NCBI RefSeq assembly: GCF_010731875.1
Contig: NZ_AP022595.1
Span: forward strand, 3,286,001 to 3,350,000
Origin: Mycolicibacterium sarraceniae
GTDB lineage: Bacteria; Actinomycetota; Actinomycetes; Mycobacteriales; Mycobacteriaceae
Reading direction: 5' to 3'
DNA: 64,000 nt
Part shown: in pieces, positions 1 to 64,000 of the stretch
Position numbering within the stretch: the stretch's first letter is position 1
Layout of the letters: every line of letters begins with the position of its first letter
Position numbers and translations under genes: made by a program
The notes under the pieces: model-generated
The model's input: only the letters and a program-made list of their open reading frames with translations
What the model was told of the DNA's origin: nothing
The model's database searches: none

Positions 1-217
1 TGGCTCCGTAGAGTTCGCGTTGGCTCATTCCGGTCAGGTACAGGACGGCCTCGCGCAGCGTCTTGGACGGGATGGTGCCGGTCTGCACGCAGACACCGCC
101 GATCATGTGGCCCCGCTCGATGATGGCTACCGACTTGCCCAGCTTGGCCGCGGCGATGGCGGCCTTCTGGCCGCCGGGTCCCGAGCCGATGACGACGAGG
201 TCGTATTCCAAACCCAT
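1..217 (-). CDS. sthA: soluble pyridine nucleotide transhydrogenase, N-terminal part (cut by window edge)
   Basis: The first 72 residues of a flavoprotein of the pyridine nucleotide-disulfide oxidoreductase family, transferring hydride between NADPH and NAD+ in the cytosol. The FAD-binding motif [13 protein letters not shown] lies at about residues 8-20. Near residue 45 the motif is [12 protein letters not shown]. The second redox cysteine of the lipoamide dehydrogenase type is replaced by threonine, as in SthA rather than Lpd. The ATG is at 215-217. The gene runs off the left edge. Its neighbours (DUF4192 divergent, then ideR) match the Rv2713-Rv2711 order of M. tuberculosis, which supports the name. 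Confidence 0.88.
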
Positions 218-398
218 GAGGACAAGGTGTACGCCGGTTTGCCGAAGCTCGCATGCCGACGATGTCAATACGACATGAACAATCCGCTCTACCGCGCGCA
301 TCGGCGCTGATCCCCAGCCTCGATTTCATCCACAGGGGCGGGCCTCTGTAGGCGTCGGCCGAGCGGTCTCGTCGGTGCTGATTGACAGCGTCACGCCC

Positions 399-1457
399 AT
401 GACCACACACGAACCTGACTTCCGCTTCACCAGACCCGGCGCGCTGATCGCTGCCCTGCCCGCTGTGCTCGGCTTCGTGCCCGAAGAGTCGCTGGTGCTG
501 GTATCCCTCGAACGCGGCGAGATGGGTGCGGTGATGCGCCTCGACCTGTCCCAGGCGCTCGGTGGTGACCTCAGCCACCTGGCCGAGCTTGCGTCGGCTT
601 CGGGTGCGGACACGATGGTGGCGGTGATCGTGGACGACGATGGCGCGGGGTGCCCCATGTGCAACCAGAATTACCGTGACCTGTGCGACGAGCTGACGGC
701 GGCACTGTCCGCCCACGGCATGGACCTGTGCGCGGGCCATATCGTCGACCGGGTCGAAGCGGGCGGTCGCTGGCATTGCGTCGACGGGTGCGGGTCCGCC
801 GGCGCGGTGGAGGATCCGATGGCGTCTCCGTTGGCAGCTGCCGCCGTTCTCGATGGCCGGCGGCTGTACCGGCGCCGGGGCGATCTGCAGGCGGTGATCG
901 CGGTTGCCGACGAAAATCGGAGTGCGGCACTGGTTCCGGCGATCAATGACCACGCCGAGCTGCGCGAGGCGGACTGGCGAGCCGATCCCGACGGCTGCGG
1001 CCGGCGCGACGTGGAGGCGGCGATCGCTTGGGGTGGCTGGGTGAGCGACGGCGGCACGCTGGGCGACGGCGAGCTGGCAGCGCTGGCGTGCGCACTCACC
1101 GATGTCAATGTGCGCGATACGTTGTACGCGTTGGCCGTGGGCACCGGCGCGGCAGCCGCCGAGGCGTTGTGGGCCCTGCTGGCGCGCACACTTCCTGATC
1201 CGTGGCGAGCGGAAGCGCTTGTGCTGCTGGCTTTTTCGGCCTACGCCCGTGGTGATGGCCCGCTGGCCGGGCTGTCGCTGGAAGCGGCGTTGCGCGGCGA
1301 TCCCGACCATCGGATGGCAAGCATGCTCGACACCGCGCTGCAATCCGTTATGCGGCCCGAGCAGATTCGCGAGTTGGCCGTCACCGGGTATCGGCTGGCC
1401 AAACAGCTTGGGGTGAGGCTTCCGCCGCGGCGGTCGTTCGGCCGCCGCGCCGTGTGA
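399..1457 (+). CDS. DUF4192 domain-containing protein
   Basis: A 352-residue protein starting MTTHEPDFRF at the ATG at 399; a GTG at 375 in the same frame would add eight residues. The segment ALIAALPAVLGFVPEESLVL near the N-terminus is characteristic of the actinobacterial DUF4192 family, whose function is unknown. A CPMCN segment lies near residue 88. There is no signal peptide or membrane segment. It is convergent with ideR (6-bp gap) and divergent from sthA, the position held by Rv2712c in M. tuberculosis. The 180-bp gap to sthA should hold promoters for both, but I see no clear box. Confidence 0.8.
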   Translation: MTTHEPDFRFTRPGALIAALPAVLGFVPEESLVLVSLERGEMGAVMRLDLSQALGGDLSHLAELASASGADTMVAVIVDDDGAGCPMCNQNYRDLCDELTAALSAHGMDLCAGHIVDRVEAGGRWHCVDGCGSAGAVEDPMASPLAAAAVLDGRRLYRRRGDLQAVIAVADENRSAALVPAINDHAELREADWRADPDGCGRRDVEAAIAWGGWVSDGGTLGDGELAALACALTDVNVRDTLYALAVGTGAAAAEALWALLARTLPDPWRAEALVLLAFSAYARGDGPLAGLSLEAALRGDPDHRMASMLDTALQSVMRPEQIRELAVTGYRLAKQLGVRLPPRRSFGRRAV

Positions 1458-1463
1458 GTCGGG

Positions 1464-2153
1464 TCAGACCTTCTCGACCTTGACCGCGTGCGCCATTTCG
1501 TGGGGGAGCTCGACGTTCTCGTGGCCGGCGATCACGATCGTCACGCTGCCGGTCGTGTTGTTCTCGACCTGCACGCGGGCATTGGGTACAACGCCGGCGG
1601 CCTTGAGCATGCCGATCAGCTCGACGTCACCCTGGACGTGTTCGGTCAGCTGGCGCACGACCACCGCGACCGGCGTGCCTGGCGGGAGCTCGGTCAGCCG
1701 CACCAGATGGGCGTCCTCGTGCAGGCCCATCTCCAGACCCAGCAGGGACAGACCCGGAATGGGGTTGCCGAAGGGGGACACCGTGGGGTCGTCGAGAACC
1801 TGCACCAAGCGGCGCTCGACGTCCTCGCTCATGACGTGCTCCCACTTACAGGCTTCGGCGTGCACCTCTTCCCAGGGCAGTCCGATGACGTCCACGAGCA
1901 ACCGTTCGGCCAGCCGGTGCTTGCGCATCACGGATACGGCAAGTCCGCGGCCCTTGTCGGTCAGTTCGAGGTGCCGGTCGCCGGCCACATGTAGCAGGCC
2001 GTCGCGCTCCATGCGGGCCACGGTCTGACTGACCGTCGGGCCGCTCTGATCGAGCCGTTCGGCAATGCGCGCGCGCAGGGGAATCACGCCCTCTTCTTCG
2101 AGGTCGTAGATCGTGCGGAGATACATCTCGGTGGTATCGACCAGGTCGTTCAT
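1464..2153 (-). CDS. ideR: iron-dependent transcriptional repressor IdeR
   Basis: A 229-residue DtxR-family regulator that binds Fe(II) and represses siderophore genes while activating iron storage. The N-terminal winged helix is at about 1-70. The metal ligands known for the family fall at the expected positions: Met10, Cys102, Glu105 and His106 for one site, and His79, Glu83 and His98 for the other. A C-terminal SH3-like domain follows. The ATG at 2153 is preceded by GAAGGGTGCCTT. It lies about 120 bp downstream of sigB on the same strand, as in M. tuberculosis (Rv2711 next to Rv2710). A hairpin between them suggests partly independent transcription. Confidence 0.96.
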   Translation of the reverse strand: MNDLVDTTEMYLRTIYDLEEEGVIPLRARIAERLDQSGPTVSQTVARMERDGLLHVAGDRHLELTDKGRGLAVSVMRKHRLAERLLVDVIGLPWEEVHAEACKWEHVMSEDVERRLVQVLDDPTVSPFGNPIPGLSLLGLEMGLHEDAHLVRLTELPPGTPVAVVVRQLTEHVQGDVELIGMLKAAGVVPNARVQVENNTTGSVTIVIAGHENVELPHEMAHAVKVEKV

Positions 2154-2229
2154 AAGGCACCCTTCGTCGGTCCCGAGTCTACTTGGCTAGCTGCGGAAAT
2201 GGTTGTGCAACACCATCGGGGGAAGCAGC

Positions 2230-2256
2230 GTGCCCGCCGGCATCGCCGACGGGCAC
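2230..2256 (-). terminator. hairpin downstream of sigB
   Basis: On the minus strand the arms GTGCCCG and CGGGCAC continue through a wobble pair into CGGC/GCCG, leaving a three-base loop, about 12 pairs in total. It starts 18 bp after the sigB stop and lies before ideR. There is no T tract, which is common for mycobacterial terminators. It may attenuate rather than stop readthrough into ideR. Confidence 0.6.
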
Positions 2257-2274
2257 ACTTAGGGGGTTGCTTGT

Positions 2275-3234
2275 TTAGCTGGCGTAGGACCGCAGCCGGT
2301 CAGCCCGGTCACCGTTGCGCAACTTGGACATCACTTCGCGCTCGATCTGGCGGACCCGTTCGCGAGACAGGCCGAACAGCTTGCCGATCTGATCGAGAGT
2401 GCGTGGCTGGCCGTCATCGAGACCGAACCGCAGCCGGATCACTTGCTGCTCACGCTCATCGAGCGTGGCGAGCACGTGGCGAATATCGGTGTGGAGCAGC
2501 TCGGCGATGACGGCGTTCTCGGCCGACATGGCTTCGGAGTCTTCGATGAAGTCGCCCAGCGGAGCCTCCTCGTCGCTGCCGACCGGCATATCCAGGCTCA
2601 CCGGGTCGCGGCTGTGCTCGAGCAGGTCGTTGATCTTCTCGACCGGGATGCCCGACTCTTCGGCCAGTTCGTCGTCGGTGGCCTCGCGCCCCAGGCTCTG
2701 GTGCATCTCACGCTTGATCCGCGCCAGCTTGTTGACCTGTTCCACCAGGTGCACTGGCAGCCGGATGGTGCGGCTCTGGTCGGCCATACCGCGGGTGATT
2801 GCCTGACGGATCCACCAGGTGGCGTAGGTGGAGAACTTGAAACCCTTGGTGTAATCGAACTTTTCCATCGCCCGGATCAGGCCCAGGTTGCCCTCCTGGA
2901 TGAGATCCAGCAGTGGCATACCGCGTCCGGTGTAGCGCTTGGCCAACGACACCACCAGGCGCAGGTTGGCCTCGAGCAGGTGGCTTCGGGCGGCCTGCCC
3001 ATCGCGAACCACGGTGGCCAGGTCACGTTTGCGGTTGTCGGATAGGCGCTTGCGGGTCGCCAGCAGATGCGCGGCGAACAAGCCCGCTTCGATGCGCTTG
3101 GCCAGCTCGACCTCGTCCTCGGCGGTGAGTAGAGCGGTCTTGCCGATCCCGTTCAGATACACGCGCACCAGGTCCGCGGCCGGACTCTGGGCGTCCAGGT
3201 CGCTGTCAAATCGGCTAGTGGTGGCATTTGCCAT
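2275..3234 (-). CDS. sigB: RNA polymerase sigma factor SigB
   Basis: A 319-residue group 2 sigma-70 factor, the stress and stationary-phase relative of SigA. Region 2 is seen in [20 protein letters not shown] and the [16 protein letters not shown] segment. Region 4 has [15 protein letters not shown] and the SRERVRQIE helix-turn-helix near the C-terminus. It lacks the long N-terminal extension of SigA. The ATG at 3232-3234 (MANATTSRF) is chosen because AGGAGG lies a few bases upstream and the length matches M. tuberculosis SigB (323 residues). An in-frame start at 3300 would translate through the promoter. An extracytoplasmic-sigma-type promoter is visible upstream. Confidence 0.96.
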
Positions 3235-3271
3235 GGTGGCCTCCTGATCGGCTGCAACTGTCAAACGGTTC

Positions 3272-3297
3272 AACGTTCGATCGGAGCAAAGAGTTCC
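3272..3297 (-). promoter_or_regulatory. candidate SigE/SigH-type promoter of sigB
   Basis: On the minus strand GGAACT (3297-3292) and CGTT (3275-3272) are separated by 16 bases, close to the GGAAC/GTT pattern of mycobacterial SigE and SigH promoters. It lies about 40 bp ahead of the sigB ATG. M. tuberculosis sigB is known to be transcribed by ECF sigma factors, so position and sequence agree. Confidence 0.6.
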
Positions 3298-3381
3298 CAC
3301 GAGGTCGCTATCTCACACCCTCTGAAGTGCAGGAATGCTGCGAGGCCCTGAGAATGTCCTGAGAAACAACGCCCTTGACGG

Positions 3382-3777
3382 TCAGTGGGAACTGTGGTTG
3401 CCGCCGCCGGCGGTATGCGGTTGCGCCGCGGAGATACCGGGATTGAGAGCAGGAGGTTCGGGGCGCGGGAACAGCTGAGTCCGGCGCAGGGTGTCATTGA
3501 ACCGGCGCGGTTCCTCGGCCTTGCGCGGCGGCCGGTCGTTGGCGATCAGCACCGCGATCCACGGCAGCGGCACCGACCCCGCGATGATCGCCAGCGAGAT
3601 CAGCCCGTTGTGCCACAACCCGTAGGCCGCCGCAGCCAGAATGAGCGCCGGGATCCGAAATGACATGATCGTCAAGTACTTTCGCACCCGCGCACGATGC
3701 TGCTCCTCATAGGGAGTCGCGGCCGCGGTGATGAGCACGGGCCGACCTTCGTCGTCGAACCCCAGCTCACGCTTCAT
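3382..3777 (-). CDS. DUF3099 family membrane protein
   Basis: A 131-residue protein starting MKRELGFDDEGRP at 3777. The N-terminal part has LITAAATPYEEQHRARVRKY. Two hydrophobic segments follow, FRIPALILAAAAYGLW and LISLAIIAGSVPLPWIAVLIA, at about 42-85, then a proline-rich cytoplasmic tail. The fold of two helices after a short head is that of DUF3099, and the position matches Rv2709. Function is unknown. Confidence 0.75.
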   Translation of the reverse strand: MKRELGFDDEGRPVLITAAATPYEEQHRARVRKYLTIMSFRIPALILAAAAYGLWHNGLISLAIIAGSVPLPWIAVLIANDRPPRKAEEPRRFNDTLRRTQLFPRPEPPALNPGISAAQPHTAGGGNHSSH

Positions 3778-3845
3778 AGCTCCACTGTTCCACATTCCGT
3801 GCTCGATATGCAGGGTAGTTTCTTACAGCCGCTCAACCGGGCACA

Positions 3846-4094
3846 ATGTCTTCCATGCGGACCCAGACGATCGAGCGCCCCGACTCCGACGAACGCGTCG
3901 ACGACGGCACCGATGATGACGCGCCTAAGGTCTTTCACTACGTGAAGAAGGACAAGATCGCCGAGAGCGCTGTGATGGGCACCCACGTCGTCGCGCTGTG
4001 CGGTGAGGTGTTCCCGGTGACAAAAGCGGCCAAGCCGGGCTCGCCGGTCTGCCCCGATTGCAAGCGCGTCTACGAAGGCCTCAAGAAGGGCTGA
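3846..4094 (+). CDS. DUF3039 domain-containing protein
   Basis: An 82-residue acidic-to-basic protein with FHYVKKDKIAESAVMGTHVV and a C-terminal CPDCKRVYE. The CxxC plus an upstream cysteine (VALCGE) could bind a metal. The sequence is typical of actinobacterial DUF3039, at the position of Rv2708c. The ATG at 3846 or 3855 could start it; neither has a strong ribosome binding site. Its end overlaps the convergent BrkB-like gene by 14 bp. Function is unknown. Confidence 0.8.
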   Translation: MSSMRTQTIERPDSDERVDDGTDDDAPKVFHYVKKDKIAESAVMGTHVVALCGEVFPVTKAAKPGSPVCPDCKRVYEGLKKG

Positions 4095-5076
4095 CCGGGG
4101 CCTTCTCGTCGGGCTGTTCGGACCGCGGCGCCTGGTTGCGGTGTTCGGCATCCTTGTCGCCCAACGACTTCGCCTTGTGCCGCAACCACCTGCGCACCTG
4201 ATCGGCGTGCGGGGTCGGGGCCGGCCACTCCTCCTCGATGGCGGCATTGAGCTCAGCGCCGATCATGATTGCGAAGCCGAGGAAGAATGCGAACAGCAGG
4301 AACGCGATCGGTGTCGCCAACGCCCCGTACGTGTAACCGGTGCTGGTGATCCAGGTCAGGTAGAAGCGCAGGACCATGGTGGCGACCACGAACACCGTCG
4401 CCGCCAGTAGCGCGCCCCACACCAGGCGATGTGTGGGCAGCGGGCTGGGCAGCGACACCCGGTAGAGGATGGTCACCGCCACGATCAACGCCAGCGTAAG
4501 CATTGGGTAGTAGCCGTATTGCAGGACGTTGTCCCAGCTGTCAGGCAGGTAAGACGAGATCTTGCGCGGACCGACCGCGATGAATGGCGCTGCCGCGATG
4601 ACGGACACCAGCATCACCACATAGAGGCCCAACGCGAAGATACGCTGCCGCACCGGATGGCGCAGCGGTGTCTGGTCATGGGCTTCCACCACCGAGTCGA
4701 CGAACGCCGAGATGGCTGACGAACCGGCCCACAGGCTGATCACGAAGCCCAACGAGACCACCTCGCCGCGCGCGCCCTGGACGATGTCGTGGACGGTCGG
4801 CTCGATGATCTCGTTGACCACGTTCTTGGAGAAGAAGCTGTCGGCGAATTTGATCAGCTGGCTCTGGATCGTGGGCAGGGTGTCTGGCCCAAACAACGGC
4901 GCGATGTAGGCGAGGCTGCCCAGCATCCCGAGCAGCAATGGGGGCAGCGACAGCACCGACCAGAATCCAGCCTGGGCCGACTCCGCGAAGATCGAGTCGT
5001 CCCAGCTCTTGGACAATGTCCGTTTGGAGATCCGCCATATGTGATGGCGAGATGGCTTAGCGGGTTGGTCGGTCAT
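4081..5076 (-). CDS. YihY/BrkB family inner membrane protein
   Basis: A 331-residue polytopic membrane protein starting MTDQPAKPSRHHI at 5076. About six membrane segments are visible, including SVLSLPPLLLGMLGSLAYI near the start and IAFLLFAFFLGFAIMIGAELNAAIE near the end. The GAELNA(A/E) stretch is the family signature of YihY/BrkB (UPF0761). A charged tail with many Asp, Glu and Pro follows. It corresponds to Rv2707 by synteny. The biochemical role is not established. Confidence 0.85.
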   Translation of the reverse strand: MTDQPAKPSRHHIWRISKRTLSKSWDDSIFAESAQAGFWSVLSLPPLLLGMLGSLAYIAPLFGPDTLPTIQSQLIKFADSFFSKNVVNEIIEPTVHDIVQGARGEVVSLGFVISLWAGSSAISAFVDSVVEAHDQTPLRHPVRQRIFALGLYVVMLVSVIAAAPFIAVGPRKISSYLPDSWDNVLQYGYYPMLTLALIVAVTILYRVSLPSPLPTHRLVWGALLAATVFVVATMVLRFYLTWITSTGYTYGALATPIAFLLFAFFLGFAIMIGAELNAAIEEEWPAPTPHADQVRRWLRHKAKSLGDKDAEHRNQAPRSEQPDEKAPVSPS

Positions 5077-5136
5077 GACCAGACCAGCATTCCTGACGAC
5101 AGCGATCCTGCCCAGCACCGCGGCCGTGAGTTGCGG

Positions 5137-5328
5137 TTATGCCTCCGACGTCGCGACTTCGATCACCGCGGCCAGTTCGACAAGCTTGGCCTGGTGCTCG
5201 TTGGCGTGATGCTGGCAGAACAGGAGTTCGGCGCCAGAGGGGAGCTTCGCGCGGACCCGAGCAGCCGCACCACAGCGGTCGCAGCGATCAGCCTTGGTCA
5301 ATTCCGGACTGGTCAGGGTCGCGTTCAT
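5137..5328 (-). CDS. small Cys/His zinc-ribbon-like protein (DUF7455 type)
   Basis: A 63-residue protein, MNATLTSPELTKADRCDRCG onward. CDRCG near residue 16 and FCQHHANEH near residue 39 give a C-x2-C plus C-x-HH set that probably binds zinc. It resembles small actinobacterial proteins now called DUF7455. It is preceded by GGAGGAGCC in the minus direction. It lies between the BrkB-like gene and the DUF952 gene. Function is unknown. Confidence 0.65.
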   Translation of the reverse strand: MNATLTSPELTKADRCDRCGAAARVRAKLPSGAELLFCQHHANEHQAKLVELAAVIEVATSEA

Positions 5329-5489
5329 TTGGGCTCCTCCGTAAGGTGCTCAGCGCTTCGGTGGCTTGGCGTCATCGTCACGTATGTCCACTGTCTCAGA
5401 CGTTCTTCGTTTCGGCCTTGTTCCCCGGGGGTTTAACGCTGTGTCGTGTCTCACGCCCTGTGCTGTTGCGGGTGGTGCAGTGTGTTCGT

Positions 5490-5855
5490 ATGTACCCGAA
5501 TCCGGAATTCTTACTCCACCTGTGCGGACAGCGGGACTGGGAAGCCGCCCAAGCCGTCGGCCGGCTTTGCCCCGAGTCACTGACCGAAGTCGGGTTCGTC
5601 CACCTGTCGACACGCGAGCAGGTACACCTGCCCGCTAACCGGCTCTATGCCGATCGAACTGATGTGCTGCTGCTGCATATCGACCCGCAAAGACTGGACG
5701 CGCCCGTGCGGTGGGAACCCGGAGCGTCAACGGATCCCGAGTCGATGCGGTTCCCGCATCTGTACGGCGCGTTGCCCACCGCGGCCGTGACGAACGTCAC
5801 GCGCTACCGTACGGGGCCCGACGGCACGTTTCCGGCGTTCGAGTCCGCGACGTAG
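5490..5855 (+). CDS. DUF952 domain-containing protein
   Basis: A 121-residue protein starting MYPNPEFLLHLCGQRDWEAA at the ATG at 5490. The EVGFVHLSTREQV and DVLLLHID segments are typical of DUF952, a small beta-rich family with remote likeness to glutathione S-transferase-like folds and no proven function. It is convergent with the RidA-like gene, and the two share 52 bp at their 3' ends. The position matches Rv2705c. Confidence 0.75.
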   Translation: MYPNPEFLLHLCGQRDWEAAQAVGRLCPESLTEVGFVHLSTREQVHLPANRLYADRTDVLLLHIDPQRLDAPVRWEPGASTDPESMRFPHLYGALPTAAVTNVTRYRTGPDGTFPAFESAT

Positions 5856-6211
5856 GCGTCGGCCTCGATCTCCACCAGCAGCCCGGGTTCGACGAGGGCC
5901 GAGACTTCCACCATGGTGGCAGCCGGCCGGACCGCACCGAAGAACTCCTCGTGCACGACGCCGACCTCCCGCCACCGGGAGATGTCGGTGACGTAGATCC
6001 GGGTGCGGATCACATCCGGCAGGCCGGCGCCCAGATCGGATAGCGCTGTCTGGATGCGCTGCAACGCATTTCGGGTCTGATCGGCGATGTCCTTGCCGGC
6101 ACCGGTCGTGCCCGCGACGGCCACGAACGGGCCCGTGCGCACCGCACGGGAGTACCCGACCAATTCCTCGAATTCGGAGCCCGATCCGATGTTCACCCGC
6201 TGTGACGACAT
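5804..6211 (-). CDS. RidA family protein (enamine/imine deaminase-like)
   Basis: A 135-residue protein with YSRAVRTGPFVAVAGTTG and a C-terminal RPAATMVEVSALVEPGLLVEIEADAYV. This is the trimeric RidA/YjgF fold, whose members hydrolyse reactive enamines from PLP enzymes. The arginine preceding PAATMVEV is the usual carboxylate-binding residue. Its ATG (6209-6211) lies six bases from the original TAG stop of sigA at 6218-6220, with no ribosome binding site, which suggests it was coupled to sigA before the mobile element separated them. It is Rv2704 by synteny. Confidence 0.85.
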   Translation of the reverse strand: MSSQRVNIGSGSEFEELVGYSRAVRTGPFVAVAGTTGAGKDIADQTRNALQRIQTALSDLGAGLPDVIRTRIYVTDISRWREVGVVHEEFFGAVRPAATMVEVSALVEPGLLVEIEADAYVADSNAGNVPSGPVR

Positions 6212-6219
6212 GCCGGGCT

Positions 6220-6237
6220 AGTCCAGGTAGTCGCGCA
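6220..6237. other. attachment core at the left end of the element
   Basis: AGTCCAGGTAGTCGCGCA is identical to 15466-15483. Read on the minus strand it encodes the last sigA codons (RDYLD) and here runs into TAG, the presumed original sigA stop. The next chromosomal gene, ridA, begins six bases beyond. Confidence 0.92.
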
Positions 6238-6259
6238 CTAGGGGCGACTTTGCGCTGTA

Positions 6260-6282
6260 CCTGACCTGTATAAATGCTGTTC
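6260..6282. repeat. arm-type inverted repeat, left
   Basis: CCTGACCTG followed by a variable AT-rich centre and GCTGTTC. It matches the reverse complement of 15421-15443 at 18 of 23 positions. Both copies lie exactly 22 bp inside their attachment core, so they are symmetric integrase or excisionase binding-site candidates. A GAATATCTTGGACTGAC segment at 6304-6320 also has a relative at 15375-15387. Confidence 0.6.
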
Positions 6283-6354
6283 GGCTCAGAGCGTGGAGAG
6301 CCTGAATATCTTGGACTGACTGCATTCCCTGGCCAATAGCAAGGGAGCGTACCA

Positions 6355-6972
6355 ATGACCACCAAGTACCCCGTCGACTCAACTGCCCACACCTGCTGCC
6401 GCGGCATCGGCCGGCACGCACGCGACTGCACTACGCCCTCCGAGGTTGTCGGTGCGCGGTGCGACGGTGAGCCTCCCCAACAGGAAGGCGGCACCATGAC
6501 CGCACTGACCACACCCGACAACGCGACCACCTGGCGCGACTTCGCCGAACAGCTGCCGCCCCACGTGATCCAGCGTTTCGAGCGACACGAACTGTTGACC
6601 GAGCTTCACGGACCCCTCGCATTCCCCGGAGAAGACCCCACAGAGGTCATCCGCAAGGACCGGCAAATGCTGTTCGAGGAGGCGAGGAATCAGGTGTCGT
6701 TCGCCCACGTGGCGCTGCCAGCAGCGGCAACCGGGTGTGCCGACCTGTGGAATGACGACGGTGACGGCAACTGGTCGCGAGTCGTCGATGGCCGCAGTCG
6801 TTCGACCGGTCCGCTGTCGGTCAGCATTGGCGGCGTGCAGTCCGCAGATGGATCGGTCCGCTGGTGGGTCACCGCATATGCGAAGGACGACGAAGTCACA
6901 CCAGAGCAGATCCGCGAGTATGCGGTGATGTTGACCGACACCGCAGACGAGTTTGAGCGACTGACCACCTGA
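6355..6972 (+). CDS. element-borne protein of unknown function, two possible starts
   Basis: A 205-residue protein, the only gene of the element on the plus strand, next to attL. The ATG at 6355 follows AAGGGAG by seven bases. A second in-frame ATG at 6496 follows GGAAGG and would give 158 residues. The extra leader contains HTCCRGIGRHARDC, a Cys/His cluster that could bind metal. The C-terminal part, with WWVTAYAKDDEVTPEQIREYAV, looks like a small alpha/beta domain. I do not recognise the family. A perfect 36-nt palindrome follows as a terminator. Cargo genes of such islands often sit at this place, so a defence or immunity role is possible but unproven. Confidence 0.6.
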   Translation: MTTKYPVDSTAHTCCRGIGRHARDCTTPSEVVGARCDGEPPQQEGGTMTALTTPDNATTWRDFAEQLPPHVIQRFERHELLTELHGPLAFPGEDPTEVIRKDRQMLFEEARNQVSFAHVALPAAATGCADLWNDDGDGNWSRVVDGRSRSTGPLSVSIGGVQSADGSVRWWVTAYAKDDEVTPEQIREYAVMLTDTADEFERLTT

Positions 6973-6987
6973 CACGGCGCAGACATC

Positions 6988-7023
6988 GAACAGCCACCGA
7001 AGCAATTGCTTCGGTGGCTGTTC
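6988..7023 (+). terminator. perfect 36-nt palindrome
   Basis: Arms of 18 bases (GAACAGCCACCGAAGCAA and its complement) meet with no unpaired spacer. It lies 16 bp after the stop of the plus-strand gene and 3 bp from the end of the small minus-strand frame, so it could terminate from both sides. Confidence 0.7.
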
Positions 7024-7025
7024 TG

Positions 7026-7166
7026 TTAGTCGGTGACCAGCGTCAGTTGGAAGCCCGGTTTCTCCGTGATAGTCCAGGTGCCCCCACCTCGGTCAGTCAT
7101 TACCACTTCCCGCGCGATCGCCCGGTAACTCTCGCCCGCGAAGAACAGCCACAGCACTCCGATCAT
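7026..7166 (-). CDS. possible small protein (46 aa)
   Basis: A frame starting MIGVLWLFFAGESYRA at the ATG at 7166; an ATG at 7214 in the same frame would give 62 residues. It ends beside the palindrome at 6988-7023. The composition looks coding, but there is no good ribosome binding site and I recognise no family. It may be the remnant of a longer element gene. Confidence 0.3.
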   Translation of the reverse strand: MIGVLWLFFAGESYRAIAREVVMTDRGGGTWTITEKPGFQLTLVTD

Positions 7167-7305
7167 CGCGCGCAAGCCGTTCCGCTGTCCGCACCCGTCG
7201 CGCCCCCTTCCCATGTCCAGTTTCGTTCGGGGGGAGAGGACCCCTAACCGGTGGAAGGTGGCACCGGTGTCGGGCCTTAGCGATCTGGACCCCTACTCCC
7301 CGGGT

Positions 7306-7366
7306 GGGTGCGGCGGGTGGCGCGCTGGAGGGGAACCACCCCGTGTTGAGCCTGCCCGCCGCACCC
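7306..7366 (-). terminator. long-loop inverted repeat after the second capsid
   Basis: GGGTGCGGCGGG (7306-7317) is the exact complement of CCCGCCGCACCC (7355-7366). It begins six bases past the stop of the second capsid frame, so it is a likely terminator of the head-gene operon. Confidence 0.5.
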
Positions 7367-7371
7367 GGTCC

Positions 7372-8579
7372 TTATGCTGCGGTGGCGACCTTGACGACGG
7401 CACCGGGCTGGTTGACCGAGACTCCGAACCGGCCTTCCACGCGGCAGCGCAAGCTGTTCGACGTGAAGTCGGTGCCGACGTTCTCAGACCAGCGGGTGTC
7501 GAGCTCGCCGTCGTGGTCGATCGTCACCGAGCCCTCACCGAGCACCAGCCCGGTCTTGGCGCCGAGGCCCTGATTCAGGACCACCGGCACGCCCCAGAGT
7601 CGTCGGGCGGTGGGGTCGATCGGCGCGCCCTGCACGTCGGTGGCTCCACTGGTCACCGCGAGGAGTTCGATGGCCTCCCAGTCGCCGGCGCTGAGGACGA
7701 TTGCCGCCGGTGCGTAGTCCGACACCGACAGTGCGGTCAGTGCTTTGCGGATGCTGGTGAGTGCGTTGGTGGCGAACGCCTGCGTGACGACGCCGCTGGT
7801 GTTCAGGATGCCGGTGAAGTGCTCACCAGTGCCATCGCCCGAGATAACCTCTGTCTCAACGGCTTTGCGCAGACCGTAGAGCATCTCGTCGGAAACGAAC
7901 TTTTCGAGGTTCGGTGCGTCGCTGAGCATGTAGTGGTCGAGTTGCTCGGACACGTGGGCGACGACCCGCAGGCGGTTCTCCACCGAGGTGATGCCCAGGA
8001 CGGTCGTCGGCTTCGTGCCAGCGACCGCGACGGGGGCCGCGTTGTTGGTGCGCGTCGACTGCCGTATGAACGTGTAGCTCGGCGGCACGATGCGCGCGGG
8101 CAGCACGTCTAGCAGCGAGACCACCGGCCGAGCTCGACGATCTCGGGCAGCACGATCGTGCTGGTGGTCTGCTGGCCCGAGGCCAGTGCCTTGGTTCGGG
8201 TGCCGTTCACGGTGCCGTCACTGACGGCCTGGCGCGGCCATGCCTTGACCATCTTCGCGGCCAGTGTCTTGGTGTGCTTGCCGTTGAGGGGCCAGGTGCC
8301 CATCGCCCGCGGCGGCCGGGTCCGCACCATCAACGAGCGGCTTGCCGATGTCGCCAGCGAGCGACTTCGCGCCGTCGAGGATGGCCAGATCGGGCCTTGG
8401 CGGTAATGATCTGCGAGTCGAGCGACTTCGCCTCGTTGGTGGCTTCGTCGACCCTGCCGGACTCGTCGGCGGTCAGGTCCCGTCCGAGTTCGTCGGCGGT
8501 GTCGATGATCTGCTTAAACGAGCGCCAGTTGGCTGTCGCGGTCCTTCGTTAGGGTTTGCAGTTTCGCGGTGGTCATCAT
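7372..8579 (-). pseudogene. HK97 family major capsid protein, second copy, frameshifted
   Basis: The start is at 8579 (MMTTAKLQTLTKDRDSQLAL) behind AGGAG. The reading then has to change frame near 8515 (QIIDTADELGRDLTADE), near 8395 (DLAILDGAKSLAGDIGKPL), near 8310, and near 8110-8124 to continue into a 250-residue C-terminal frame with SLLDVLPARIVPPSYTFIRQ and GRFGVSVNQPGAVVKV. The last part is the HK97 capsid fold and is related to, but clearly divergent from, the intact capsid at 9613-10719. With at least four frame breaks it cannot make a full protein. The truncated 7372-8124 frame could still be translated. Confidence 0.85.
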
Positions 8580-9136
8580 GTCGGGTGTCTCCTGGAGGTA
8601 ACGGGTGGCGTTGGCCTTGGCCAGCGCCGAGCGGATAGGGGCGGTGGGTCGGCCGGCGGACTTGACGGCGCCGATCAGAGCCCGGTCGTTGGCGCCGCGA
8701 GCGACCACCGAGATCTCGATCAGGTCGAGTTCGGTCAGCTCGTTGCCGGCCGCGGTCTTGGTTGAATTGCGGATGCCGTAGCCGATCGACAGGCCGCCGA
8801 CGCGGCGGCCCTTGACGTTTCGGTAGGCGGCGGCACCGTGATCGGTGTCGAGGTCGAACTTCCCGGTGATCGCTAATCCTTCGGCGGTTTCGGCCGCCGC
8901 GATCACGTCACCGACGTAGTTGCGCGGGTCGTCGGCCTTGTGCTCCCACAACAGTGGGATCGGTTGGCCGGCGGCAATCGATTTCGTGAATGCGCCGGGG
9001 CGAACGATGTCGCCGTGCGCGTCGACGTTGTCGAACACTGATGCCAGACCGTTGTCCGAGAGGACGTCCCATGAAACGCAAGTCTGTTGCGTTGTCGATC
9101 AAGACCGCTGACGATGCCACCGGCACCTTCACCGCC
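8580..9136 (-). pseudogene. HK97 prohead protease split by a local inversion
   Basis: The body reads on the minus strand from 9047 (LASVFDNVDAHGDIVRPGAF) through LIEISVVARGANDRALIGAVK, the fold of the U35 prohead protease that trims HK97 scaffolds. The expected N-terminus is missing from this strand. It lies on the plus strand at 9071-9136 as MKRKSVALSIKTADDATGTF plus two residues, with its own GAGAGGAC. Flipping 9048-9136 restores a continuous gene about 50 bp after the preceding 49-residue frame. At the other end the frame has no stop before the capsid start and runs on to 8514. Confidence 0.8.
9048..9136. other. 89-bp inverted segment inside the protease gene
   Basis: This segment carries the protease ribosome binding site, start codon and 22 codons in the orientation opposite to the rest of the gene. 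No inverted repeat of more than a few bases is visible at the two junctions, so the breakpoints are placed by reading-frame continuity and could move a few bases. Confidence 0.7.
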
Positions 9137-9155
9137 GCACCGAGACAGAACCGGA

Positions 9156-9305
9156 TCACCGTGGCGGCCTGTCGTGCCACACCTGCTCGGACCATTGCGA
9201 GGCAGTGTCCTCCGGCACCTGCCGCCATCCGTACCGCGTCGGCACCAAAACTGTGGGCACCGACGACTCGTCATCATCGGCATCTGTTTCGTCGGGTTGA
9301 CTCAT
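9156..9305 (-). CDS. small element protein (49 aa)
   Basis: Starts MSQPDETDADDDESS at 9305. The ATG overlaps the TGA of the upstream 48-residue frame (ATGA), a normal sign of translational coupling. The N-terminal third is very acidic and the rest has two tryptophan-containing stretches (YGWRQ, QWSEQVW). It lies between the intact capsid and the protease. No family is recognised; a head-assembly accessory or decoration role is only a guess. Confidence 0.5.
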   Translation of the reverse strand: MSQPDETDADDDESSVPTVLVPTRYGWRQVPEDTASQWSEQVWHDRPPR

Positions 9306-9448
9306 TCGGCTACAGCGGCGTCGAGTCGAGTTCGTTCGAGTTGCCGCAACGCGGCTTCGGTGCCGACGAGCTCGACGAAGCCCTGCGCGAGTGTGGCCGC
9401 GCAGCGTTGGTGGGTCGGGGTGATCGTGATGTCAAGCTCGGCGCTCAA
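9302..9448 (-). CDS. small element protein (48 aa), TTG start
   Basis: Starts at the TTG at 9448, preceded by GGAAGGACAACGGCA, and reads SAELDITITPTHQRCAATLA onward. It ends in ATGA overlap with the next frame. The C-terminal half is an alpha helix rich in Ala, Leu and Arg. No family is recognised. The TTG overlaps the end of a tiny frame upstream, and the 165 bp between it and the capsid gene contain no other gene I can support. Confidence 0.45.
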   Translation of the reverse strand: MSAELDITITPTHQRCAATLAQGFVELVGTEAALRQLERTRLDAAVAE

Positions 9449-9612
9449 TGCCGTTGTCCTTCCGGGTTGTTGGGTAACCCCCCCATGTCGCGGGGTTGTG
9501 CAGAAAAATGCAAGCCCACCGTGGCGGGGGGCCGCCGACGGACCTCCTGTGGCGGCAACCCCCTTACCTGTGCTGGGAGCTGCCGTGCTGGCCCCGAGTG
9601 CCACGGTGAGCG

Positions 9613-10719
9613 TCAGTCGTCGACGAGCGTTGCTTTTACGACACCCATCGGTGTGAAGACCGATGTGCCGAAGCGGCCTTCCATTCGCGCTCTGACCAGG
9701 TTCTTGCTGAAGTCGTCGGCGTTGCTGGTCTCTGTCCATTGCACGAGCACGCCGAGGCTGTCGGTGTCGACGGCGACGGCGCCGGTGCTGATGACGTCTG
9801 CGGTGCCGGCGGCTTGAACGTTGGCGACGACGATCGGGACACCGAAGAGGCGGCGGGCCACGGGATCGTAAGGCAGGCCCCGGTACTCGACGGCTGTGGT
9901 CGTGGTCAGTGCGAGCTCGATGGATTCCCAGTCGTTCGGGTGCACGACGGCCGCCGCGGGCTTGTATCCGAATGTCTCCAGTTTGGTGATCGACTTACGC
10001 AGTGTGGCGAGTGCGCTGGTGTCGAATGCCTGGGTCTGAAGTCCTGATGTGGCGTGGATGTCGGCCAGTACCTTGGCCTCGACAGCAAGGCCGATTCCGT
10101 ATGCGAGCTCCTCTTGCATGAAGGGTCGCAGCGATGCGGCGTCCTCGAACCAGTACCGGTGCACGGGCTCCGACATGTGGGCGATGACGCTCAGCGCGCC
10201 GTCGATCTTGTCGATGGTGTACGTCGATGTCGGCTTGACAGCGCCCGGAGCGACGACCGCGGCGTTGTTGGTGCGCACCGTCTGACGGATGTACGAGTAG
10301 GCCGGCTGGCTGTGGCGGATGGCCGGCAGTAGGTCGAGCAGCGAGGTGGCCGGCCGACCCATCGGGATTGGCGTCGGCGTCAGCTCCACATCGACGAACA
10401 CCGACGAGTTGGCGGCGAGCGACTTCTGGCCGATCGGCATCAGCTTGTCGACGGCCTTGGTGCCGAACGACTTGCCGAAGCTGAGGAACTCGGCATTACC
10501 GTCGATGTTCCGACCACCGGCCATGGCGTCGAGCGCGGCCAGCGTCGCCGCGGACTTCTCGGCCTCTGCGATGATGCCCCTCAGTTCCTCGATGCGCGCC
10601 ATCTTGGCGTCGATGTCGGTCTGCTCTTCGGGCGTGAAGTTGCGGTTCTCGTTCTTGGCCTTGGTCGCGATGGCCAGAGCCGCCTTCTTCAGCGACTCGA
10701 GTTCTTCCTTGGGGTTCAT
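9613..10719 (-). CDS. HK97 family major capsid protein, intact copy
   Basis: A 368-residue phage capsid protein. Residues 1-70 (MNPKEELESLKKAALAIATK onward) form the charged coiled-coil scaffold or delta domain that the prohead protease removes. The HK97 fold follows, with SLLDLLPAIRHSQPAYSYIRQ, RTNNAA and the C-terminal RMEGRFGTSVFTPMGVVKATL. The ATG at 10717-10719 has AGGAGG ten bases upstream. It is the best preserved structural gene of the element. An independent capsid without terminase or tail genes is the hallmark of capsid-forming satellites. Confidence 0.92.
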   Translation of the reverse strand: MNPKEELESLKKAALAIATKAKNENRNFTPEEQTDIDAKMARIEELRGIIAEAEKSAATLAALDAMAGGRNIDGNAEFLSFGKSFGTKAVDKLMPIGQKSLAANSSVFVDVELTPTPIPMGRPATSLLDLLPAIRHSQPAYSYIRQTVRTNNAAVVAPGAVKPTSTYTIDKIDGALSVIAHMSEPVHRYWFEDAASLRPFMQEELAYGIGLAVEAKVLADIHATSGLQTQAFDTSALATLRKSITKLETFGYKPAAAVVHPNDWESIELALTTTTAVEYRGLPYDPVARRLFGVPIVVANVQAAGTADVISTGAVAVDTDSLGVLVQWTETSNADDFSKNLVRARMEGRFGTSVFTPMGVVKATLVDD

Positions 10720-11010
10720 GGTTGAGCGCCTCCTAGACGCGAAATCCGCGCGCCGAATGCGCGCACTGAAGTGGATTCGCTTGGAGGACGGACGGATTCG
10801 GCGTGGTCCCTTGTACGAGGGACGGTTCCTTACCGCTGGTCAGGCCAAGTCTTATCCCCGCGGTTCGGAGATGGCGGCGGCTCGACCGTATGTGGTCGCT
10901 GCGAGACCTGGCTGTACGGGCCAGTCTCGGCGACGGGTTTGGTCGAAACCACCACCATCCCTCCGAAAGGGACGATTCCGACCATAGCGCGCCGCGGCGA
11001 CAAGTTGCCA
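10720..11010 (-). other. 291-bp leader without a convincing gene
   Basis: The minus-strand frame at 10733-11014 lacks a ribosome binding site and has poor coding character. The segment holds two look-alike stem-loops: GTCCCT/AGGGAC around 10805-10822 and TCCCT/AGGGA around 10969-10983. It probably carries the capsid promoter and a structured leader, or sites for a regulator. Confidence 0.4.
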
Positions 11011-11277
11011 TCACGACGGCTTGCCCGGCGTGTCAGTGTCCTGCATGAGCTCGTGCGCGATCCACGACGCGGCGTAGCCGTGGGGATCTTTGAGCTTGCG
11101 TCGCATGAACGCGGCGAACATGTCGATGAGCGCCAGGAACAGCCGGTCGATTTCCTCCGGTGTTCTGGCCTCGTCGATGACGAATCGCAGCGTCGTCCCG
11201 TCGTTGTGGAGCATCGCCATGACGGCGCGCATCGCGCGGGCGCGGTCTTTGTTCGTGGGGATTCTCGGGTCAGGCAT
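11011..11277 (-). CDS. element protein of unknown function (88 aa)
   Basis: Starts MPDPRIPTNKDRARAM at the ATG at 11277, chosen because AAAGGAGATCTG directly precedes it. An ATG at 11304 overlapping the stop of the WhiB-like gene would add nine residues. The protein is helical, with TPEEIDRLFLALIDMFAAFM in the middle. No family is recognised. It is coupled to the regulator gene upstream and precedes the capsid leader, so it could be a packaging or redirecting accessory, which is inference. Confidence 0.6.
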   Translation of the reverse strand: MPDPRIPTNKDRARAMRAVMAMLHNDGTTLRFVIDEARTPEEIDRLFLALIDMFAAFMRRKLKDPHGYAASWIAHELMQDTDTPGKPS

Positions 11278-11300
11278 CAGATCTCCTTTGGGTGGGGTTG

Positions 11301-12017
11301 TCATCGGTGGCCGGTGAGTGCTCGGAGCACTGTCGTCTTGGAGCACCCGGTCACGGCCGCGATCTCGGAGTTGGTGAGGCCGGCCGCGTGCAGCTCGGCG
11401 ATGCGCTTGTCGCGCTCTGCTTTCTCGCGTTGGAATCCGCTCGTGGTCTTGTCTTCTGCCACGATCTGGCCGGCGACGACACCGATGGGTCGCTGGTCGG
11501 GCGGCAGGTTGTCGAACCAAGCACGGCAGGCTTCCCTGGCTGGGCAGGCGCGGCAGAGTGCGAGCGCGGCTGTGCTGGCCGCTTGGTCCTTCGCGGCCGT
11601 GCGGTCGAAAAGGTCGACCTGGTCGCGACAGCGGGCGCCAGGCAACGGCGGGCACGCGGCAGCCAAGCCGGCCAGGAACTCGGGCAGCGATACCCGAGCG
11701 GTCAGGGCCGGCTCGGCTTCAGTGGCGGCGGGCCGCGGCCGAGCGGTACCGGGCGAGCGGGCCTTGAGGAATTTCTTGTAGTGGGCGCAGCACATACCGC
11801 GCGCATAGGGCGCCTTGCCGCATCCGTCGATGCTGCACGTCGTGCAGCTCACTTCCACCGCCCGGACTTCGGAAGGGTCGCGTTTGAAACGCAACCCAGG
11901 CCGGCGGCGCACCGGCCGTGCGTCCTCGTCCGCGGGGTGTCTCTTAAGAGACACACCCCCCGCGGAAACGTTGGAGACGCTGCGACGCATACGGTTCCGC
12001 AACGTTTCCGTGCCCAT
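11301..12017 (-). CDS. WhiB-like Fe-S regulator with N-terminal zinc cluster and C-terminal HTH
   Basis: A 238-residue protein. Cys58, Cys61, Cys66, Cys76, Cys77 and His79 form a probable zinc cluster (CSIDGCGKAPYARGMCCAHY). Residues 130-164 give C-x24-C-x2-C-x5-C with CRACPAREAC, the WhiB iron-sulfur signature, followed by a GVVAG turn like the GVWGG of WhiB. Residues 205-235 (IAELHAAGLTNSEIAAVTG) form a resolvase-type helix-turn-helix. The first 50 residues are basic and overlap palindromic DNA, so the true start may be later. Phage WhiB proteins are known from mycobacteriophage TM4. It probably controls the element. Confidence 0.75.
   Translation of the reverse strand: MGTETLRNRMRRSVSNVSAGGVSLKRHPADEDARPVRRRPGLRFKRDPSEVRAVEVSCTTCSIDGCGKAPYARGMCCAHYKKFLKARSPGTARPRPAATEAEPALTARVSLPEFLAGLAAACPPLPGARCRDQVDLFDRTAAKDQAASTAALALCRACPAREACRAWFDNLPPDQRPIGVVAGQIVAEDKTTSGFQREKAERDKRIAELHAAGLTNSEIAAVTGCSKTTVLRALTGHR
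11937..11954. repeat. 18-bp palindrome in the regulator 5' region
   Basis: GTGTCTCTTAAGAGACAC is a perfect palindrome, flanked by a G run on the left and a C run on the right that extend pairing with a two-base bulge. A second interrupted palindrome, GGGT-GCGTTT-AAACGC-ACCC, lies at 11875-11897. Both fall beside the GGAAACG array and could be operators. Confidence 0.5.
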
Positions 12018-12254
12018 CCACGGAAACGCCTGACCAGGCTTTTTACGGGCCAGCGTGAAAAGCCGGTGTCTGACATCACGGAAACGTCCGTTCCGACGTT
12101 TCCGCGCCGATCGACGGAAACGTTGACCTGGCCTTTTGCGTTCGCCCGAACCATCGTCAGAACATCCCTTCTGACGTTTCCGCGCCCACTCCCGGAAACG
12201 TTGGAACGGACTTTCGTGTGCGCACAGCTTCGGCGATCGTGGCGTTCGGAAACG
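11964..12254. repeat. array of nine GGAAACG/CGTTTCC repeats, candidate origin or operator
   Basis: Copies start at 11964(+), 12003(-), 12022(+), 12080(+), 12097(-), 12116(+), 12175(-), 12194(+) and 12248(+). Three pairs (12003/12022, 12097/12116, 12175/12194) have inverted orientation with exactly 12 bases between the seven-base cores, and share ACGTTTCCG(C/T)GCC in the left half. The array covers the end of the RepA-like ATPase gene, the gap after it, and the start of the regulator frame. Iterons beside a replication gene are typical origins, but a WhiB or HTH operator is the main alternative. Confidence 0.7.
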
Positions 12255-13251
12255 TGTGGCCCGCCAGGCGAAGTGCCTCCCGTGCCTTGCGGTTGCCCGC
12301 CTCGACGGGCAATCGAAGTTGGATCATCGCGTCGATACACGCGCCGATCCGGCGGCGTTCAGCGTCCGGCAGCGACTTCGGCCGGATGATGTGCCGCAGG
12401 TGCGGGTCGTACTGGCGGAGCACCAGAATGCGGTCAGGGTGGGCGTTGCCGCGCTGTCGTTCGAGGCCGAGGTTGACGAACACTTCTCCGTCTTCGCCGC
12501 CGGGTTGGGTGTCGAGCGTCCACACCGCGTCCACATCATCGGATTTGGCGCTTGATCCGCGGGCAGTGGTCTTGGTGCCGTGGCCGCGGTGGTCGAGCCG
12601 CACGACGGCGCGGCCAGCGGCTTTCAGTGGGGCCAGTGTGTGCCGGTACAGCGCCCGGTAGGTGTCGGCGCTGTTCTCTTCGCCAGCGACGACACGGGCC
12701 ACGGTGTCGATGACGACCAGGGCGGCGCCGTGGTGCTCAGCAACCGCCGCGAGGTCGAGTCCCCCGACTGGGCCGTCGAGGGGCGGCATCGACGGGAACG
12801 ACAGATAGCGCAGGTTACTCAGATCAGCTGGGCCGTAACCCATGTCGCGTAGCCGCTCGATAATGTCGAAGTCGGTGTTCTCGTGATCGACGTAGAGGAC
12901 TCGGACTGGTGGCTGTGGCTTCTGGCCGAAGGCCGGGCGGCCCGCCGCGATCGCGGCGGCGACGTCGAGCATCAGCAGGCTCTTGCCGGCCTTCGCCGTC
13001 GACACCAGGGCGTAGGACTGGCCGCGAGCGATGAAGTCGGTTACCAGCCAATCGATTTCATCGCGGGCGCCGTCGAATGCTCGCTGCCAGTCAACGACCG
13101 GGTATCGCTTGTGCGCCGACGTCGCGGCCGCCGACACGATCGCGGAACCGTTGCCGTCGTCGGGTGGCGGTTCGGGTGGGCCGGGATCGAAGTCGACGAC
13201 CGCGGCCATGCGCCGCGCAGAGGCGAGGCCGGGGTCAACGCGGGCGGTCAC
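12157..13251 (-). CDS. RepA-like AAA family ATPase
   Basis: A 364-residue RecA-fold ATPase (AAA_25/RepA type). Walker A is STAKAGKSLL at 84-93 and Walker B is ALVVIDT at 177-183. RLDHRGHG and RGSSAKSDDVD at about 218-241 are typical of hexameric plasmid RepA and phage helicase-like proteins. A short helical C-terminal domain may bind DNA. Proteins of this class drive replication of small prophage-like elements. Its start overlaps the upstream gene by four bases, and the repeat array begins inside its 3' end. Confidence 0.85.
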   Translation of the reverse strand: MTARVDPGLASARRMAAVVDFDPGPPEPPPDDGNGSAIVSAAATSAHKRYPVVDWQRAFDGARDEIDWLVTDFIARGQSYALVSTAKAGKSLLMLDVAAAIAAGRPAFGQKPQPPVRVLYVDHENTDFDIIERLRDMGYGPADLSNLRYLSFPSMPPLDGPVGGLDLAAVAEHHGAALVVIDTVARVVAGEENSADTYRALYRHTLAPLKAAGRAVVRLDHRGHGTKTTARGSSAKSDDVDAVWTLDTQPGGEDGEVFVNLGLERQRGNAHPDRILVLRQYDPHLRHIIRPKSLPDAERRRIGACIDAMIQLRLPVEAGNRKAREALRLAGHTFPNATIAEAVRTRKSVPTFPGVGAETSEGMF

Positions 13252-13604
13252 GCGAGCGCACCGCCCGACAGTTGGTGCAACAGTTCGGCAAGTTCGCGAT
13301 CCTTACCCCCGCGTCTCCAAAGTGATTGCAGCACTTCAGCTTCAAGTAAGGGAATCCGTCCGGATTCCAGGACATGCAGCGCAGCATCCCGACCGCCGTC
13401 GATCGTCTTGTCCGACAGGGGCGGTTCGGTGCAGGTGCAGGGCCAAGGATCGGGGCACCCGCAGTCGAGCGGCACCAGGCGGCAAGAGGTGTCGTGGCGG
13501 CGTTTCCAGGCTGCGACGCCGCTATGCTGTGGGGTATCCGCTGCCGTGGATTCTGATGAAGCCGCCTCGCTGCCCGTGGGGCGGCTTCCTCGTTCGTATG
13601 TCAC
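13248..13604 (-). CDS. element protein with a Cys-rich centre (118 aa)
   Basis: Starts MTYERGSRPTGSEAA at 13604, overlapping the previous stop as ATGA. The centre reads CRLVPLDCGCPDPWPCTC, five cysteines that could bind zinc. The C-terminal half (DGGRDAALHVLESGRIPLLE) is a helical module often seen in actinobacterial phage and prophage proteins just before a RepA-like gene. I do not know its function. It is clearly part of the same operon as its neighbours on both sides. Confidence 0.65.
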   Translation of the reverse strand: MTYERGSRPTGSEAASSESTAADTPQHSGVAAWKRRHDTSCRLVPLDCGCPDPWPCTCTEPPLSDKTIDGGRDAALHVLESGRIPLLEAEVLQSLWRRGGKDRELAELLHQLSGGALA

Positions 13605-13861
13605 GCGGCACCGCCCTTGCGGTTGCGGCGAGCCTGGGCGGACTTGAGCGCGAGCCGCTTGAAATAGGCCTTACGCGCGTGCTCGGCTCTGGTGGCGCGT
13701 TCGGCGGGGGTGAGCGTGCCATGGGGGTCGACTTGCCGTTCAAACTTGTCGAGCAGAGCTTTTCGTGCGGGTGCGGTTCGCGCGGAACGGTTTTCGGTTT
13801 TTGCCCAAGATTCGTGAGCGGCGATCTGCGCGCGCAGAGACCGTTCGTGGGTATCTGGCAT
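13601..13861 (-). CDS. conserved actinophage-type small basic protein (86 aa)
   Basis: Starts MPDTHERSLRAQIAAHESWA at 13861 behind CCGGAGG. The protein is very rich in Arg, Lys and Ala, with RTAPARKALLDKFERQVDP and RAEHARKAYFKRLALKSAQA. I recognise this pattern as a widespread small protein of mycobacterial and streptomycete prophages, without a known function. It is the first gene of the early operon that continues into the Cys-rich protein and the ATPase. Confidence 0.7.
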   Translation of the reverse strand: MPDTHERSLRAQIAAHESWAKTENRSARTAPARKALLDKFERQVDPHGTLTPAERATRAEHARKAYFKRLALKSAQARRNRKGGAA

Positions 13862-13938
13862 GAAAATGCCTCCGGCTTTCAGGCGTGATTGACCACACCT
13901 TCTTCGGAGGCTCCGGCCGGAGGGACATCCGGCTCGCT

Positions 13939-13970
13939 AGCTGCATAGCGTACACCAACGCTATGCAGCT
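13939..13970. repeat. 13-bp perfect inverted repeat between the int and early operons
   Basis: AGCTGCATAGCGT and its complement flank a six-base spacer (ACACCA). It lies in the 113-bp gap after the int-linked gene and before the early operon start. A second palindrome, CTCCGGCCGGAG, is at 13911-13922. Either terminator or operator is possible; with no T tract, an operator for an excision or repressor protein is as likely. Confidence 0.55.
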
Positions 13971-13974
13971 GAAC

Positions 13975-14466
13975 TCACAACAGCCTGTCGAGCTCCCGCA
14001 GGCCGTTCAGCGAAATTCTCGTAATGTCTTGTTCCCAAAGATGATTCAGGTGTTCGCGGAGCTTGGGCTCCGCGCGTCGAACCGTGTCGGAACAGAGCGG
14101 ACAGCGCAGCTGGTATCGCCGACCGAGCGGAAGAAAAGCCTCAGCATCCATTCCGGCCATCTTTCGGGCGCGGTCGACCTCGGCGATAATTCGAGCCATC
14201 CCTGCGCGATCATTGATGCCGCGGCCGGAATCCCAGAACCGGACCACCTGGCCGGCCGCGTCGATGAACTCGATACCTCCGCCGCGGCGCGTGGTCCTGA
14301 TATGGTCCTCGCCGATTGACTCGAAGGGGTCAGGCATCCACGGTCCGTCGCCGCGCCGTGACAACACCAGCTCCCACAGCTGGTGCGACTGCGCATCGCA
14401 GAACACGGTGATCTCGCCAGTTTTCTCGTCCTGCATGCCCTCGAACGGGCCGACGCCGCCGCTCAC
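13975..14466 (-). CDS. int-coupled element protein with C-terminal zinc-finger-like motif
   Basis: A 163-residue protein whose ATG overlaps the integrase stop by four bases. The first 100 residues look like a beta-rich domain (IEFIDAAGQVVRFWDSG). The C-terminus has CPLCSDTVRRAEPKLREHLN, a C-x2-C plus H motif followed by HL, resembling a zinc finger. It could be a DNA-binding partner of the integrase, such as a recombination directionality factor, but that is inference. No family is recognised. Confidence 0.65.
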   Translation of the reverse strand: MSGGVGPFEGMQDEKTGEITVFCDAQSHQLWELVLSRRGDGPWMPDPFESIGEDHIRTTRRGGGIEFIDAAGQVVRFWDSGRGINDRAGMARIIAEVDRARKMAGMDAEAFLPLGRRYQLRCPLCSDTVRRAEPKLREHLNHLWEQDITRISLNGLRELDRLL

Positions 14467-15371
14467 AGGTCTCCCAACCCGAGCCCGCGTGCCTCGGCCG
14501 CAGCGCGGTCGGATGCAGTCGACCGTGTGTAGCGGTCGATCATGTCGCGGGTCGACCAGCCGGCTACTGCCATCAGGCCGCCCTCAGATCCGCCGGCGGC
14601 CAGCCAGCGCGATGCCGCCGTGTGGCGCAGTAGGTGCGGATGGAAGTTTTTCAGCCCGGCCAGCTCGGCACGGTATTTCAGCGACTTGTGCAGGCCGTCG
14701 TAGTTGAATCCCTTGCCGCGGTCACCGAGCCACAGCGGCGCGGTATCGGCGAGCAGGTGGCTGCGGCGCATCCGGACGTAGCGGTCGATCGCGACCCCGG
14801 TCTGCGGGCCGAACGGCGCCACCCGGCCCTTACCGCCCTTGCCGCGGCGCACGGTGACTAGCCCACGGGTCAGGTCGACGTCATCGACGGTGAGCCCGAC
14901 GACTTCACCGGCGCGCATCCCTGTCTCTGTCATCAGTCGCACGATCGCATCGTCGCGGCGGTCCCGGAACTCCTTGCCGCCGCATGCCTTGATCAGCCTG
15001 CGTAGCTCGTCTTCGGACAGCGATTCGGTCACCTTGGCGTCGAGCTTGGGCGCCTTGAGTCCGAGCAGTGGATCCTCGGCGATCTCGCCTTCCTCCTCGA
15101 GCCACGCCGAGAACCGGCGCATGCCCAACTGGCGCGAGCGGGCAGTGGCCGCCTCGGCACCGGCGTCGAGGAGATCGGCCACGAACGCCTTCATCAGTTC
15201 GCGGTCCAGCGCAGGGGAGTGGTCGTGCTCGGTGCACCACCTTAGGAACGCCCGGACCGCGTCGCCGTAGACCTTGACCGTGGCCGGTGACTTGCGTTCA
15301 GAACGCAGCGCAAGCTCCCAGGAGGGCAGCAGGACGGCAAGATCGAGGGGTGCAGAAACACGGCGCGCCAT
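14463..15371 (-). CDS. int: tyrosine recombinase / integrase
   Basis: A 302-residue site-specific recombinase. The N-terminal SAM-like core-binding domain is at about 10-100. Catalytic residues are visible as Arg153 (TGMRAGEVVGL), a lysine in the beta hairpin (RRGKGGKGRVAP), His246-Leu-Leu-Arg249, Trp272 in the usual His position, and Tyr281 (DRYTR). The ATG is 95 bp from the attachment core in sigA, the usual place for an integrase. It would mediate recombination between the 18-bp core repeats. Confidence 0.95.
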   Translation of the reverse strand: MARRVSAPLDLAVLLPSWELALRSERKSPATVKVYGDAVRAFLRWCTEHDHSPALDRELMKAFVADLLDAGAEAATARSRQLGMRRFSAWLEEEGEIAEDPLLGLKAPKLDAKVTESLSEDELRRLIKACGGKEFRDRRDDAIVRLMTETGMRAGEVVGLTVDDVDLTRGLVTVRRGKGGKGRVAPFGPQTGVAIDRYVRMRRSHLLADTAPLWLGDRGKGFNYDGLHKSLKYRAELAGLKNFHPHLLRHTAASRWLAAGGSEGGLMAVAGWSTRDMIDRYTRSTASDRAAAEARGLGLGDL

Positions 15372-15420
15372 GCCGAATATCTTGACTTAGAGCGCTGTGC
15401 GTGTCTACTATTTCTGGACT

Positions 15421-15443
15421 GACCAGCAAACATGCAGGTCAGG
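15421..15443. repeat. arm-type inverted repeat, right
   Basis: Reverse-complement partner of 6260-6282 at the same 22-bp distance from the core. It lies between the integrase start and attachment core and may bind the integrase arm domain or overlap the int promoter. Confidence 0.6.
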
Positions 15444-15463
15444 ACCGTTAACCGGAGTGTCGC

Positions 15464-16969
<1,506 letters not shown>

Positions 16970-17144
16970 GTACACCCTTTCGGTCGTGCTGGCTCGCGGT
17001 GGGCGCGGGGCTCCACCGAAAGCGTCGGCTATGAGGACTGTTGGCGTGGATCTCGGTTGCGGATTCTCGCCGCTATCCGGTAGGCGGCCGCCGTCGACCA
17101 TTGTAACGACAGTTGAGAGCCGCTACCGCGCCGAGCGGCGAAAA

Positions 17145-17924
17145 TCAGCGTGTGGCGTCAGCGTGGGCGGCCATTGCTGCGCCCACGATGCCCGCCTCGT
17201 TCAGGAGTTCCGCGGCCACCACCGGAGTCCGATTCTTCAGTAGCGGGATCCACTTGTCGGCCTTGCGGCTGATACCGCCGCCGGCGATGAACAGATCAGG
17301 CCAGATCGCATTCTCGATGCTGACCAGTACTTTTGTGACTTCCTCGGTCCAGCGTTCGTAGCTCCAGTCCTTGCGTTCCTTCGCCGAGGAGGCAGCGCGG
17401 TGCTCGGCCTCTTTGCCGCCCACCTCCAGGTGGCCGAACTCGGTGTTGGGCAGCAGCTGACCGTTGTGAATCACGGCCGAGCCAATTCCGGTGCCGAAGG
17501 TGAGCAGCACGATGACGCCGTCCTTATTGCGTCCGGCGCCGTGACGCTGCTCGGCCAGGCCGGCGGCGTCGGCATCGTTGAGGACGGTGACACGCTGACC
17601 GCCCAGCGCGCCGCTGATGACCTCGGCGGCGTTGGTGCCGATCCAGCCTTTGTCGACATTGGCCGCGGTCTGCACCACGCCGTTGACCACCACCCCGGGG
17701 TAGGTGACGCCGAGCGGGCCGGTCCAGTCGAAGTGGCGGACCACCTCGGCGATCGTCGCGGCCACCGCTTCCGGGGTGGACGGTTGTGGGGTGGGCACCT
17801 TGAAGCGCTCGCCGATGAGTTGGCCGGTATCGAGATCGACGACGCCGCCCTTGACTCCGCTGCCACCGACATCGACGCCAAAGCCGCAATTCTGTCCAGG
17901 GGTGGGGGATTCGGTCTTGGGCAT
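17145..17924 (-). CDS. ppgK: polyphosphate glucokinase
   Basis: A 259-residue ROK-family kinase phosphorylating glucose from polyphosphate or ATP. The phosphate-binding motif GVDVGGSGVKGG is at about 15-26. The family-specific LTFGTGIGSAVIHNG and EFGHLEVGGKEAEHRAA are present. The ATG at 17924 follows GAGGAGCAGCCC. It lies upstream of sigA on the same strand with a 175-bp gap, and divergent from suhB, as Rv2702 does in M. tuberculosis. Confidence 0.94.
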   Translation of the reverse strand: MPKTESPTPGQNCGFGVDVGGSGVKGGVVDLDTGQLIGERFKVPTPQPSTPEAVAATIAEVVRHFDWTGPLGVTYPGVVVNGVVQTAANVDKGWIGTNAAEVISGALGGQRVTVLNDADAAGLAEQRHGAGRNKDGVIVLLTFGTGIGSAVIHNGQLLPNTEFGHLEVGGKEAEHRAASSAKERKDWSYERWTEEVTKVLVSIENAIWPDLFIAGGGISRKADKWIPLLKNRTPVVAAELLNEAGIVGAAMAAHADATR

Positions 17925-18005
17925 GGGCTGCTCCTCGGCGAGGCGGGGGGTTCGCGCGATTGCCCACACTAGTGGCTGCGCGCCGGTCTGTGCTGCGATA
18001 GTCCG

Positions 18006-18866
18006 GTGACCGACAGCCGGCCTGAGCAATTGCGGGTGGTGGCCGAGCAGTTGGCCGCCGAAGCCGGCGCCTTCGTCCGCAGGCGCCGGGCGGAGCTTCT
18101 CGGCGACGGAGAGGACATGATCCCGGCGTCGGCCCACGCTGGGTTGGTCCAAACCAAGAGCACGCCGACCGACCCGGTGACGATCGTCGACACCGAAACC
18201 GAACTGCTGCTGCGAGATCGACTGGGCGCGCTGCGGCCGGCCGACGCGATCCTCGGCGAGGAAGGCGGCGGGCCGGCGCCCACCGCCGACGGCTCGGTCT
18301 GCTGGGTGCTCGACCCGATCGACGGAACGGTCAACTTCGTCTATGGCATTCCGGCGTACGGGATTTCGATCGCCGCACAGATCGACGGCGCGTCGGTGGC
18401 GGGTGCGGTCGCCGATGTGGTCAGTGGCGAGGTCTATTCGGCGGCGGCCGGTCACGGCGCTCACGTGCTCAGCGGCGCCCAGCGCCGGACGCTGCGCTGC
18501 AGCACGGTGACCGAGTTATCGATGGCGTTGGTGGGCACCGGATTCGGCTACGCGGCAGATCGGCGCGCCAAACAGGCGGCGTTGCTGGCCCAGTTGCTGC
18601 CGCAGGTGCGTGACGTGCGGCGGATCGGGTCGGCCGCCCTGGACCTGTGTCTGGTCGCCGCGGGCCGCCTCGACGCCCACTACGAGCACGGCCTGCACGT
18701 CTGGGACTGGGCGGCGGGTGCGCTGATCGCTGCCGAGGCGGGTGCGGTAGCGGTGCTGCCGCCCGTCGAGGACGAGGGCGGCTTGGCGGTGGCCGCCGCG
18801 CCGGGCATCGCGGCCGCACTCATCGACGCCCTGGACCGGGCCGGGGGACTGCGCCCCCTCGGATAG
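18006..18866 (+). CDS. suhB: inositol-1-monophosphatase SuhB
   Basis: A 286-residue Mg-dependent phosphatase that supplies inositol for phosphatidylinositol and mycothiol. The metal site shows LGEEGG near residue 80, DPIDGTVNFVYG near 103-114, and WDWAAGALIAAEAG in the C-terminal part. It starts at a GTG and diverges from ppgK across 81 bp. Synteny agrees with Rv2701c. Confidence 0.92.
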   Translation: MTDSRPEQLRVVAEQLAAEAGAFVRRRRAELLGDGEDMIPASAHAGLVQTKSTPTDPVTIVDTETELLLRDRLGALRPADAILGEEGGGPAPTADGSVCWVLDPIDGTVNFVYGIPAYGISIAAQIDGASVAGAVADVVSGEVYSAAAGHGAHVLSGAQRRTLRCSTVTELSMALVGTGFGYAADRRAKQAALLAQLLPQVRDVRRIGSAALDLCLVAAGRLDAHYEHGLHVWDWAAGALIAAEAGAVAVLPPVEDEGGLAVAAAPGIAAALIDALDRAGGLRPLG

Positions 18867-18886
18867 CTGGCCCAGCGGTAGTCGAC

Positions 18887-19537
18887 TCAGCAGGTGCCGT
18901 TGTGGATCTTGCTGATCAGCGCCGAGTCGGCGGGTGCGGTGGCGTCCGGGCGCAGGCCGGCCAGGACGGCGTCGATATCGTCGCTGTGCGCCAGGGTGGT
19001 GAAGTCGGTGCCGATCGATAGGTCGACCGAGTCGTCCTTGCGGTCGTCCTGGAAGAGTTCGACGCAGGGCGCCACCAGCCACACCGCGGCCGCGGCGGCC
19101 CGGCCGCTGGAACCGAAGCGGATCTGCCCCTGGCAGGTCAGCCGCGTGCTGGCGTAGATCGGGTCGTTGGCCGCGGTGGGCTGGGCGAAGCCGACGTCCC
19201 GCAGAGCGCCGGCTACCTCACCGGCCTGCCCGCTCTGGCCGCTGGCGTTGAGCACCCTGATCTTGGTGTCGACGAGCTTGGCCGGGGAGACATCGAGCAT
19301 CGAGGCGTGCGACACCTGCTGGCCGAGTGTGGGGGCACCCGGATCGGCCGCGGGCGGGGGCGGGTTGCAGGCCGCTGCCTCCCGCACATCGACCGGGCGG
19401 GTCAGCACAAAAGCCCACACCACCGCGGTAATGGCGAACATGACACCAAGGGCGATGATGCCGGGCAGGTAGTTGCGCCGACGGAACGGACGACCGTTCT
19501 TGTCGAAGGCCGTGCCCTCGGTGATGTGAGCGACCAC
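18887..19537 (-). CDS. cei: envelope integrity protein Cei
   Basis: A 216-residue membrane-anchored protein. The N-terminus KNGRPFRRRNYLPG is followed by one membrane helix (GIIALGVMFAITAVVWAFVL, about 25-45). The extracytoplasmic part contains KIRVLNASGQSGQAGEVAGAL, the LytR C-terminal type alpha/beta domain, and four cysteines that may pair. It matches Rv2700, shown in M. tuberculosis to support envelope integrity and virulence. It starts at a GTG at 19537. Confidence 0.88.
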   Translation of the reverse strand: MVAHITEGTAFDKNGRPFRRRNYLPGIIALGVMFAITAVVWAFVLTRPVDVREAAACNPPPPAADPGAPTLGQQVSHASMLDVSPAKLVDTKIRVLNASGQSGQAGEVAGALRDVGFAQPTAANDPIYASTRLTCQGQIRFGSSGRAAAAAVWLVAPCVELFQDDRKDDSVDLSIGTDFTTLAHSDDIDAVLAGLRPDATAPADSALISKIHNGTC

Positions 19538-19601
19538 GGATGCACTCTAGAGGCACCTGATGGGTGCCGGCCGAACACGCCCGTCGATTCAGATCAATCT
19601 A

Positions 19602-19617
19602 TGTGATGTAAATCACA
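19602..19617. promoter_or_regulatory. CRP-type binding site
   Basis: TGTGATGTAAATCACA has both perfect CRP half-sites (TGTGA, TCACA) with six bases between. It sits 89 bp upstream of the DUF4193 start and 65 bp upstream of cei on the other strand, so it could control either or both. Confidence 0.65.
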
Positions 19618-19705
19618 CCCAAATATGGCCGATCTTGGCACGAATCGTTTGGCGGATCCGTTCGACGCTGATACAAAGCCATGCTGAGGTTTGGAGGGCA
19701 CAACG

Positions 19706-20008
19706 ATGGCTACCGATTACGACGCGCCACGGCGCACTGAGACCGATGAGCTGTCCGAGGACTCGCTCGAGGAGCTGAAGGCTCGCCGCAATGAGGCGCA
19801 GTCGGCGGTTGTCGATGTCGACGAAACCGATTCCGCGGAGAATTTCGAGCTGCCCGGCGCGGATCTGTCTGGCGAAGAGCTCTCGGTACGAGTGGTTCCC
19901 AAGCAGGCCGACGAGTTCACCTGCTCGAGCTGTTTCCTGGTGCATCACCGCAGCCGGCTGGCCAGCGATAAGAACGGCGTGCTGATCTGTACCGACTGCG
20001 CGGCCTGA
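19706..20008 (+). CDS. DUF4193 family protein
   Basis: A 100-residue acidic protein starting MATDYDAPRRTETDEL at 19706 behind TTTGGAGGG. The C-terminus has FTCSSCFLVHHRSRLA and ICTDCAA, a C-x2-C plus C-x2-C zinc ribbon. This is the highly conserved actinobacterial DUF4193, Rv2699c by synteny, without an established role. A CRP-like site lies upstream. Confidence 0.88.
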   Translation: MATDYDAPRRTETDELSEDSLEELKARRNEAQSAVVDVDETDSAENFELPGADLSGEELSVRVVPKQADEFTCSSCFLVHHRSRLASDKNGVLICTDCAA

Positions 20009-20017
20009 CGGCGCACG

Positions 20018-20518
20018 TCAGCTTCGCAACGCTGAAAGCACCCGATCTGGGTGTCGGGCGCTGACCAGCCAGTACGGCGTCGGATCGTCGGGATCGTCGA
20101 GCACAACCAAGACCAATGGCCCGACCCAGCCACGATGCAGCACGTAGGCGGCCGGATCGAGCTGGCGGCCTAGAGCCGCTGACTTCGCCGTTCGCGGGAT
20201 CTTGGCCGAGCGGGACACCACCGATGTCGGCAGATGGGCTTGACCTGCCCACAGCTGCGTCTCGGCGCCATCGGTGACGACGCGCACCTCGGTACGGCTC
20301 AGCCACAGCAGCACACCCGCCGCGACCGCGCCGAGCAGCGTGTAGGGCAGCCAGATGGGCAGGGTGCGCACACCCATGGTGACTTCCTTGGCGATCAACG
20401 CCGCCACCGCTAGAGCGAGCGGCCACCACCACCACGGCACCCATAGCCGCTCGCGGTACCGCACGGTTTGCGAGGTCACACGCGAACCAGACACGGGGCC
20501 AAGGGTAGTCTGTGCCAT
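20018..20518 (-). CDS. DUF3093 family membrane protein
   Basis: A 166-residue protein starting [18 protein letters not shown] at the ATG at 20518. Two membrane segments ([17 protein letters not shown] and [21 protein letters not shown]) are near residues 27-70, followed by a cytoplasmic domain ending [11 protein letters not shown]. This is the DUF3093 layout, Rv2698 by synteny. Its start codon is separated by one base from the GTG of dut on the other strand, so its leader lies within dut. Confidence 0.82.
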
Positions 20519-20519
20519 C

Positions 20520-20984
20520 GTGCCAATCAGTCTCGCGGTGGTTCGCCTCGACCGCGATCTCCCGATGCCCAGTCGCGCCCACGATGGCGACGCGGGCGCG
20601 GATTTGTTTAGTGCCGAAGACATCGACCTCGCGCCCGGTCATCGTGCTCTGGTGCGCACCGGGATCGCCGTGGCGATCCCGCACGGCATGGTCGGTCTGG
20701 TCCATCCGCGCTCCGGTTTGGCTGCGCGCGTAGGACTTTCGATTGTAAACAGCCCCGGCACGATCGACGCCGGCTATCGCGGCGAAGTCAAGATTTCCGT
20801 GATCAACCTCGACCCCGTTACGCCGATCACCATCCGGCGCGGTGACCGCATTGCCCAATTGCTGGTCCAGCGGGTCGAACTTCCAGAGCTGGTCGAGGTG
20901 GCCTCGTTCGACGAGGCCGGACTGGCTGACACCACTCGTGGCGAGGGCGGCCACGGATCCTCCGGCGGACATGCGAGTTTGTGA
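20520..20984 (+). CDS. dut: deoxyuridine 5'-triphosphate nucleotidohydrolase
   Basis: A 154-residue trimeric dUTPase that keeps uracil out of DNA and supplies dUMP. The five family motifs are visible: [46 protein letters not shown] and the C-terminal [12 protein letters not shown], which closes over the substrate. The GTG at 20520 gives the same length as M. tuberculosis Dut. The gene overlaps the DUF3710 gene by four bases at its 3' end. Confidence 0.96.
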
Positions 20985-21784
20985 TGGCATTCGGCAGACG
21001 TAAGAACGAACCTCAGGTCAAGGCGGAGGACAAGCCCGAAGACGGCGCTGACGCCACGGAGATCACCGAGGCGGCCGCGGCCGACGAGCCCGACGATGAC
21101 GTCGACGGCGACTTCGAGGGCGGGCCATTCGATGTCGAGGATTTCGACAACCCCGACCACGCCGCGGAAGCACGGCTCGACCTCGGTTCGGTGCTGGTCC
21201 CGATGCCGGCGGGTGGCCAGATTCAGGTGGAGCTGAACGAGCAGGGCGTGCCGAGCGCGGTGTGGGTGGTCACGTCCAACGGCCGGTTCACCATCGCCGC
21301 CTACGCGGCGCCGAAGTCGCCCGGCCTGTGGCGCGAAGTGGCCAAGGAGCTGGCCGACTCCCTGCGCAAGGACAACGCCCAGGTGTCCATCGAGACCGGT
21401 CCCTGGGGCCGTGAGGTGGTGGGCACCGGTGCGGGCGTAGTGCGGTTCATTGGGGTCGACGGCTACCGCTGGATGATCCGCTGCGTGGTCAACGGCGCCC
21501 CCGAAGCCATGTCGAACCTGGTCGCCGAAGCACGAGAAGCGTTGGCCGACACCGTCGTCCGGCGAGGTGAGACCCCGTTGCCGGTGCGTACCCCGCTGCC
21601 GGTCAACCTGCCCGAGCCGATGCTCGAGCAGTTGCGTCAGGCCGCCGCTCAGCAGGCTCAGATGGCGGCCGCCCAGCAGGCGCTGGTGCAGGAGCAGCAG
21701 GCGCAGAGCCAGCCGCCGAGCGAGCGGCGCAGCGCGTCGGGATCGGCCATGCAGCAGCTGCGCAGCACCAGCACGGGCGGCTAG
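20981..21784 (+). CDS. DUF3710 domain-containing protein
   Basis: A 267-residue soluble protein starting at the GTG at 20981 or the adjacent ATG at 20984. Residues 15-60 are highly acidic. The middle domain has [20 protein letters not shown] and [17 protein letters not shown], characteristic of DUF3710. The C-terminus is Gln/Ala-rich and probably helical. It is coupled to dut, as Rv2696c is. Function is unknown. Confidence 0.85.
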
Positions 21785-22500
21785 CTCGTCCCGGCTGAGC
21801 CTGCCGCGTCTTCCAGTGCCGCCAAACACGCCGCGCCCAGCACGGACGGCTCGGGACCGAAATCATCCAGGCTGACCGTCCGCAGCGCGGCGCGCGGCGC
21901 TGCCGACGCCCATTCCAGCGCCACCTCAAGGGGATGGATCGGGTCGTCGGATGCGCCCACCACGCCCATCGGCGCGCTCAGCCGTTCCAATTCGGCGACG
22001 CTCGGCGCGATATAGCCGGCGGCTTCTTCCATCGCGTCGGGCAATTCGGGCCACTGGCCCAGCCAGCTGCGGGTGAGCTCGTCGGCCAGCCAGGCCGGAC
22101 TGGACGCCCGCATCTGCGCCGTGGTGGCGACCAAACCCACGGTGCGCAACTGGTGGGCGGTGTGCCGGGCCGATAACGCGGCGGGCGCCGACGGGGCGGC
22201 GCCGGTCCAGGCCGGCAGCGCGGCCAGCACCCCGACCACGTGGCTCGGGTGCGCCAACGCCCACGCGAGCGTCACCGCGGCTCCGATGGACACCCCGCCG
22301 ACGATGATCGGCCCCTGACGAGCGGCGTTATCGAGCGCGTCGAGGTAGCCGGCGACCAGCCGGGCCGGCTGCGGCGGCGGCGTCGTCACCAACGCACCGA
22401 CCCCGTGCAGCGGCCCAGCGAAGGCCCGGTAGACGTAGTCGTCGTCGGAACCCGTCCCGGCCAGAAGCACCGCTGTGGCGCCGCGGAGTGTGATGGTCAT
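21781..22500 (-). CDS. alpha/beta hydrolase
   Basis: A 239-residue cytosolic hydrolase starting MTITLRGATAVLLAGTGSD at 22500. The nucleophile elbow is GGVSIGAA, the acid is likely in VVGASDDPIHP, and no obvious lid is present. The substrate cannot be inferred. It is convergent with the DUF3710 gene (4-bp overlap), as Rv2695 is. Confidence 0.75.
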   Translation of the reverse strand: MTITLRGATAVLLAGTGSDDDYVYRAFAGPLHGVGALVTTPPPQPARLVAGYLDALDNAARQGPIIVGGVSIGAAVTLAWALAHPSHVVGVLAALPAWTGAAPSAPAALSARHTAHQLRTVGLVATTAQMRASSPAWLADELTRSWLGQWPELPDAMEEAAGYIAPSVAELERLSAPMGVVGASDDPIHPLEVALEWASAAPRAALRTVSLDDFGPEPSVLGAACLAALEDAAGSAGTS

Positions 22501-22642
22501 CTCATGATCCTGCCCGTGACGGATTGGCAATGGTCGCCGCGGGTATGCCGCATGGACCCGCGGCCACGCGCGATGGCGCCGCGGAACCAACAGGTCTACC
22601 GTTGCGTTGGCATTGTGATCCGCTGGAGCATCAGGAGAGGCC

Positions 22643-23014
22643 ATGGCTACGGCCGAAAGTTTTGTCCGCCGTCTCACCCGTCGCTTGACGGAGAATCCTG
22701 AGCAGCGCGATGTCGAAGAACTCACCGATGAGGCCGCCCAGACCGGCGCGCAGCGAGCCATCGATTGTCAGCGCGGCCAAGAGGTCACCATGGTGGGCAC
22801 CCTGCGCAGTGTGGACATGAACGCCAAAGGCTGCGCCGGTGGAGTGCGCGCCGAGCTGTTCGACGGCACCGACACCGTGACGCTGGTATGGCTGGGGCAG
22901 CGCCGCATCCCGGGCATCGAATCGGGTCGCGCCCTGCGTGTGCGCGGTCGGCTGGGCACGCTGGAGGGCGGCACCAAGGCCATCTACAACCCGCATTACG
23001 AGATTCAGACTTGA
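22643..23014 (+). CDS. OB-fold nucleic acid-binding domain protein
   Basis: A 123-residue protein. Residues 48-120 (VTMVGTLRSVDMNAKGCAGG and VTLVWLGQRRIPGIESGRAL) form an OB fold like that of tRNA anticodon-binding or RecG-wedge proteins. The ATG at 22643 follows AGGAGAGGCC. It is translationally coupled to the DUF3159 gene. It is Rv2694c by synteny. Confidence 0.82.
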   Translation: MATAESFVRRLTRRLTENPEQRDVEELTDEAAQTGAQRAIDCQRGQEVTMVGTLRSVDMNAKGCAGGVRAELFDGTDTVTLVWLGQRRIPGIESGRALRVRGRLGTLEGGTKAIYNPHYEIQT

Positions 23015-23712
23015 GCCTTCCCGTCGAAGATAGCGATCGCTCCCCGGATTCCCTAGAGCCGGACGCCCTCGAGCCGACGCCTGCCGAGAAGACCCCGGCC
23101 CAGGCGCTGCTGGCTCAGATGGGTGGGGTCAGCGGACTGATCTATTCGGCCCTGCCGGTCGCCGTGCTGGTTCCGGTGAACACCGCGTGGGGTCTGGTGC
23201 CCGCGATCTCTGCGGCACTGGGCGTCGCCGCCCTGATCCTGGTGTGGCGCCTGATCCGCCGCGACTCCGTACAGCCCGCGATCTCCGGTTTCATCGGCGT
23301 CGGGATCAGTGCGCTGATCGCCTGGCTGGTCGGGGCGTCGAAAGGCTACTTCCTGCTGGGCATCTGGACGTCGCTGATCTGGGCGGCGGTCTTCGCGGTG
23401 TCCGTGCTGATCCGCCGGCCCATCGTGGGTTACGCCTGGAGCTGGATTCAAAGCCATGACCGCAGCTGGCGCAGCAGCCGCCGTGCCGTCATTGCTTTCG
23501 ATATCGCGACGGTCACGTGGGTGCTGGTGTTCGCCTCCCGATTCGTGGTGCAGCGTCACCTCTACGACCTTGACCAGACCGGCTGGCTGGGGGTGGCCCG
23601 CATCGCGATGGGCTGGCCGTTGACCGGCGTGGCCGCGCTGGTCACCTACCTGGCGATCCGCGTCGCGCAGAAGGCGGTCCACGCGGCTCAGGCCGGCGAC
23701 ACTAGCCCGTAG
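23011..23712 (+). CDS. DUF3159 family membrane protein
   Basis: A 233-residue protein that must start at the TTG at 23011, overlapping the TGA of the OB-fold gene. About five membrane segments are visible from LIYSALPVAVLVPVNTAWGL to TGVAALVTYLAIRVA. The family, DUF3159, is found only in Actinobacteria and is unstudied. Its 3' end overlaps the convergent ceoC gene by 11 bp. It is Rv2693c by synteny. Confidence 0.82.
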   Translation: MSLPVEDSDRSPDSLEPDALEPTPAEKTPAQALLAQMGGVSGLIYSALPVAVLVPVNTAWGLVPAISAALGVAALILVWRLIRRDSVQPAISGFIGVGISALIAWLVGASKGYFLLGIWTSLIWAAVFAVSVLIRRPIVGYAWSWIQSHDRSWRSSRRAVIAFDIATVTWVLVFASRFVVQRHLYDLDQTGWLGVARIAMGWPLTGVAALVTYLAIRVAQKAVHAAQAGDTSP

Positions 23713-24385
23713 CGGCCGATAGCACCGTCGTGCGCAGTTCGTCTTCCACCTCAGGGGCCGCGACGAACAACAGCTCGTCACCGCCTTCCAGCGGTTCGTC
23801 GGCTTCGGGCACGATCACCCTCGGGCCGCGCAGGATTGTCACCAGCGTGGCATCGCGCGGCAGGATCAGTTTGCGCACCGGCCGCCCGCCCCACGGGGTG
23901 TCGTCAGGCAGGGTGATCTCGACAAGGTTGGCATGACCCTGGCGGAACTGCATGAGCCGCACGAGATCGCCCACCGCGACGGCCTCTTCCACCAATGAGG
24001 CCAGCATCCGCGGTGTGGACACCGCGACGTCGACGCCCCAGGAGTCGTCGAACAGCCACTCGTTGCGGGGGTCGTTGACCCGGGCCACCACCCGCGACAC
24101 CGCGAACTCGGTCTTGGCCAGCAGCGACAGCACCACATTCGCCTTGTCATCACCGGTGGCGGCGACGACGACGTCGAAATCATGCAGGTGAACCGATTCC
24201 AGCAGGCTGATCTCGCAGGCGTCACCGAGGCACCAGTGGGCGGCCGGGATCGCGTCGACATCGAGATGTTCGGCGTTGCGCTCGATGAGCGTCACCTCAT
24301 GCTCGCTCTCGAGCAGCTCGCGGGCGATCGAGCGGCCGACCGCACCCGCACCGGCGATCGCCACTTTGAGCCGTTTCTCGCCCAT
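23702..24385 (-). CDS. ceoC: Trk system potassium uptake regulatory protein CeoC
   Basis: A 227-residue cytosolic subunit with an RCK/TrkA-N Rossmann domain (VAIAGAGAVGRSIARELLES, about 8-27) and a TrkA-C ligand domain after residue 140. These gate potassium channels in response to nucleotides. It overlaps the ceoB stop by one base. The pair matches Rv2692/Rv2691. No membrane Trk subunit is adjacent. Confidence 0.9.
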   Translation of the reverse strand: MGEKRLKVAIAGAGAVGRSIARELLESEHEVTLIERNAEHLDVDAIPAAHWCLGDACEISLLESVHLHDFDVVVAATGDDKANVVLSLLAKTEFAVSRVVARVNDPRNEWLFDDSWGVDVAVSTPRMLASLVEEAVAVGDLVRLMQFRQGHANLVEITLPDDTPWGGRPVRKLILPRDATLVTILRGPRVIVPEADEPLEGGDELLFVAAPEVEDELRTTVLSAATG

Positions 24386-25062
24386 CAGTGCCCCTCTCCG
24401 ACGTCCGGGCCGGGTGGCAGCGCGGCGATCGCCAGCGCTTCGGCGGCGCGCCCCGACACCGCCGCGATGTAGACCTGGTCGCCGGCCTGCACGACGGTCT
24501 TGGGCTCGGGCAGGATGCCGGTGCCGAACCGGATCACGAAGGCGACCCGCGCGGCGGTGGCTACCTCCAGAGAGGTCAGCCGATGCCCGACCCAGCCTTC
24601 GTGCAGTGTGGCTTCCGCAACGGCCATCGTGCCGGTCGGATCACGCCATTTGGCCGTCTCGGTGTCGCGCACGAGCGCGTTGAGCAGCCGATCGGTGGTC
24701 CAGGGCACCGTCGCCACCGTGGGGATGCCGAGCCGCTCGTAAACCGCGGCCCGCTTGGCGTCGTAGATCCGCGCGACGACCCGCTGTACCCCGAACGTCT
24801 CGCGGGCCAGCCGTGCGGAGATGATGTTGGAGTTATCGCCGGAGGAGACCGCGGCGAAAGCGTCGGCGCCTTCGATTCCCGCGCGCAGCAGCACTTCTCG
24901 GTCGAATCCCATACCGAGCACCCGCTCGCCGGAGAAGTCCGGCGACAGCCGGTGAAACGCCGTCGCATCCCGGTCGATGACGGCCACCTGATGGCCGATC
25001 CGGGACAGCGCGTCGGCCAGCGAGGCGCCTACTCGGCCGCATCCCATCACCACTACCCGCAC
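24385..25062 (-). CDS. ceoB: Trk system potassium uptake regulatory protein CeoB
   Basis: A 225-residue RCK-domain protein. The Rossmann motif VVVMGCGRVGASLADALS begins at residue 3, followed by VIDRD and a TrkA-C domain at the end. The GTG at 25062 is preferred because GAGGACGCCAG precedes it and the nucleotide-binding strand then starts the protein. It is the first gene of the ceoBC pair and divergent from the APC permease. Confidence 0.9.
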   Translation of the reverse strand: MRVVVMGCGRVGASLADALSRIGHQVAVIDRDATAFHRLSPDFSGERVLGMGFDREVLLRAGIEGADAFAAVSSGDNSNIISARLARETFGVQRVVARIYDAKRAAVYERLGIPTVATVPWTTDRLLNALVRDTETAKWRDPTGTMAVAEATLHEGWVGHRLTSLEVATAARVAFVIRFGTGILPEPKTVVQAGDQVYIAAVSGRAAEALAIAALPPGPDVGEGH

Positions 25063-25128
25063 CTGGCGTCCTCTCGACTTCGCTGCGCGCCGACCCGACC
25101 GTACGGGGAACGCTACAGCCAAACCGCC

Positions 25129-27144
25129 ATGGGCCTACTCTTGGCACTCGTGTCTAAGCTTTCGACCGCCGCCCGTCGGCTGGTCCTAGGGCAGCCGTTC
25201 CGCAGCGACAAGCTCGCGCACACGCTGCTGCCAAAGCGCATTGCCTTGCCGGTCTTCGCCTCCGATGCCATGTCATCGGTGGCCTACGCACCCGAGGAAA
25301 TCTTTCTGGTGCTTTCGGTGGCGGGTCTGTCGGCCTATGCGATGGCGCCCTGGATCGGCGTCATGGTCGCGCTGGTCATGCTCGTGGTGGTGGCCTCCTA
25401 CCGGCAGAACGTGCACGCGTACCCCTCCGGCGGCGGCGATTACGAGGTGGTGACCACCAATCTGGGGCCGACAGCGGGCCTGACGGTGGCCAGCGCGCTA
25501 TTGGTCGACTACGTGCTGACGGTCGCGGTGTCGATGGCCTCGGCGATGTCGAACATCGGGTCGGCGGTCCCGTTCATCGCCCAGCACAAAGTGTGGTTCG
25601 CTGTTGTGGCCATCGTGCTCCTGACGGCGGCCAACCTGCGCGGTATCCGGGAGTCGGGCACCGCGTTCGCGATTCCGACCTATGCCTTCATCGTCGGGAT
25701 GTTCATCATGCTGATCTGGGGCTTCTTCCAGATCTACGTGCTTGGTGACAATCTGCAGGCCGAGTCGGCCAAGTTCTCGATGCACTCCGAGCACGGCGAC
25801 GTCATGGGTTTCGCGATGGTCTTCCTTGTGGCGCGGGCGTTTTCGTCGGGCTGTGCCGCGCTGACCGGCGTGGAGGCGATCAGCAATGGCGTGCCGGCGT
25901 TCCGCAAGCCCAAGTCCAAGAACGCCGCGACCACGCTGCTGCTGCTGGGGACGATCGCGGTCGCGCTGCTGATCGGCATCATCGTGCTGGCGACCAAGAT
26001 CGGCGTGAAGATCGCCGAACGGCCGGAGGAGCAACTCGGTGGGGCGCCGGCCAACTATCACCAGAAGACGCTGGTGGCTCAGCTCGCCGAGACGGTGTTC
26101 GCCGGTTTCCCCTTGGGTCTGTGGCTGATCGCTGGTGCGACCGCGCTGATCCTGGTACTGGCTGCCAACACCGCCTTCAACGGATTCCCGGTGCTCGGCT
26201 CGATCCTGGCCCAGGACCGCTACCTGCCGCGCCAGCTGCACACCCGCGGTGACCGGCTGGCTTTCTCCAACGGCATCTTGTTCCTGGCGGCGGCCGCGAT
26301 CGCGTTCGTGGTCGCATTCAACGCCGAAGTCACCGCGCTGATCCAGCTCTACATCGTGGGTGTGTTCGTATCGTTCACACTGAGCCAGATCGGCATGGTC
26401 CGGCACTGGACGCGGCACCTGCGTACCGAGACCGACCCGCGGATGCGCCGGCACATGATGCGCTCACGGGTGATCAACACCATCGGCTTCATCGCCACCG
26501 GTGCCGTCCTGATCGTCGTCCTGGTCACCAAGTTCGTCGCCGGTGCCTGGATAGCAATCCTGGCCATGTCAAGCCTTTTCGTGTTGATGAAGGCGATCCG
26601 CAAGCATTACGACACGGTGGCGCGCGAGCTGGCCGAGCAGGAGGCCGAACAGGGCGAGGTGATCTTGCCCAGCCGCAACCACGCCGTCGTGCTGGTCTCC
26701 AAGCTGCACATGCCGACGCTGCGGGCGTTGTCCTACGCCAGGGCAACCCGGCCCGACGTGCTGGAGGCCATCACCGTCAACGTTGACGATTCCGAAACCC
26801 GTCAGCTGGTGCACAAATGGGCGGACAGTGACATCACTGTCCCGCTGAAAGTCGTTGCCTCCCCGTACCGTGAGGTCACCCGACCGGTGCTGGACTACGT
26901 CAAGCGGATCAGTAAGGAAGCCCCGCGCACGGTGGTGACGGTGTTCATCCCCGAGTACGTCGTCGGCCATTGGTGGGAGCAGGTGCTGCACAACCAGAGT
27001 GCGTTGCGGCTCAAGGGCCGGCTGCTGTTCATGCCCAACGTGATGGTGACTTCGGTTCCGTGGCAACTCAATTCGTCGGAGCGGGTGCATGATTTGGAGG
27101 CGCAGAACGCACCCGGCGATGTGCGCCGAGGATTCCTGGAGTGA
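25129..27144 (+). CDS. APC family permease
   Basis: A 671-residue transporter from the ATG at 25129; a GTG at 25150 in the same frame would give 664 residues and fits the M. tuberculosis homologue better. About 12 membrane segments lie between residues 45 and 480. SDAMSSVAYAPEEIFLVLS is the substrate-binding first helix of this subfamily. A cytosolic C-terminal domain of about 170 residues follows. It is Rv2690c by synteny. Location next to ceoBC hints at cation-linked transport, but the substrate is unknown. Confidence 0.82.
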   Translation: MGLLLALVSKLSTAARRLVLGQPFRSDKLAHTLLPKRIALPVFASDAMSSVAYAPEEIFLVLSVAGLSAYAMAPWIGVMVALVMLVVVASYRQNVHAYPSGGGDYEVVTTNLGPTAGLTVASALLVDYVLTVAVSMASAMSNIGSAVPFIAQHKVWFAVVAIVLLTAANLRGIRESGTAFAIPTYAFIVGMFIMLIWGFFQIYVLGDNLQAESAKFSMHSEHGDVMGFAMVFLVARAFSSGCAALTGVEAISNGVPAFRKPKSKNAATTLLLLGTIAVALLIGIIVLATKIGVKIAERPEEQLGGAPANYHQKTLVAQLAETVFAGFPLGLWLIAGATALILVLAANTAFNGFPVLGSILAQDRYLPRQLHTRGDRLAFSNGILFLAAAAIAFVVAFNAEVTALIQLYIVGVFVSFTLSQIGMVRHWTRHLRTETDPRMRRHMMRSRVINTIGFIATGAVLIVVLVTKFVAGAWIAILAMSSLFVLMKAIRKHYDTVARELAEQEAEQGEVILPSRNHAVVLVSKLHMPTLRALSYARATRPDVLEAITVNVDDSETRQLVHKWADSDITVPLKVVASPYREVTRPVLDYVKRISKEAPRTVVTVFIPEYVVGHWWEQVLHNQSALRLKGRLLFMPNVMVTSVPWQLNSSERVHDLEAQNAPGDVRRGFLE

Positions 27145-27151
27145 ATCAACA

Positions 27152-28339
27152 GTGACGCAGGGGGATGCGGTCGAGCTGGTGCTCACCACCGGCGCGGCCG
27201 CCAACGGGGGCAGTTGCGTGGCACGCCATGAAGGGCGTGTCGTGTTCGTGCGCTACGCCTTGCCGAACGAAGTGGTGCGGGCCCGGGTGACAGGTGACCG
27301 CGGATCCTATTGGCACGCTGAGGCAATCGAGATCCACGAACCGTCTCCGGACCGGGTGGAATCCTTGTGCGAGATCGCCGGTGTCGGCAAGGCAGGCTGC
27401 TGCGACCTGGCTTTCGCGAGGCCCGAGGCCGCTCGTGTTCTCAAGGGTCAGGTGGTGGCCAATCAGCTGGCCCGCCTCGGTGACTTCGCCTGGGAGGGGG
27501 TGGCCGAACCACTCGGTGACGGCGCAGCCCGTGGCTGGCGCACCCGGGTGAGGCTGGCCGTGGATGCCGCAGGCCACGCGGGATTTCACCGCTACCACAG
27601 TGCCGAACTGGTCACCGACCTGCGCTGCGGTCAGCTGCGCGACGGCTTGATCGACGGTCTGGACGGACCGCGCTGGAAGCCCGGCGATCAGATCCACGTG
27701 GTCGCCGACGACGACGACACCCGGCATGTGGTGTGTAACAACAAGCAGCAGCGGCGCGGTCACCGCGCTGAGGGTGAATTCGAGTCGGTGCAGCGCGTGG
27801 GGGGCCGGGCCTGGCAGGTGCCGGTGACCGGGTTCTGGCAGTCGCACCGCGACGCCGCGACGACCTACAGCGCGTTGGTTGGCGGCTGGGCGCAAGGCAT
27901 AGCGGGTTCGACGGCGTGGGATCTATATGGCGGCGCTGGCTTGTTCGCCGCGGTGCTTGCCGACGCGGTGGGCGACGGCGGCCGGGTGCTGACGGTGGAC
28001 ACCTCACGGGCGGCCTCCGGCGCGGCGCGTGCCGCACTGGCCGACCTGCCCGGGGTCGAGGTGCTCACCGATTCGGTGCGCCGGGCGCTGACCGCGCAGC
28101 GCAAGGGCGCCGATATCGCCGTGCTTGACCCCCCGCGCTCGGGCGCCGGACGCGAGATCATCGACCTGCTCGCCGAGGCCGGGGTGCCGCGGGTGATCCA
28201 CATCGGCTGCGAGGCCGCATCCTTCTCCCGTGACATCGGCCTGTACCGGGCCCGCGGCTACACCGTCGAACAGATCCGGGTATTCGACTCGTTCCCGCTG
28301 ACGCACCACGTCGAGTGCGTGGCGCTACTGGTGCGGTGA
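27152..28339 (+). CDS. TrmA/RumA-type RNA (uracil-5-)-methyltransferase family protein
   Basis: A 395-residue protein from the GTG at 27152. An N-terminal TRAM domain ([15 protein letters not shown]) is followed by the cysteine cluster [12 protein letters not shown], a possible Fe-S site. The SAM-binding motif is [15 protein letters not shown] and the C-terminal motifs are [25 protein letters not shown], with the catalytic Cys candidate, and [15 protein letters not shown]. It is Rv2689c by synteny. The exact RNA position methylated is not clear. Confidence 0.88.
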
Positions 28340-28340
28340 G

Positions 28341-29642
28341 ATGCGTCACTCCTTATTCGCCAGAGGGTCGTGGTCGGAGACCTCGCGTACCTCGTCGATC
28401 CTGCGCAAGGAGACCGTCGGCGGGGTGTTGCTGCTGCTGGCCGCCGCGATCGCCCTGTTCTGGGCCAACTCGCCGTGGTCGGCGGCTTACGACCGCCTGG
28501 GCGACCTGCACGTCGGGACTGACCGGCTCGGGCTGCACCTGGACCTGGGCCTGGGCGACTGGGCGGCCGACGGGCTGCTGGCGATCTTCTTCTTCGTCGT
28601 TGGGCTCGAACTCAAGCGGGAGTTCGTCGCCGGCGATCTGCGTGACCCCAGCCGCGCCGCGTTGCCGATCGCCGCTGCGGTGGGTGGCATGGTCGTACCG
28701 GCAGCCATCTACGTAGCCTTCACGGTGCACGAGGGTGGCGGCGCCACCCGCGGCTGGGCCATCCCGACCGCCACCGATATCGCGTTCGCGGTCGCCGTGC
28801 TGGCCGTCCTGTCGACCCACCTGCCCGGGGCCCTGCGCACGTTTCTGCTCACGCTGGCTGTCGTCGACGACCTGCTGGCCATCACCGTGATCGCGGTGTT
28901 CTACACCGACAAGATCAACATCGTCGCGCTGCTGGTCGCGCTGATCCCGCTGGCGTTGTTCGCGGTCCTCGTCCAGCGCCGGATCAGCCCCTGGTGGCTG
29001 CTCATCCCGCTAGCGGTGCTCACGTGGGTATTCGTCCACGAGTCCGGAGTGCACGCCACGGTGGCGGGGGTGCTCCTCGGCTTCACTGTGCCGGTGCTGC
29101 GCAGTGCCGCGGCCGGCGGCCCCGACGCCGGGCCCGGACTCGCCGAGCACATTGAGCACCGGATGCGGCCGCTGTCGGCGGGCTTTGCGGTCCCGGTGTT
29201 CGCATTCTTCGCCGCCGGTGTGACGTTCGGCGGCTATCACGGTTTGATCACAGCTCTGAGTGATCCGATTGCGATGGGCATCGTGTTCGGCCTGGTCGCC
29301 GGTAAGACGGTCGGCGTGTTCGGCACCACCTGGACTCTGGCCAAACTGACCCGGGCGAGTCTGGACTCGGCACTGCGCTGGATCGACGTGTTCGGCATCT
29401 CGATGCTGGCCGGGATCGGTTTCACGGTATCCCTGCTGATCGGCGAATTAGCCTACGAACCGGGTTCGCCGCGCCATGACATCGTCAAGGTGGCGGTGCT
29501 CACCGGAAGTTTGCTGGCCGCGGTGTTCGCGGCGGTCGTACTGCGCCTGCGCAACCGGCATTACCGCAGCGTGTGGGAGCTGGAGAACCGCGACGAAGAC
29601 CACGACGGTGTGCCCGACATCTACGAGTCTCATCAGGACTGA
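28341..29642 (+). CDS. nhaA: Na+/H+ antiporter NhaA
   Basis: A 433-residue electrogenic sodium/proton exchanger in the inner membrane. The transport aspartates are in VVDDLLAI (near residue 178), and [16 protein letters not shown] and [13 protein letters not shown] are conserved. About 11 helices are visible. The hydrophilic tail [14 protein letters not shown] resembles a calcium-binding Asp-rich loop. It starts one base after the stop of the TrmA-like gene. In M. tuberculosis this place holds ABC transporter and arsenic genes, so the locus differs here. Confidence 0.93.
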
Positions 29643-29670
29643 CCTACGGACGGGTGCGTAGACTGGCCAA

Positions 29671-31590
29671 ATGCTTGAACAGGTTCGCGGCCCCGCCGAT
29701 CTGCAGCACCTGTCCCAAGCGCAGCTGACCGAGCTGGCGGCCGAAATTCGCCAGTTCCTGATCCACAAGGTCGCTGCCACGGGCGGACATCTCGGGCCCA
29801 ACCTCGGGGTTGTCGAGCTGACGCTGGCGCTGCACCGAGTCTTCAATTCTCCGCACGACCCTCTTCTTTTCGACACCGGACACCAGGCCTACGTCCACAA
29901 GATGCTCACCGGTCGCGCGGCCGATTTCGACACGCTGCGCAAGCGTGATGGTCTGTCGGGCTACCCGTCGCGGGCCGAGAGCGAGCACGACTGGGTCGAG
30001 TCCAGCCACGCCTCGGCCGCACTGTCCTACGCCGACGGGCTGGCCAAAGCCTTCGAGTTGACCGGCCACCGCAACCGCCACGTCGTCGCGGTCGTCGGCG
30101 ACGGTGCCCTCACCGGCGGCATGTGCTGGGAGGCGCTCAACAACATCGCGGCGGCGCGTCGGCCGGTCGTGATCGTCGTCAACGACAACGGGCGCTCGTA
30201 CGCCCCGACCATCGGTGGTCTGGCCGATCACCTGGCCGGGTTGCGGCTGCAGCCGGGTTACGAGCGGTTCCTGGAGCGCGGCAGGGTTGCGGTGCGCGGG
30301 GTGCCGGTCGTCGGTGAGGCCTGCTATCAGGCCATGCACAGTGTGAAGGCCGGTATCAAGGACGCGTTGTCCCCGCAGGTGATGTTCACCGACCTGGGTC
30401 TGAAGTACGTCGGCCCGATCGACGGACACGACGAGCACGCGGTGGAGACCGCGTTGCGCCACGCCCGCGGTTTCAACGCCCCGGTGATCGTGCACGTGGT
30501 GACCCGTAAGGGCATGGGCTATGCGCCGGCCGAGAACGATGAGGCCGAGCAGATGCATTCCTGCGGCGTCATCGATCCCGATACCGGGCTGGCGACCACG
30601 TCCGCGGCGCCCGGCTGGACGTCGGTGTTCTCCGAATCGCTGATCTCCTATGCCGCCAAGCGTCGCGATATCGTCGCGATCACCGCCGCGATGCCCGGCC
30701 CGACCGGCTTATCGAAGTTCGGGGAACGCTTCCCGGACCGGTTGTTCGACGTCGGTATCGCCGAGCAACACGCGATGACGTCGGCCGCCGGGCTGGCGAT
30801 GGGCGGGCTGCATCCGGTGGTGGCCATCTATTCGACGTTCCTCAACCGTGCTTTCGACCAGATCATGATGGACGTTGCGCTCCACAAGCTTCCCGTCACC
30901 ATGGTGCTCGACCGGGCCGGAGTGACCGGCAACGACGGCGCCAGCCACAACGGTATGTGGGACCTGTCGCTGCTGAACGTCGTTCCCGGGATCCGGGTGG
31001 CGGCGCCGCGTGACGGCACCCGGCTGCGCGAGGAGCTCGGCGAGGCGCTGGAGATCAACGACGGCCCGACCGCCATCCGCTTCCCCAAAGGTGAAGTGGG
31101 CGAAGATATTCCCGCACTCGAGCGAGTGTCCGGTGGTATCGACGTCCTGGCTCGCCCGGCGGAGGGTTTGAGCAAGGATGTGCTGCTCGTCGCGGTGGGG
31201 TCATTCGCTCCGATGGCATTGAAGGTCGCCCAACGGCTGCGTAATCAGGGGATCGGGGTGACCGTCGTCGATCCGCGCTGGGTGATTCCGGTGCCTGATC
31301 CGGTTGCGCCCCTTGCCAAGTCGCACAAGCTGGTCGTCACGATGGAAGACAACGGCGTTCGGGGTGGAGTGGGCTCAGCGGTATCCGCCACGTTGCGTGC
31401 TGCCGAGATCGACGTCCCATGCCGCGATATCGCTGTGCCGCAACAGTTCTTGGATCACGCCGGCCGTGGTGAGGTGCTTGAGTCGGTCGGCCTGACCGAG
31501 CAGAACATCGCCCGCCAGGTCACTGGCTGGGTGGCCGCACTCGGTGCGATCGACGCGGACGAGCACCAGGCCAGCGAGCATCTCGACTAG
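29671..31590 (+). CDS. dxs: 1-deoxy-D-xylulose-5-phosphate synthase
   Basis: A 639-residue thiamine diphosphate enzyme, the first step of the methylerythritol phosphate route to isoprenoids. The ThDP motif [16 protein letters not shown] is near residue 145, and the transketolase signature [20 protein letters not shown] is near 362. The C-terminal transketolase domain ends with [10 protein letters not shown]. It starts at the ATG at 29671. It corresponds to Rv2682c. Confidence 0.97.
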
Positions 31591-31600
31591 CCACGTCGAG

Positions 31601-32890
31601 TCACACTGACTCGTTGGCCTCAGCGGCCGGCGCCAACTTCGCCGCCAGCACCGGAACCACAAGTGTGCGTTGCCATTCCCTGGCCCCGCCGTCGCGCAGG
31701 ATGGTTTCGATCGTCCCGCGGGTATCGGCGTTGTCCTGCCAGTCCCAGCACAGCCTGCGGATGAGTTCGGGGGAGATCAGATTCTCGGTGGAGACGTGCA
31801 CCTTCTCGGAGAGTTCGGCCAGTCCCGCGCGCGCGGCATCCAGCCGGGCGGCCGCCTCGGGTTTGCGCTTGGCCCAGCGCACCGCGGGCGGCGGACCGTT
31901 CTGCGGCTCGGTGGTGTCCGGGGGTTCCGGGTTGGTGCGGGCCGACTCCAGTGCGGCCAGCCAGACCGCAGCGCTGCGGCGCTGCTTGTGCCCGCCGAAG
32001 ATCGGCAGCTTGACCAAGTCGTCGACAGTCTTGGGATCGGCCTGCGCGGCGGCGATGATCGCCGAATCCGGCAGGATGCGGCCGGGGGCGATATCGCGGC
32101 GGCGGGCGATCTGATCGCGCACGGTCCACAACTCCCGGACTGCGGTCAGTGCCTGCCGGTTGCGGACCTTGTGGATCCCCGACGTGCGCCGCCACCGGTC
32201 GCGCCGCGTGGGTGTCGGGTCGGCGCATCGGAGATACTCGAATTCCTCGGCCGCCCAGCTGGTTTTGTGTTGTTCGGCCAGCACGCCGGCGATGGCGTCG
32301 CGCAGCTCGACGAGCACCTCGACGTCCAAGGCGGCGTAGTTCAGCCAGGCGTCGGGCAGCGGGCGCTTGGACCAGTCCGCCGCGCCGTGCCCCTTGGCCA
32401 GGCCCAGCCCGAGCAGGCGCTGCACCATGGCCGCCAGGTTCACCCGTTCGAAGCCGGCCAGCCGGCCCGCCAGCTCGGTGTCGTACAGCGAGGGCGGGTG
32501 CATCCCGACCTCGGCCAGGCACGGCAGATCCTGGTCGGCGGCGTGCAGGATCCATTCGTCTTCGGCCAGTACCTCTGCCACCGGTCGCAACACGTCGATC
32601 GGGCTGTTGCCGTGGTTGACCGGGTCGATCAGCACCGTGCCCGCGCCGGTGCGCCGGATCTGGATCAGGTATGCGCGGTTGGAATAGCGGAAACCCGACG
32701 CCCGCTCGGCATCGACAGCGAACGGGCCGGTGCCCTTCGCCAGCTGCTCTGCCGCCCGGGCGATCTCGTCGACGCTGGTCGACAGCGGCGGCACGCCCTC
32801 GGCCGGGCACAGCAGGGGAGTCGCCTCGGGGGCATCATCGGCAGGGGTATCGGACACCGAGGCTGCGGCGTCATCATCGAGTTCGGACAT
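31601..32890 (-). CDS. HRDC domain-containing ribonuclease D
   Basis: A 429-residue 3'-5' exoribonuclease. The DEDDy catalytic domain runs from about 40 to 210 (FAVDAERASGFRY, ILHAADQDLPCL, YAALDVEVLVEL). The HRDC nucleic acid-binding domain follows at about 235-315. It starts at the ATG at 32890, one base after the stop of the DUF3000 gene, so the two form an operon, as Rv2680-Rv2681 do. It is convergent with dxs. Confidence 0.92.
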   Translation of the reverse strand: MSELDDDAAASVSDTPADDAPEATPLLCPAEGVPPLSTSVDEIARAAEQLAKGTGPFAVDAERASGFRYSNRAYLIQIRRTGAGTVLIDPVNHGNSPIDVLRPVAEVLAEDEWILHAADQDLPCLAEVGMHPPSLYDTELAGRLAGFERVNLAAMVQRLLGLGLAKGHGAADWSKRPLPDAWLNYAALDVEVLVELRDAIAGVLAEQHKTSWAAEEFEYLRCADPTPTRRDRWRRTSGIHKVRNRQALTAVRELWTVRDQIARRRDIAPGRILPDSAIIAAAQADPKTVDDLVKLPIFGGHKQRRSAAVWLAALESARTNPEPPDTTEPQNGPPPAVRWAKRKPEAAARLDAARAGLAELSEKVHVSTENLISPELIRRLCWDWQDNADTRGTIETILRDGGAREWQRTLVVPVLAAKLAPAAEANESV

Positions 32891-32891
32891 G

Positions 32892-33494
32892 TCAGGCGCG
32901 GGAGCGGGAACTCAGATCCGTCACGCCCACCGGAGGCAGGCCCGCGGCGTGCTCGAGGACCTCACAGAAGGCCTGGACATGGGTGTCGAATGCCATTGTG
33001 GTGACCGTCCAGGATGCGCGCATTTCGAGCTGGTGGGCGCGTGGCGGGCCGGAGATATCGCCGTAGCGCACCGAAGTGGTGGCCGTGACGGTGCCGCCGA
33101 GGGCGGTGACGTGTTCGGAGCGGCTTTCCAGCGCGCCGACCAGCCAGCTCCAGGCCACTTCGGGCAGCAGCGGGTCGACGGCCTCGCTGGAGTCCAGGTC
33201 GGCCTGGATGTAGGCGACTAGGCGCATGGTGCCGTCCCAGGCCTCTGAGCCGTCCGGGTCGTGCAGCAGGATCAGCCGGCCGAAGGCATCACCGTCGGAG
33301 TTCTCGGGGACAATTTCGGTCTCGGCGTGCTTGACCTCCGCGCCCAACGCATAGCTGTACGGCGCGAGACGTTGAGGTGAGCGGATGGGACCGAGTTCGA
33401 TCTCCGGCCGTACCTCGGCGGTGTTCATTGCCGCCACCGCCTCGCGGAATTGATCCGGTTCCGCAGTGGTCACGGCAATTGACGCTAGTCCCAT
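32892..33494 (-). CDS. DUF3000 domain-containing protein
   Basis: A 200-residue soluble protein with [20 protein letters not shown] at the start and [20 protein letters not shown] in the middle, typical of DUF3000. It lies directly upstream of RNase D and divergent from hemE. It is Rv2680 by synteny. The function is unknown. Confidence 0.85.
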
Positions 33495-33604
33495 CGTCGA
33501 GGTCGAGGGCGCAGGCGCGCCGATTTCGTGACATCGGGTGCCTTGAGGGATGGGGTCGGCGGTCTCGTGGGCTGGGTTCCCGGGCTCATGGGACCATGGA
33601 CGCG

Positions 33605-34651
33605 ATGAGTACCCGTCGCCAGCTGCCCGAGGCGCCCTATCTGGCCGCCGCCACTGGCCGCAAACCCAGCCGTGTCCCGGTGTGGTTCATGCGCCAGGCC
33701 GGGAGATCACTTCCCGAATACCGCGAACTGCGGGCCAGGAACACGATGATGCAAGCCTGCTTCGACCCGGAGCTGGTCTGTGAGATCACCATGCAGCCGA
33801 TCCTCCGCCACGGGGTCGACGCGGCGATCCTGTTCTCCGACATCGTCGTGCCGTTGCGTGGCGCGGGCATCGATCTGGACATCGTGCCCGACGTCGGCCC
33901 GGTGATCGACCATCCGGTGCGCACGGCCGCCGATGTGGCTGCGATGAAAGGCCTTGAGCCGCAGCGGGTCAGTGCGATATCCGATGCGGTGGGCCTGCTG
34001 GTGGCCGAGCTCGGCGAGGTGCCACTGATCGGTTTCGCCGGTGCCCCGTTCACTCTCGCGTCGTACTTGATCGAGGGCGGACCCAGTAAGCTCCACGAGC
34101 GGACCAAGGCGATGATGCTGGCCGACCCGTCGACCTGGCATGCGCTGATGGAGCTGCTGACCGATGTGACCATCGCCTTCCTGAAGGTGCAGCTCGACGC
34201 CGGGGTGGACGCCATCCAGGTGTTCGACTCCTGGGCGGGCACCCTCTCGCTGGCCGACTACCGCAGCCAGGTGTTGCCGCACAGCTCGCGGGTGTTCGCC
34301 GCGCTGGTGGACTACGGCGTGCCGATGACCCATTTCGGTGTCGGGACCGCCGAACTGCTCGGCGCGATGGGGGAGGCGGGCGCCGGCGTCGTCGGCGTTG
34401 ACTGGCGGACGACGTTGGCTGACGCCGCGCGACGTGTGGGCCCCAAGGCTCTGCAGGGCAACCTGGACCCCGTCGTGCTGCTGGCCGGGTGGCCGGCGGT
34501 CGAGCGCGCCGCGCGTTCGGTGGTCGACGACGGCCGGCTGGCGGTCGATGCCGGCGCTGCCGGACACATCTTCAACCTCGGTCACGGTGTGCTGCCGGGC
34601 ACCGATCCGGGTGTGCTGACAGATCTGGTCGGCCTCCTGCATTCGCTGTGA
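33605..34651 (+). CDS. hemE: uroporphyrinogen decarboxylase
   Basis: A 348-residue heme enzyme converting uroporphyrinogen III to coproporphyrinogen III. The signatures [19 protein letters not shown] and [17 protein letters not shown] are present, and the C-terminus has [16 protein letters not shown]. The ATG at 33605 ([13 protein letters not shown]) matches the family start; one at 33596 would add three residues. It leads the heme cluster hemE-hemG-hemQ. Confidence 0.96.
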
Positions 34652-34688
34652 CGTCCGGCGGGCAGGCGCGAAGCGACCGGGGATTATC

Positions 34689-36041
34689 GTGACTAAACGG
34701 TATTGCGTTGTCGGGGGCGGCATTTCGGGTCTTGTCGCGGCCTATCGGATCCGCGTGCTGGCCGGTGGCGACGCCGATATCACGGTGTTCGACCCGGCCG
34801 ACCGGCTCGGCGGGATCCTGCGCACCGAACGCCTGGGTGGCCAGCCCATGGACGTCGGCGCGGAAGCTTTCGTCGTACGTCGCCCGGAGGTGCCTGCACT
34901 ACTGGCCGAGCTCGGCCTGGCCGGCCGCCAGATCAGCACCACCGGGGTGCGCCCGACGATCTATAGCCAGGGCCGTATCCACCCGCTACCTGCGGACACC
35001 GTCAACGGCGTCCCGACCTCGGCCTCCTCGGTGACCGGACTGGTCGACGACGCGACGATCGCACAGATGGCCGCCGAGCCCAACCGGCCGCTGCGCTGGC
35101 AACCGGGTGCCGACCCGGCCGTCGGCGCGGTGGTGGCCGACCGCTTCGGCGACCAGGTCGTCGCCCGCTCGGTGGACCCGATGCTGTCCGGCGTCTACGC
35201 CGGCTCGGCGGCCACCATCGGCATCCGCTCCGCGGCACCGACGCTGGCCGCCGCCCTCGACGCCGGTGCCACCAGCCTTACCGACGCCGGCCGGCGCGCG
35301 CTGCCGAGCAGCACGAGCGGGCCGGTATTCGGTGCCATCGCGGGCGGCTATCAGGTGCTGCTGGACGAGTTGGTGGCGCGCAGCCGGCTGCGGTGGCTGC
35401 AGACGTCGGTAACGCATATCGCGCCCGACGCCCACGGCTGGACCCTGCGCGATGACGACAATCGGCACCACTATGCCGACGCGGTGATCGTGGCCGTACC
35501 GGCGCCGCGGCTGGTGCCGCTGCTGGCCGACGTCGCACCGAATGCGGCCGCCGCGGCCGCGGCGATCCCGATGGCGTCAGCGGCGGTACTGGCACTGGCC
35601 GTGCCCGGCGCAACGCCGCTGCCGCAGCAGTCCGGTGTACTGGTTGCCAGCGGAGAACGCTTGCACACCAAGGCAATTACGCTGTCCACCCGGAAGTGGG
35701 GGGCACGCGGCAACGCGGAGTTGTTGCGCCTGTCGTTCGGCCGGTTCGGTGACGATATCGCGCAGAAGACTTCCGATGCCGACCTGCAGGCGTGGGCGGT
35801 GGCGGACCTGCGGTCGGTGTTCGGCATCACGGTCGATCCGATCGAGGTCCTGGTGCACCGCTGGCTGGATGCGATGCCGCAGTACGGCCCAGGTCATCGT
35901 GAGCTGACCATCGGTTTGCGAACGGATCTGCCGCCCACGTTGGCGCTTGCGGGCAACTATCTCGATGGCATCGGAGTGCCCGCCTGCGTGGCGGTGGCAG
36001 GTCGGGCGGCCGATACCGTGGCGGCCGCCACACAAAGATAG
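34689..36041 (+). CDS. hemG: protoporphyrinogen/coproporphyrinogen oxidase
   Basis: A 450-residue FAD-dependent oxidase (HemY/CgoX type). The dinucleotide-binding motif CVVGGGISGLVAAYRIR is at 6-22 and GGILRTERLGGQPMDVGAEAF follows. The C-terminus has GNYLDGIGVPACVAVAGRAA, the second FAD segment. It starts at a GTG 37 bp after hemE. With HemQ next to it, the coproporphyrin-dependent heme route is the likely pathway. Confidence 0.93.
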   Translation: MTKRYCVVGGGISGLVAAYRIRVLAGGDADITVFDPADRLGGILRTERLGGQPMDVGAEAFVVRRPEVPALLAELGLAGRQISTTGVRPTIYSQGRIHPLPADTVNGVPTSASSVTGLVDDATIAQMAAEPNRPLRWQPGADPAVGAVVADRFGDQVVARSVDPMLSGVYAGSAATIGIRSAAPTLAAALDAGATSLTDAGRRALPSSTSGPVFGAIAGGYQVLLDELVARSRLRWLQTSVTHIAPDAHGWTLRDDDNRHHYADAVIVAVPAPRLVPLLADVAPNAAAAAAAIPMASAAVLALAVPGATPLPQQSGVLVASGERLHTKAITLSTRKWGARGNAELLRLSFGRFGDDIAQKTSDADLQAWAVADLRSVFGITVDPIEVLVHRWLDAMPQYGPGHRELTIGLRTDLPPTLALAGNYLDGIGVPACVAVAGRAADTVAAATQR

Positions 36042-36101
36042 ACACCGCGTGGCCGCCACCATTCGCCGATAGCTGCACCCCTGCGTGGCACGATAGCTGC
36101 C

Positions 36102-36806
36102 ATGGCCAAACTGGACTACGACGAGCTCAACGCCACAATCCGCTACATCATGTTTTCGGTGTTCGCAGCGGAGCCCGGTGAGCTGGGGTACGACGAAGAA
36201 TCCCGTGCCGCCGTCGTCGACGAGACCGCGACATTCCTTAAGCAGCAGGAGGACAACGGTGTCGTGGTGCGCGGTCTGTACGACGTCGCGGGCCTGCGTG
36301 CCGACGCCGATTTCATGATCTGGACGCACGCCGAGCGGATCGAGACGCTGCAGGCCACCTACAGCGATTTCCGTCGCACCACCACGCTGGGGCGGTCGGT
36401 CTCGCCGGTGTGGAGTGCGGTAGCGCTGCACCGACCGGCCGAATTCAACAAGAGCCATGTCCCGGCGTTCCTGGCCGGCGAGGAGCCGGGCAACTACATC
36501 TGCGTGTACCCGTTCGTGCGTTCGCTGGATTGGTACCTGCTGCCCGATGACGAGCGCCGCAAGATGCTGGCCGACCATGGCATGGCGGCCCGCAGCTACA
36601 AGGACGTCCGCGCCAACACGGTGCCGGCCTTCGCTCTGGGTGACTACGAGTGGATCCTGGCGTTCGAAGCCCCTGAGCTCTACCGCATCGTCGATCTGAT
36701 GCGCGACCTGCGGGCCACCGAAGCTCGCCGCCATGTGCGCGAAGAGATCCCGTTCTTCACCGGGCCCCGTATCGGTGTCGAGGAACTCGTCGCCAAGTTG
36801 CCGTAG
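36102..36806 (+). CDS. hemQ: coproheme decarboxylase HemQ (ChdC)
   Basis: A 234-residue member of the chlorite dismutase fold. It decarboxylates coproheme to heme b, the last step of the coproporphyrin-dependent route. [33 protein letters not shown] and [20 protein letters not shown] are typical of actinobacterial HemQ; the tyrosine in the last region is the radical-forming residue. It is Rv2676c by synteny. Confidence 0.94.
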
Positions 36807-36916
36807 CTGACCCAGCTGCGTCATCACCGTCCGGGAAACAAAAGTTCGCTACGACTGTCGGGCCGTCTTTTTTTTGCGCGGCCGGGACTATCGGGAGGCC
36901 CGCATGACGGGGGGCG

Positions 36917-37175
36917 GACGCTGCCTATCTGTTGCTCCCGATCGCCAGTGCGATCGCGCTGTTGCTGCTGTGTCGTCTGGATTCAGCCGTACGTCGCGGA
37001 CCCGGCACGCGCTGACCTGGCACCGTGCCGGTGCCGATGTGCCGGTGGCGGTCAACGTGTTCGCCCCGGCGATAGCCAACGCCGGCCTGCCCGCGATCAT
37101 CGCCATCGACGATTTCGGCAGCGGCTACTCGGCGCTGTCGTATCTGCGCGACCTACCGCCCGAAGAGGTGCTGCC
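36917..37175 (+). pseudogene. remnant of an EAL-domain cyclic-di-GMP protein
   Basis: Between hemQ and msrB lies a 413-bp stretch without an intact gene. A hydrophobic segment (AYLLLPIASAIALLLLC) is read in one frame at about 36920-36990, and VPVAVNVFAPAIANAG plus AIDDFGSGYSALSYLRDLP in another at 37038-37170. The latter is the core of an EAL phosphodiesterase (usually DDFGTGYSSLSYL). Deletions and a frame change leave only fragments. A run of eight T at about 36870-36878 precedes it. Confidence 0.65.
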
Positions 37176-37219
37176 TCTGGTCACAGCGCGCGCCGACGGC
37201 ACGAGCACCTCGCCGCTGA

Positions 37220-37639
37220 CTACTCCTGCGACGGCACCAGTTTCAACGAGATCGAGTTGATGCAATAGCGTTGATCGGTCGGCGTCGGGTATCCCTCACC
37301 GCTGAACACGTGGCCCAGGTGGCTGTGGCAGTTCGCACACAGCACCTCCACCCGGTGCATACCCCCGGAGTCGTCCGGCCGCAGGATCACCGCCTCGGAG
37401 TGCGATGGGTCGAAGAATGACGGCCAGCCGCAGTGGGACTCGAATTTCTCTGTGCTGCGGAACAATTCGGTCCCGCACGCGCGGCAGGCGTAGATGCCTT
37501 CGGTCTTGGTGTCGGTGTATTCACCGGTGAAGGGGCGCTCGGTGCCGGCTTGACGCAGCACCGCGTACTCGGCGGGGTTGAGCCGCTTGCGCCACTCGTC
37601 GTCGGCCAGTTCGAGCTTCGGGGCTGGAATCGAGCTCAT
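37220..37639 (-). CDS. msrB: peptide-methionine (R)-S-oxide reductase
   Basis: A 139-residue repair enzyme for methionine-R-sulfoxide in proteins. Two CxxC pairs (CRACG, CANC) bind zinc. The GWPSFFD, SHLGHVF and catalytic RYCINS motifs are all present. It is Rv2674 by synteny and lies four bases from the aftC stop. Confidence 0.96.
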   Translation of the reverse strand: MSSIPAPKLELADDEWRKRLNPAEYAVLRQAGTERPFTGEYTDTKTEGIYACRACGTELFRSTEKFESHCGWPSFFDPSHSEAVILRPDDSGGMHRVEVLCANCHSHLGHVFSGEGYPTPTDQRYCINSISLKLVPSQE

Positions 37640-37643
37640 GCGT

Positions 37644-38939
37644 TCACGTTACCGCGGGGTCGGCGCGGGGTTCACGCATCCACGGCGGATCGATACCGTC
37701 GGCCAGTCGGCCCTGCGCCTTGGCGTCGGAATAGCGGTAGTACAACACGCAGAACACCACCACCAGCATCAGCGACCAGCCGTAGGTGATCTTCATGTAC
37801 TCCAGGAAGCGTCCGGTCGTCGGCCAGCGCCACATCAGCCAGCGGTCCATCGTCAAGAACCCGTAGGTGGCCAGCCATGCCGGCCAGTTACGCACCACCG
37901 AGTTGGGCAGCACAACGGTCATCAGGAACGGGAACAGCATCATCGAGTAGTAGCCCTGGGCCAGGGACAGCACCAGCCACGACGCGATCAGCAGCACACC
38001 GGATGAGGTCAGCATCCAGAACAGCGGGTCGCGGTCTTTGTAGTAGCGGTGCAGCAGCCACAGGCTGGCCACGGCCAGTGCCAGGAACAGCACGCGCAGC
38101 GCCAGGATCAGCCACCCCGGCAGGCCGTAATAGACGCCGTTGCCCAGCACCGAGCTGTTGAAGTAGTCCCGGGTGGAGAAGATGTAGGGGAGCGTGCGTT
38201 CGACGAAGTTCATCGGATCGGCCACCAGCGGCCAGGCCGCCAGGTTGAACGTCACCGGCACGGCGATGGCCGCCACCACGGCCCGCCACTGCCCTTTGAG
38301 TAGCGGCAGCAGCAGCAGCACGCCAAGCACGGGTTTGAGTACCAGCGACAGCCCGATCGCGACACCGGCCCACCACTGGTGGCTGACCTTGCCGTCGAGC
38401 AGCCAGCGGAAGAACAGCACCTCAAACAGCAGGATGCAGCCGTTGATGTTGGTGAACACCAGGGTGTTGGTCACCGACTCGGTGCAGTACATCGCCAGCA
38501 GCAGGGCGGGCAGGGCCACCGAGGTCAGCGAGAACCTGAACAGGTTCACCAGCAGGCAGGCGGCGATGATCATGGCCGCGGTGTTGAAGAACACGAACCA
38601 GTTGTGCGAGGCGAACACGGGCAGGTACCCGAACGGCGCGAGCAGCAGCGTGCCGCCCGGGAAGTACAGGTAGTGCGGGTCGACGTAGTCGAAGTGCTCG
38701 TTGTAGATGGCGAGTCCGCGGCGGAAATTGGACACCGCGCGGTAGACGGGCCCGAAGTCATCGGTGATGTAGCCGTTGGTCGACAGCACGTAACTGCGGT
38801 GAATGATCGACATGATGGCGATCGGCCATAGTGCAGAACGTAGGACCGCCGCCGCCGAGGGTGGGCTGGTCCGGGAGCGAAATACGGCCAGCAGGCCGGA
38901 TCGCGATGAGTCAGCTGGCGCCACGTCCGCACCGTACAC
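37644..38939 (-). CDS. aftC: alpha-(1->3)-arabinofuranosyltransferase AftC
   Basis: A 431-residue GT-C membrane glycosyltransferase that branches the arabinan of arabinogalactan and lipoarabinomannan using decaprenyl-phosphoryl arabinose. About ten membrane helices are visible. The periplasmic first loop has TDDFGPVYRA with the acidic residues expected for catalysis, and YVDPHYLYFPGGTLLLAPFGY follows. It matches Rv2673 in place and sequence pattern. It is transcribed toward msrB. Confidence 0.93.
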   Translation of the reverse strand: MYGADVAPADSSRSGLLAVFRSRTSPPSAAAVLRSALWPIAIMSIIHRSYVLSTNGYITDDFGPVYRAVSNFRRGLAIYNEHFDYVDPHYLYFPGGTLLLAPFGYLPVFASHNWFVFFNTAAMIIAACLLVNLFRFSLTSVALPALLLAMYCTESVTNTLVFTNINGCILLFEVLFFRWLLDGKVSHQWWAGVAIGLSLVLKPVLGVLLLLPLLKGQWRAVVAAIAVPVTFNLAAWPLVADPMNFVERTLPYIFSTRDYFNSSVLGNGVYYGLPGWLILALRVLFLALAVASLWLLHRYYKDRDPLFWMLTSSGVLLIASWLVLSLAQGYYSMMLFPFLMTVVLPNSVVRNWPAWLATYGFLTMDRWLMWRWPTTGRFLEYMKITYGWSLMLVVVFCVLYYRYSDAKAQGRLADGIDPPWMREPRADPAVT

Positions 38940-38959
38940 CGGCGCGATGCGTCAGACGC

Positions 38960-40543
38960 TTAGGCGGGGCAGTAGGTGTCGGTGGGCGGCATGTTGCCGC
39001 TGTCGAGATACCCCATCATCGGTGGCAGTGCGCACGCCGAGTAGACGCTGGCGCCGTGCCCGAGGCCCTGCCACATCACCCGCTTGCTGGCCGCGCCGGC
39101 GTTGATGACGGTGGCTGCTGACGCCGGGACACCCTGGTTGCCGACGATCGGATCGTTCTGCACGCCGAGCAGCAGCACGTTGACCTTGAGGTCTTTGGGT
39201 TCCTTGGGCGCCGAGCCGCTGGGCCAGTTGAGACATTTGACCAGGCCGAGTGCGCCGACCGTACCGAACTGTGGGTAGAGCTTGCCCCATTGGACGACGA
39301 GTTCGCGCACCCGGTCCGGTGTCGGGCGGTTCAGGGCGTCACTGCACGAATTGATGAACTGGCCGTCGCTGTCGCGCATCGCCTCGGCCTGGTTGATCAG
39401 GCTGTTGAGCTGGTTGGTGTCGCCGCCCCGGGCCGCGGCCAGAGTGTTGGCCAGGCTGACGGTACTGCCGACGCGGTCGCCGCTGGGGAAGCCCATACCG
39501 GTGACGATCGCATTGGCGAGCACCGCGGTCGATACCCCGCCGGGGCCGCGGCCGGCACGGGCGGCGGCCAGCAGCGAGTCGACGGCGCCCTTGGGGTCGG
39601 GGCCGAGCGCGCAGTTGACCGCGACGCATTGTTGTGCGAACGCATCGAGTGCGGCCTGCTGGCCCTTGACCTGCTCTTCGGCGGCTGCTTCGGCGTTGAC
39701 GCCGGGCGGCACAGGCGAATCGAGCACCAGGCGGGCGACCTTGTCGGGGTGGGAGCCGGCGTAGGCCAGCGCGATCTGCGCGCCGTTGCCGACGCCGATC
39801 AGTGCCAGCGACGGCACGTCCCAGGTACTGCGCAGCCGCTCGAGATCCTCGGCGGCGCGGGCATTGTCGTAGGCCGAGTCGCCGGGGGCGATGGTGTCGG
39901 TGCAGCTCGTCGTCGCGGTCATGGTGATCGCGCCGAGGTTGGCCACCGGGTCGTCACCGGACTCGAACTGGGCCTGGTCGCGCATTTCTTGGCGGTCGAA
40001 CGCGTCACGACAGTCGACCGGGCTGGACATCCCGAGGCCGCGACGGTCCACCGAGACGATGGGGTGGCTCTTGAGCACATCGGCACCCGAGCGCGACAGC
40101 CACACCGGTAGCTGCATCGACGACGGGATGTCGGTGCCGGTGGTGAACACCAGCGGGCCGGCGTCGGGCGGGGTCTGCCCGGACCGGGCGCGCACCACTC
40201 CGACGCTCACGGTGCCGGTCGCGCCGGCGACCGGGTCGAGGTCGGCGTCGTAGGTGGCGCACTCCAGGGTCACCCCCGGGGCGGGCGGCGTGCCGGCGTC
40301 GCCGAAGACCTTCGAGGTGCAGTCTTTCCAGCCGAGCTCGTTCTTGGGGGCGGCGATGGCCGGCGGGCCACCGGCTGTTGTGGCGGTGGCCGGGGCCGCC
40401 GGGTTGTACGCCTTATCGCTGGCGAACTGCGGGTTGGCAGCCAGCCACGGGGCACATCCGGTCAGCAAAGCGGTTAGTACCGCGGTGCCGAGGCCGACTA
40501 TGGCCTGGGAGGCCCAGACCCGACGATCGCGCATGCCCACCAC
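38960..40543 (-). CDS. secreted lipoprotein of the alpha/beta hydrolase (TAP-like) family
   Basis: A 527-residue exported protein. A signal peptide ends in the lipobox LTGC (about residues 27-30). The hydrolase core has SVDRRGLGMSS (oxyanion region), LLLGVQNDPIVG (acid) and GLGHGASVY (His). The nucleophile elbow reads GVGNGAQ, so the usual serine of GxSxG appears to be glycine. It is Rv2672 by synteny, annotated there as a possible secreted protease. The missing serine makes activity doubtful, or moves it to another residue. Confidence 0.85.
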   Translation of the reverse strand: MVGMRDRRVWASQAIVGLGTAVLTALLTGCAPWLAANPQFASDKAYNPAAPATATTAGGPPAIAAPKNELGWKDCTSKVFGDAGTPPAPGVTLECATYDADLDPVAGATGTVSVGVVRARSGQTPPDAGPLVFTTGTDIPSSMQLPVWLSRSGADVLKSHPIVSVDRRGLGMSSPVDCRDAFDRQEMRDQAQFESGDDPVANLGAITMTATTSCTDTIAPGDSAYDNARAAEDLERLRSTWDVPSLALIGVGNGAQIALAYAGSHPDKVARLVLDSPVPPGVNAEAAAEEQVKGQQAALDAFAQQCVAVNCALGPDPKGAVDSLLAAARAGRGPGGVSTAVLANAIVTGMGFPSGDRVGSTVSLANTLAAARGGDTNQLNSLINQAEAMRDSDGQFINSCSDALNRPTPDRVRELVVQWGKLYPQFGTVGALGLVKCLNWPSGSAPKEPKDLKVNVLLLGVQNDPIVGNQGVPASAATVINAGAASKRVMWQGLGHGASVYSACALPPMMGYLDSGNMPPTDTYCPA

Positions 40544-40570
40544 AGTAGCGATACGGCTGCGCGATACCGG

Positions 40571-41356
40571 TCAGCCGACGCGCGTGTAGCGGCTGTACAG
40601 ATAGCCGTCGGCATCGGAGATGAGGTGCGCGCGGTGCATCGACGTCAGCACGTGACCGGAGCCGGTCGCGATCCGCGGCGCCGCGCCGCCGACGAGCTTG
40701 GGCGCGGTGGTCAGGCACAGCTCGTCGAGCAGCTCGTGGTCGACGAACGTCCCCGTCAGGGTGGGTCCGCCTTCGCACAGCACCCGCAATAATCCGCGGT
40801 CGCCGAGTGCGGCCAGCATGGCGGCGGGATCGACCTCGGCGGGATCGGTTGCCGAGCAGGTGATCACCTCGGCCGCACCGGCGAGCCGGGTGCGGGTGTC
40901 ATCGGCGGCGTCGGCACAGGTGAGCACCAGCGGTGTCACCTCGGTGCGGGTCAGTACGGGTAAGTCGTGCTCGATGTGCCCGGAGCGGGTGACCAACGCG
41001 ATCGGAGGGACCTCGCTCTGGCCGCGCCGTTGCCGCTGCGCGCGCTGCGCGAGCGTCATCTGCGCGCCGGAGTAGTTCTCGGCGCGGGCGGTACCGGCGC
41101 CGACGACGATGACGTCGGCGAGCTCGCGCAGGGTCCGGAATACCCGCCGGTCGCCGGCGCCGCCCAACCCGCCCGACTTTCCGTCGGTTGCGGCACCGCC
41201 GTCCAGGCTGGCGATCATGTTGCCGCGGACGAAGCAGCGGGTCAGTCCGGCCGGGTAGGCGTAGAGCGCGGTGAGGCGGTCGTCATCGACGACGGCGTTT
41301 TCGCCGAGCAGTGTGAAGTGCGTCCCATCGAGATCAGTGGGGATTGGGTCGGGCAT
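40571..41356 (-). CDS. RibD C-terminal-like pyrimidine reductase family protein
   Basis: A 261-residue protein of the dihydrofolate reductase fold used by the riboflavin pyrimidine reductase. NMIASLDGGAATDGKSGGLG, DVIVVGAGTARAENY and LCEGGPTLTGTFVDHELLDE are the family motifs. It lacks the deaminase domain of a full RibD. The ATG at 41356 is used; a GTG two codons earlier is possible. It is Rv2671 by synteny; there the protein has also been linked to folate analogue metabolism. Confidence 0.88.
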   Translation of the reverse strand: MPDPIPTDLDGTHFTLLGENAVVDDDRLTALYAYPAGLTRCFVRGNMIASLDGGAATDGKSGGLGGAGDRRVFRTLRELADVIVVGAGTARAENYSGAQMTLAQRAQRQRRGQSEVPPIALVTRSGHIEHDLPVLTRTEVTPLVLTCADAADDTRTRLAGAAEVITCSATDPAEVDPAAMLAALGDRGLLRVLCEGGPTLTGTFVDHELLDELCLTTAPKLVGGAAPRIATGSGHVLTSMHRAHLISDADGYLYSRYTRVG

Positions 41357-41391
41357 ACGCACGATTGCAGCACGCGGATAGGGTGCCTGTC

Positions 41392-42408
41392 ATGGACCGC
41401 CTTGTCGATCGGCATCCGACGGTCTCCCCGGACCGGTTGGTGGCCCAGCTCGTCCCGCCGCCCACCTTCGCCGACGTCCGCTTCGACACGTATCGGCCCG
41501 ATCCTGCCGAACTCAGCCAAGCCGCCGCCGTGGACGCCTGCCGCGGCTTCTGTGCCGAGGCGCAGCGCCGCAGGGCCGGCAAGAAGAAGCTGTTCGGCAA
41601 GCGGGAGACCCTGCCCGGGGTGGGCATCTACCTCGACGGCGGGTTCGGTGTCGGCAAGACGCACCTGCTGGCGTCGATCTATCGGCAGCTGCCGGACGCG
41701 GCCGAACACCCCAAGGCGTTCGCGACATTCGGCGAGCTCACCCAGCTGGCCGGGGTCTTCGGCTTCCTCGAGTGCATCGACTTGCTGGCCGACTACGTGG
41801 TGGTCTGCATCGATGAGTTCGAGCTCGATGATCCGGGCAACACCACGCTGGTCTCGAGGCTGCTGTCGCAAATCGTCGAGCGCGGGGTGTCTATCGCGGC
41901 GACGTCGAACACGCTGCCCGAGCAACTCGGCGAGGGGCGCTTCGCCGCCCAGGACTTCCTCCGTGAAATCAGCTCCCTGGCAAGCATTTTCACCACCGTA
42001 CGGATCGAAGGCCCGGACTACCGGCACCGTGGTCTGCCGCCGGCACCCGAACCGCTGTCCGACGAAGCGGTGGCCGCTCGGGCAGCCGAGGTGTCCGGGG
42101 CCACCCTCGACGATTTCGACGCGCTCTGCGCGCACCTGGCGACCATGCACCCCTCGCGCTACCTCACCCTGATCGAAGGCGTACCGGGGGTTTTCATCAC
42201 CGGCGTCCACCCGATCGACGACCAGAATGTGGCCCTGCGCCTCGTCGCGTTGACCGACCGGCTGTACGACGCGGGCATTCCGGTAGTGGCATCGGGTGCC
42301 AAACTGGACACCGTCTTCTCCGAGGAGATGCTGGCCGGCGGCTACCGCAAAAAGTACCTGCGCGCGACGTCACGACTGCTTGCGCTGACGAGCCCCGGCG
42401 GACTCTAG
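41392..42408 (+). CDS. zapE: cell division protein ZapE (AFG1-like ATPase)
   Basis: A 338-residue P-loop ATPase. Walker A is GGFGVGKTHLLAS, Walker B is VVCIDEFELDDPG, and SNTLPEQLGEGRF is the family-specific sensor region. ZapE acts at the FtsZ ring in E. coli and AFG1 acts in mitochondrial protein quality control. The ATG at 41392 (MDRLVDRHPTVSP) is the family start. It is Rv2670c by synteny and the last gene of the conserved block. Confidence 0.9.
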   Translation: MDRLVDRHPTVSPDRLVAQLVPPPTFADVRFDTYRPDPAELSQAAAVDACRGFCAEAQRRRAGKKKLFGKRETLPGVGIYLDGGFGVGKTHLLASIYRQLPDAAEHPKAFATFGELTQLAGVFGFLECIDLLADYVVVCIDEFELDDPGNTTLVSRLLSQIVERGVSIAATSNTLPEQLGEGRFAAQDFLREISSLASIFTTVRIEGPDYRHRGLPPAPEPLSDEAVAARAAEVSGATLDDFDALCAHLATMHPSRYLTLIEGVPGVFITGVHPIDDQNVALRLVALTDRLYDAGIPVVASGAKLDTVFSEEMLAGGYRKKYLRATSRLLALTSPGGL

Positions 42409-42411
42409 CTG

Positions 42412-42726
42412 CTAGCTGTCCGCGTCAGGAGCGGGCCGGATCTTGGCCAGCTCGGTGAGGCCACTGACCATGAGCACCCGCATCAACACGGGGTTCGCGA
42501 TGATCTCCAGCGATTCCGCATGGGGCGCAAGGGCATTGATCGCCGCGCTGTCCAGGTACTCGACGGCGCTGAGGTCCACGGTCAGGCTGTCGGCGTCACT
42601 ATCGATACCGGCGTCAAGGGCCTTGGCGAAGTCGGCCACGTTGCTGGCGTCGATCTCGCCGGTGGCGAACAGCACCAGTTGGCCGTCGGCTGCGCGGTCG
42701 ATACGAACTGTCAATGGCGTGCTCAT
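42412..42726 (-). CDS. STAS domain anti-sigma factor antagonist
   Basis: A 104-residue single-domain STAS protein. The phosphorylatable serine lies in YLDSAAINAL at about residues 57-66. Such proteins bind an RsbW-type kinase when unphosphorylated and so free a sigma factor. Its ATG overlaps the stop of the 1371-residue hub gene, so the two are made together; the hub contains both the phosphatase and kinase domains that could act on it. Confidence 0.85.
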   Translation of the reverse strand: MSTPLTVRIDRAADGQLVLFATGEIDASNVADFAKALDAGIDSDADSLTVDLSAVEYLDSAAINALAPHAESLEIIANPVLMRVLMVSGLTELAKIRPAPDADS

Positions 42727-45700
42727 CGGCGGATCCTGGTCGCGAGGTGCACGATGGTGCCGGTGGTGTCTCGCAGGATCGAGACGTCCTCCATCAGTGC
42801 TTGCATGATCTGAATACCCTTGCCGCGGTGGCTATACCCGGTGTCCTTGGGTTTCCACGACCCGGCATCGATGATGGTGAGGCGCAGCTGGTCGACCTCC
42901 GAGATGGCCTGCAGGGTGATCGTTCCGCTGCCCTGGCTGTGGCGATAACCGTGCTCGATGGAGTTGGTGACCGCTTCGCCGGCGGCGACCAACACATCCT
43001 GCGCCTGATCTTGGTCGATGCCCGCGGCATTGAGCCAATCGCGTAACGCCGCCCGCGCAGGAGCCAGGTGCAATGGGTCGGCGGGGATCGTCACTTCCAG
43101 CGGCGCGGGATGACGGTAGAGCAACATGGCGACATCGTCCTGGTATCCGCCCTCGGGTGCCAGGCGTTCCATGATCTGATCGGCCAGCGGGTCGAGATCG
43201 AGCACGCTGTCATCGCGAATGAGGTTGGCGGCCCGGTCTATTCCGTCGTCGAGCGAACTACGCCGGCGCTCGACCAGCCCGTCGGTGTAGAGCAGCAGGG
43301 TGGCCTGCGCCGGTACGGTCGCCTGAGCCTGGGGGCGCTCCCGGTCCGGGCGGATGCCGAGTGCGATGGAATGCCCGCCCTCGAGCAGTTGGGTGGTGCC
43401 GTCGGCGTTCACCAGGATGGCCGGCGGATGGCCGGCACTGGAGTACGTCAGTTCTCCGGTGTCGGGGTCCAGAATTGCGCAGAACGCGGTGGTGGATTGG
43501 GCACCGGGGAGGCGGGCCGCGAAGCGGTCTAGACCGGCCAATGCCGCAGCGGGGCTTGAGTTTTCCAGTAGCAATGCGCGGCAGGCGCTACGGAGCTGGC
43601 CCATCACCGTCGCGGCACTCAGGTCGTGGCCGACGCAGTCGCCGACGACCAGGGCGATGCGGCCGTCGTCGAGGGCGATGACGTCATACCAGTCGCCACC
43701 GACCTGTAGCGGGTGTGATGCGGGCTGATAGCGGACCGCGAAACCGGCGGGCAGATAGGCCGGTCCCAGAATTGAATGTTGTAGTGCCAGAGCAGTTTCG
43801 CGCTGCTGATCCACTTGGTGGACACGCTGTAGGCCTTGTCCGAGTCGGCCGGCCAGCACAGTCAGCAAGGTCTGGTCTTCGGAGGTGAAGGGGCGTTCGT
43901 TGGGAAGATCGATCCAGATCACCAGGGTGCCGCGCGGGTGCTGCAGTGCGATACCCGCCGAACCGTTGACGGTAGTATCCGCGGTCAGCAGGTCCCCGCT
44001 GCTGCCCAGCGCGGTGATGCGGTCTCGAACCTCATCCGGCAGCGCAGCCCACTGCGCATCGTCAACGTCGCCGAGCAGCTCCCGGGTATCCGGTCCCGAG
44101 AAGATGGCCCCCAGTATCCGTCGGGCCGACCATTGGCCACGCAGCTGTTCGATCGCGGTGCGCAGCGCACCGTCAGCGGTATCGGCCTGTGCTAGTTGCT
44201 GATTCAAGGTCGCGAGGGCGACTTGGCGTTGACCGCTGTAATGCTCGGCGGTGACATCGCGGAAGGTTCCGACCATGACGCCTCGGCCGGTGTCGGGATC
44301 CTCGGCGTGTGCGATGTTCGCCGTGATCCACACCCGGTGGCCGTCTCGGTGATTCACCGGAACGGTGTAGCTACCGTGCGGGTGAGTGGGGATACCGGCG
44401 AAGGCCTCGACGATCTGCTGATGTGCGTCGGGTTCGGTCTCGGCGTCGGGCCACCATGGATGCTGCGGGGCATAGGGCAGATCCTCCGGGCCGAAACCGA
44501 GGATATCGGTGAAGGCGTTGTTGATCTCGATCACCACGCCGACTTCGTTGCAGACGAAGAACGCCTCCTGCAGAGACTCGACCAGCGCCGCGCGCCAGCG
44601 GGTGTGGTGGGTGCGCAGGCGGGCCAGCTCGATATTGGCCCGCGCCCGAGCCAGCAGATCGGCCGCAGCGAACGGTTTCACCAGATAGTCGTCGGCGCCT
44701 GCTCGCAGTCCTTCGCTGGACGCTTCCTGGCCGGCCCGCGCCGACAGCAGCAGAACAGGGACGCCGACGGTGCGGCTGTTGGTGCGTAGCGCGGCCACCA
44801 GCGCCAGCCCGTCGAGTCGGGGCATCATCACATCGCTGACCACGAGGTCGGGCAGTTCGGTCCAGATTCGTTCCAGTGCCTGCTGACCGTCGGCCACCGC
44901 GTCGACCTGGTAGCCGGCGCCGCGCAGCAGCCGGACCAGGTATTCGCGCATATCGGCGTTGTCGTCGGCGACAAGTACGCGGCGCGGCGCGGCACCCCCT
45001 GGCGGGGGGTCCGGGACGTGTGACATGTCTGCGGTGTCGTTGTTCGGCAGCCAGCGCAGAGCTTCCTGAACATAGGGTTCGGCGATCCCGGAGGATCCCC
45101 AGCCTTCACCAGGCGAGGTCACTGCGTCGGCGGGCAGGTGCCCCGCTCCGATCGGCAGCCGGACGGTGAAGGTCGTGCCCGCACCCGCGACGCTCTCGGC
45201 GCCGATCGTGCCACCGTGCAAGCCGACGAGCTCCTTCACCAGCGCCAGCCCGATGCCGCTGCCTTCGGTGGAGCGGGCGCGGGCATTTTCGATCCGGTGG
45301 AAGCGCTCGAACAGCCGGGGCATCTCGGCGACGGACACACCGATACCGGTATCGGCGATGCTCACCACCGCGTCGTCGCCGTCGCGGAACACCCGGACTG
45401 TGATCGTGCCGTCGAAGGTGTACTTCAGCGCATTGGACAGCAGGTTGAGGACCACCTTTTCCCACATGTCGTGATCGAGGTAGACCGGCTCGTCCAGGGT
45501 CTGGCAGTCCACGATCAGCTGCAGGCCGGCTCGGTCGATAGCCGAGCGGAACACGCTGGCCAGCTCCGCCGTCACGGTGGCCACATCCACCGGCTCGTAA
45601 TGGGCCTGCACCCGGTTGGCCTCGATCCGGGAGAAGTCCAACAGCGTGTTCACCAGTTTGGCCAGGCGTAACCCGTTGCGCTGGATCACGTCCAGCTCTT

Positions 45701-46838
45701 TTTGGGCGTGTTCGTCGAGCGCTGGTGTGCGGGTGCGCAGCTCGGCGACCGGGCCCAGGATCAGGGTGATCGGTGTGCGGAACTCGTGGCTGATGTTGGA
45801 GAAGAACGTCGTCTTGGCGCGGTCCAGCTCTGCGAGTTCCTCGACTTGCCGCTGCTGCTCGCGGTAGTTGCGGGCACTGGAGATCCCGCTCGCGATATGG
45901 CCCGCGACCAGGTCGATGAAACCGCGGTACTGGTCATCGAACGGCCGGAAGCGATTCAGGCCGGCGACCAGAAAGCCGGACGGCGTCCCGCCTTGTGTCA
46001 GAAGCGGTGTCACGAACGCTTGGCGGGGCGGCTCCGCCCATTCACCGGTCGGCAGGTCGGAGAATCCGTCGCCGTCGAGGTCGACGACCACCACATGGCC
46101 GTGCGCCGGCTTGTCGATGGGCCAGATGCTCGACCCATCTGCGGGGAGCACAGCCGGTGCGGCGGGGTGGCCGGCCCGGAATCCGGTGACTCCGGCCAGG
46201 CGGGCGGTGCCGTCGTCGTTTAGCAGGTAGGTCAGGGTGAACGGCAGGTCTCGCGGATTGCGCTCGAGCTGACGGGACGAAAAGGTCAGCGTTTCCCGCT
46301 CGGTGCGCAGCGTCGAGGGATCGGAGCCGAGGTGGCGCAGCGTGGACATCCGGCGTTCGCCGATCACCCGGTCGGTGTCCTCGCTGACGACGCACAGCAT
46401 GCCGACGATGTCTCCGGCGTCGTCGCGCAGCGGGCTGTAGGAGAACGTGTGGTAGGTCTCCTCGGGGTAGCCCGAGCGTTCGAGGAACAGCAGCAGGGCT
46501 TCGTCCCAGGTCGCCTCGGCCGACGACAGCACATGGTCGATCCGGGGGCCGATGTCGTCCCAGATCTCGGCCCACACGTCCCGGGCGGGCCGGCCCAGCG
46601 CCCACGGGTATTTACGGCCGAGCGTGTCGCGCCGGTAGGCGTCATTGCAAAAGAACGTCAGGTCGGATCCCCAGGCCATCCACATGGGAAAACGGGAGGA
46701 CAGCAGGATGCTGACCGCGGTTCGCAGGCTCTGCGGCCAACCGTCGGATGCCCCCAGTGGGGTCGCTGTCCAGTCGACGTGCGACAGATCGCGACCCACG
46801 GGATCGTTGGGGCCCGAAGCCGAGCCAACGTCCACCAC
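42723..46838 (-). CDS. hybrid sensor kinase / receiver / PP2C phosphatase / anti-sigma kinase (1371 aa)
   Basis: A very large cytosolic signalling protein with no clear membrane segment. In order: PAS-like 20-160, GAF 190-325, HisKA with His351 ([12 protein letters not shown]), HATPase 455-565 (N469, DTGIG, GSGIG), receiver domain 619-735 with Asp669 (VVSDVMMP), PAS 750-865, GAF-like 880-1005, PP2C/SpoIIE phosphatase 1030-1242 ([35 protein letters not shown]), and an RsbW-type HATPase 1250-1371 ([21 protein letters not shown]). It thus joins a two-component relay to partner switching in one chain. It starts at a GTG and precedes the STAS gene. Confidence 0.93.
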
Positions 46839-47046
46839 GCGTCCTTTCGACCGGATCCGGCGTTGTGCGATCAGGCAACGGAGTTCACATTACGGCCAGA
46901 TCGCTCAACCAGGGGCCAGTCGGCGCAGCGTGTGGGACTAGAGCAGGCGAATCAGCACGAAGTCATGGTCGGCGTGCGCAGCCAGCGTGAACGTCTTGGT
47001 ACCGGCAATGGTCAAGCCGCTCTTGGTAGGGCACCGTTGATAGCGG
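46839..47046 (-). other. 208-bp gap with a possible gene tail
   Basis: On the minus strand, at about 47015-46938, one frame reads GLTIAGTKTFTLAAHADHDF and ends in RLL and a TAG. This looks like the C-terminus of a protein whose rest is missing. The remaining part probably carries the hub gene promoter. Nothing else is recognised. Confidence 0.25.
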
Positions 47047-48228
47047 TCAGTTCACAGCCGACGCGCCCAACGACTTTGACCCGGGCGGGCGGTGCCTGCC
47101 GATACGTACCGCATGCGGATAGGACTCGTCACGATGTTGGAACGACAGGATCTTCGGATTGAGCACGATCCCGTCGCGGATCTCGACGGCCCGCGAGATC
47201 GTCGGACTCGTCGTCCACGCCGCCGCCCCGGCCAAGAGGATCTCCAGGTGTGGCACCAGCGCCTCGCTGATCTCCCACGTCGCCGAGTTCCACAAGTACG
47301 AGGGGCTGTGGTCGACGGCGTAGTACTGCACGCCATCGCCCAGTTCGACGATCGGATGACTGAATGAGGTCGGGCGCGCCCAGTTGAAGCCCATATCCAC
47401 GTCGCAGGAGACGTCGATGATCAGGCTGCCGGGTGCGAACGCCCCCAGTTCGTCTTCGGTGACGAACGTCAGCGGCGCGACCGGATCCTGAAGAACGCAG
47501 TTGACGACGATGTCGTTGCGGGCGAGGTACCGAGCCACCGGGATTGGACCGTCGCCCGCGTCGGCCCAGACCCGCTCCGGCCGATCCGGGTGGTGGCCCA
47601 TCTGGATGATCTGGGTTGAGGGGATCGGCGAGCCGACGGCGGCGACATCGCGGTTGGTCAGCACCCGAACGTCGTCGACGCCGTGGGCGTTGAGCGCGGT
47701 GACGGCGCCGCGTGCGGTCGCGCCGAAGCCGATGACGGCGGCCCGTAGCCGGCGACCGTAGCTGCCGGTGACGCCGGTGAGTTGCATAGCGTGCAAGACC
47801 GAGCAGTAGCCGGCGAGCTCATTGTTCTTGTGAAAGACGTGCAACCCGAATCCGCCGTCGGGTCGCCAGTGGTTCATGGACTCGAATGCGATCAGCGTCA
47901 ACCGCCGGTCAATGGCGACCTGAGTGAGCGCGGCATCCTGCACACAATGCGGCCAGCCCAAAACTACTTGCCGCTCTTTGACTTCCGCGAGGTCCTCGGC
48001 CTGGACCTTGGGCAACAGAATCACGTCGCAGTCGGCGAGGAGTTGCGCGCGGGTGCCGACGCCGCCAACGAGACGGCTCAGGGCGTTATCCGTGGCACCG
48101 AAGTCGGAGCCGTAGCCGTGTTCCAGGAATATCCGCGACCGCAGCTGTGGATCGATCCTGCTGATATGTGCGGGATGGATCGGCAATCGTCGCTCGTTCT
48201 CCTTGCGGGAGTGGGCGAGAATGCCCAT
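47047..48228 (-). CDS. alanine dehydrogenase / N5-(carboxyethyl)ornithine synthase-like protein
   Basis: A 393-residue NAD(P)-dependent enzyme. The N-terminal MGILAHSRKENERRLPIHP is the substrate domain of the alanine dehydrogenase and transhydrogenase family, closest in layout to N5-(carboxyethyl)ornithine synthase. The Rossmann motif is AAVIGFGATARGAVTAL. The start is uncertain: the ATG at 48228 fits the family, and a GTG at 48270 would add 14 residues. It stands alone and is absent from the M. tuberculosis block. The substrate is a guess. Confidence 0.7.
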   Translation of the reverse strand: MGILAHSRKENERRLPIHPAHISRIDPQLRSRIFLEHGYGSDFGATDNALSRLVGGVGTRAQLLADCDVILLPKVQAEDLAEVKERQVVLGWPHCVQDAALTQVAIDRRLTLIAFESMNHWRPDGGFGLHVFHKNNELAGYCSVLHAMQLTGVTGSYGRRLRAAVIGFGATARGAVTALNAHGVDDVRVLTNRDVAAVGSPIPSTQIIQMGHHPDRPERVWADAGDGPIPVARYLARNDIVVNCVLQDPVAPLTFVTEDELGAFAPGSLIIDVSCDVDMGFNWARPTSFSHPIVELGDGVQYYAVDHSPSYLWNSATWEISEALVPHLEILLAGAAAWTTSPTISRAVEIRDGIVLNPKILSFQHRDESYPHAVRIGRHRPPGSKSLGASAVN

Positions 48229-48439
48229 CGAAAGCGGTTGTGCAGTAATGATTTTGTAGACCTCGATCACGAGGCCTCGGTGGCGCCGATGATTTGACTC
48301 TACGCCGTGTATTGAGAGATCTTGACAACCAAGGCGATTCGTACCGCTGATCGTCATCGCCAACGCGAGAATGCGCGTAGTGTCAGCAGTACCGGGCAGC
48401 TCGATTACGAGCCAAGATGCCCGACAAAGAAGGAACCTC

Positions 48440-48598
48440 ATGGCTTCGCCAACAACCGTCCGTTCGCCCTACCTTCATCGAGTTGACCTCGTGACGGACG
48501 TCATCAAGACCCATGCCAAGCTTGGCGACAAGGATGCGAACGAATTGGCCGTGCAGGTCCTGCGCGTGCTCAATTCGGTCCCCGAGAAGATTCGTTGA
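48440..48598 (+). CDS. small conserved protein (DUF6307 type)
   Basis: A 52-residue protein, MASPTTVRSPYLHRVDLVTD onward, ending LRVLNSVPEKIR. The ATG at 48440 has AGGAA in front. I recognise the pattern as a small mycobacterial family now called DUF6307, with no known function. A TTGACA box at 48322-48327 may belong to its promoter, but no -10 box at the right distance is seen. Confidence 0.6.
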   Translation: MASPTTVRSPYLHRVDLVTDVIKTHAKLGDKDANELAVQVLRVLNSVPEKIR

Positions 48599-48608
48599 GG
48601 TATCCGGC

Positions 48609-48806
48609 ATGACCGTTACTGTGACGCTGCCCGGTGGCGAATGCGACGCGTACATGCGCTTCGGTGACTCGTATGTGAAGCACCACGACGGCTCTCTCGA
48701 TGTCGTCCGCCGCGGTGAGAGAAAGCCGCACCGGTACGAAACGGGGCAGTGGACCGACGTGTCGGGGGACGCGAAGGCGTGGAAGAAACCCCGGCTCTTT
48801 GGCTGA
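48609..48806 (+). CDS. small hypothetical protein (65 aa)
   Basis: Starts MTVTVTLPGGECDAYMRFGD at 48609, ten bases after the DUF6307-type gene, with TGAGGTA upstream. A short beta-rich protein with a basic C-terminus (KAWKKPRLFG). The spacing suggests co-transcription with the previous gene. No family is recognised. Confidence 0.5.
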   Translation: MTVTVTLPGGECDAYMRFGDSYVKHHDGSLDVVRRGERKPHRYETGQWTDVSGDAKAWKKPRLFG

Positions 48807-48917
48807 TTACCATATCAAAGGTGTTGGGAATCAACAGATTCACTGACATCGCAGTGATGGGATAACAGATCGGCGACCGCGACCAGCGGCGGACGCCCTA
48901 CCGTGTGGTAGCTCGAC

Positions 48918-49652
48918 TCAGGACTCCCGGGCGGTGGTGATCGCAGCGAAGGTCTCGGCGATATCGGCCTCGGCGCGCGCCTTGTCGAATCCGAGCAGGT
49001 GCAGGGTACCGCCGTCGTCCTCGGCTTCGGCTAGCGCCAGCAGCAGGTGTTCGGTGCTGACGTAGTTGTGGCCCAAGCGAAGTGCTTCGCGGAAGGTCAG
49101 CTCCAGAACCTTGCGCGCAGGGGCGTCGAACGGGATCAGCGCGGGCATCTCGGCGGCAGGCGGCGGGAGTGTGATGGCCTGGTGAACCGCGTCGGGGGTG
49201 ATCTGTTGGGCGCGCAGCACGGGGGTGGCCAGGGCCGCGGGGTCGGTGAGGAGGCCGAGCAGAAGGTGGTCGGGGGTGATCTCGGCGTTGCCGGCCTGGC
49301 GAGCGGCGTTCTGTGCGGCGACGACGGCGCCGCGGGCCCGGGGGGTGAAGCGGGCGAAGCCCTGGGCCGGGTCGAGGTCGTTGGCGTTCAGGTTGGTCAT
49401 CTTAGGTACGAAGCGTTTTTGTGCCGCCTGTTTGGTGACGCCCATGCTCTTACCGATATCGGTCCACGAGGCACCCGAGCGCCGGGCCTGGTCGACGAAG
49501 TGACCGATGAGGTGATCGGCGAGGTCCCCGAGGGCTTCAGCGGTCAGCACGGCATCGCTCAACTGCTCGAGGGCACCGGTGTGAACGCGTTTGACCCCGT
49601 CGATGAGATCGTCGAGGCGGACGGGGTGGGCAATGCGGGCCGGCTCTTCCAT
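48918..49652 (-). CDS. Clp N-terminal domain protein with HTH-like head
   Basis: A 244-residue protein. Residues 20-85 contain WTDIGKSMGVTKQAAQKRF, a helix-turn-helix. The rest is a double Clp_N repeat (FTPRARGAVVAAQNAARQAG, ITPDHLLLGLLTD, GHNYVSTEHLLLALAEAEDD) as in ClpC and ClpA. It has no ATPase part. Such proteins probably bind DNA and link gene control to Clp substrates. Two identical-type operators lie directly before its start, so autoregulation is likely. Confidence 0.82.
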   Translation of the reverse strand: MEEPARIAHPVRLDDLIDGVKRVHTGALEQLSDAVLTAEALGDLADHLIGHFVDQARRSGASWTDIGKSMGVTKQAAQKRFVPKMTNLNANDLDPAQGFARFTPRARGAVVAAQNAARQAGNAEITPDHLLLGLLTDPAALATPVLRAQQITPDAVHQAITLPPPAAEMPALIPFDAPARKVLELTFREALRLGHNYVSTEHLLLALAEAEDDGGTLHLLGFDKARAEADIAETFAAITTARES

Positions 49653-49653
49653 G

Positions 49654-49700
49654 CGTCAACCGTAGGTTGACGGTAGTGGTCCGTCAACTACAAGTTGACG
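49654..49700. promoter_or_regulatory. two tandem CGTCAAC...GTTGACG operators
   Basis: CGTCAACCGTAGGTTGACG (49654-49672) and CGTCAACTACAAGTTGACG (49682-49700) are 19-bp inverted repeats, 28 bp centre to centre. The first lies directly upstream of the Clp_N/HTH gene start. Similar phasing of 2.7 helical turns would allow cooperative binding. Confidence 0.75.
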
Positions 49701-49777
49701 GAGGCTTGTTCGGCGCGCGTCCGACCCGCTTCCCGATTTGCTACCGGTCGCGCGGCGAAAGTCCATAAACTCGCGTC

Positions 49778-51616
49778 ATGGCATGCCTGCGTAAATCCCA
49801 AGAGCAGCCCGACTTGAGCAAGATCGACAACCGGGCGGCGTCGGTGCCCCGGATGTTTCTTGACCGCGTCGCGGCAACGCCCACGAACGAAGCGTTCCGC
49901 TACCCCGACAATGACGGGTGGACCAGCGTCAACTGGCAGCAGGTCCGTGATCGCGTCGACCTGATCGCGGCTGGCTTGATCGCCTTAGGGATCAACCCCG
50001 AGGATCGGGTGGCACTGGCATCGGGGACGCGCTACGACTGGGTGGTCGTCGACTTCGGCATCTTGGCGGCGGGAGCGGCCACGACGACGGTGTATTCGAG
50101 CACCAACGCCGAAGACACCGCGTTCATCGTGGCCAACTCGGGCAGCCGGGTTGTGGTGGCGGAGAACCAGTCTCAGGTCGACAAGCTGGTCGCGCACCGC
50201 GCTGACCTGCCGGCCGTCGAGAAGGTGGTGATCATCGACGGCACGAGCGCCGATGACTGGGTGATCACGCTCGAGGATCTCGAACAGCTGGGTAAGCAGC
50301 TGTTGGCCGACAACCCCAGTGCGGTGACCGATCGGATCGACGCGATCCCGCCCGGTCAGCTGGCCACCCTGATCTACACTTCCGGCACCACCGGCAAGCC
50401 CAAGGGCGTCCGGCTCAATCATGAGGCCTGGACCTACACCGCGGCCGCGTTGCAGTCATTGAATGTGCTGTCGGATAAGGACCTCAACTATCTGTGGCTG
50501 CCGTTGGCGCACTCGTTCGGCAAGGTGATGCTGGCCATGCCGCTGGTGATGGGGTTCCCGACCGTCATCGACGGCCGGGTCGACAAGATCGTCGAGAACC
50601 TGGCGATCATCAAGCCGACGTTCATGGGCGCGGTACCGCGCATCTTCGAGAAGGTGCACGGCCGGATCAACGAGACGATCGAGGAAGAGGGCGGATTCAA
50701 GAAGACTCTCTTCGACTGGGCGATCGATGTCGGCTTGCGGGTCTCGCGCGCCAATCAGGCCGGTCACCGGATCGGTGCGGGGCTGGCATTGCAGCGCACG
50801 ATCGCCGACCGGCTGGTGTTCTCCACGATTCGTCAGCGATTCGGTGGACGGCTGCGCTTCTTCATCTCCGGATCGGCAGCGCTGGATCGCGATGTCGCCC
50901 AGTGGTTCGATGCCGTGGGCACCGTCGTGCTGGAGGGGTACGGCCTGACTGAGACGTCGGCGGCGTCGACGCTGAATCGCCCGGAGGCTTACCGGTTCGG
51001 CACCGTGGGCTGGACGTTACCGGGGACCGACGTCAAGATCGCCGACGACGGCGAGGTGCTGCTCAAGGGGCCTGGCGTGATGAGCGGCTATCACGACCTG
51101 CCCGAGGCCACTGCCGAGTCCATCACCAGTGACGGTTGGTTCCACACCGGCGATATCGGTGAGCTCGACGCAGAGGGATACCTGCGGATCACCGACCGCA
51201 AGAAGGACATGTTCAAGACTTCGCAGGGCAAGTATGTGGCGCCCTCGGCGATCTCGGCGTCGTTCAGGGGTTTGTGCCCGTTCGCCAGCGAGATCATCGT
51301 CTACGGCGAGGGCAAGCCGTACTGCGTCGGGCTGGTGAGTCTGGACGGTGACGCCATCCGAGAGTGGGCTGACCGAAATGGCTTGGAAGGCAAGCCGTTC
51401 GATGAGGTTGCGCGTCATGAGAAGACCAAGGCGATGGTCGAAGGCTACGTGGAGACCCTCAACAAGCATCTCAATCGCTGGGAGCAGGTCAAGCGCGTGG
51501 CCATCATCGATCGCGAATTGACGGTTGAGGCGGGCGATTTGACGCCGAGCCTGAAGCTCAAGCGCAAGGCTGTCGTGGAAAACTTCTCCGACAACATCGA
51601 CAGGCTCTACGCATAG
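49778..51616 (+). CDS. long-chain fatty-acid-CoA ligase (FadD15-like)
   Basis: A 612-residue AMP-forming acyl-CoA synthetase. The P-loop LIYTSGTTGKPKGVRL is near residue 205, GYGLTETSAAST near 388, and DGWFHTGDIGELDAEGYLRI near 455. The C-terminal SLKLKRKAVVENF has the catalytic lysine region. It resembles mycobacterial FadD15 more than the FAAL group, which carries an insertion. It is followed by a secreted protein gene after two bases. Confidence 0.88.
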   Translation: MACLRKSQEQPDLSKIDNRAASVPRMFLDRVAATPTNEAFRYPDNDGWTSVNWQQVRDRVDLIAAGLIALGINPEDRVALASGTRYDWVVVDFGILAAGAATTTVYSSTNAEDTAFIVANSGSRVVVAENQSQVDKLVAHRADLPAVEKVVIIDGTSADDWVITLEDLEQLGKQLLADNPSAVTDRIDAIPPGQLATLIYTSGTTGKPKGVRLNHEAWTYTAAALQSLNVLSDKDLNYLWLPLAHSFGKVMLAMPLVMGFPTVIDGRVDKIVENLAIIKPTFMGAVPRIFEKVHGRINETIEEEGGFKKTLFDWAIDVGLRVSRANQAGHRIGAGLALQRTIADRLVFSTIRQRFGGRLRFFISGSAALDRDVAQWFDAVGTVVLEGYGLTETSAASTLNRPEAYRFGTVGWTLPGTDVKIADDGEVLLKGPGVMSGYHDLPEATAESITSDGWFHTGDIGELDAEGYLRITDRKKDMFKTSQGKYVAPSAISASFRGLCPFASEIIVYGEGKPYCVGLVSLDGDAIREWADRNGLEGKPFDEVARHEKTKAMVEGYVETLNKHLNRWEQVKRVAIIDRELTVEAGDLTPSLKLKRKAVVENFSDNIDRLYA

Positions 51617-51618
51617 CC

Positions 51619-52110
51619 GTGCGACGGTGGGGCGCGCTGATCGCGGTGGCGGCTGCCGCGCTGTCGTTCTCGGGGCCCGCCGGTGCCGACGCTGACGTCC
51701 CGCAGGCCGGTGCTACGTGTCCGCGGGAACTCAGCGATGTCATGACGCAGTTGCCCGGCGGCGCGGAGTACCTGGTGTGCCAGGCTGTTCCGGATCGGCC
51801 GGGACGCTGGGCGCCGGTCCTGGCACCATTCGATCCGAGCAGCCGGTGGCTGAGCTACGGGCCGGAGATCACGTTGCACGGGCAGGGGTTTCGCAACCCC
51901 AACCTGCGCTCGGGCCGGTGGACCGCCACCCCGCTTGACCCGGCGACGGTATGTGGTGCCGACCAGGTGACCGTGGTGGCTGCGGGAGAGCTTGCCCCCC
52001 TGGTGCATTCGCAGGGGCAACCGGGCCAGCCGTTGGAGCTAGAGGTGCTGCCCAAGCTGTTCACGATCGTGCTCAGCGGTAACTGCCTATGGGTGCAGGC
52101 GAGCGGGTAG
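51619..52110 (+). CDS. secreted protein of unknown function (163 aa)
   Basis: Starts at the GTG at 51619, two bases after the ligase stop. A Sec signal peptide (GALIAVAAAALSFSGPAGAD) is followed by a mature domain with four cysteines, probably two disulfides. No family is recognised. The tight spacing suggests co-transcription with the ligase. Confidence 0.7.
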   Translation: MRRWGALIAVAAAALSFSGPAGADADVPQAGATCPRELSDVMTQLPGGAEYLVCQAVPDRPGRWAPVLAPFDPSSRWLSYGPEITLHGQGFRNPNLRSGRWTATPLDPATVCGADQVTVVAAGELAPLVHSQGQPGQPLELEVLPKLFTIVLSGNCLWVQASG

Positions 52111-52119
52111 CTGCCGCAC

Positions 52120-52371
52120 ATGTTTCGTCTGACGGTTCAGACGTGTTCTTCATCAAGGATCGCGGCCTCGTCGCGACGGGCCGCGTCGAACAAGGAGAGC
52201 TCCGCGTCGGCGACGAGGTCCGGATCAACGGTGCGCGCGGTCCGGGTCGAGGCCATCGAACAGTTCCGCAAGAAGGTGGACGAGACGGTGGCCGGGGACA
52301 ACATCGGATTGTTGTTCTCCAGCCTGCAGCGCAGTGAGCTGTCGCCGGGCGCGGTGCTGACATCGGCAGTG
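52120..52371 (+). pseudogene. EF-Tu domain 2-like protein, frameshifted
   Basis: The frame begins MFRLTVQ at 52120. It loses one base near 52140 and continues as DVFFIKDRGLVATGRVEQGE in another frame, then returns near 52230 to read VRAVRVEAIEQFRKKVDETV and LSPGAVLTSAV. Together these are a stand-alone EF-Tu domain 2, a small type of protein known in mycobacteria. The two compensating shifts inactivate the middle. Confidence 0.65.
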
Positions 52372-52421
52372 CGACCAGACCGTGAGACAGGGAATGGAAA
52401 CCCGCGGTCATCGTCGAGGGG

Positions 52422-52960
52422 TCAGCGCGCAGCTGCAGGGTCGGGAACCCGGGGGATGAGCGGGGAGTGGAAGGTCTTGAGCTCCAGCCGCGCCAGCGCC
52501 GCCCCGACGCAGTAGTGCAGGCCGTAGCCGAAGCCGACGTGGGCCGCGCCGGTGCGGGTGAGGTCGAGACGGTCGGGGTGGGCGAAGAACTCGGCGTCGA
52601 TATCGGCTCGCGCGTGGCGGGGGACCCCGACGCCGCCCGTCATGCCGGCGCGCAGGATTTGCTCGACGGCTTTGGGGGATCACGTCGGGGTCGGCGAGCA
52701 GGGTCTGCCACTGGTCGGGATTGGTGAGCAACAGCAGTGAGCCCACCTAGATCTGGGTCACCGTGGTCTCGTGTCCGGCGAACAGCAATTGCATCGCCAG
52801 CGTGGCGATCTCGAAATCGGCGAGGTCGGGCTCGTCGCACAACCGGGAGATGACGTCGCCGTCGGGGTGCGCGCGCTTGGCGGTCACCAGTTCCCTGCCT
52901 CTCGGAACGGCAACTGCCCGGTGGCGGTCATGGTGGGCGGCGTACGACGGGGCGGGCGCT
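52422..52960 (-). pseudogene. cytochrome P450 fragment
   Basis: On the minus strand the I-helix FAGHETTVTQI (about 52745-52780) is followed by a stop, then SLLLLTNPDQWQTLLADPDV in another frame, and the heme loop HVGFGYGLHYCVGAALARLE (52460-52520) in a third. The N-terminal half is missing. It is unrelated in sequence detail to the intact P450 at 57.8 kb. Frame changes and a stop show decay. Confidence 0.75.
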
Positions 52961-53013
52961 CGGCGATGAATGTTTAAGACTCTTGTTTGGTGGGGGGCCT
53001 TTAGTATCGAGCC

Positions 53014-53523
53014 GTGGCTCACAGGGATCGGCGCAGTTTGGGCACTGTCGTCGGGCTGAGCGCCGCCGCGCTGGCGATCGCCGTCTGCCCTCCCGCGCCT
53101 GCCACCGCGGAGCCGCCGTCCTGGAACGGTCAATACGCGATCACATTCATCGTGGGCCCCAAAGCCGGAACGAGTATGGCGGCCGGTCAGCCCGAGCAGC
53201 AGCACACCGAGACCTACGGGTTCCAATCGAGCTGTGCGGGTGGGACGTGCACTGCCACCATCACGAGCGGTCCGCCGCCCAGCAACCCGACGGTTCCCCA
53301 GCCCGTCACGTTCACCTGGGATGGGTCGTCGTGGACGCAAGCCAGCGATTTCCAATGGGAATGCAGGATGCCCGACGAGACGGCTCAGTGGAATCCAGCC
53401 CACGCTCAGGTGCGGTACACGCCTCAGGCTGACGGGTCTCTTGCCGGCAGCATGCACACCGAGATCCTCAGCGGCGCGTGCCAGGGCAGCGTCGATATGA
53501 ACATGACGGCTGAGCGCACCTGA
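53014..53523 (+). CDS. secreted mycobacterial protein of unknown function (169 aa)
   Basis: Starts at the GTG at 53014. The signal peptide SAAALAIAVCPPAPATAEPP ends near residue 33. The mature part is beta-rich with four cysteines and several Trp (FTWDGSSWTQASDFQWEC), a type common among mycobacterial secreted proteins. No catalytic motif is seen. It stands between two decayed regions yet appears intact. Confidence 0.65.
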   Translation: MAHRDRRSLGTVVGLSAAALAIAVCPPAPATAEPPSWNGQYAITFIVGPKAGTSMAAGQPEQQHTETYGFQSSCAGGTCTATITSGPPPSNPTVPQPVTFTWDGSSWTQASDFQWECRMPDETAQWNPAHAQVRYTPQADGSLAGSMHTEILSGACQGSVDMNMTAERT

Positions 53524-53690
53524 GTCCTGGTGTTCCGCAAACTGCTGTCAGTCGTGAGTCGCGAAACTGCGCGTCGAGGTCAAGAGACTGGGCGCGGCGG
53601 TGTCCGGCTCCAGCAACGCGGAGTGTCCTCATCTATCACCAGCTCCTGTAGTGCCGCAAAACCATCCGCTGGGGATACGCGCGCATTTCG

Positions 53691-53885
53691 GTGAGGCCAC
53701 CCCGCGCCGCGTTGTGCCAAGTCATCGCGGCACGGTTGTTCTCAGTCCCTGAGGACTGGGCATTCGTGGTCTGGCCAAGCTTCACTGTTGGGCGGCGGCC
53801 GCTTGCTGGTCGCCGGTTCGACGATCTGTTCACGTTCGTGTGTGAGCCGGCCACGTTGATCGTGGCGTGGGACCGGGTCGCGGGT
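53691..53885 (+). pseudogene. group II intron reverse transcriptase N-terminal fragment
   Basis: The frame reads GRRPLAGRRFDDLFTFVCEP and IVAWDRVAGNRGNR. The FDDLF and WDRVAGNRG pieces are typical of the N-terminus of actinobacterial group II intron maturases, before the YADD catalytic part, which is absent. Only about 65 residues remain. Confidence 0.5.
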
Positions 53886-53965
53886 AACCGGGGCAACCGC
53901 ATCCCGAGTCCCTGGGCCGCTGCCTGAACCGACCCGACCGCAGAAACCATGGAGAGCCCATTGCG

Positions 53966-54240
53966 ATGAAAGTCGCACGGCGGGTTCGGCGAGCGGCCTG
54001 GGGAAACGGCCGCCTGATCTACCACCGGACCCGTGACACGATCGAAGCCCGCCTGAGCATCGTCGTCGGCGCGATGGCCGTCAGCCACTACATTGAGCAC
54101 CAAACTGGCGGGAGCATCGAGAAATTCGTCCGAACCACACGCCGCTACCGCACGGTGAGAATCAAGGCAGGCAACCAAACCTTGACCGCCGCCGACCCGC
54201 TACCAGACGACCTCCACGCCGCTAGATGGCATCTTCGCGG
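53966..54240 (+). pseudogene. IS1634-like transposase C-terminal fragment
   Basis: Reads LIYHRTRDTIEARLSIVVGA and EHQTGGSIEKFVRTTRRYRT, the extreme C-terminus of a DDE transposase of the IS1634 type. The rest of the element is absent. After it, a short frame at 54229-54318 (FAVYEQVNDGLPAMQRAEYD) looks like the tail of another lost gene. Confidence 0.5.
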
Positions 54241-54380
54241 TCTACGAGCAGGTCAATGATGGTTTACCGGCGATGCAGCGCGCCGAATACGACGTCGACG
54301 CAGGCTTGGATTCCTGAATATCGGGTCTTCCCCTTGGTTGAAATCAACACTCAGACTCATGCGGCCAAGATTTCGCGCTG

Positions 54381-54402
54381 GCGTGCGCAGGCTAGCGCAC
54401 GC
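54381..54402. repeat. inverted repeat upstream of the toxin-antitoxin pair
   Basis: GCGTGCGC and GCGCACGC flank AGGCTA. It lies 14 bp before the -35 box of the candidate promoter and may be an antitoxin operator. Confidence 0.4.
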
Positions 54403-54415
54403 GCGCGAGGCCCGA

Positions 54416-54444
54416 TTGACGTGTACGCCTATCGGGCACACAAT
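54416..54444 (+). promoter_or_regulatory. candidate leaderless promoter of the toxin-antitoxin pair
   Basis: TTGACG (54416-54421) and CACAAT (54439-54444) are 17 bases apart. The antitoxin ATG begins seven bases after the -10 box, where transcription would start, so the message may be leaderless. Confidence 0.45.
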
Positions 54445-54450
54445 GGAGGC

Positions 54451-54726
54451 ATGGCTACGAAGTCCGAACGATTCGCGGTGCGCCTGACTCCCGCGCAGGA
54501 CGCACTGATTCGCCATGCCGCCGAGGTCGAAGGCATCGATCTCACCACGTTCACCGTGAGTGCGACCGTCGCTCACGCCCGCGACGTGCTCGCAGATCGC
54601 CGGCACTTTCAGCTCGACGACGCGGCATGGACCGAGTTCAACGCGTTGCTCGAGCGCCCCGTTCAGTACAAGCCTGCGTTGGCGAAGCTGTTCGCGAAGC
54701 CATCGCTGTTCGATCCCGAGCTGTGA
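54451..54726 (+). CDS. DUF1778/TacA-type antitoxin
   Basis: A 91-residue protein. The N-terminal ERFAVRLTPAQDALIRHAAE is a ribbon-helix-helix DNA-binding domain, and the C-terminus (FNALLERPVQYKPALAKLFA) is the toxin-neutralising tail of the TacA family. It overlaps the GNAT gene by four bases. The GGAGG just before the ATG is too near to act as a normal ribosome binding site. Confidence 0.88.
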   Translation: MATKSERFAVRLTPAQDALIRHAAEVEGIDLTTFTVSATVAHARDVLADRRHFQLDDAAWTEFNALLERPVQYKPALAKLFAKPSLFDPEL

Positions 54727-55277
54727 GCCGCTACAGCCTCCCGCGGCCGATCACTGACAGCGACGACTCCACCACATTCGACAGCGGCGCGTCCAGCCTG
54801 GACTCGTATCTGCGCAAGAGGGCTCTGGCCAACCATGTCACCGGTGCATCTCGTTGCTTCGTCACATGCTGCGATGGTCGCGTCGTCGGCTACTACGCGC
54901 TCGCAACGGGAGCGGTGTCGCACGATGGCTGCAGCGGAAGATTTCGTCGCAACATGCCTGATCCGATCCCGGTGATCCTGTTGTCGCGCCTGGCTATCGA
55001 CGTCAAGCACCAGCACCGTGGGCTGGGTGAGAGCCTCCTCCGCGATGCCATTGCGCGCAGCGTCTTAGTCGCCGAGCAAGTAGGTGTTCGCGCCATCCTC
55101 GTGCATGCACTTCACGACGAGGCCCGTCAGTTCTACCTCCGCTACGGGTTCGAGCCGTCGCCCACCGACCCACTGCAACTGATGCTGCTGGTCAAAGACG
55201 TCAAGGCGAGCGTGGCGAGCTTGCGGGGAGAAAACGACGCGGCCGACCAACGCGGCGAATTTATCGACAGGGATTAA
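54723..55277 (+). CDS. GNAT acetyltransferase toxin, TacT type
   Basis: A 184-residue protein from the GTG at 54723. The acetyl-CoA motif QHRGLGESLLRDAI is near residue 97 and the C-terminal QFYLRYGFEPSPTDPLQLML is typical of TacT. Members acetylate aminoacyl-tRNA and block translation. The pair with a DUF1778 antitoxin is diagnostic. It lies just before the tRNA genes. Confidence 0.88.
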   Translation: MSRYSLPRPITDSDDSTTFDSGASSLDSYLRKRALANHVTGASRCFVTCCDGRVVGYYALATGAVSHDGCSGRFRRNMPDPIPVILLSRLAIDVKHQHRGLGESLLRDAIARSVLVAEQVGVRAILVHALHDEARQFYLRYGFEPSPTDPLQLMLLVKDVKASVASLRGENDAADQRGEFIDRD

Positions 55278-55304
55278 AAACCTAAGTCAGCCTGCACAAA
55301 CTCT

Positions 55305-55378
55305 GGTGCGCGATACTGGGATTGAACCAGTGACCTCTTCCGTGTCAGGGAAGCGCTCTCCCGCTGAGCTAATCGCGC
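55305..55378 (-). tRNA. tRNA-Val (GAC)
   Basis: A complete cloverleaf on the minus strand: acceptor GCGCGAT/ATCGCGC, anticodon loop CTGACAC with anticodon GAC, T-loop TTCAATC, and an encoded CCA. Confidence 0.93.
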
Positions 55379-55389
55379 CGGCCTCATCT

Positions 55390-55463
55390 TGGAGGTGGAG
55401 ACGGGAATCGAACCCGTGTGCACGGCTTTGCAGGCCGTTGCCTCACCACTCGGCCACTCCACC
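55390..55463 (-). tRNA. tRNA-Cys (GCA)
   Basis: Acceptor GGTGGAG/CTCCACC, discriminator T with encoded CCA, anticodon GCA in CTGCAAA, T-loop TTCGATT. It is 11 bp from the Val gene. Confidence 0.93.
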
Positions 55464-55489
55464 GTGGGTCTGATGCCCTAACATCTTCG

Positions 55490-55562
55490 AGCGGACGACG
55501 GGATTCGAACCCGCGACCCTCACCTTGGCAAGGTGATGCGCTACCAACTGCGCTACGTCCGC
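55490..55562 (-). tRNA. tRNA-Gly (GCC)
   Basis: Acceptor GCGGACG/CGTCCGC, anticodon GCC in TTGCCAA, T-loop TTCGAAT. CCA is not encoded. It is the first of the three minus-strand tRNA genes in transcription order. Confidence 0.93.
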
Positions 55563-55737
55563 GCGCCTCGGACGAGATCGTCGCCCGCTGCGAAAAACGA
55601 CAATAGACCACAAAAGCGAAGCCGCACAAATCACGTCGTCCACACGCCTTCGAGAGCGCATTTCCGGCTGGATGCTCGTGCCGTGCTAGTGTTCCAATCC
55701 GGCGAGCACGCCACCTCTGATGGTGTCCGCCGCCCCG

Positions 55738-55809
55738 GGTCTCGTAGCTCAGTGGGAGAGCGTCCGCCTCACACGCGGAAGGTCGCTGGTTCGATACCAG
55801 CCGGGACCA
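55738..55809 (+). tRNA. tRNA-Val (CAC)
   Basis: On the plus strand: acceptor GGTCTCG/CGGGACC with one G-T pair, anticodon CAC in CTCACAC, T-loop TTCGATA. CCA is not encoded. It diverges from the Gly-Cys-Val set across 175 bp. Confidence 0.93.
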
Positions 55810-55979
55810 CTCAGATCATCGCCGGCGGAGCGCCGTTTCGCTCCGCGCGTCATCATCACCATCAGCCCCGGTCTCGTATCACCTCTCCACCCCGTGCCGC
55901 CCAGCGAATTCAACTGGGCGGCAACCACGTTCATGAATCTCGGGGCATGCTCATCGCCCGAAATCAGCCCACGAGCCGA

Positions 55980-56264
55980 TTAGCCGTGCGGAGCCTCAGA
56001 GATCTTGGTGTCTTCCTTGCCGAGGGTCTGGCAGTAGATCGTGGCCGAGGCCTTCGTTGCGGTGATTTCCAAGTTCGACGGATCCTGGCCGCTCTTGTCC
56101 TTGAGCATCTTGCTGATCTCGTCGTTCTGCTTCTTCTCGTCTTGCGTGAGGAAGTCCTTGCACTTGGTGTCGCCGCCGGTGTTGATGACCTCCGAGGCCG
56201 AGCAACCGCTCAGAACGGCTGCCGCCGCCGACACTGCAAGGATGGAGTGGACGATTCGCTTCAC
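55980..56264 (-). CDS. small lipoprotein (94 aa), HdeA-like pattern
   Basis: Starts at the GTG at 56264 behind AGAAGG. The signal peptide SILAVSAAAAVLSGC ends in a lipobox. The mature part has CKDFLTQDEKKQNDEISKML and a later cysteine (IYCQTLG), a two-cysteine helical layout like the mycobacterial HdeA-type lipoproteins. It may bind unfolded proteins in the envelope, but this is by pattern only. Confidence 0.65.
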   Translation of the reverse strand: MKRIVHSILAVSAAAAVLSGCSASEVINTGGDTKCKDFLTQDEKKQNDEISKMLKDKSGQDPSNLEITATKASATIYCQTLGKEDTKISEAPHG

Positions 56265-56329
56265 TGTGAACCTTCTCTCGCTGGGGAAACTGCTCGCCGA
56301 TGATTCACAGAATTCGGCGAATCGAAACG

Positions 56330-56752
56330 TCAATCCAAATTCGCGAGTGCCTCACGTGCCGCTTCCAGCTCAGCCTCGAGCGCGGCCACTCGGGCGGCCT
56401 GTTCCGACCGTGCTTCCTTGATGATCTCGTCGATCGGCGTGGCCAGGTCTTCATGCAACTCCTTGGCCGCTCGGGACACCGCGGCCGCCGCGACGGCGAG
56501 ATTGCGTGCGAGACACGTGCTGCCGCGCTTGAGCTCCGCGTGCCATTCACCGTCGGCAGTGCCGGTGACCGTGAGGGTGAGTTCGAGCGTCTTGGTCTTC
56601 TTGGCGGGACCCCTCGTGTGCTCGGTGGGAGCGGGCGACGGTGCCGGCGTGATCTTCGGCATCTCAGTTCCGAGCGGGCTAAGCAGCGGCTCCGGGCTGC
56701 CGGAGCCAGTGGCCGGCGCTTCGACTAGCAGCGTGTCTACAGTCATGGTCAA
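56330..56752 (-). CDS. DUF6319-like protein
   Basis: A 140-residue protein. The TTG at 56752 fits the AGGAGG spacing best; an ATG two codons later is possible. A Pro/Thr-rich head is followed by LELTLTVTGTADGEWHAELK and a helical end (ARVAALEAELEAAREALANL) that should form a coiled coil. The layout is that of a small actinobacterial family (DUF6319), function unknown. Confidence 0.6.
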   Translation of the reverse strand: MTMTVDTLLVEAPATGSGSPEPLLSPLGTEMPKITPAPSPAPTEHTRGPAKKTKTLELTLTVTGTADGEWHAELKRGSTCLARNLAVAAAAVSRAAKELHEDLATPIDEIIKEARSEQAARVAALEAELEAAREALANLD

Positions 56753-56816
56753 GCCGATCTCCTCCTGAACTGGGCCCGCGGTCGCGAGCTCGCTTGAGAT
56801 CAGCCGTACACACGTA

Positions 56817-57701
56817 CTGCTTAAGTGGACTTATGCTGGTCAGCGTGGGTGCGGGTACCGATCCGGTGGGCGGGGTGGACTACCCGCGGACCTACCAGGA
56901 GTTCCGCGCGTGGTTTCCCGACGATGCTTCGTGCGCAGCGTATTTGGCGGTTCTGCGCTGGCCAGATGGTTTCCGGTGTCCGGTCTGCGACGGTGATCGG
57001 GCCTGGCAGACCTCGACCGCACCCCGTTGAGCACGTGGTTCGCCGCGATCTGGTTGGTGACCTCGCAGCGCAACAGTTCCTCTGCCCAGAACCTGCACGG
57101 CATGCTCGGCCTGGGCTCCTATGAGACCGCGTGGGCGTGGTTACACACGTTGCGCCGAGCCATGGTGCGCCCGGATCGTGAGCTGCTGTCCGGCGTGGTC
57201 GAAGTTGACGAGTCCTTCGTCGGTGGGCGCGCGACCGGTAAGCAGGGCGCGTCCACCGACAAGGTTCCCGTCATGATCTCGGTGGAAAATGTTGGTAAAC
57301 AAGTGAATAGGGAACTACGGCTGGGGCGCGTGCGCCTCGGCGTCGCGGACAGTCCGGGCTCCAAGCAAGTGGTCGACTTCGCCCGCGCGACCGCCGCACC
57401 GGGGTCACTGATCCGTACCGACGGTGCCCGGATGTTCCGCGTGCTGGCCACCGAGGGCTACACCCACGAAGACACCTCCGGCTACAGCTCACCCGAACCC
57501 GGGCATGTCACCCCGCCCGCGGCATGCTCTTCTACCGCCTGCTGCAACAAAGCGTCAACACTGACTCACACCCACTGCACGAACTCATCGGCGGCACCGA
57601 CACGCCGCCGACCGCTGCGGTTCACGATGACGCCTCTGACAAAGAAGTCCTAGCCAGAGACACATTCGGCGACTTCTGAACCGCGAAGTCCGCTTAAGCA
57701 G
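56817..57701. mobile_element. internally deleted IS1595-like element
   Basis: Terminal inverted repeats CTGCTTAAGTGGACTT (56817-56832) and AAGTCCGCTTAAGCAG (57686-57701) match at 15 of 16 positions. They enclose 885 bp with one broken transposase gene. No 8-bp target duplication is visible. A repeated ATAAGCAG follows the right end. Confidence 0.75.
56833..57653 (+). pseudogene. IS1595 family transposase, deleted and frameshifted
   Basis: The N-terminal zinc ribbon part (TYQEFRAWFPDDASCAAYLA, FRCPVCDGDRAW) is joined near 57015 to PLSTWFAAIWLVTSQRN, which normally lies about 30 residues later, and the frame changes there. The DDE domain has GVVEVDESFVGGR and IRTDGARMF, but the end after 57490 shifts out of frame. 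It cannot make an active transposase. Confidence 0.75.
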
Positions 57702-57780
57702 ATAAGCAGATAAGCAGCGCACACGTTCGATTCGAGGCCAAGCGACTCGCGCTGGCCTGTCGCGAAGAGTTCGCATCAGA

Positions 57781-59139
57781 TTACTGATGAATGGCGTTGT
57801 CGCTGAGCGGCTTTCGGTGTTGTCGCAGGGTTCGTAACCGCGACACCGTGATTCGCGCACCGCGGTTCGGCGTGAGAATCACATGCTTGACCCGCTGACC
57901 CTCGCCACGTGCAGAGGTGCACGCCAGATCAACACGGCGCAATACCTCACCGAGCACCACCCGCATCTCGGCCATCGCGAGCGTCGCCCCGAGACACCGC
58001 CGCGCCCCGCCACCGAACGGCAGCCAGGTCGTCGGGCTCAGCGTTGCCCCGATCATCCGGTCCGGATCGAACCGATCCGCGTCCGGATAGACCCGGTCAT
58101 CGGAATGCACCAGTCCGATCCCCGGCGCCACCATCACCCCGGCGGGCAGCCGATAGCCCGCGATCTCCACCGGCTGTTTCAAGATCCGGCCCACGTCGAA
58201 GACCACGGGCCGGCTGCGCAACGTTTCCTTGGCCACCGCATCCAGGTGCTCGTCGTCGCCCGCTTCGGCCGCCCGCACGGCCTTGGCCAGCGCCGCCGGA
58301 TGCCGCGTCAGCCGCTCCAGCGCCCACGCCAAACCGGTGGCCGTGGTGTCGTGCCCAGCCACCAGCAGCGTCATCAGCTGGTCGCGCAACTCCGCATCGG
58401 TCATCGTGCGCCCATCCTGATCGGCAGCGAGCACCAACATGGCCAGCGCATCAGTGCGCGAGGCCAGGGCTGGATCAGCCCGGCGTTCTGCGATCTCGGC
58501 GTACAGCAGCCGGTCGGCCTCTTCGATGCGCTGGCGCACCCCACGCCACGGCAGTCGCCGCTGCAGGCTGGGCGCACCGATTGCGAGTAATTCGAACGCC
58601 GTCAGGTTGAGCAGCTTGGGCAGGACCTCGCGCAACGCGGCCAACCGGGCGGGGTCGCTCGCGCCGATGACCAGCCGAAGAATCACCTCGAGGGTGATCT
58701 CCGACATCTTCGGTGCCACCGCAAACGGCCTGCCCACCGGCCAGCCGGCGATGTTGGACGCAGCGATCTGCGCCATCAGCTCAGTCTGGCGCGCTACTGC
58801 GTCGCGATGGAACGGCGCTAACATCAACCGCCGGCGATCGCGGTGCACCTCGTCATCGACCACCAGCACCGAAGCCGGGCCCAGCAGCCCGGACAGCATG
58901 GAATTGTCCTCGCCGGCATGGAAGACCGCCGGATCCCCGGCGAACACCTCTTTGATGTCGGACGGGTCGTCCAGATAGACCAGCGTGCCCATCTGGGCGA
59001 TCCGCAGTGTGAAGGTCCGCCCATAACGGCGCCGGCAGGCGGACACGAAGCGCGGCCAGTAGCGCAACATCAGCACGGCCTGAACAACAGGTGGAAGTGA
59101 AGGTCCCGGCGGCAGCGTCGGCGTCGGAGAATTAGCCAT
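57781..59139 (-). CDS. cytochrome P450
   Basis: A 452-residue monooxygenase starting MANSPTPTLPPGPSLPP at 59139; a GTG at 59169 would add ten residues. The I-helix is LLVAGHDTTATGLAWALERL, the ExxR is KETLR, and the heme loop is FGGGARRCLGATLAM with the axial cysteine. The proline-rich start suggests a soluble bacterial form near the CYP135/CYP136 type. No ferredoxin gene is adjacent. The substrate is unknown. Confidence 0.9.
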   Translation of the reverse strand: MANSPTPTLPPGPSLPPVVQAVLMLRYWPRFVSACRRRYGRTFTLRIAQMGTLVYLDDPSDIKEVFAGDPAVFHAGEDNSMLSGLLGPASVLVVDDEVHRDRRRLMLAPFHRDAVARQTELMAQIAASNIAGWPVGRPFAVAPKMSEITLEVILRLVIGASDPARLAALREVLPKLLNLTAFELLAIGAPSLQRRLPWRGVRQRIEEADRLLYAEIAERRADPALASRTDALAMLVLAADQDGRTMTDAELRDQLMTLLVAGHDTTATGLAWALERLTRHPAALAKAVRAAEAGDDEHLDAVAKETLRSRPVVFDVGRILKQPVEIAGYRLPAGVMVAPGIGLVHSDDRVYPDADRFDPDRMIGATLSPTTWLPFGGGARRCLGATLAMAEMRVVLGEVLRRVDLACTSARGEGQRVKHVILTPNRGARITVSRLRTLRQHRKPLSDNAIHQ

Positions 59140-59450
59140 GACGTCAGCATAGGAACCACACAGGTTCACTCACCGAGATCGATAAAAAGGCCCGTTTTAC
59201 TGGGACAAAGGCGGCGGTTTGTCGGATTGGGCGGACCGGTCGGGCGCGCTGGCATGCGCCCTCGATCCCACGTTTGAAGGCGGTGTACGTTAGCCTTTGG
59301 TGGTCTCGCCGGTTTTTTCCGATGCTGACTCGCGCCGCAAGAAAAGCCGGCGCACAACCGCTCCTACGTAATTGCCAGGTTCAGACGGCAGCCTCGCAGA
59401 CACAATCGATCCGCGAGTGCGCCGTCCGGCGCGCGGTAATGAGGTGAATC
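59140..59450. other. 311-bp intergenic region
   Basis: No gene is supported. A stem GGGCGC/GCGCCC lies at 59242-59261. The region should contain promoters for the P450 and the STAS gene, but I see no unambiguous SigF-like (GGTTT, GGGTA) pair at the right spacing. Confidence 0.4.
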
Positions 59451-59840
59451 TTGGACGAGCAAGCCACTGCGGCCACGGGCACGACGACCGCTGCCAACAC
59501 CGGGTGCGAGATCTCCGAGGAGTGGTTCGGCCGCACCGTCGTCATCTCCGCCGCAGGCGTCGTCGACATGCTGACGTCACCGCAACTGGAGACCAGCATT
59601 GCTGGCGCGCTGACGAAGGACCCGAAGGCAATCATCGTCGACCTCTCCGACGTCGACTTCCTGGCATCGGCAGGCATGGGCGTCCTGGTCGCGGCCCGCG
59701 ACAAAGCTTCGGCGGAGATCGGCTTCGGCGTCGTGGCCAGCGGGCCCGCGACAAGCCGGCCCCTGAAACTCGTCGGTTTGGCCGATATCGTCGGCTTGTA
59801 CGAGACTCTGAAAGAGGCACGCGCCGCATTGGGTGAGTAA
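59451..59840 (+). CDS. STAS domain anti-sigma factor antagonist (RsbV/Rv-type)
   Basis: A 129-residue protein from the TTG at 59451, behind GAGGTGAATC. The STAS core runs from residue 20 to the end, with the phosphoacceptor serine in VDFLASAGMGVLVAA. The first 18 residues are a low-complexity Thr/Ala head. It is followed after 30 bp by an RsbW-type kinase, its likely partner. Confidence 0.88.
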   Translation: MDEQATAATGTTTAANTGCEISEEWFGRTVVISAAGVVDMLTSPQLETSIAGALTKDPKAIIVDLSDVDFLASAGMGVLVAARDKASAEIGFGVVASGPATSRPLKLVGLADIVGLYETLKEARAALGE

Positions 59841-59870
59841 TCCTCGGAAGTTGGGTACAAGAGATTTGCC

Positions 59871-60341
59871 ATGACGACGCCGAGCTACCCCTGCCCTTCA
59901 GCTGACGGTGACCGTTTCATTCGTAACGATGTCGTCGCTAATGCGTACAACGCAGCCAGGGTCCGTGACGAGTTCGCCACCTGGCTGCGGGCGCGCGGGG
60001 ATCTTGACGGGGGTCGGTTCAGTGACGTCGTCCTTGCAGTCAACGAAGCGCTCGCCAATACAGCCGAGTTCGCCTATCTGAACAACGGCGGGCCCGGCAC
60101 TATCGATGTGGAAGCTGTCCGTGACGGCGCCACTCTCACCATCACCATCGCCGACCAGGGTCGCTGGCGTGAATCAACGCCGGCCAATCAGAGCCGCTCG
60201 CGCGGTCGCGGCATCCCGCTGATGCGGGCGCTGTCCGACGACCTCACCATCGACTCATCAGCGCTGGGCACCACCATGTGCCTGCGCTTCGAGCATATTT
60301 ATGTCATCCGTCGCGACGACGCGGACTCGATCCTCGGCTAG
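59871..60341 (+). CDS. RsbW-type anti-sigma factor kinase
   Basis: A 156-residue GHKL ATPase. The N-box is VVLAVNEALANTAEFAY, the G1 box is ITIADQGRWRE, and the G2 region is SRGRGIPLMRALSDD. It lacks membrane and sensor domains. With the STAS protein it forms a partner-switch pair. No sigma factor gene is adjacent, so the target (for example SigF) would be elsewhere. Confidence 0.88.
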   Translation: MTTPSYPCPSADGDRFIRNDVVANAYNAARVRDEFATWLRARGDLDGGRFSDVVLAVNEALANTAEFAYLNNGGPGTIDVEAVRDGATLTITIADQGRWRESTPANQSRSRGRGIPLMRALSDDLTIDSSALGTTMCLRFEHIYVIRRDDADSILG

Positions 60342-60342
60342 T

Positions 60343-60753
60343 TCAGGCCGGTTCGTAGCGCAGCATTGTCACACCGGAATCGGGATAGTCGTAGAACACC
60401 GGTCGTAGCCGCATCCCGACTTCCAGACCGCCCGGCTCGACGTTGACGATCTCGGTGGAGAATCGCGGACCTTCATCCCACTGCACCACGGCCAGCAACT
60501 GCGGCACATCGCCGGCGAAGTGCGGCGCCGTCGGCCGGTAGGCCACGGTGTAGGTGTAGAGCGAAGCCGCCCCGGAGATCTCTCGCCACTCCAGGTCATC
60601 GGCCAGTGTGCCCGGCGCCAGCACTCGCGGATAGAACACGTACTGCCGCGCCGATGGCGAATACTGGATACGAACCTTGTGCTCGGCCAGCGCATCCCAG
60701 AACGGCTGGGTGGTCGGTGTCGGGATCGGCATCGGCCTGTCGAAATCGCCCAT
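60343..60753 (-). CDS. DUF35 OB-fold protein, thiolase partner
   Basis: A 136-residue acyl-CoA-associated OB-fold protein. QPFWDALAEHKVRIQYSPSA and FYPRVLAPG are family motifs, but the zinc-ribbon cysteines that normally flank this stretch are absent. Its start lies two bases after the thiolase stop. In steroid degradation such proteins form complexes with a thiolase or lyase (as ChsH2 with Ltp2), and the same is likely here. Confidence 0.85.
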   Translation of the reverse strand: MGDFDRPMPIPTPTTQPFWDALAEHKVRIQYSPSARQYVFYPRVLAPGTLADDLEWREISGAASLYTYTVAYRPTAPHFAGDVPQLLAVVQWDEGPRFSTEIVNVEPGGLEVGMRLRPVFYDYPDSGVTMLRYEPA

Positions 60754-60755
60754 GA

Positions 60756-61961
60756 CTAATCGCCTTCCAGAACGAGGGTGGTCTGTTCACTCAAGATGCC
60801 GCCGTTGCCGGAGACGAACGCACGATTGCAGTCGGCCACCTGCGTGGCACAGGCGCGGCCCATGATCTGGCGGGTCGCATCGCAAATGTGGTGCATCCCC
60901 CCGGCAGTGCCGGCCTGGCCGTAGCCGAGCTGACCGCCCGCGGTGTTCATCGGGAAGTCGCCGCGGAACGTCAGGTCGTGCTCGGCGACGAACTGCAGCC
61001 CCTTGCCCTTCTGGCAGAAGCCCGCGTCTTCCAGGCTGAGCAGCACCGTGATGGTGTAGCAGTCATAGATCGACACCATGTCCATATCGCCCGGCGTCAG
61101 GTTGGCCATCGAAAACGCTTGCGCAGCAGCCTTGATCATCGGTGTCTGCAGTAGCTCGTGTGCGTAGGTGGGCGTCTTGTAGGGCACGCGCTCGCCGAAT
61201 CCCTTGATCCACACCGGTCGGTTCGTGCTGCGACTGGCCAGATCGGCATTAGTCACGACGACCGCTGAACCGCCCATCACCGGCATGACGATCTCCAGCA
61301 TGTGCAGCGGAGATGCGATGACGGGGCTGTTCACCACATCATCGACGGTGATCGGGGTGTCGTAGAAGATCGATCCCGGCGTGTGATTGGCGTTGACGCG
61401 CTGGTCCACGCTGATCTTGGCCATCGTGCGTTCGTCATAGCCGTAGGTCGCGCCGTAGAGGGTGGCAACCTGGCCATAGGGCCCGTTCTGGCCGAGATTG
61501 CCGTAAGGGATCTCGAACTCGGCTTGCGGCGAACCGTATCGGTTGCTCGACGCCCCGAAGTACATCAACTCGGTCAGGTCCAGCGGCTTCTGCGCACTCA
61601 CCGGCGTCATCGGCGTAGCGGGGATGACGCACAGCACGGCGTTGCACAGCCCCAGCTCGATCGCCGCTGCCGCTCGCCACACCATCGCCGCCGCGCTGGC
61701 TCCGCCGAGGTCGACCTTCTCCGCGAAATTGGCTTTGATGCCCAGGTATTCGATGACGGTGGAGGGCACGAAGATCTGCGACTCGGCCAGGTGTGTGGTG
61801 CAGATACCGTCGACGTCGGAGGCCGACAGGCTCGCGTCGGCGAGCGCCGCCGCCGCCAGCCGGGCCCACTGCTCGAGGTTGAACTCCAGCGGACCGGTCG
61901 GTCGCTTGGTGGAGGGGAGTTCGGTGTAGCCGACGATCGCGGCCTCTCCGCGCAGACCCAT
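60756..61961 (-). CDS. thiolase family protein (lipid-transfer/SCP2 type)
   Basis: A 401-residue thiolase-fold protein starting MGLRGEAAIVGYTELPSTK at 61961; an ATG five codons earlier is possible. SIYDCYTITVLLSLEDAGFC has the conserved cysteine and GGQLGYGQAGTAGGMHH replaces the usual GCNH-like end. These features fit the Ltp subgroup that acts as retro-aldol lyase or thiolase in sterol side-chain breakdown, rather than FadA. It is translated just before the DUF35 partner. Confidence 0.88.
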   Translation of the reverse strand: MGLRGEAAIVGYTELPSTKRPTGPLEFNLEQWARLAAAALADASLSASDVDGICTTHLAESQIFVPSTVIEYLGIKANFAEKVDLGGASAAAMVWRAAAAIELGLCNAVLCVIPATPMTPVSAQKPLDLTELMYFGASSNRYGSPQAEFEIPYGNLGQNGPYGQVATLYGATYGYDERTMAKISVDQRVNANHTPGSIFYDTPITVDDVVNSPVIASPLHMLEIVMPVMGGSAVVVTNADLASRSTNRPVWIKGFGERVPYKTPTYAHELLQTPMIKAAAQAFSMANLTPGDMDMVSIYDCYTITVLLSLEDAGFCQKGKGLQFVAEHDLTFRGDFPMNTAGGQLGYGQAGTAGGMHHICDATRQIMGRACATQVADCNRAFVSGNGGILSEQTTLVLEGD

Positions 61962-62052
61962 GCCGCCGCCCTTCATCACGTCGTTGCCCAAGAACATTAA
62001 GCATGTAATCATATTGGGCACTCATTGAGAATTGCGGGACGGGTAGCTCACA

Positions 62053-62919
62053 GTGTCAACACCGTTGGACGGCAAGGTCGCCGTCGTCACCGGCACCAGC
62101 CGCGGCGTGGGACTCGGTATCGCGCACGAGCTGCTGCGGGCCGGGGCCACGGTGATCGGCTGCTCGCGAGGGCCGTTGGATGCCATCCCCGGCACGGCCG
62201 ACAACCCACAGTGGCTGGCCCGTTCATCGCAGCGGGTCTGCGATCAGGGCGACTACCGGGCCATCGACGCGTTCGTTGACGCAGTGGTGGCCGACTACGG
62301 TCGTATCGACATCCTGGTGAACAACGCCGGCGGCACGGTTCCCGCACCGCATGTCGAGGACATCCCGGAACTCGTCTCGCGTATCCAGGGCGCGCCCGCG
62401 GCCGACTGCGACTACGAGCGCACGGTGTTGTTCCACGCCTTCGCCATTCAGATGAATCTGATCAGCCCGATGTGGTTTGCCATCAGGGTGTTTCGACAGA
62501 TGCGCGAACAGGACGGCGTCGGCTCGATCGTCAACATCTCCAGCGGCGCGGGCCATCCCGCCGGATCGCCGACCTTGGTGTCCTACGGCGCGGCTAAATC
62601 CGGGCTGAACCATCTCACCCGATCACTTGCCGAGGAATGGGGACCGAAAGTGCGAGTCAACTGTTTGGCGCTGGGGCCGACGATGACCGACAACTTCAAA
62701 TCGTTCGTGCTACCCAAGGACGACCCGACGGGGGAGAGGTACTTCCACGCCGTGCCGATGAATCGGGCCGGTGAGCCCGCCGAGGTGGGCCGTGCGGTTG
62801 TCTTTTTATGCGGTGGCACAGCCGATTTCATCAACGGCACCACTATCGAGATAGACGGAGGAATGATGCCTGGCGTGCTGTACGAGGCAGGGCTTAAGAC
62901 CATTACGGACCTGCTGTGA
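62053..62919 (+). CDS. short-chain dehydrogenase/reductase
   Basis: A 288-residue SDR from the GTG at 62053. The cofactor motif is VVTGTSRGVGLGIA, followed by LVNNAGG. The catalytic Ser is in VNISSGAG and the YxxxK is YGAAK. It ends with an IDGGMMPG segment. The longer middle (residues 95-140) suggests an acyl-CoA or steroid substrate. It overlaps the next gene by four bases. Confidence 0.9.
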   Translation: MSTPLDGKVAVVTGTSRGVGLGIAHELLRAGATVIGCSRGPLDAIPGTADNPQWLARSSQRVCDQGDYRAIDAFVDAVVADYGRIDILVNNAGGTVPAPHVEDIPELVSRIQGAPAADCDYERTVLFHAFAIQMNLISPMWFAIRVFRQMREQDGVGSIVNISSGAGHPAGSPTLVSYGAAKSGLNHLTRSLAEEWGPKVRVNCLALGPTMTDNFKSFVLPKDDPTGERYFHAVPMNRAGEPAEVGRAVVFLCGGTADFINGTTIEIDGGMMPGVLYEAGLKTITDLL

Positions 62920-63983
62920 ATCGGGTGATTCAGTTCGCCACCGGTAATGTCGGCAAGCATGCCCTGCCGATGATCATCGAGCGGCCCGACCTGCAGCTTG
63001 TCGGGTTACACGCCCACGGCGCCGACAAGGTGGGTCGCGACGCCGCACAAATCTGCGGGCTATCCGAGCCCACCGGCGTCATCGCCACCAACGATATCGA
63101 CGCGCTGGTGGAGCTGGGCGCCGACTGCGTGGTCTACACCTCGCAGGCCGAGATGCGGCCGCAACGAGCCATCGCCGAGATCTGCCGTTTCCTGCGGGCC
63201 GGCACCAACGTCGTCGGCACGTCGATGGTGTGGCTGGTCGCCCCGTACCACGCCGACGCGTGGATTCGCGATCCGCTGGCCGCGGCCTGCGCAGAAGGTG
63301 GCACCTCGCTGTACATCAACGGCGTCGACCCCGGCTATTCCGGTGACAGCCTGGTCTACACCGCGCTGACCCTCGCCGGGCGGGCCACCGCGGTCACGGT
63401 GTCAGAGATCTGCGACTACGGAAGCTACGATGATGCCGAATTCACCGGTGTCAGTTTCGGTTTCGGCACCACGCCAGACCACACCCCGATCATGTTCGCC
63501 CCCGGCGTGTTGTCCTCGCTGTGGGGAGGGCAGGTCCGCTCGCTGGCCGAGGTTCTTGGGGTCACCCTCGACGAGGTGCGCGAGCGGCACGAAAGCTGGG
63601 TGACGCCCGAGCCGATCGACTGCACGATGATGAGCGTGGCGCCCGGGCATGTGGCCGCCGTCCGCTTCGCGGTCGAGGGCATCCGCGACGGGCAACCGGT
63701 GATCACCATGGAGCACGTCAACCGGCTCACCCCGGTGACCGCACCGCACTGGCCCTACCCGCCGGACGGCCGACTCGGTGTGCACCGGGTGGTCGTCCAC
63801 GGCAACCCGGGGGTCGAGATCAACACCCACCTCGGCCTCGGCGGTGTCGACCACAACGACGGCGGAGTGATCTCCACCGCCGCACGCGCGGTCAACGCGA
63901 TCGACGCGGTATGTGCCGCACCGCCAGGTGTCTTGTCCGTCAAGGACTTGCCGACCGCACACGCTGACACGGTGATGTGGTGA
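62916..63983 (+). CDS. dihydrodipicolinate reductase-like protein (DapB N-terminal type)
   Basis: A 355-residue protein from the GTG at 62916. The Rossmann motif VIQFATGNVGKHALPMII begins at residue 4, and GTNVVGTSMVWLVAP and GVDPGYSGDSL follow. This family is common in mycobacterial catabolic clusters and is related in fold to DapB and to 2,4-diaminopentanoate dehydrogenase. It is coupled to the SDR gene and divergent from the thiolase set. The substrate is unknown. Confidence 0.85.
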   Translation: MNRVIQFATGNVGKHALPMIIERPDLQLVGLHAHGADKVGRDAAQICGLSEPTGVIATNDIDALVELGADCVVYTSQAEMRPQRAIAEICRFLRAGTNVVGTSMVWLVAPYHADAWIRDPLAAACAEGGTSLYINGVDPGYSGDSLVYTALTLAGRATAVTVSEICDYGSYDDAEFTGVSFGFGTTPDHTPIMFAPGVLSSLWGGQVRSLAEVLGVTLDEVRERHESWVTPEPIDCTMMSVAPGHVAAVRFAVEGIRDGQPVITMEHVNRLTPVTAPHWPYPPDGRLGVHRVVVHGNPGVEINTHLGLGGVDHNDGGVISTAARAVNAIDAVCAAPPGVLSVKDLPTAHADTVMW

Positions 63984-64000
63984 CGTGACGAAGATTGCGC

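Follow-up and report, generated by a model that had tools for sequence, protein, structure and literature searches.

Mycobacterial regions that combine an integrase with a major capsid gene have already been published as candidate PICIs, some of them with helicase genes, and phiRv1 and phiRv2 have been grouped with PICI-like elements in the same account (PMC10654092). The attachment sites shown in it are tRNA genes or serine-integrase sites, and the terms sigA, sigma and rpoD are absent from its main text. In M. tuberculosis, phiRv1 and phiRv2 are prophage-like elements of 9.3 and 10.8 kb, phiRv1 with a serine integrase and phiRv2 with a tyrosine integrase and a site listed as tRNA-Val (PMC3986857). 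Capsid-forming PICIs (cf-PICIs), as outlined in PMC10690885, encode a major capsid protein and a protease of their own along with portal, connectors and both terminase subunits, while MulchRoom and MiniFlayer, satellites of Streptomyces phages with head genes, are described there as encoding both terminases, portal, capsid, scaffold and connector.

The element analysed here lies in a window of 64,000 nucleotides of Mycolicibacterium sarraceniae (contig NZ_AP022595.1, positions 3,286,001 to 3,350,000). Like the published mycobacterial candidates it is small and carries an integrase and a capsid gene, but its site is the 3' end of sigA. The features of the locus, in window coordinates, are the following:

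5804..6211, minus strand: RidA/L-PSP family gene, chromosomal flank, which adjoins sigA at the empty site
6220..6237, minus strand: distal attachment core, with the chromosomal TAG after it
6238..6330, plus strand: distal attachment-site arm, conserved among 17 elements
6355..6972, plus strand: ORF of 205 aa, cargo, with relatives in 5 other loci
7372..8124, minus strand: second capsid gene, the C-terminal part of a disrupted protease-capsid gene (E 2.4e-23)
8514..9038, minus strand: prohead protease, part of the same disrupted gene and incomplete at its N-terminus (E 9.4e-19)
9613..10719, minus strand: HK97 major capsid protein 1, intact, 368 aa (E 1.3e-13)
11011..11301, minus strand: small ORF preceding the capsid gene
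11301..12017, minus strand: WhiB-like protein (weak family matches) with a C-terminal helix-turn-helix and an uncertain start codon
12157..13251, minus strand: AAA_25 (RepA-like) ATPase (E 2.7e-24), probable replication protein
13248..13604, minus strand: ORF of 118 aa
13601..13861, minus strand: hallmark protein of the integrase family, 86 aa (phrog_2842), with three helices predicted
13975..14466, minus strand: ORF of 163 aa, for which one further locus (L007) among 25 sigA loci tested has a homologue
14463..15371, minus strand: tyrosine integrase of the sigA-site clade (Pfam E 1.7e-26)
15372..15465, minus strand: int-side attachment-site arm, which carries a dyad at a distance of 25 nt from the core and, ahead of int, a conserved box
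15466..15483, minus strand: int-side attachment core, 18 bp
15464..17101, minus strand: sigA, complete, with the core as its last 18 nt and its TGA stop completed by the element

Two exact copies of the 18-bp core AGTCCAGGTAGTCGCGCA, at 6220-6237 and 15466-15483, set a span of 9,246 bp (about 9.3 kb), which agrees with the perfect repeat and the location at the 3' end of sigA reported in the preliminary description. With up to three mismatches allowed, the core had three matches in the window; shuffled sequences gave 0.05 on average, and none of 100 reached three. The core is identical to the final 18 nt of sigA, whose TAG stop is swapped for TGA by the integrated element. Over 17 sigA elements, the arm inside the distal core showed a mean identity of 0.51, compared with 0.29 in the outer flank and 0.27 for random sequence, and in relatives an empty site is present, with the RidA/L-PSP gene directly beside sigA. 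Judged from the conserved distal arm, the empty site and the change of stop codon, the edges of the element are real attachment sites, and the position of int beside one of the two cores is that of a site-specific element of the tyrosine-integrase kind. By the sequence evidence, the sigA-specific integrase family joins a circular attP to the final 18 nt of sigA; since attP supplies identical codons and a stop, the SigA protein is rebuilt unchanged, and only the stop codon and the 3' flank become those of the element.

The preliminary description proposed looking for the repeat next to sigA in other mycobacterial genomes. The window integrase belongs to a clade: of 78 bacterial loci examined, 29 are located at the 3' end of sigA, with hosts among Mycobacteriaceae, Nocardia, Dietzia, Nocardioides and Streptomyces. 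In the integrase tree, built without four short or broken rows (L092, L094, L114 and L127), the window falls inside a starred set of five sigA rows with support 99/92, and the whole sigA set (33 rows) has modest support (86/89) with three exceptions. L026 is a broken integrase with a very long branch in this tree, the sigA-site labels of L012 and L013 come from the locus-level sigA search, and in L119, L017 and L026, where sigA was missed by tblastn, the site was assigned by reading or from the match list. The integrase of the isolated Streptomyces phage Kromp (MH744420) shows 63.5% identity across 92% of the query, and a sigA-type core with arms lies 98 bp before int. Unlike the window element, Kromp is a complete phage, whose 58 kb include genes for terminases, portal, head, tail and lysis. 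In Kromp and in eight IMG/VR contigs the core lies outside sigA and is attP-like, from which complete actinobacterial phages also appear to use the sigA site, and one integrase clade is common to the window element and a complete phage. Since a large integrase clade uses the site and Kromp carries a matching core, use of the site is not confined to this strain or to satellites. As an attachment site, sigA was not found in the literature searched, mycobacterial prophage papers included, in line with the earlier view that it is not a standard mycobacterial site. A 9.55-kb viral contig with a window-type integrase (L151) was considered as an excised circle and ruled out, its ends showing no overlap.

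The integrase and the RepA-like ATPase named in the preliminary description were both recovered, and the WhiB-like regulator could be retained with a PHROG WhiB match of 1.5e-6 and a Pfam score (19.5 bits) under the cut-off of 23.6. WhiB genes were present in 11 of 26 sigA loci and in 7 of 45 other loci (Fisher 0.022); as nine genes were compared in this way, an association of WhiB with sigA elements was kept as a lead only. Relatives of the window element also carry defence-type or accessory cargo. The HK97 head genes proposed earlier were borne out in part: the first capsid gene is the only full-length open one, while the protease and the second capsid stretch correspond to a single gene in relatives, a protease-capsid fusion, and lie here in differing frames with stops between them. 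In the relatives L006 and L007 the protease is intact and fused to capsid. Capsid protein 1 has relatives with 60-72% identity in mycobacterial and metagenomic contigs; in the best-covering matches its identity to the phage capsids found was about 32%, and a scan of viral contigs gave relatives at 24-29% only. A 318-aa gene of L009 was examined as a divergent capsid and discarded, its relatives being cytochrome P450s.

The reported lack of portal, large terminase and tail genes held when 20 translations of element ORFs, some overlapping, were compared with PHROGs: neither terminase nor portal was matched, and the sole tail-class match was a weak one to a tape measure (E 0.076), covering the first 43 residues of capsid protein 1. 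A small terminase was likewise not recognised, and the set of terminase, portal, tail and lysis genes of a complete prophage was not found within the unit. TerL (phrog_9) was not found within the sigA element of any of the 13 genomes searched. By the same profile no complete prophage that could serve as helper was found in the element's own genome, whose only TerL match sits in another small element. For portals PF04860 proved too narrow, missing both the phrog_104 portal of this genome's second element and the annotated portal of Kromp, so phrog_104 was added to the search.

With 9.25 kb, phage-related genes and no complete-virion gene set, the element has the gene content of phage satellites or PICIs in the broad sense. 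The likeness to capsid-forming PICIs suggested earlier did not hold: because portal and terminase are missing the element is not a cf-PICI as defined, and no connectors were found. Its capsid gene is intact and its protease broken. MulchRoom and MiniFlayer, likewise actinobacterial and with head genes, differ from it in their terminases, portal, scaffold and connector. As for the phiRv elements, the resemblance is one of size and kinds of genes, and it fails for integration, given the serine integrase of phiRv1 and the tRNA-Val site of phiRv2.

Both ends could be located in 21 sigA elements, 12 of them with capsid genes. Ten of these 12 measured 8.9-10.05 kb and the remaining two 12.7 and 14.7 kb; among those without a capsid match, one of nine fell within 8.9-10.2 kb. 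The capsid search covered PF05065 genome-wide and PHROGs on selected ORFs only, so unusual capsids may be missed in the "capsid-less" elements. In an initial count, 10 capsid-bearing sigA elements were set against 7 others and none of 20,000 permutations was equally tight, but this count was biased in that many loci showed only about 11 kb behind int. The search for distal junctions yielded the 12.7- and 14.7-kb elements, with which uniform size as a strict rule was dropped, and also added a 15.8-kb element without a capsid match and a 0.8-kb scar. A wider size test, on which no claim is based, pooled in addition 15 elements located elsewhere, with exact repeats of 15-36 bp selected by hand as limits.

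The shared integrase type and attP core of Kromp and the window element could indicate that the latter descends from a phage of that kind and, after loss of the genes for terminase, portal and tail, persists as an immobile remnant, a history to which the broken protease-capsid gene and the remnants of 0.8-5 kb at the sigA site would be suited. We regard such decay as unlikely, since elements with differing capsid genes cluster at 8.9-10.05 kb, the attachment-site arms remain conserved, and capsid protein 1 is open, distant from phage capsids and close to proteins of mycobacterial and metagenomic contigs. P4 Sid and the SaPI factors interfere with or redirect the assembly of helper capsids. That capsid protein 1 acts in this way, with no shell of its own, would fit a capsid gene that comes without portal or terminase and, in the window copy, without an intact protease, but seems rather improbable, given that relatives keep a protease-capsid fusion for which a pure interference factor has no need and that the size clustering fits an own shell. 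Spread by other means, for example conjugation, with capsid genes acquired by chance, would account for the element's own replication-type ATPase and for the nine sized sigA elements without a capsid match; it is very improbable, as the ORFs scanned included no recognisable transfer gene, PLSDB plasmids held neither near-identical DNA nor the window integrase (E 1e-20), and 12 of the 21 sized elements do have capsid genes.

On the side of a satellite are the exact cores, the conserved arms, the empty site, the 29 of 78 loci at sigA and the intact capsid gene with its relatives, together with the absence of TerL in 13 of 13 genomes' elements, the size clustering of capsid-bearing elements and the cargo of relatives; the 12.7- and 14.7-kb elements, the broken protease-capsid gene, and the lack of a recognised small terminase and of a resident TerL-bearing complete prophage count against it.

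We consider it reasonably probable that the window element is an integrated phage satellite which contributes the capsid shell itself and relies on a helper for terminase, portal and tail. Its mobility, helper and packaging we infer as follows. Upon infection by, or induction of, a helper tailed phage the element would excise and replicate via the AAA ATPase; its HK97 capsid protein would build a small shell for about 10 kb, and the helper would supply portal, terminase, connectors and tail. Relatives bring their own protease fused to capsid, whereas in the window copy this gene is broken, so that a helper protease would be needed or the copy may be impaired.

The C-terminal domain of SigA is a binding target of WhiB proteins. 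A broader and tentative reading is that the 3' end of the principal sigma gene may be a contested docking site in actinobacteria, for which one integrase clade carries both complete phages and "shell-only" satellites; the latter might swap capsid lineages, stay mostly at 9-10 kb and use the portal, terminase and tail of helpers, some of which would share, and be shut out of, the sigA site, while the WhiB-like protein encoded by many of these satellites might act on SigA, the product of their host gene.

The codons for the last residues of SigA, absent as an attachment site from the literature searched, are widely conserved and serve satellites and, according to the attP-like cores, apparently also complete phages in several families of actinobacteria. 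Its core offers one short pattern for finding such elements and a possible integration tool, and it allows competition between phage and satellite for a single site to be addressed. It also makes testable a question about phiRv-type elements, namely whether a capsid gene, in the absence of portal and terminase genes, suffices for a satellite to have its own small head.

The 18-bp core AGTCCAGGTAGTCGCGCA was present twice in the window with zero mismatches, in agreement with the perfect repeat proposed in the preliminary description as the boundary of the element, and its minus-strand reading, TGCGCGACTACCTGGACT, corresponds to the last 18 nt of sigA. The relevant features are:

15464-17101, minus strand: sigA
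15466-15483: integrase-side core, which continues with GA, so that the sigA stop there is TGA
6220-6237: distal core, which continues with AG, giving TAG, otherwise the native sigA stop of the chromosome
Past the distal core: RidA/L-PSP family gene (PF01042)
44933-44950: third core-like sequence, with 3 mismatches, distant from the element and perhaps a chance occurrence

As read from the sequence, the SigA protein is unaltered, and the stop codon of the gene and the sequence downstream are now element-derived.

Comparisons with other genomes indicate that the element edges are real. When both flanks were joined as a query (655 bases) and searched in 61 genomes, some match was obtained in all 61, and in the relatives G035 and G023 a RidA-type gene was found directly after sigA; query bases 1-618 of 655 aligned as one piece in G035 (78% identity), and bases 2-655 in G023, with around 45 additional bases (74% identity). 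The 17 sigA elements (those integrated at the sigA 3' end) with both cores in view had a mean pairwise identity of 0.510 over the first 90 bp inward from the distal core. The 90 bp on its outer side were not conserved (0.286; sequence sufficed in 16 elements), and 90-mers drawn at random from these elements gave 0.273 (sd 0.006, maximum 0.293 in 500 draws). Kinship of the elements may raise the inside-arm identity, yet it applies to the outer flank and to the random 90-mers as well. A motif like TGACCTGCA, with one mismatch allowed and a background of around 0.11 per 140 bp, recurred at a spacing of exactly 25 nt from the core, in 13 of 17 elements on the integrase arm and in 6 of 17 on the distal arm. 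Directly before the integrase gene (window 15372-15400, and at the corresponding position in many of the 78 loci described below) lies a conserved box resembling GCACAGCGCT...GTCAAGATAT, which may be an arm site for the integrase or the -10 element of a leaderless integrase transcript.

The preliminary description had proposed looking for the core beside sigA in other mycobacterial genomes; with TAG plus core as the marker of the distal junction, it was detected in 18 of 392 genomes of the genus, against 0 of 392 for the reversed pattern. Sixteen of the 18 are genomes in which this analysis also saw a sigA element: 15 were recognised through their integrase, and the other is G100, the genome of locus L026 (141 exact 60-mers of the G100 stretch were found in L026). 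In genome G058 (locus L178, 11699-12538) two sigA cores lie 822 bp apart behind sigA, a scar that is apparently a nearly erased element. Genome G256 (locus L179, 12160-12177) has a TAG-core junction, and its sole integrase match is on another contig, away from sigA.

Scanning a single genome of each species returned 45 loci with an integrase relative, and 58 of the 396 genus genomes searched had one at E 1e-60 or better. We examined 78 bacterial loci, window included, 22 of them from the scan and 56 more; the 23 scan loci omitted were distant or fragmentary, and none showed sigA by tblastn. The sigA 3' end was directly before the integrase gene in 26 of the 78 by filter, and in 29 when L119, L017 and L026 are included, the latter having sigA among its matches and a broken integrase. 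In L015 the core precedes the integrase gene, with no sigA in view. Within the genus, a sigA-site integrase was present in 19 of 396 genomes, or 20 with the broken one of G100, and the hosts of the named loci comprise Mycobacteriaceae, Nocardia, Dietzia, Nocardioides and Streptomyces. When 76 integrases were placed on a tree, the sigA label required 4 changes, versus a mean of 23.3 after shuffling (0 of 500 shuffles as low), and one set of 33 rows, with modest support (86/89), holds all 29 sigA rows (28 bacterial plus phage Kromp), L015 and the exceptions L098, L122 and L125. Sister integrases lie at the end of, or next to, a different host gene:

Riboflavin synthase (recognised by motif in 10 loci; PF00677 confirmed in both tested): L080, L082, L086, L091, L093, L126, L130, L132, L134, L135
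Nramp transporter: L133
Cytochrome oxidase subunit IV gene: L122
NusB-family gene: L085

The window element encodes an integrase, an 86-aa hallmark protein, an AAA_25 ATPase, a WhiB-like/HTH protein and an intact HK97 capsid of 368 aa (capsid protein 1; HK97 gp5 relatives in PDB at 2e-20), along with parts of a protease and of another capsid. In locus L007 protease and capsid form a single fused gene, L006 being similar, and the window homologue of this gene is spread across different frames. The 86-aa gene, whose product is modeled as three helices (mean pLDDT 93), was found in 60 of the 71 loci that extend over 4 kb beyond the integrase gene (sigA 21/26, others 39/45). Capsid protein 1 matched 352 of 50,697 phage records, all below 60% identity and the best-covering at around 32%, and predicted proteins at 60-72% identity occur in mycobacterial and metagenomic contigs. 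The reported lack of portal, large terminase and tail genes held, with no terminase, portal or tail gene recognised in the element beside its capsid gene; TerL (phrog_9) was absent from the sigA element in 13 of 13 genomes, three of which have TerL elsewhere, and the phrog_104 portal appeared in one of the 13, outside the sigA element. In the 14.4-kb sigA element of genome G063, a tape measure protein of 1547 aa is encoded (L119, 3860-8503; PHROG E 8.9e-187) in a genome without PF05065 capsid, that is, a tail gene without a head gene. Cargo of other sigA elements includes a cytochrome P450-related gene (L009, 16984-17940), a possible restriction enzyme adjoining a DNA methyltransferase (L012, 17156-19050) and a PDC-S59 candidate (L120, 6260-7687), the last two defence-like.

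Sizes were compared for sigA elements with both cores located, leaving out those cut by contig ends (such as L005, L011, L014, L022 and L023). The 12 capsid-bearing elements measured 8.93, 9.08, 9.25, 9.29, 9.36, 9.45, 9.51, 9.93, 10.00, 10.05, 12.74 and 14.69 kb, and the nine without a capsid match 0.82, 3.98, 4.85, 4.93, 7.03, 10.11 (protease only), 14.39, 15.35 and 15.79 kb. The 8.9-10.2 kb bin, picked after the data were seen, contained 10/12 of the former versus 1/9 of the latter (Fisher p 0.002), and the size spread also differed (Brown-Forsythe p 0.003). This size class includes two capsid families, PF05065 and phrog_1650, free or protease-fused, and the clustering at 9-10 kb presumably reflects a packaging constraint from a small shell.

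Complete phages appear to share the attachment design. Kromp, an isolated phage of Streptomyces (58,268 bp) that encodes terminases, portal, capsid, tail and lysis proteins, carries an integrase with 63.5% identity to that of the window. The core GTGCGCGACTATCTCGACTGA stands 98 bp ahead of this integrase gene, from which we infer that Kromp integrates in hrdB, the principal sigma gene of Streptomyces; no paper naming Kromp was among the literature matches listed. Scanning IMG/VR for TAG plus core gave eight contigs (13.9-78.6 kb) with the core outside sigA, two of which, L169 and L170, hardly differ in the region of the core. None of the eight has a completeness estimate, so they could be fragmentary or parts of prophages. 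A clade integrase was near the core in 6/8, at up to around 155 bp in five and around 0.77 kb in L167, while the available stretch of L166 stops right behind the core. Portal PF04860 was above cut-off in 3/8, and TerL phrog_9 matched in 3/8.

The genome of the window holds a second small element (L116, G000:C1:4189000-4208000, 1444-11530), lying between copies of AGTTCGAATCTCACCGAGGGCAC that are spaced 10.05 kb. It has two integrases, an O-like replication gene (iterons at 4137-4271), genes for TerL, portal and capsid, and a weak match to a scaffold protein. The repeat resembles a tRNA 3' end, and the element looks like a capsid-forming PICI. In L117 (G000:C1:1526000-1545000, 7167-11788) an integrase, an abortive-infection-type gene and a capsid fragment are closely spaced.

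Altogether, the sequences bear the signature of sigA-specific integration by the integrase, with gene restoration and a family-wide attP. Most probably, a helper would trigger excision of the element, the AAA ATPase would replicate it and capsid protein 1 would assemble a small shell, with portal, terminase and tail supplied by the helper. Since the window protease is broken, maturation would need a helper protease, or this copy may be impaired.

Mycobacterial regions that combine an integrase with a capsid gene, located at tRNA or serine-integrase sites, have been reported as PICI candidates (PMC10654092); sigA, sigma and rpoD are absent from its main text. The available part of PMC3986857, which catalogs phiRv1, phiRv2 and other small elements, gives attB sequences that do not include the core. 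sigA is not named as an attachment site in PMC8092301 (term search of the text) nor in the accessible sections of PMC9934374, and no title or abstract among the literature matches listed dealt with a sigA, hrdB, rpoD or principal sigma factor attachment site. The view that sigA is not a standard mycobacterial site agrees with the literature searched, as far as these partly accessible sources extend. The definition of capsid-forming PICIs followed here is that of PMC10690885. The kind of element is ordinary, a probable capsid-carrying phage satellite, the window element being a candidate for a shell-only satellite type. As far as the freely readable articles covered here go, what is new is the sigA docking site and the wide reach of the integrase clade that occupies it.
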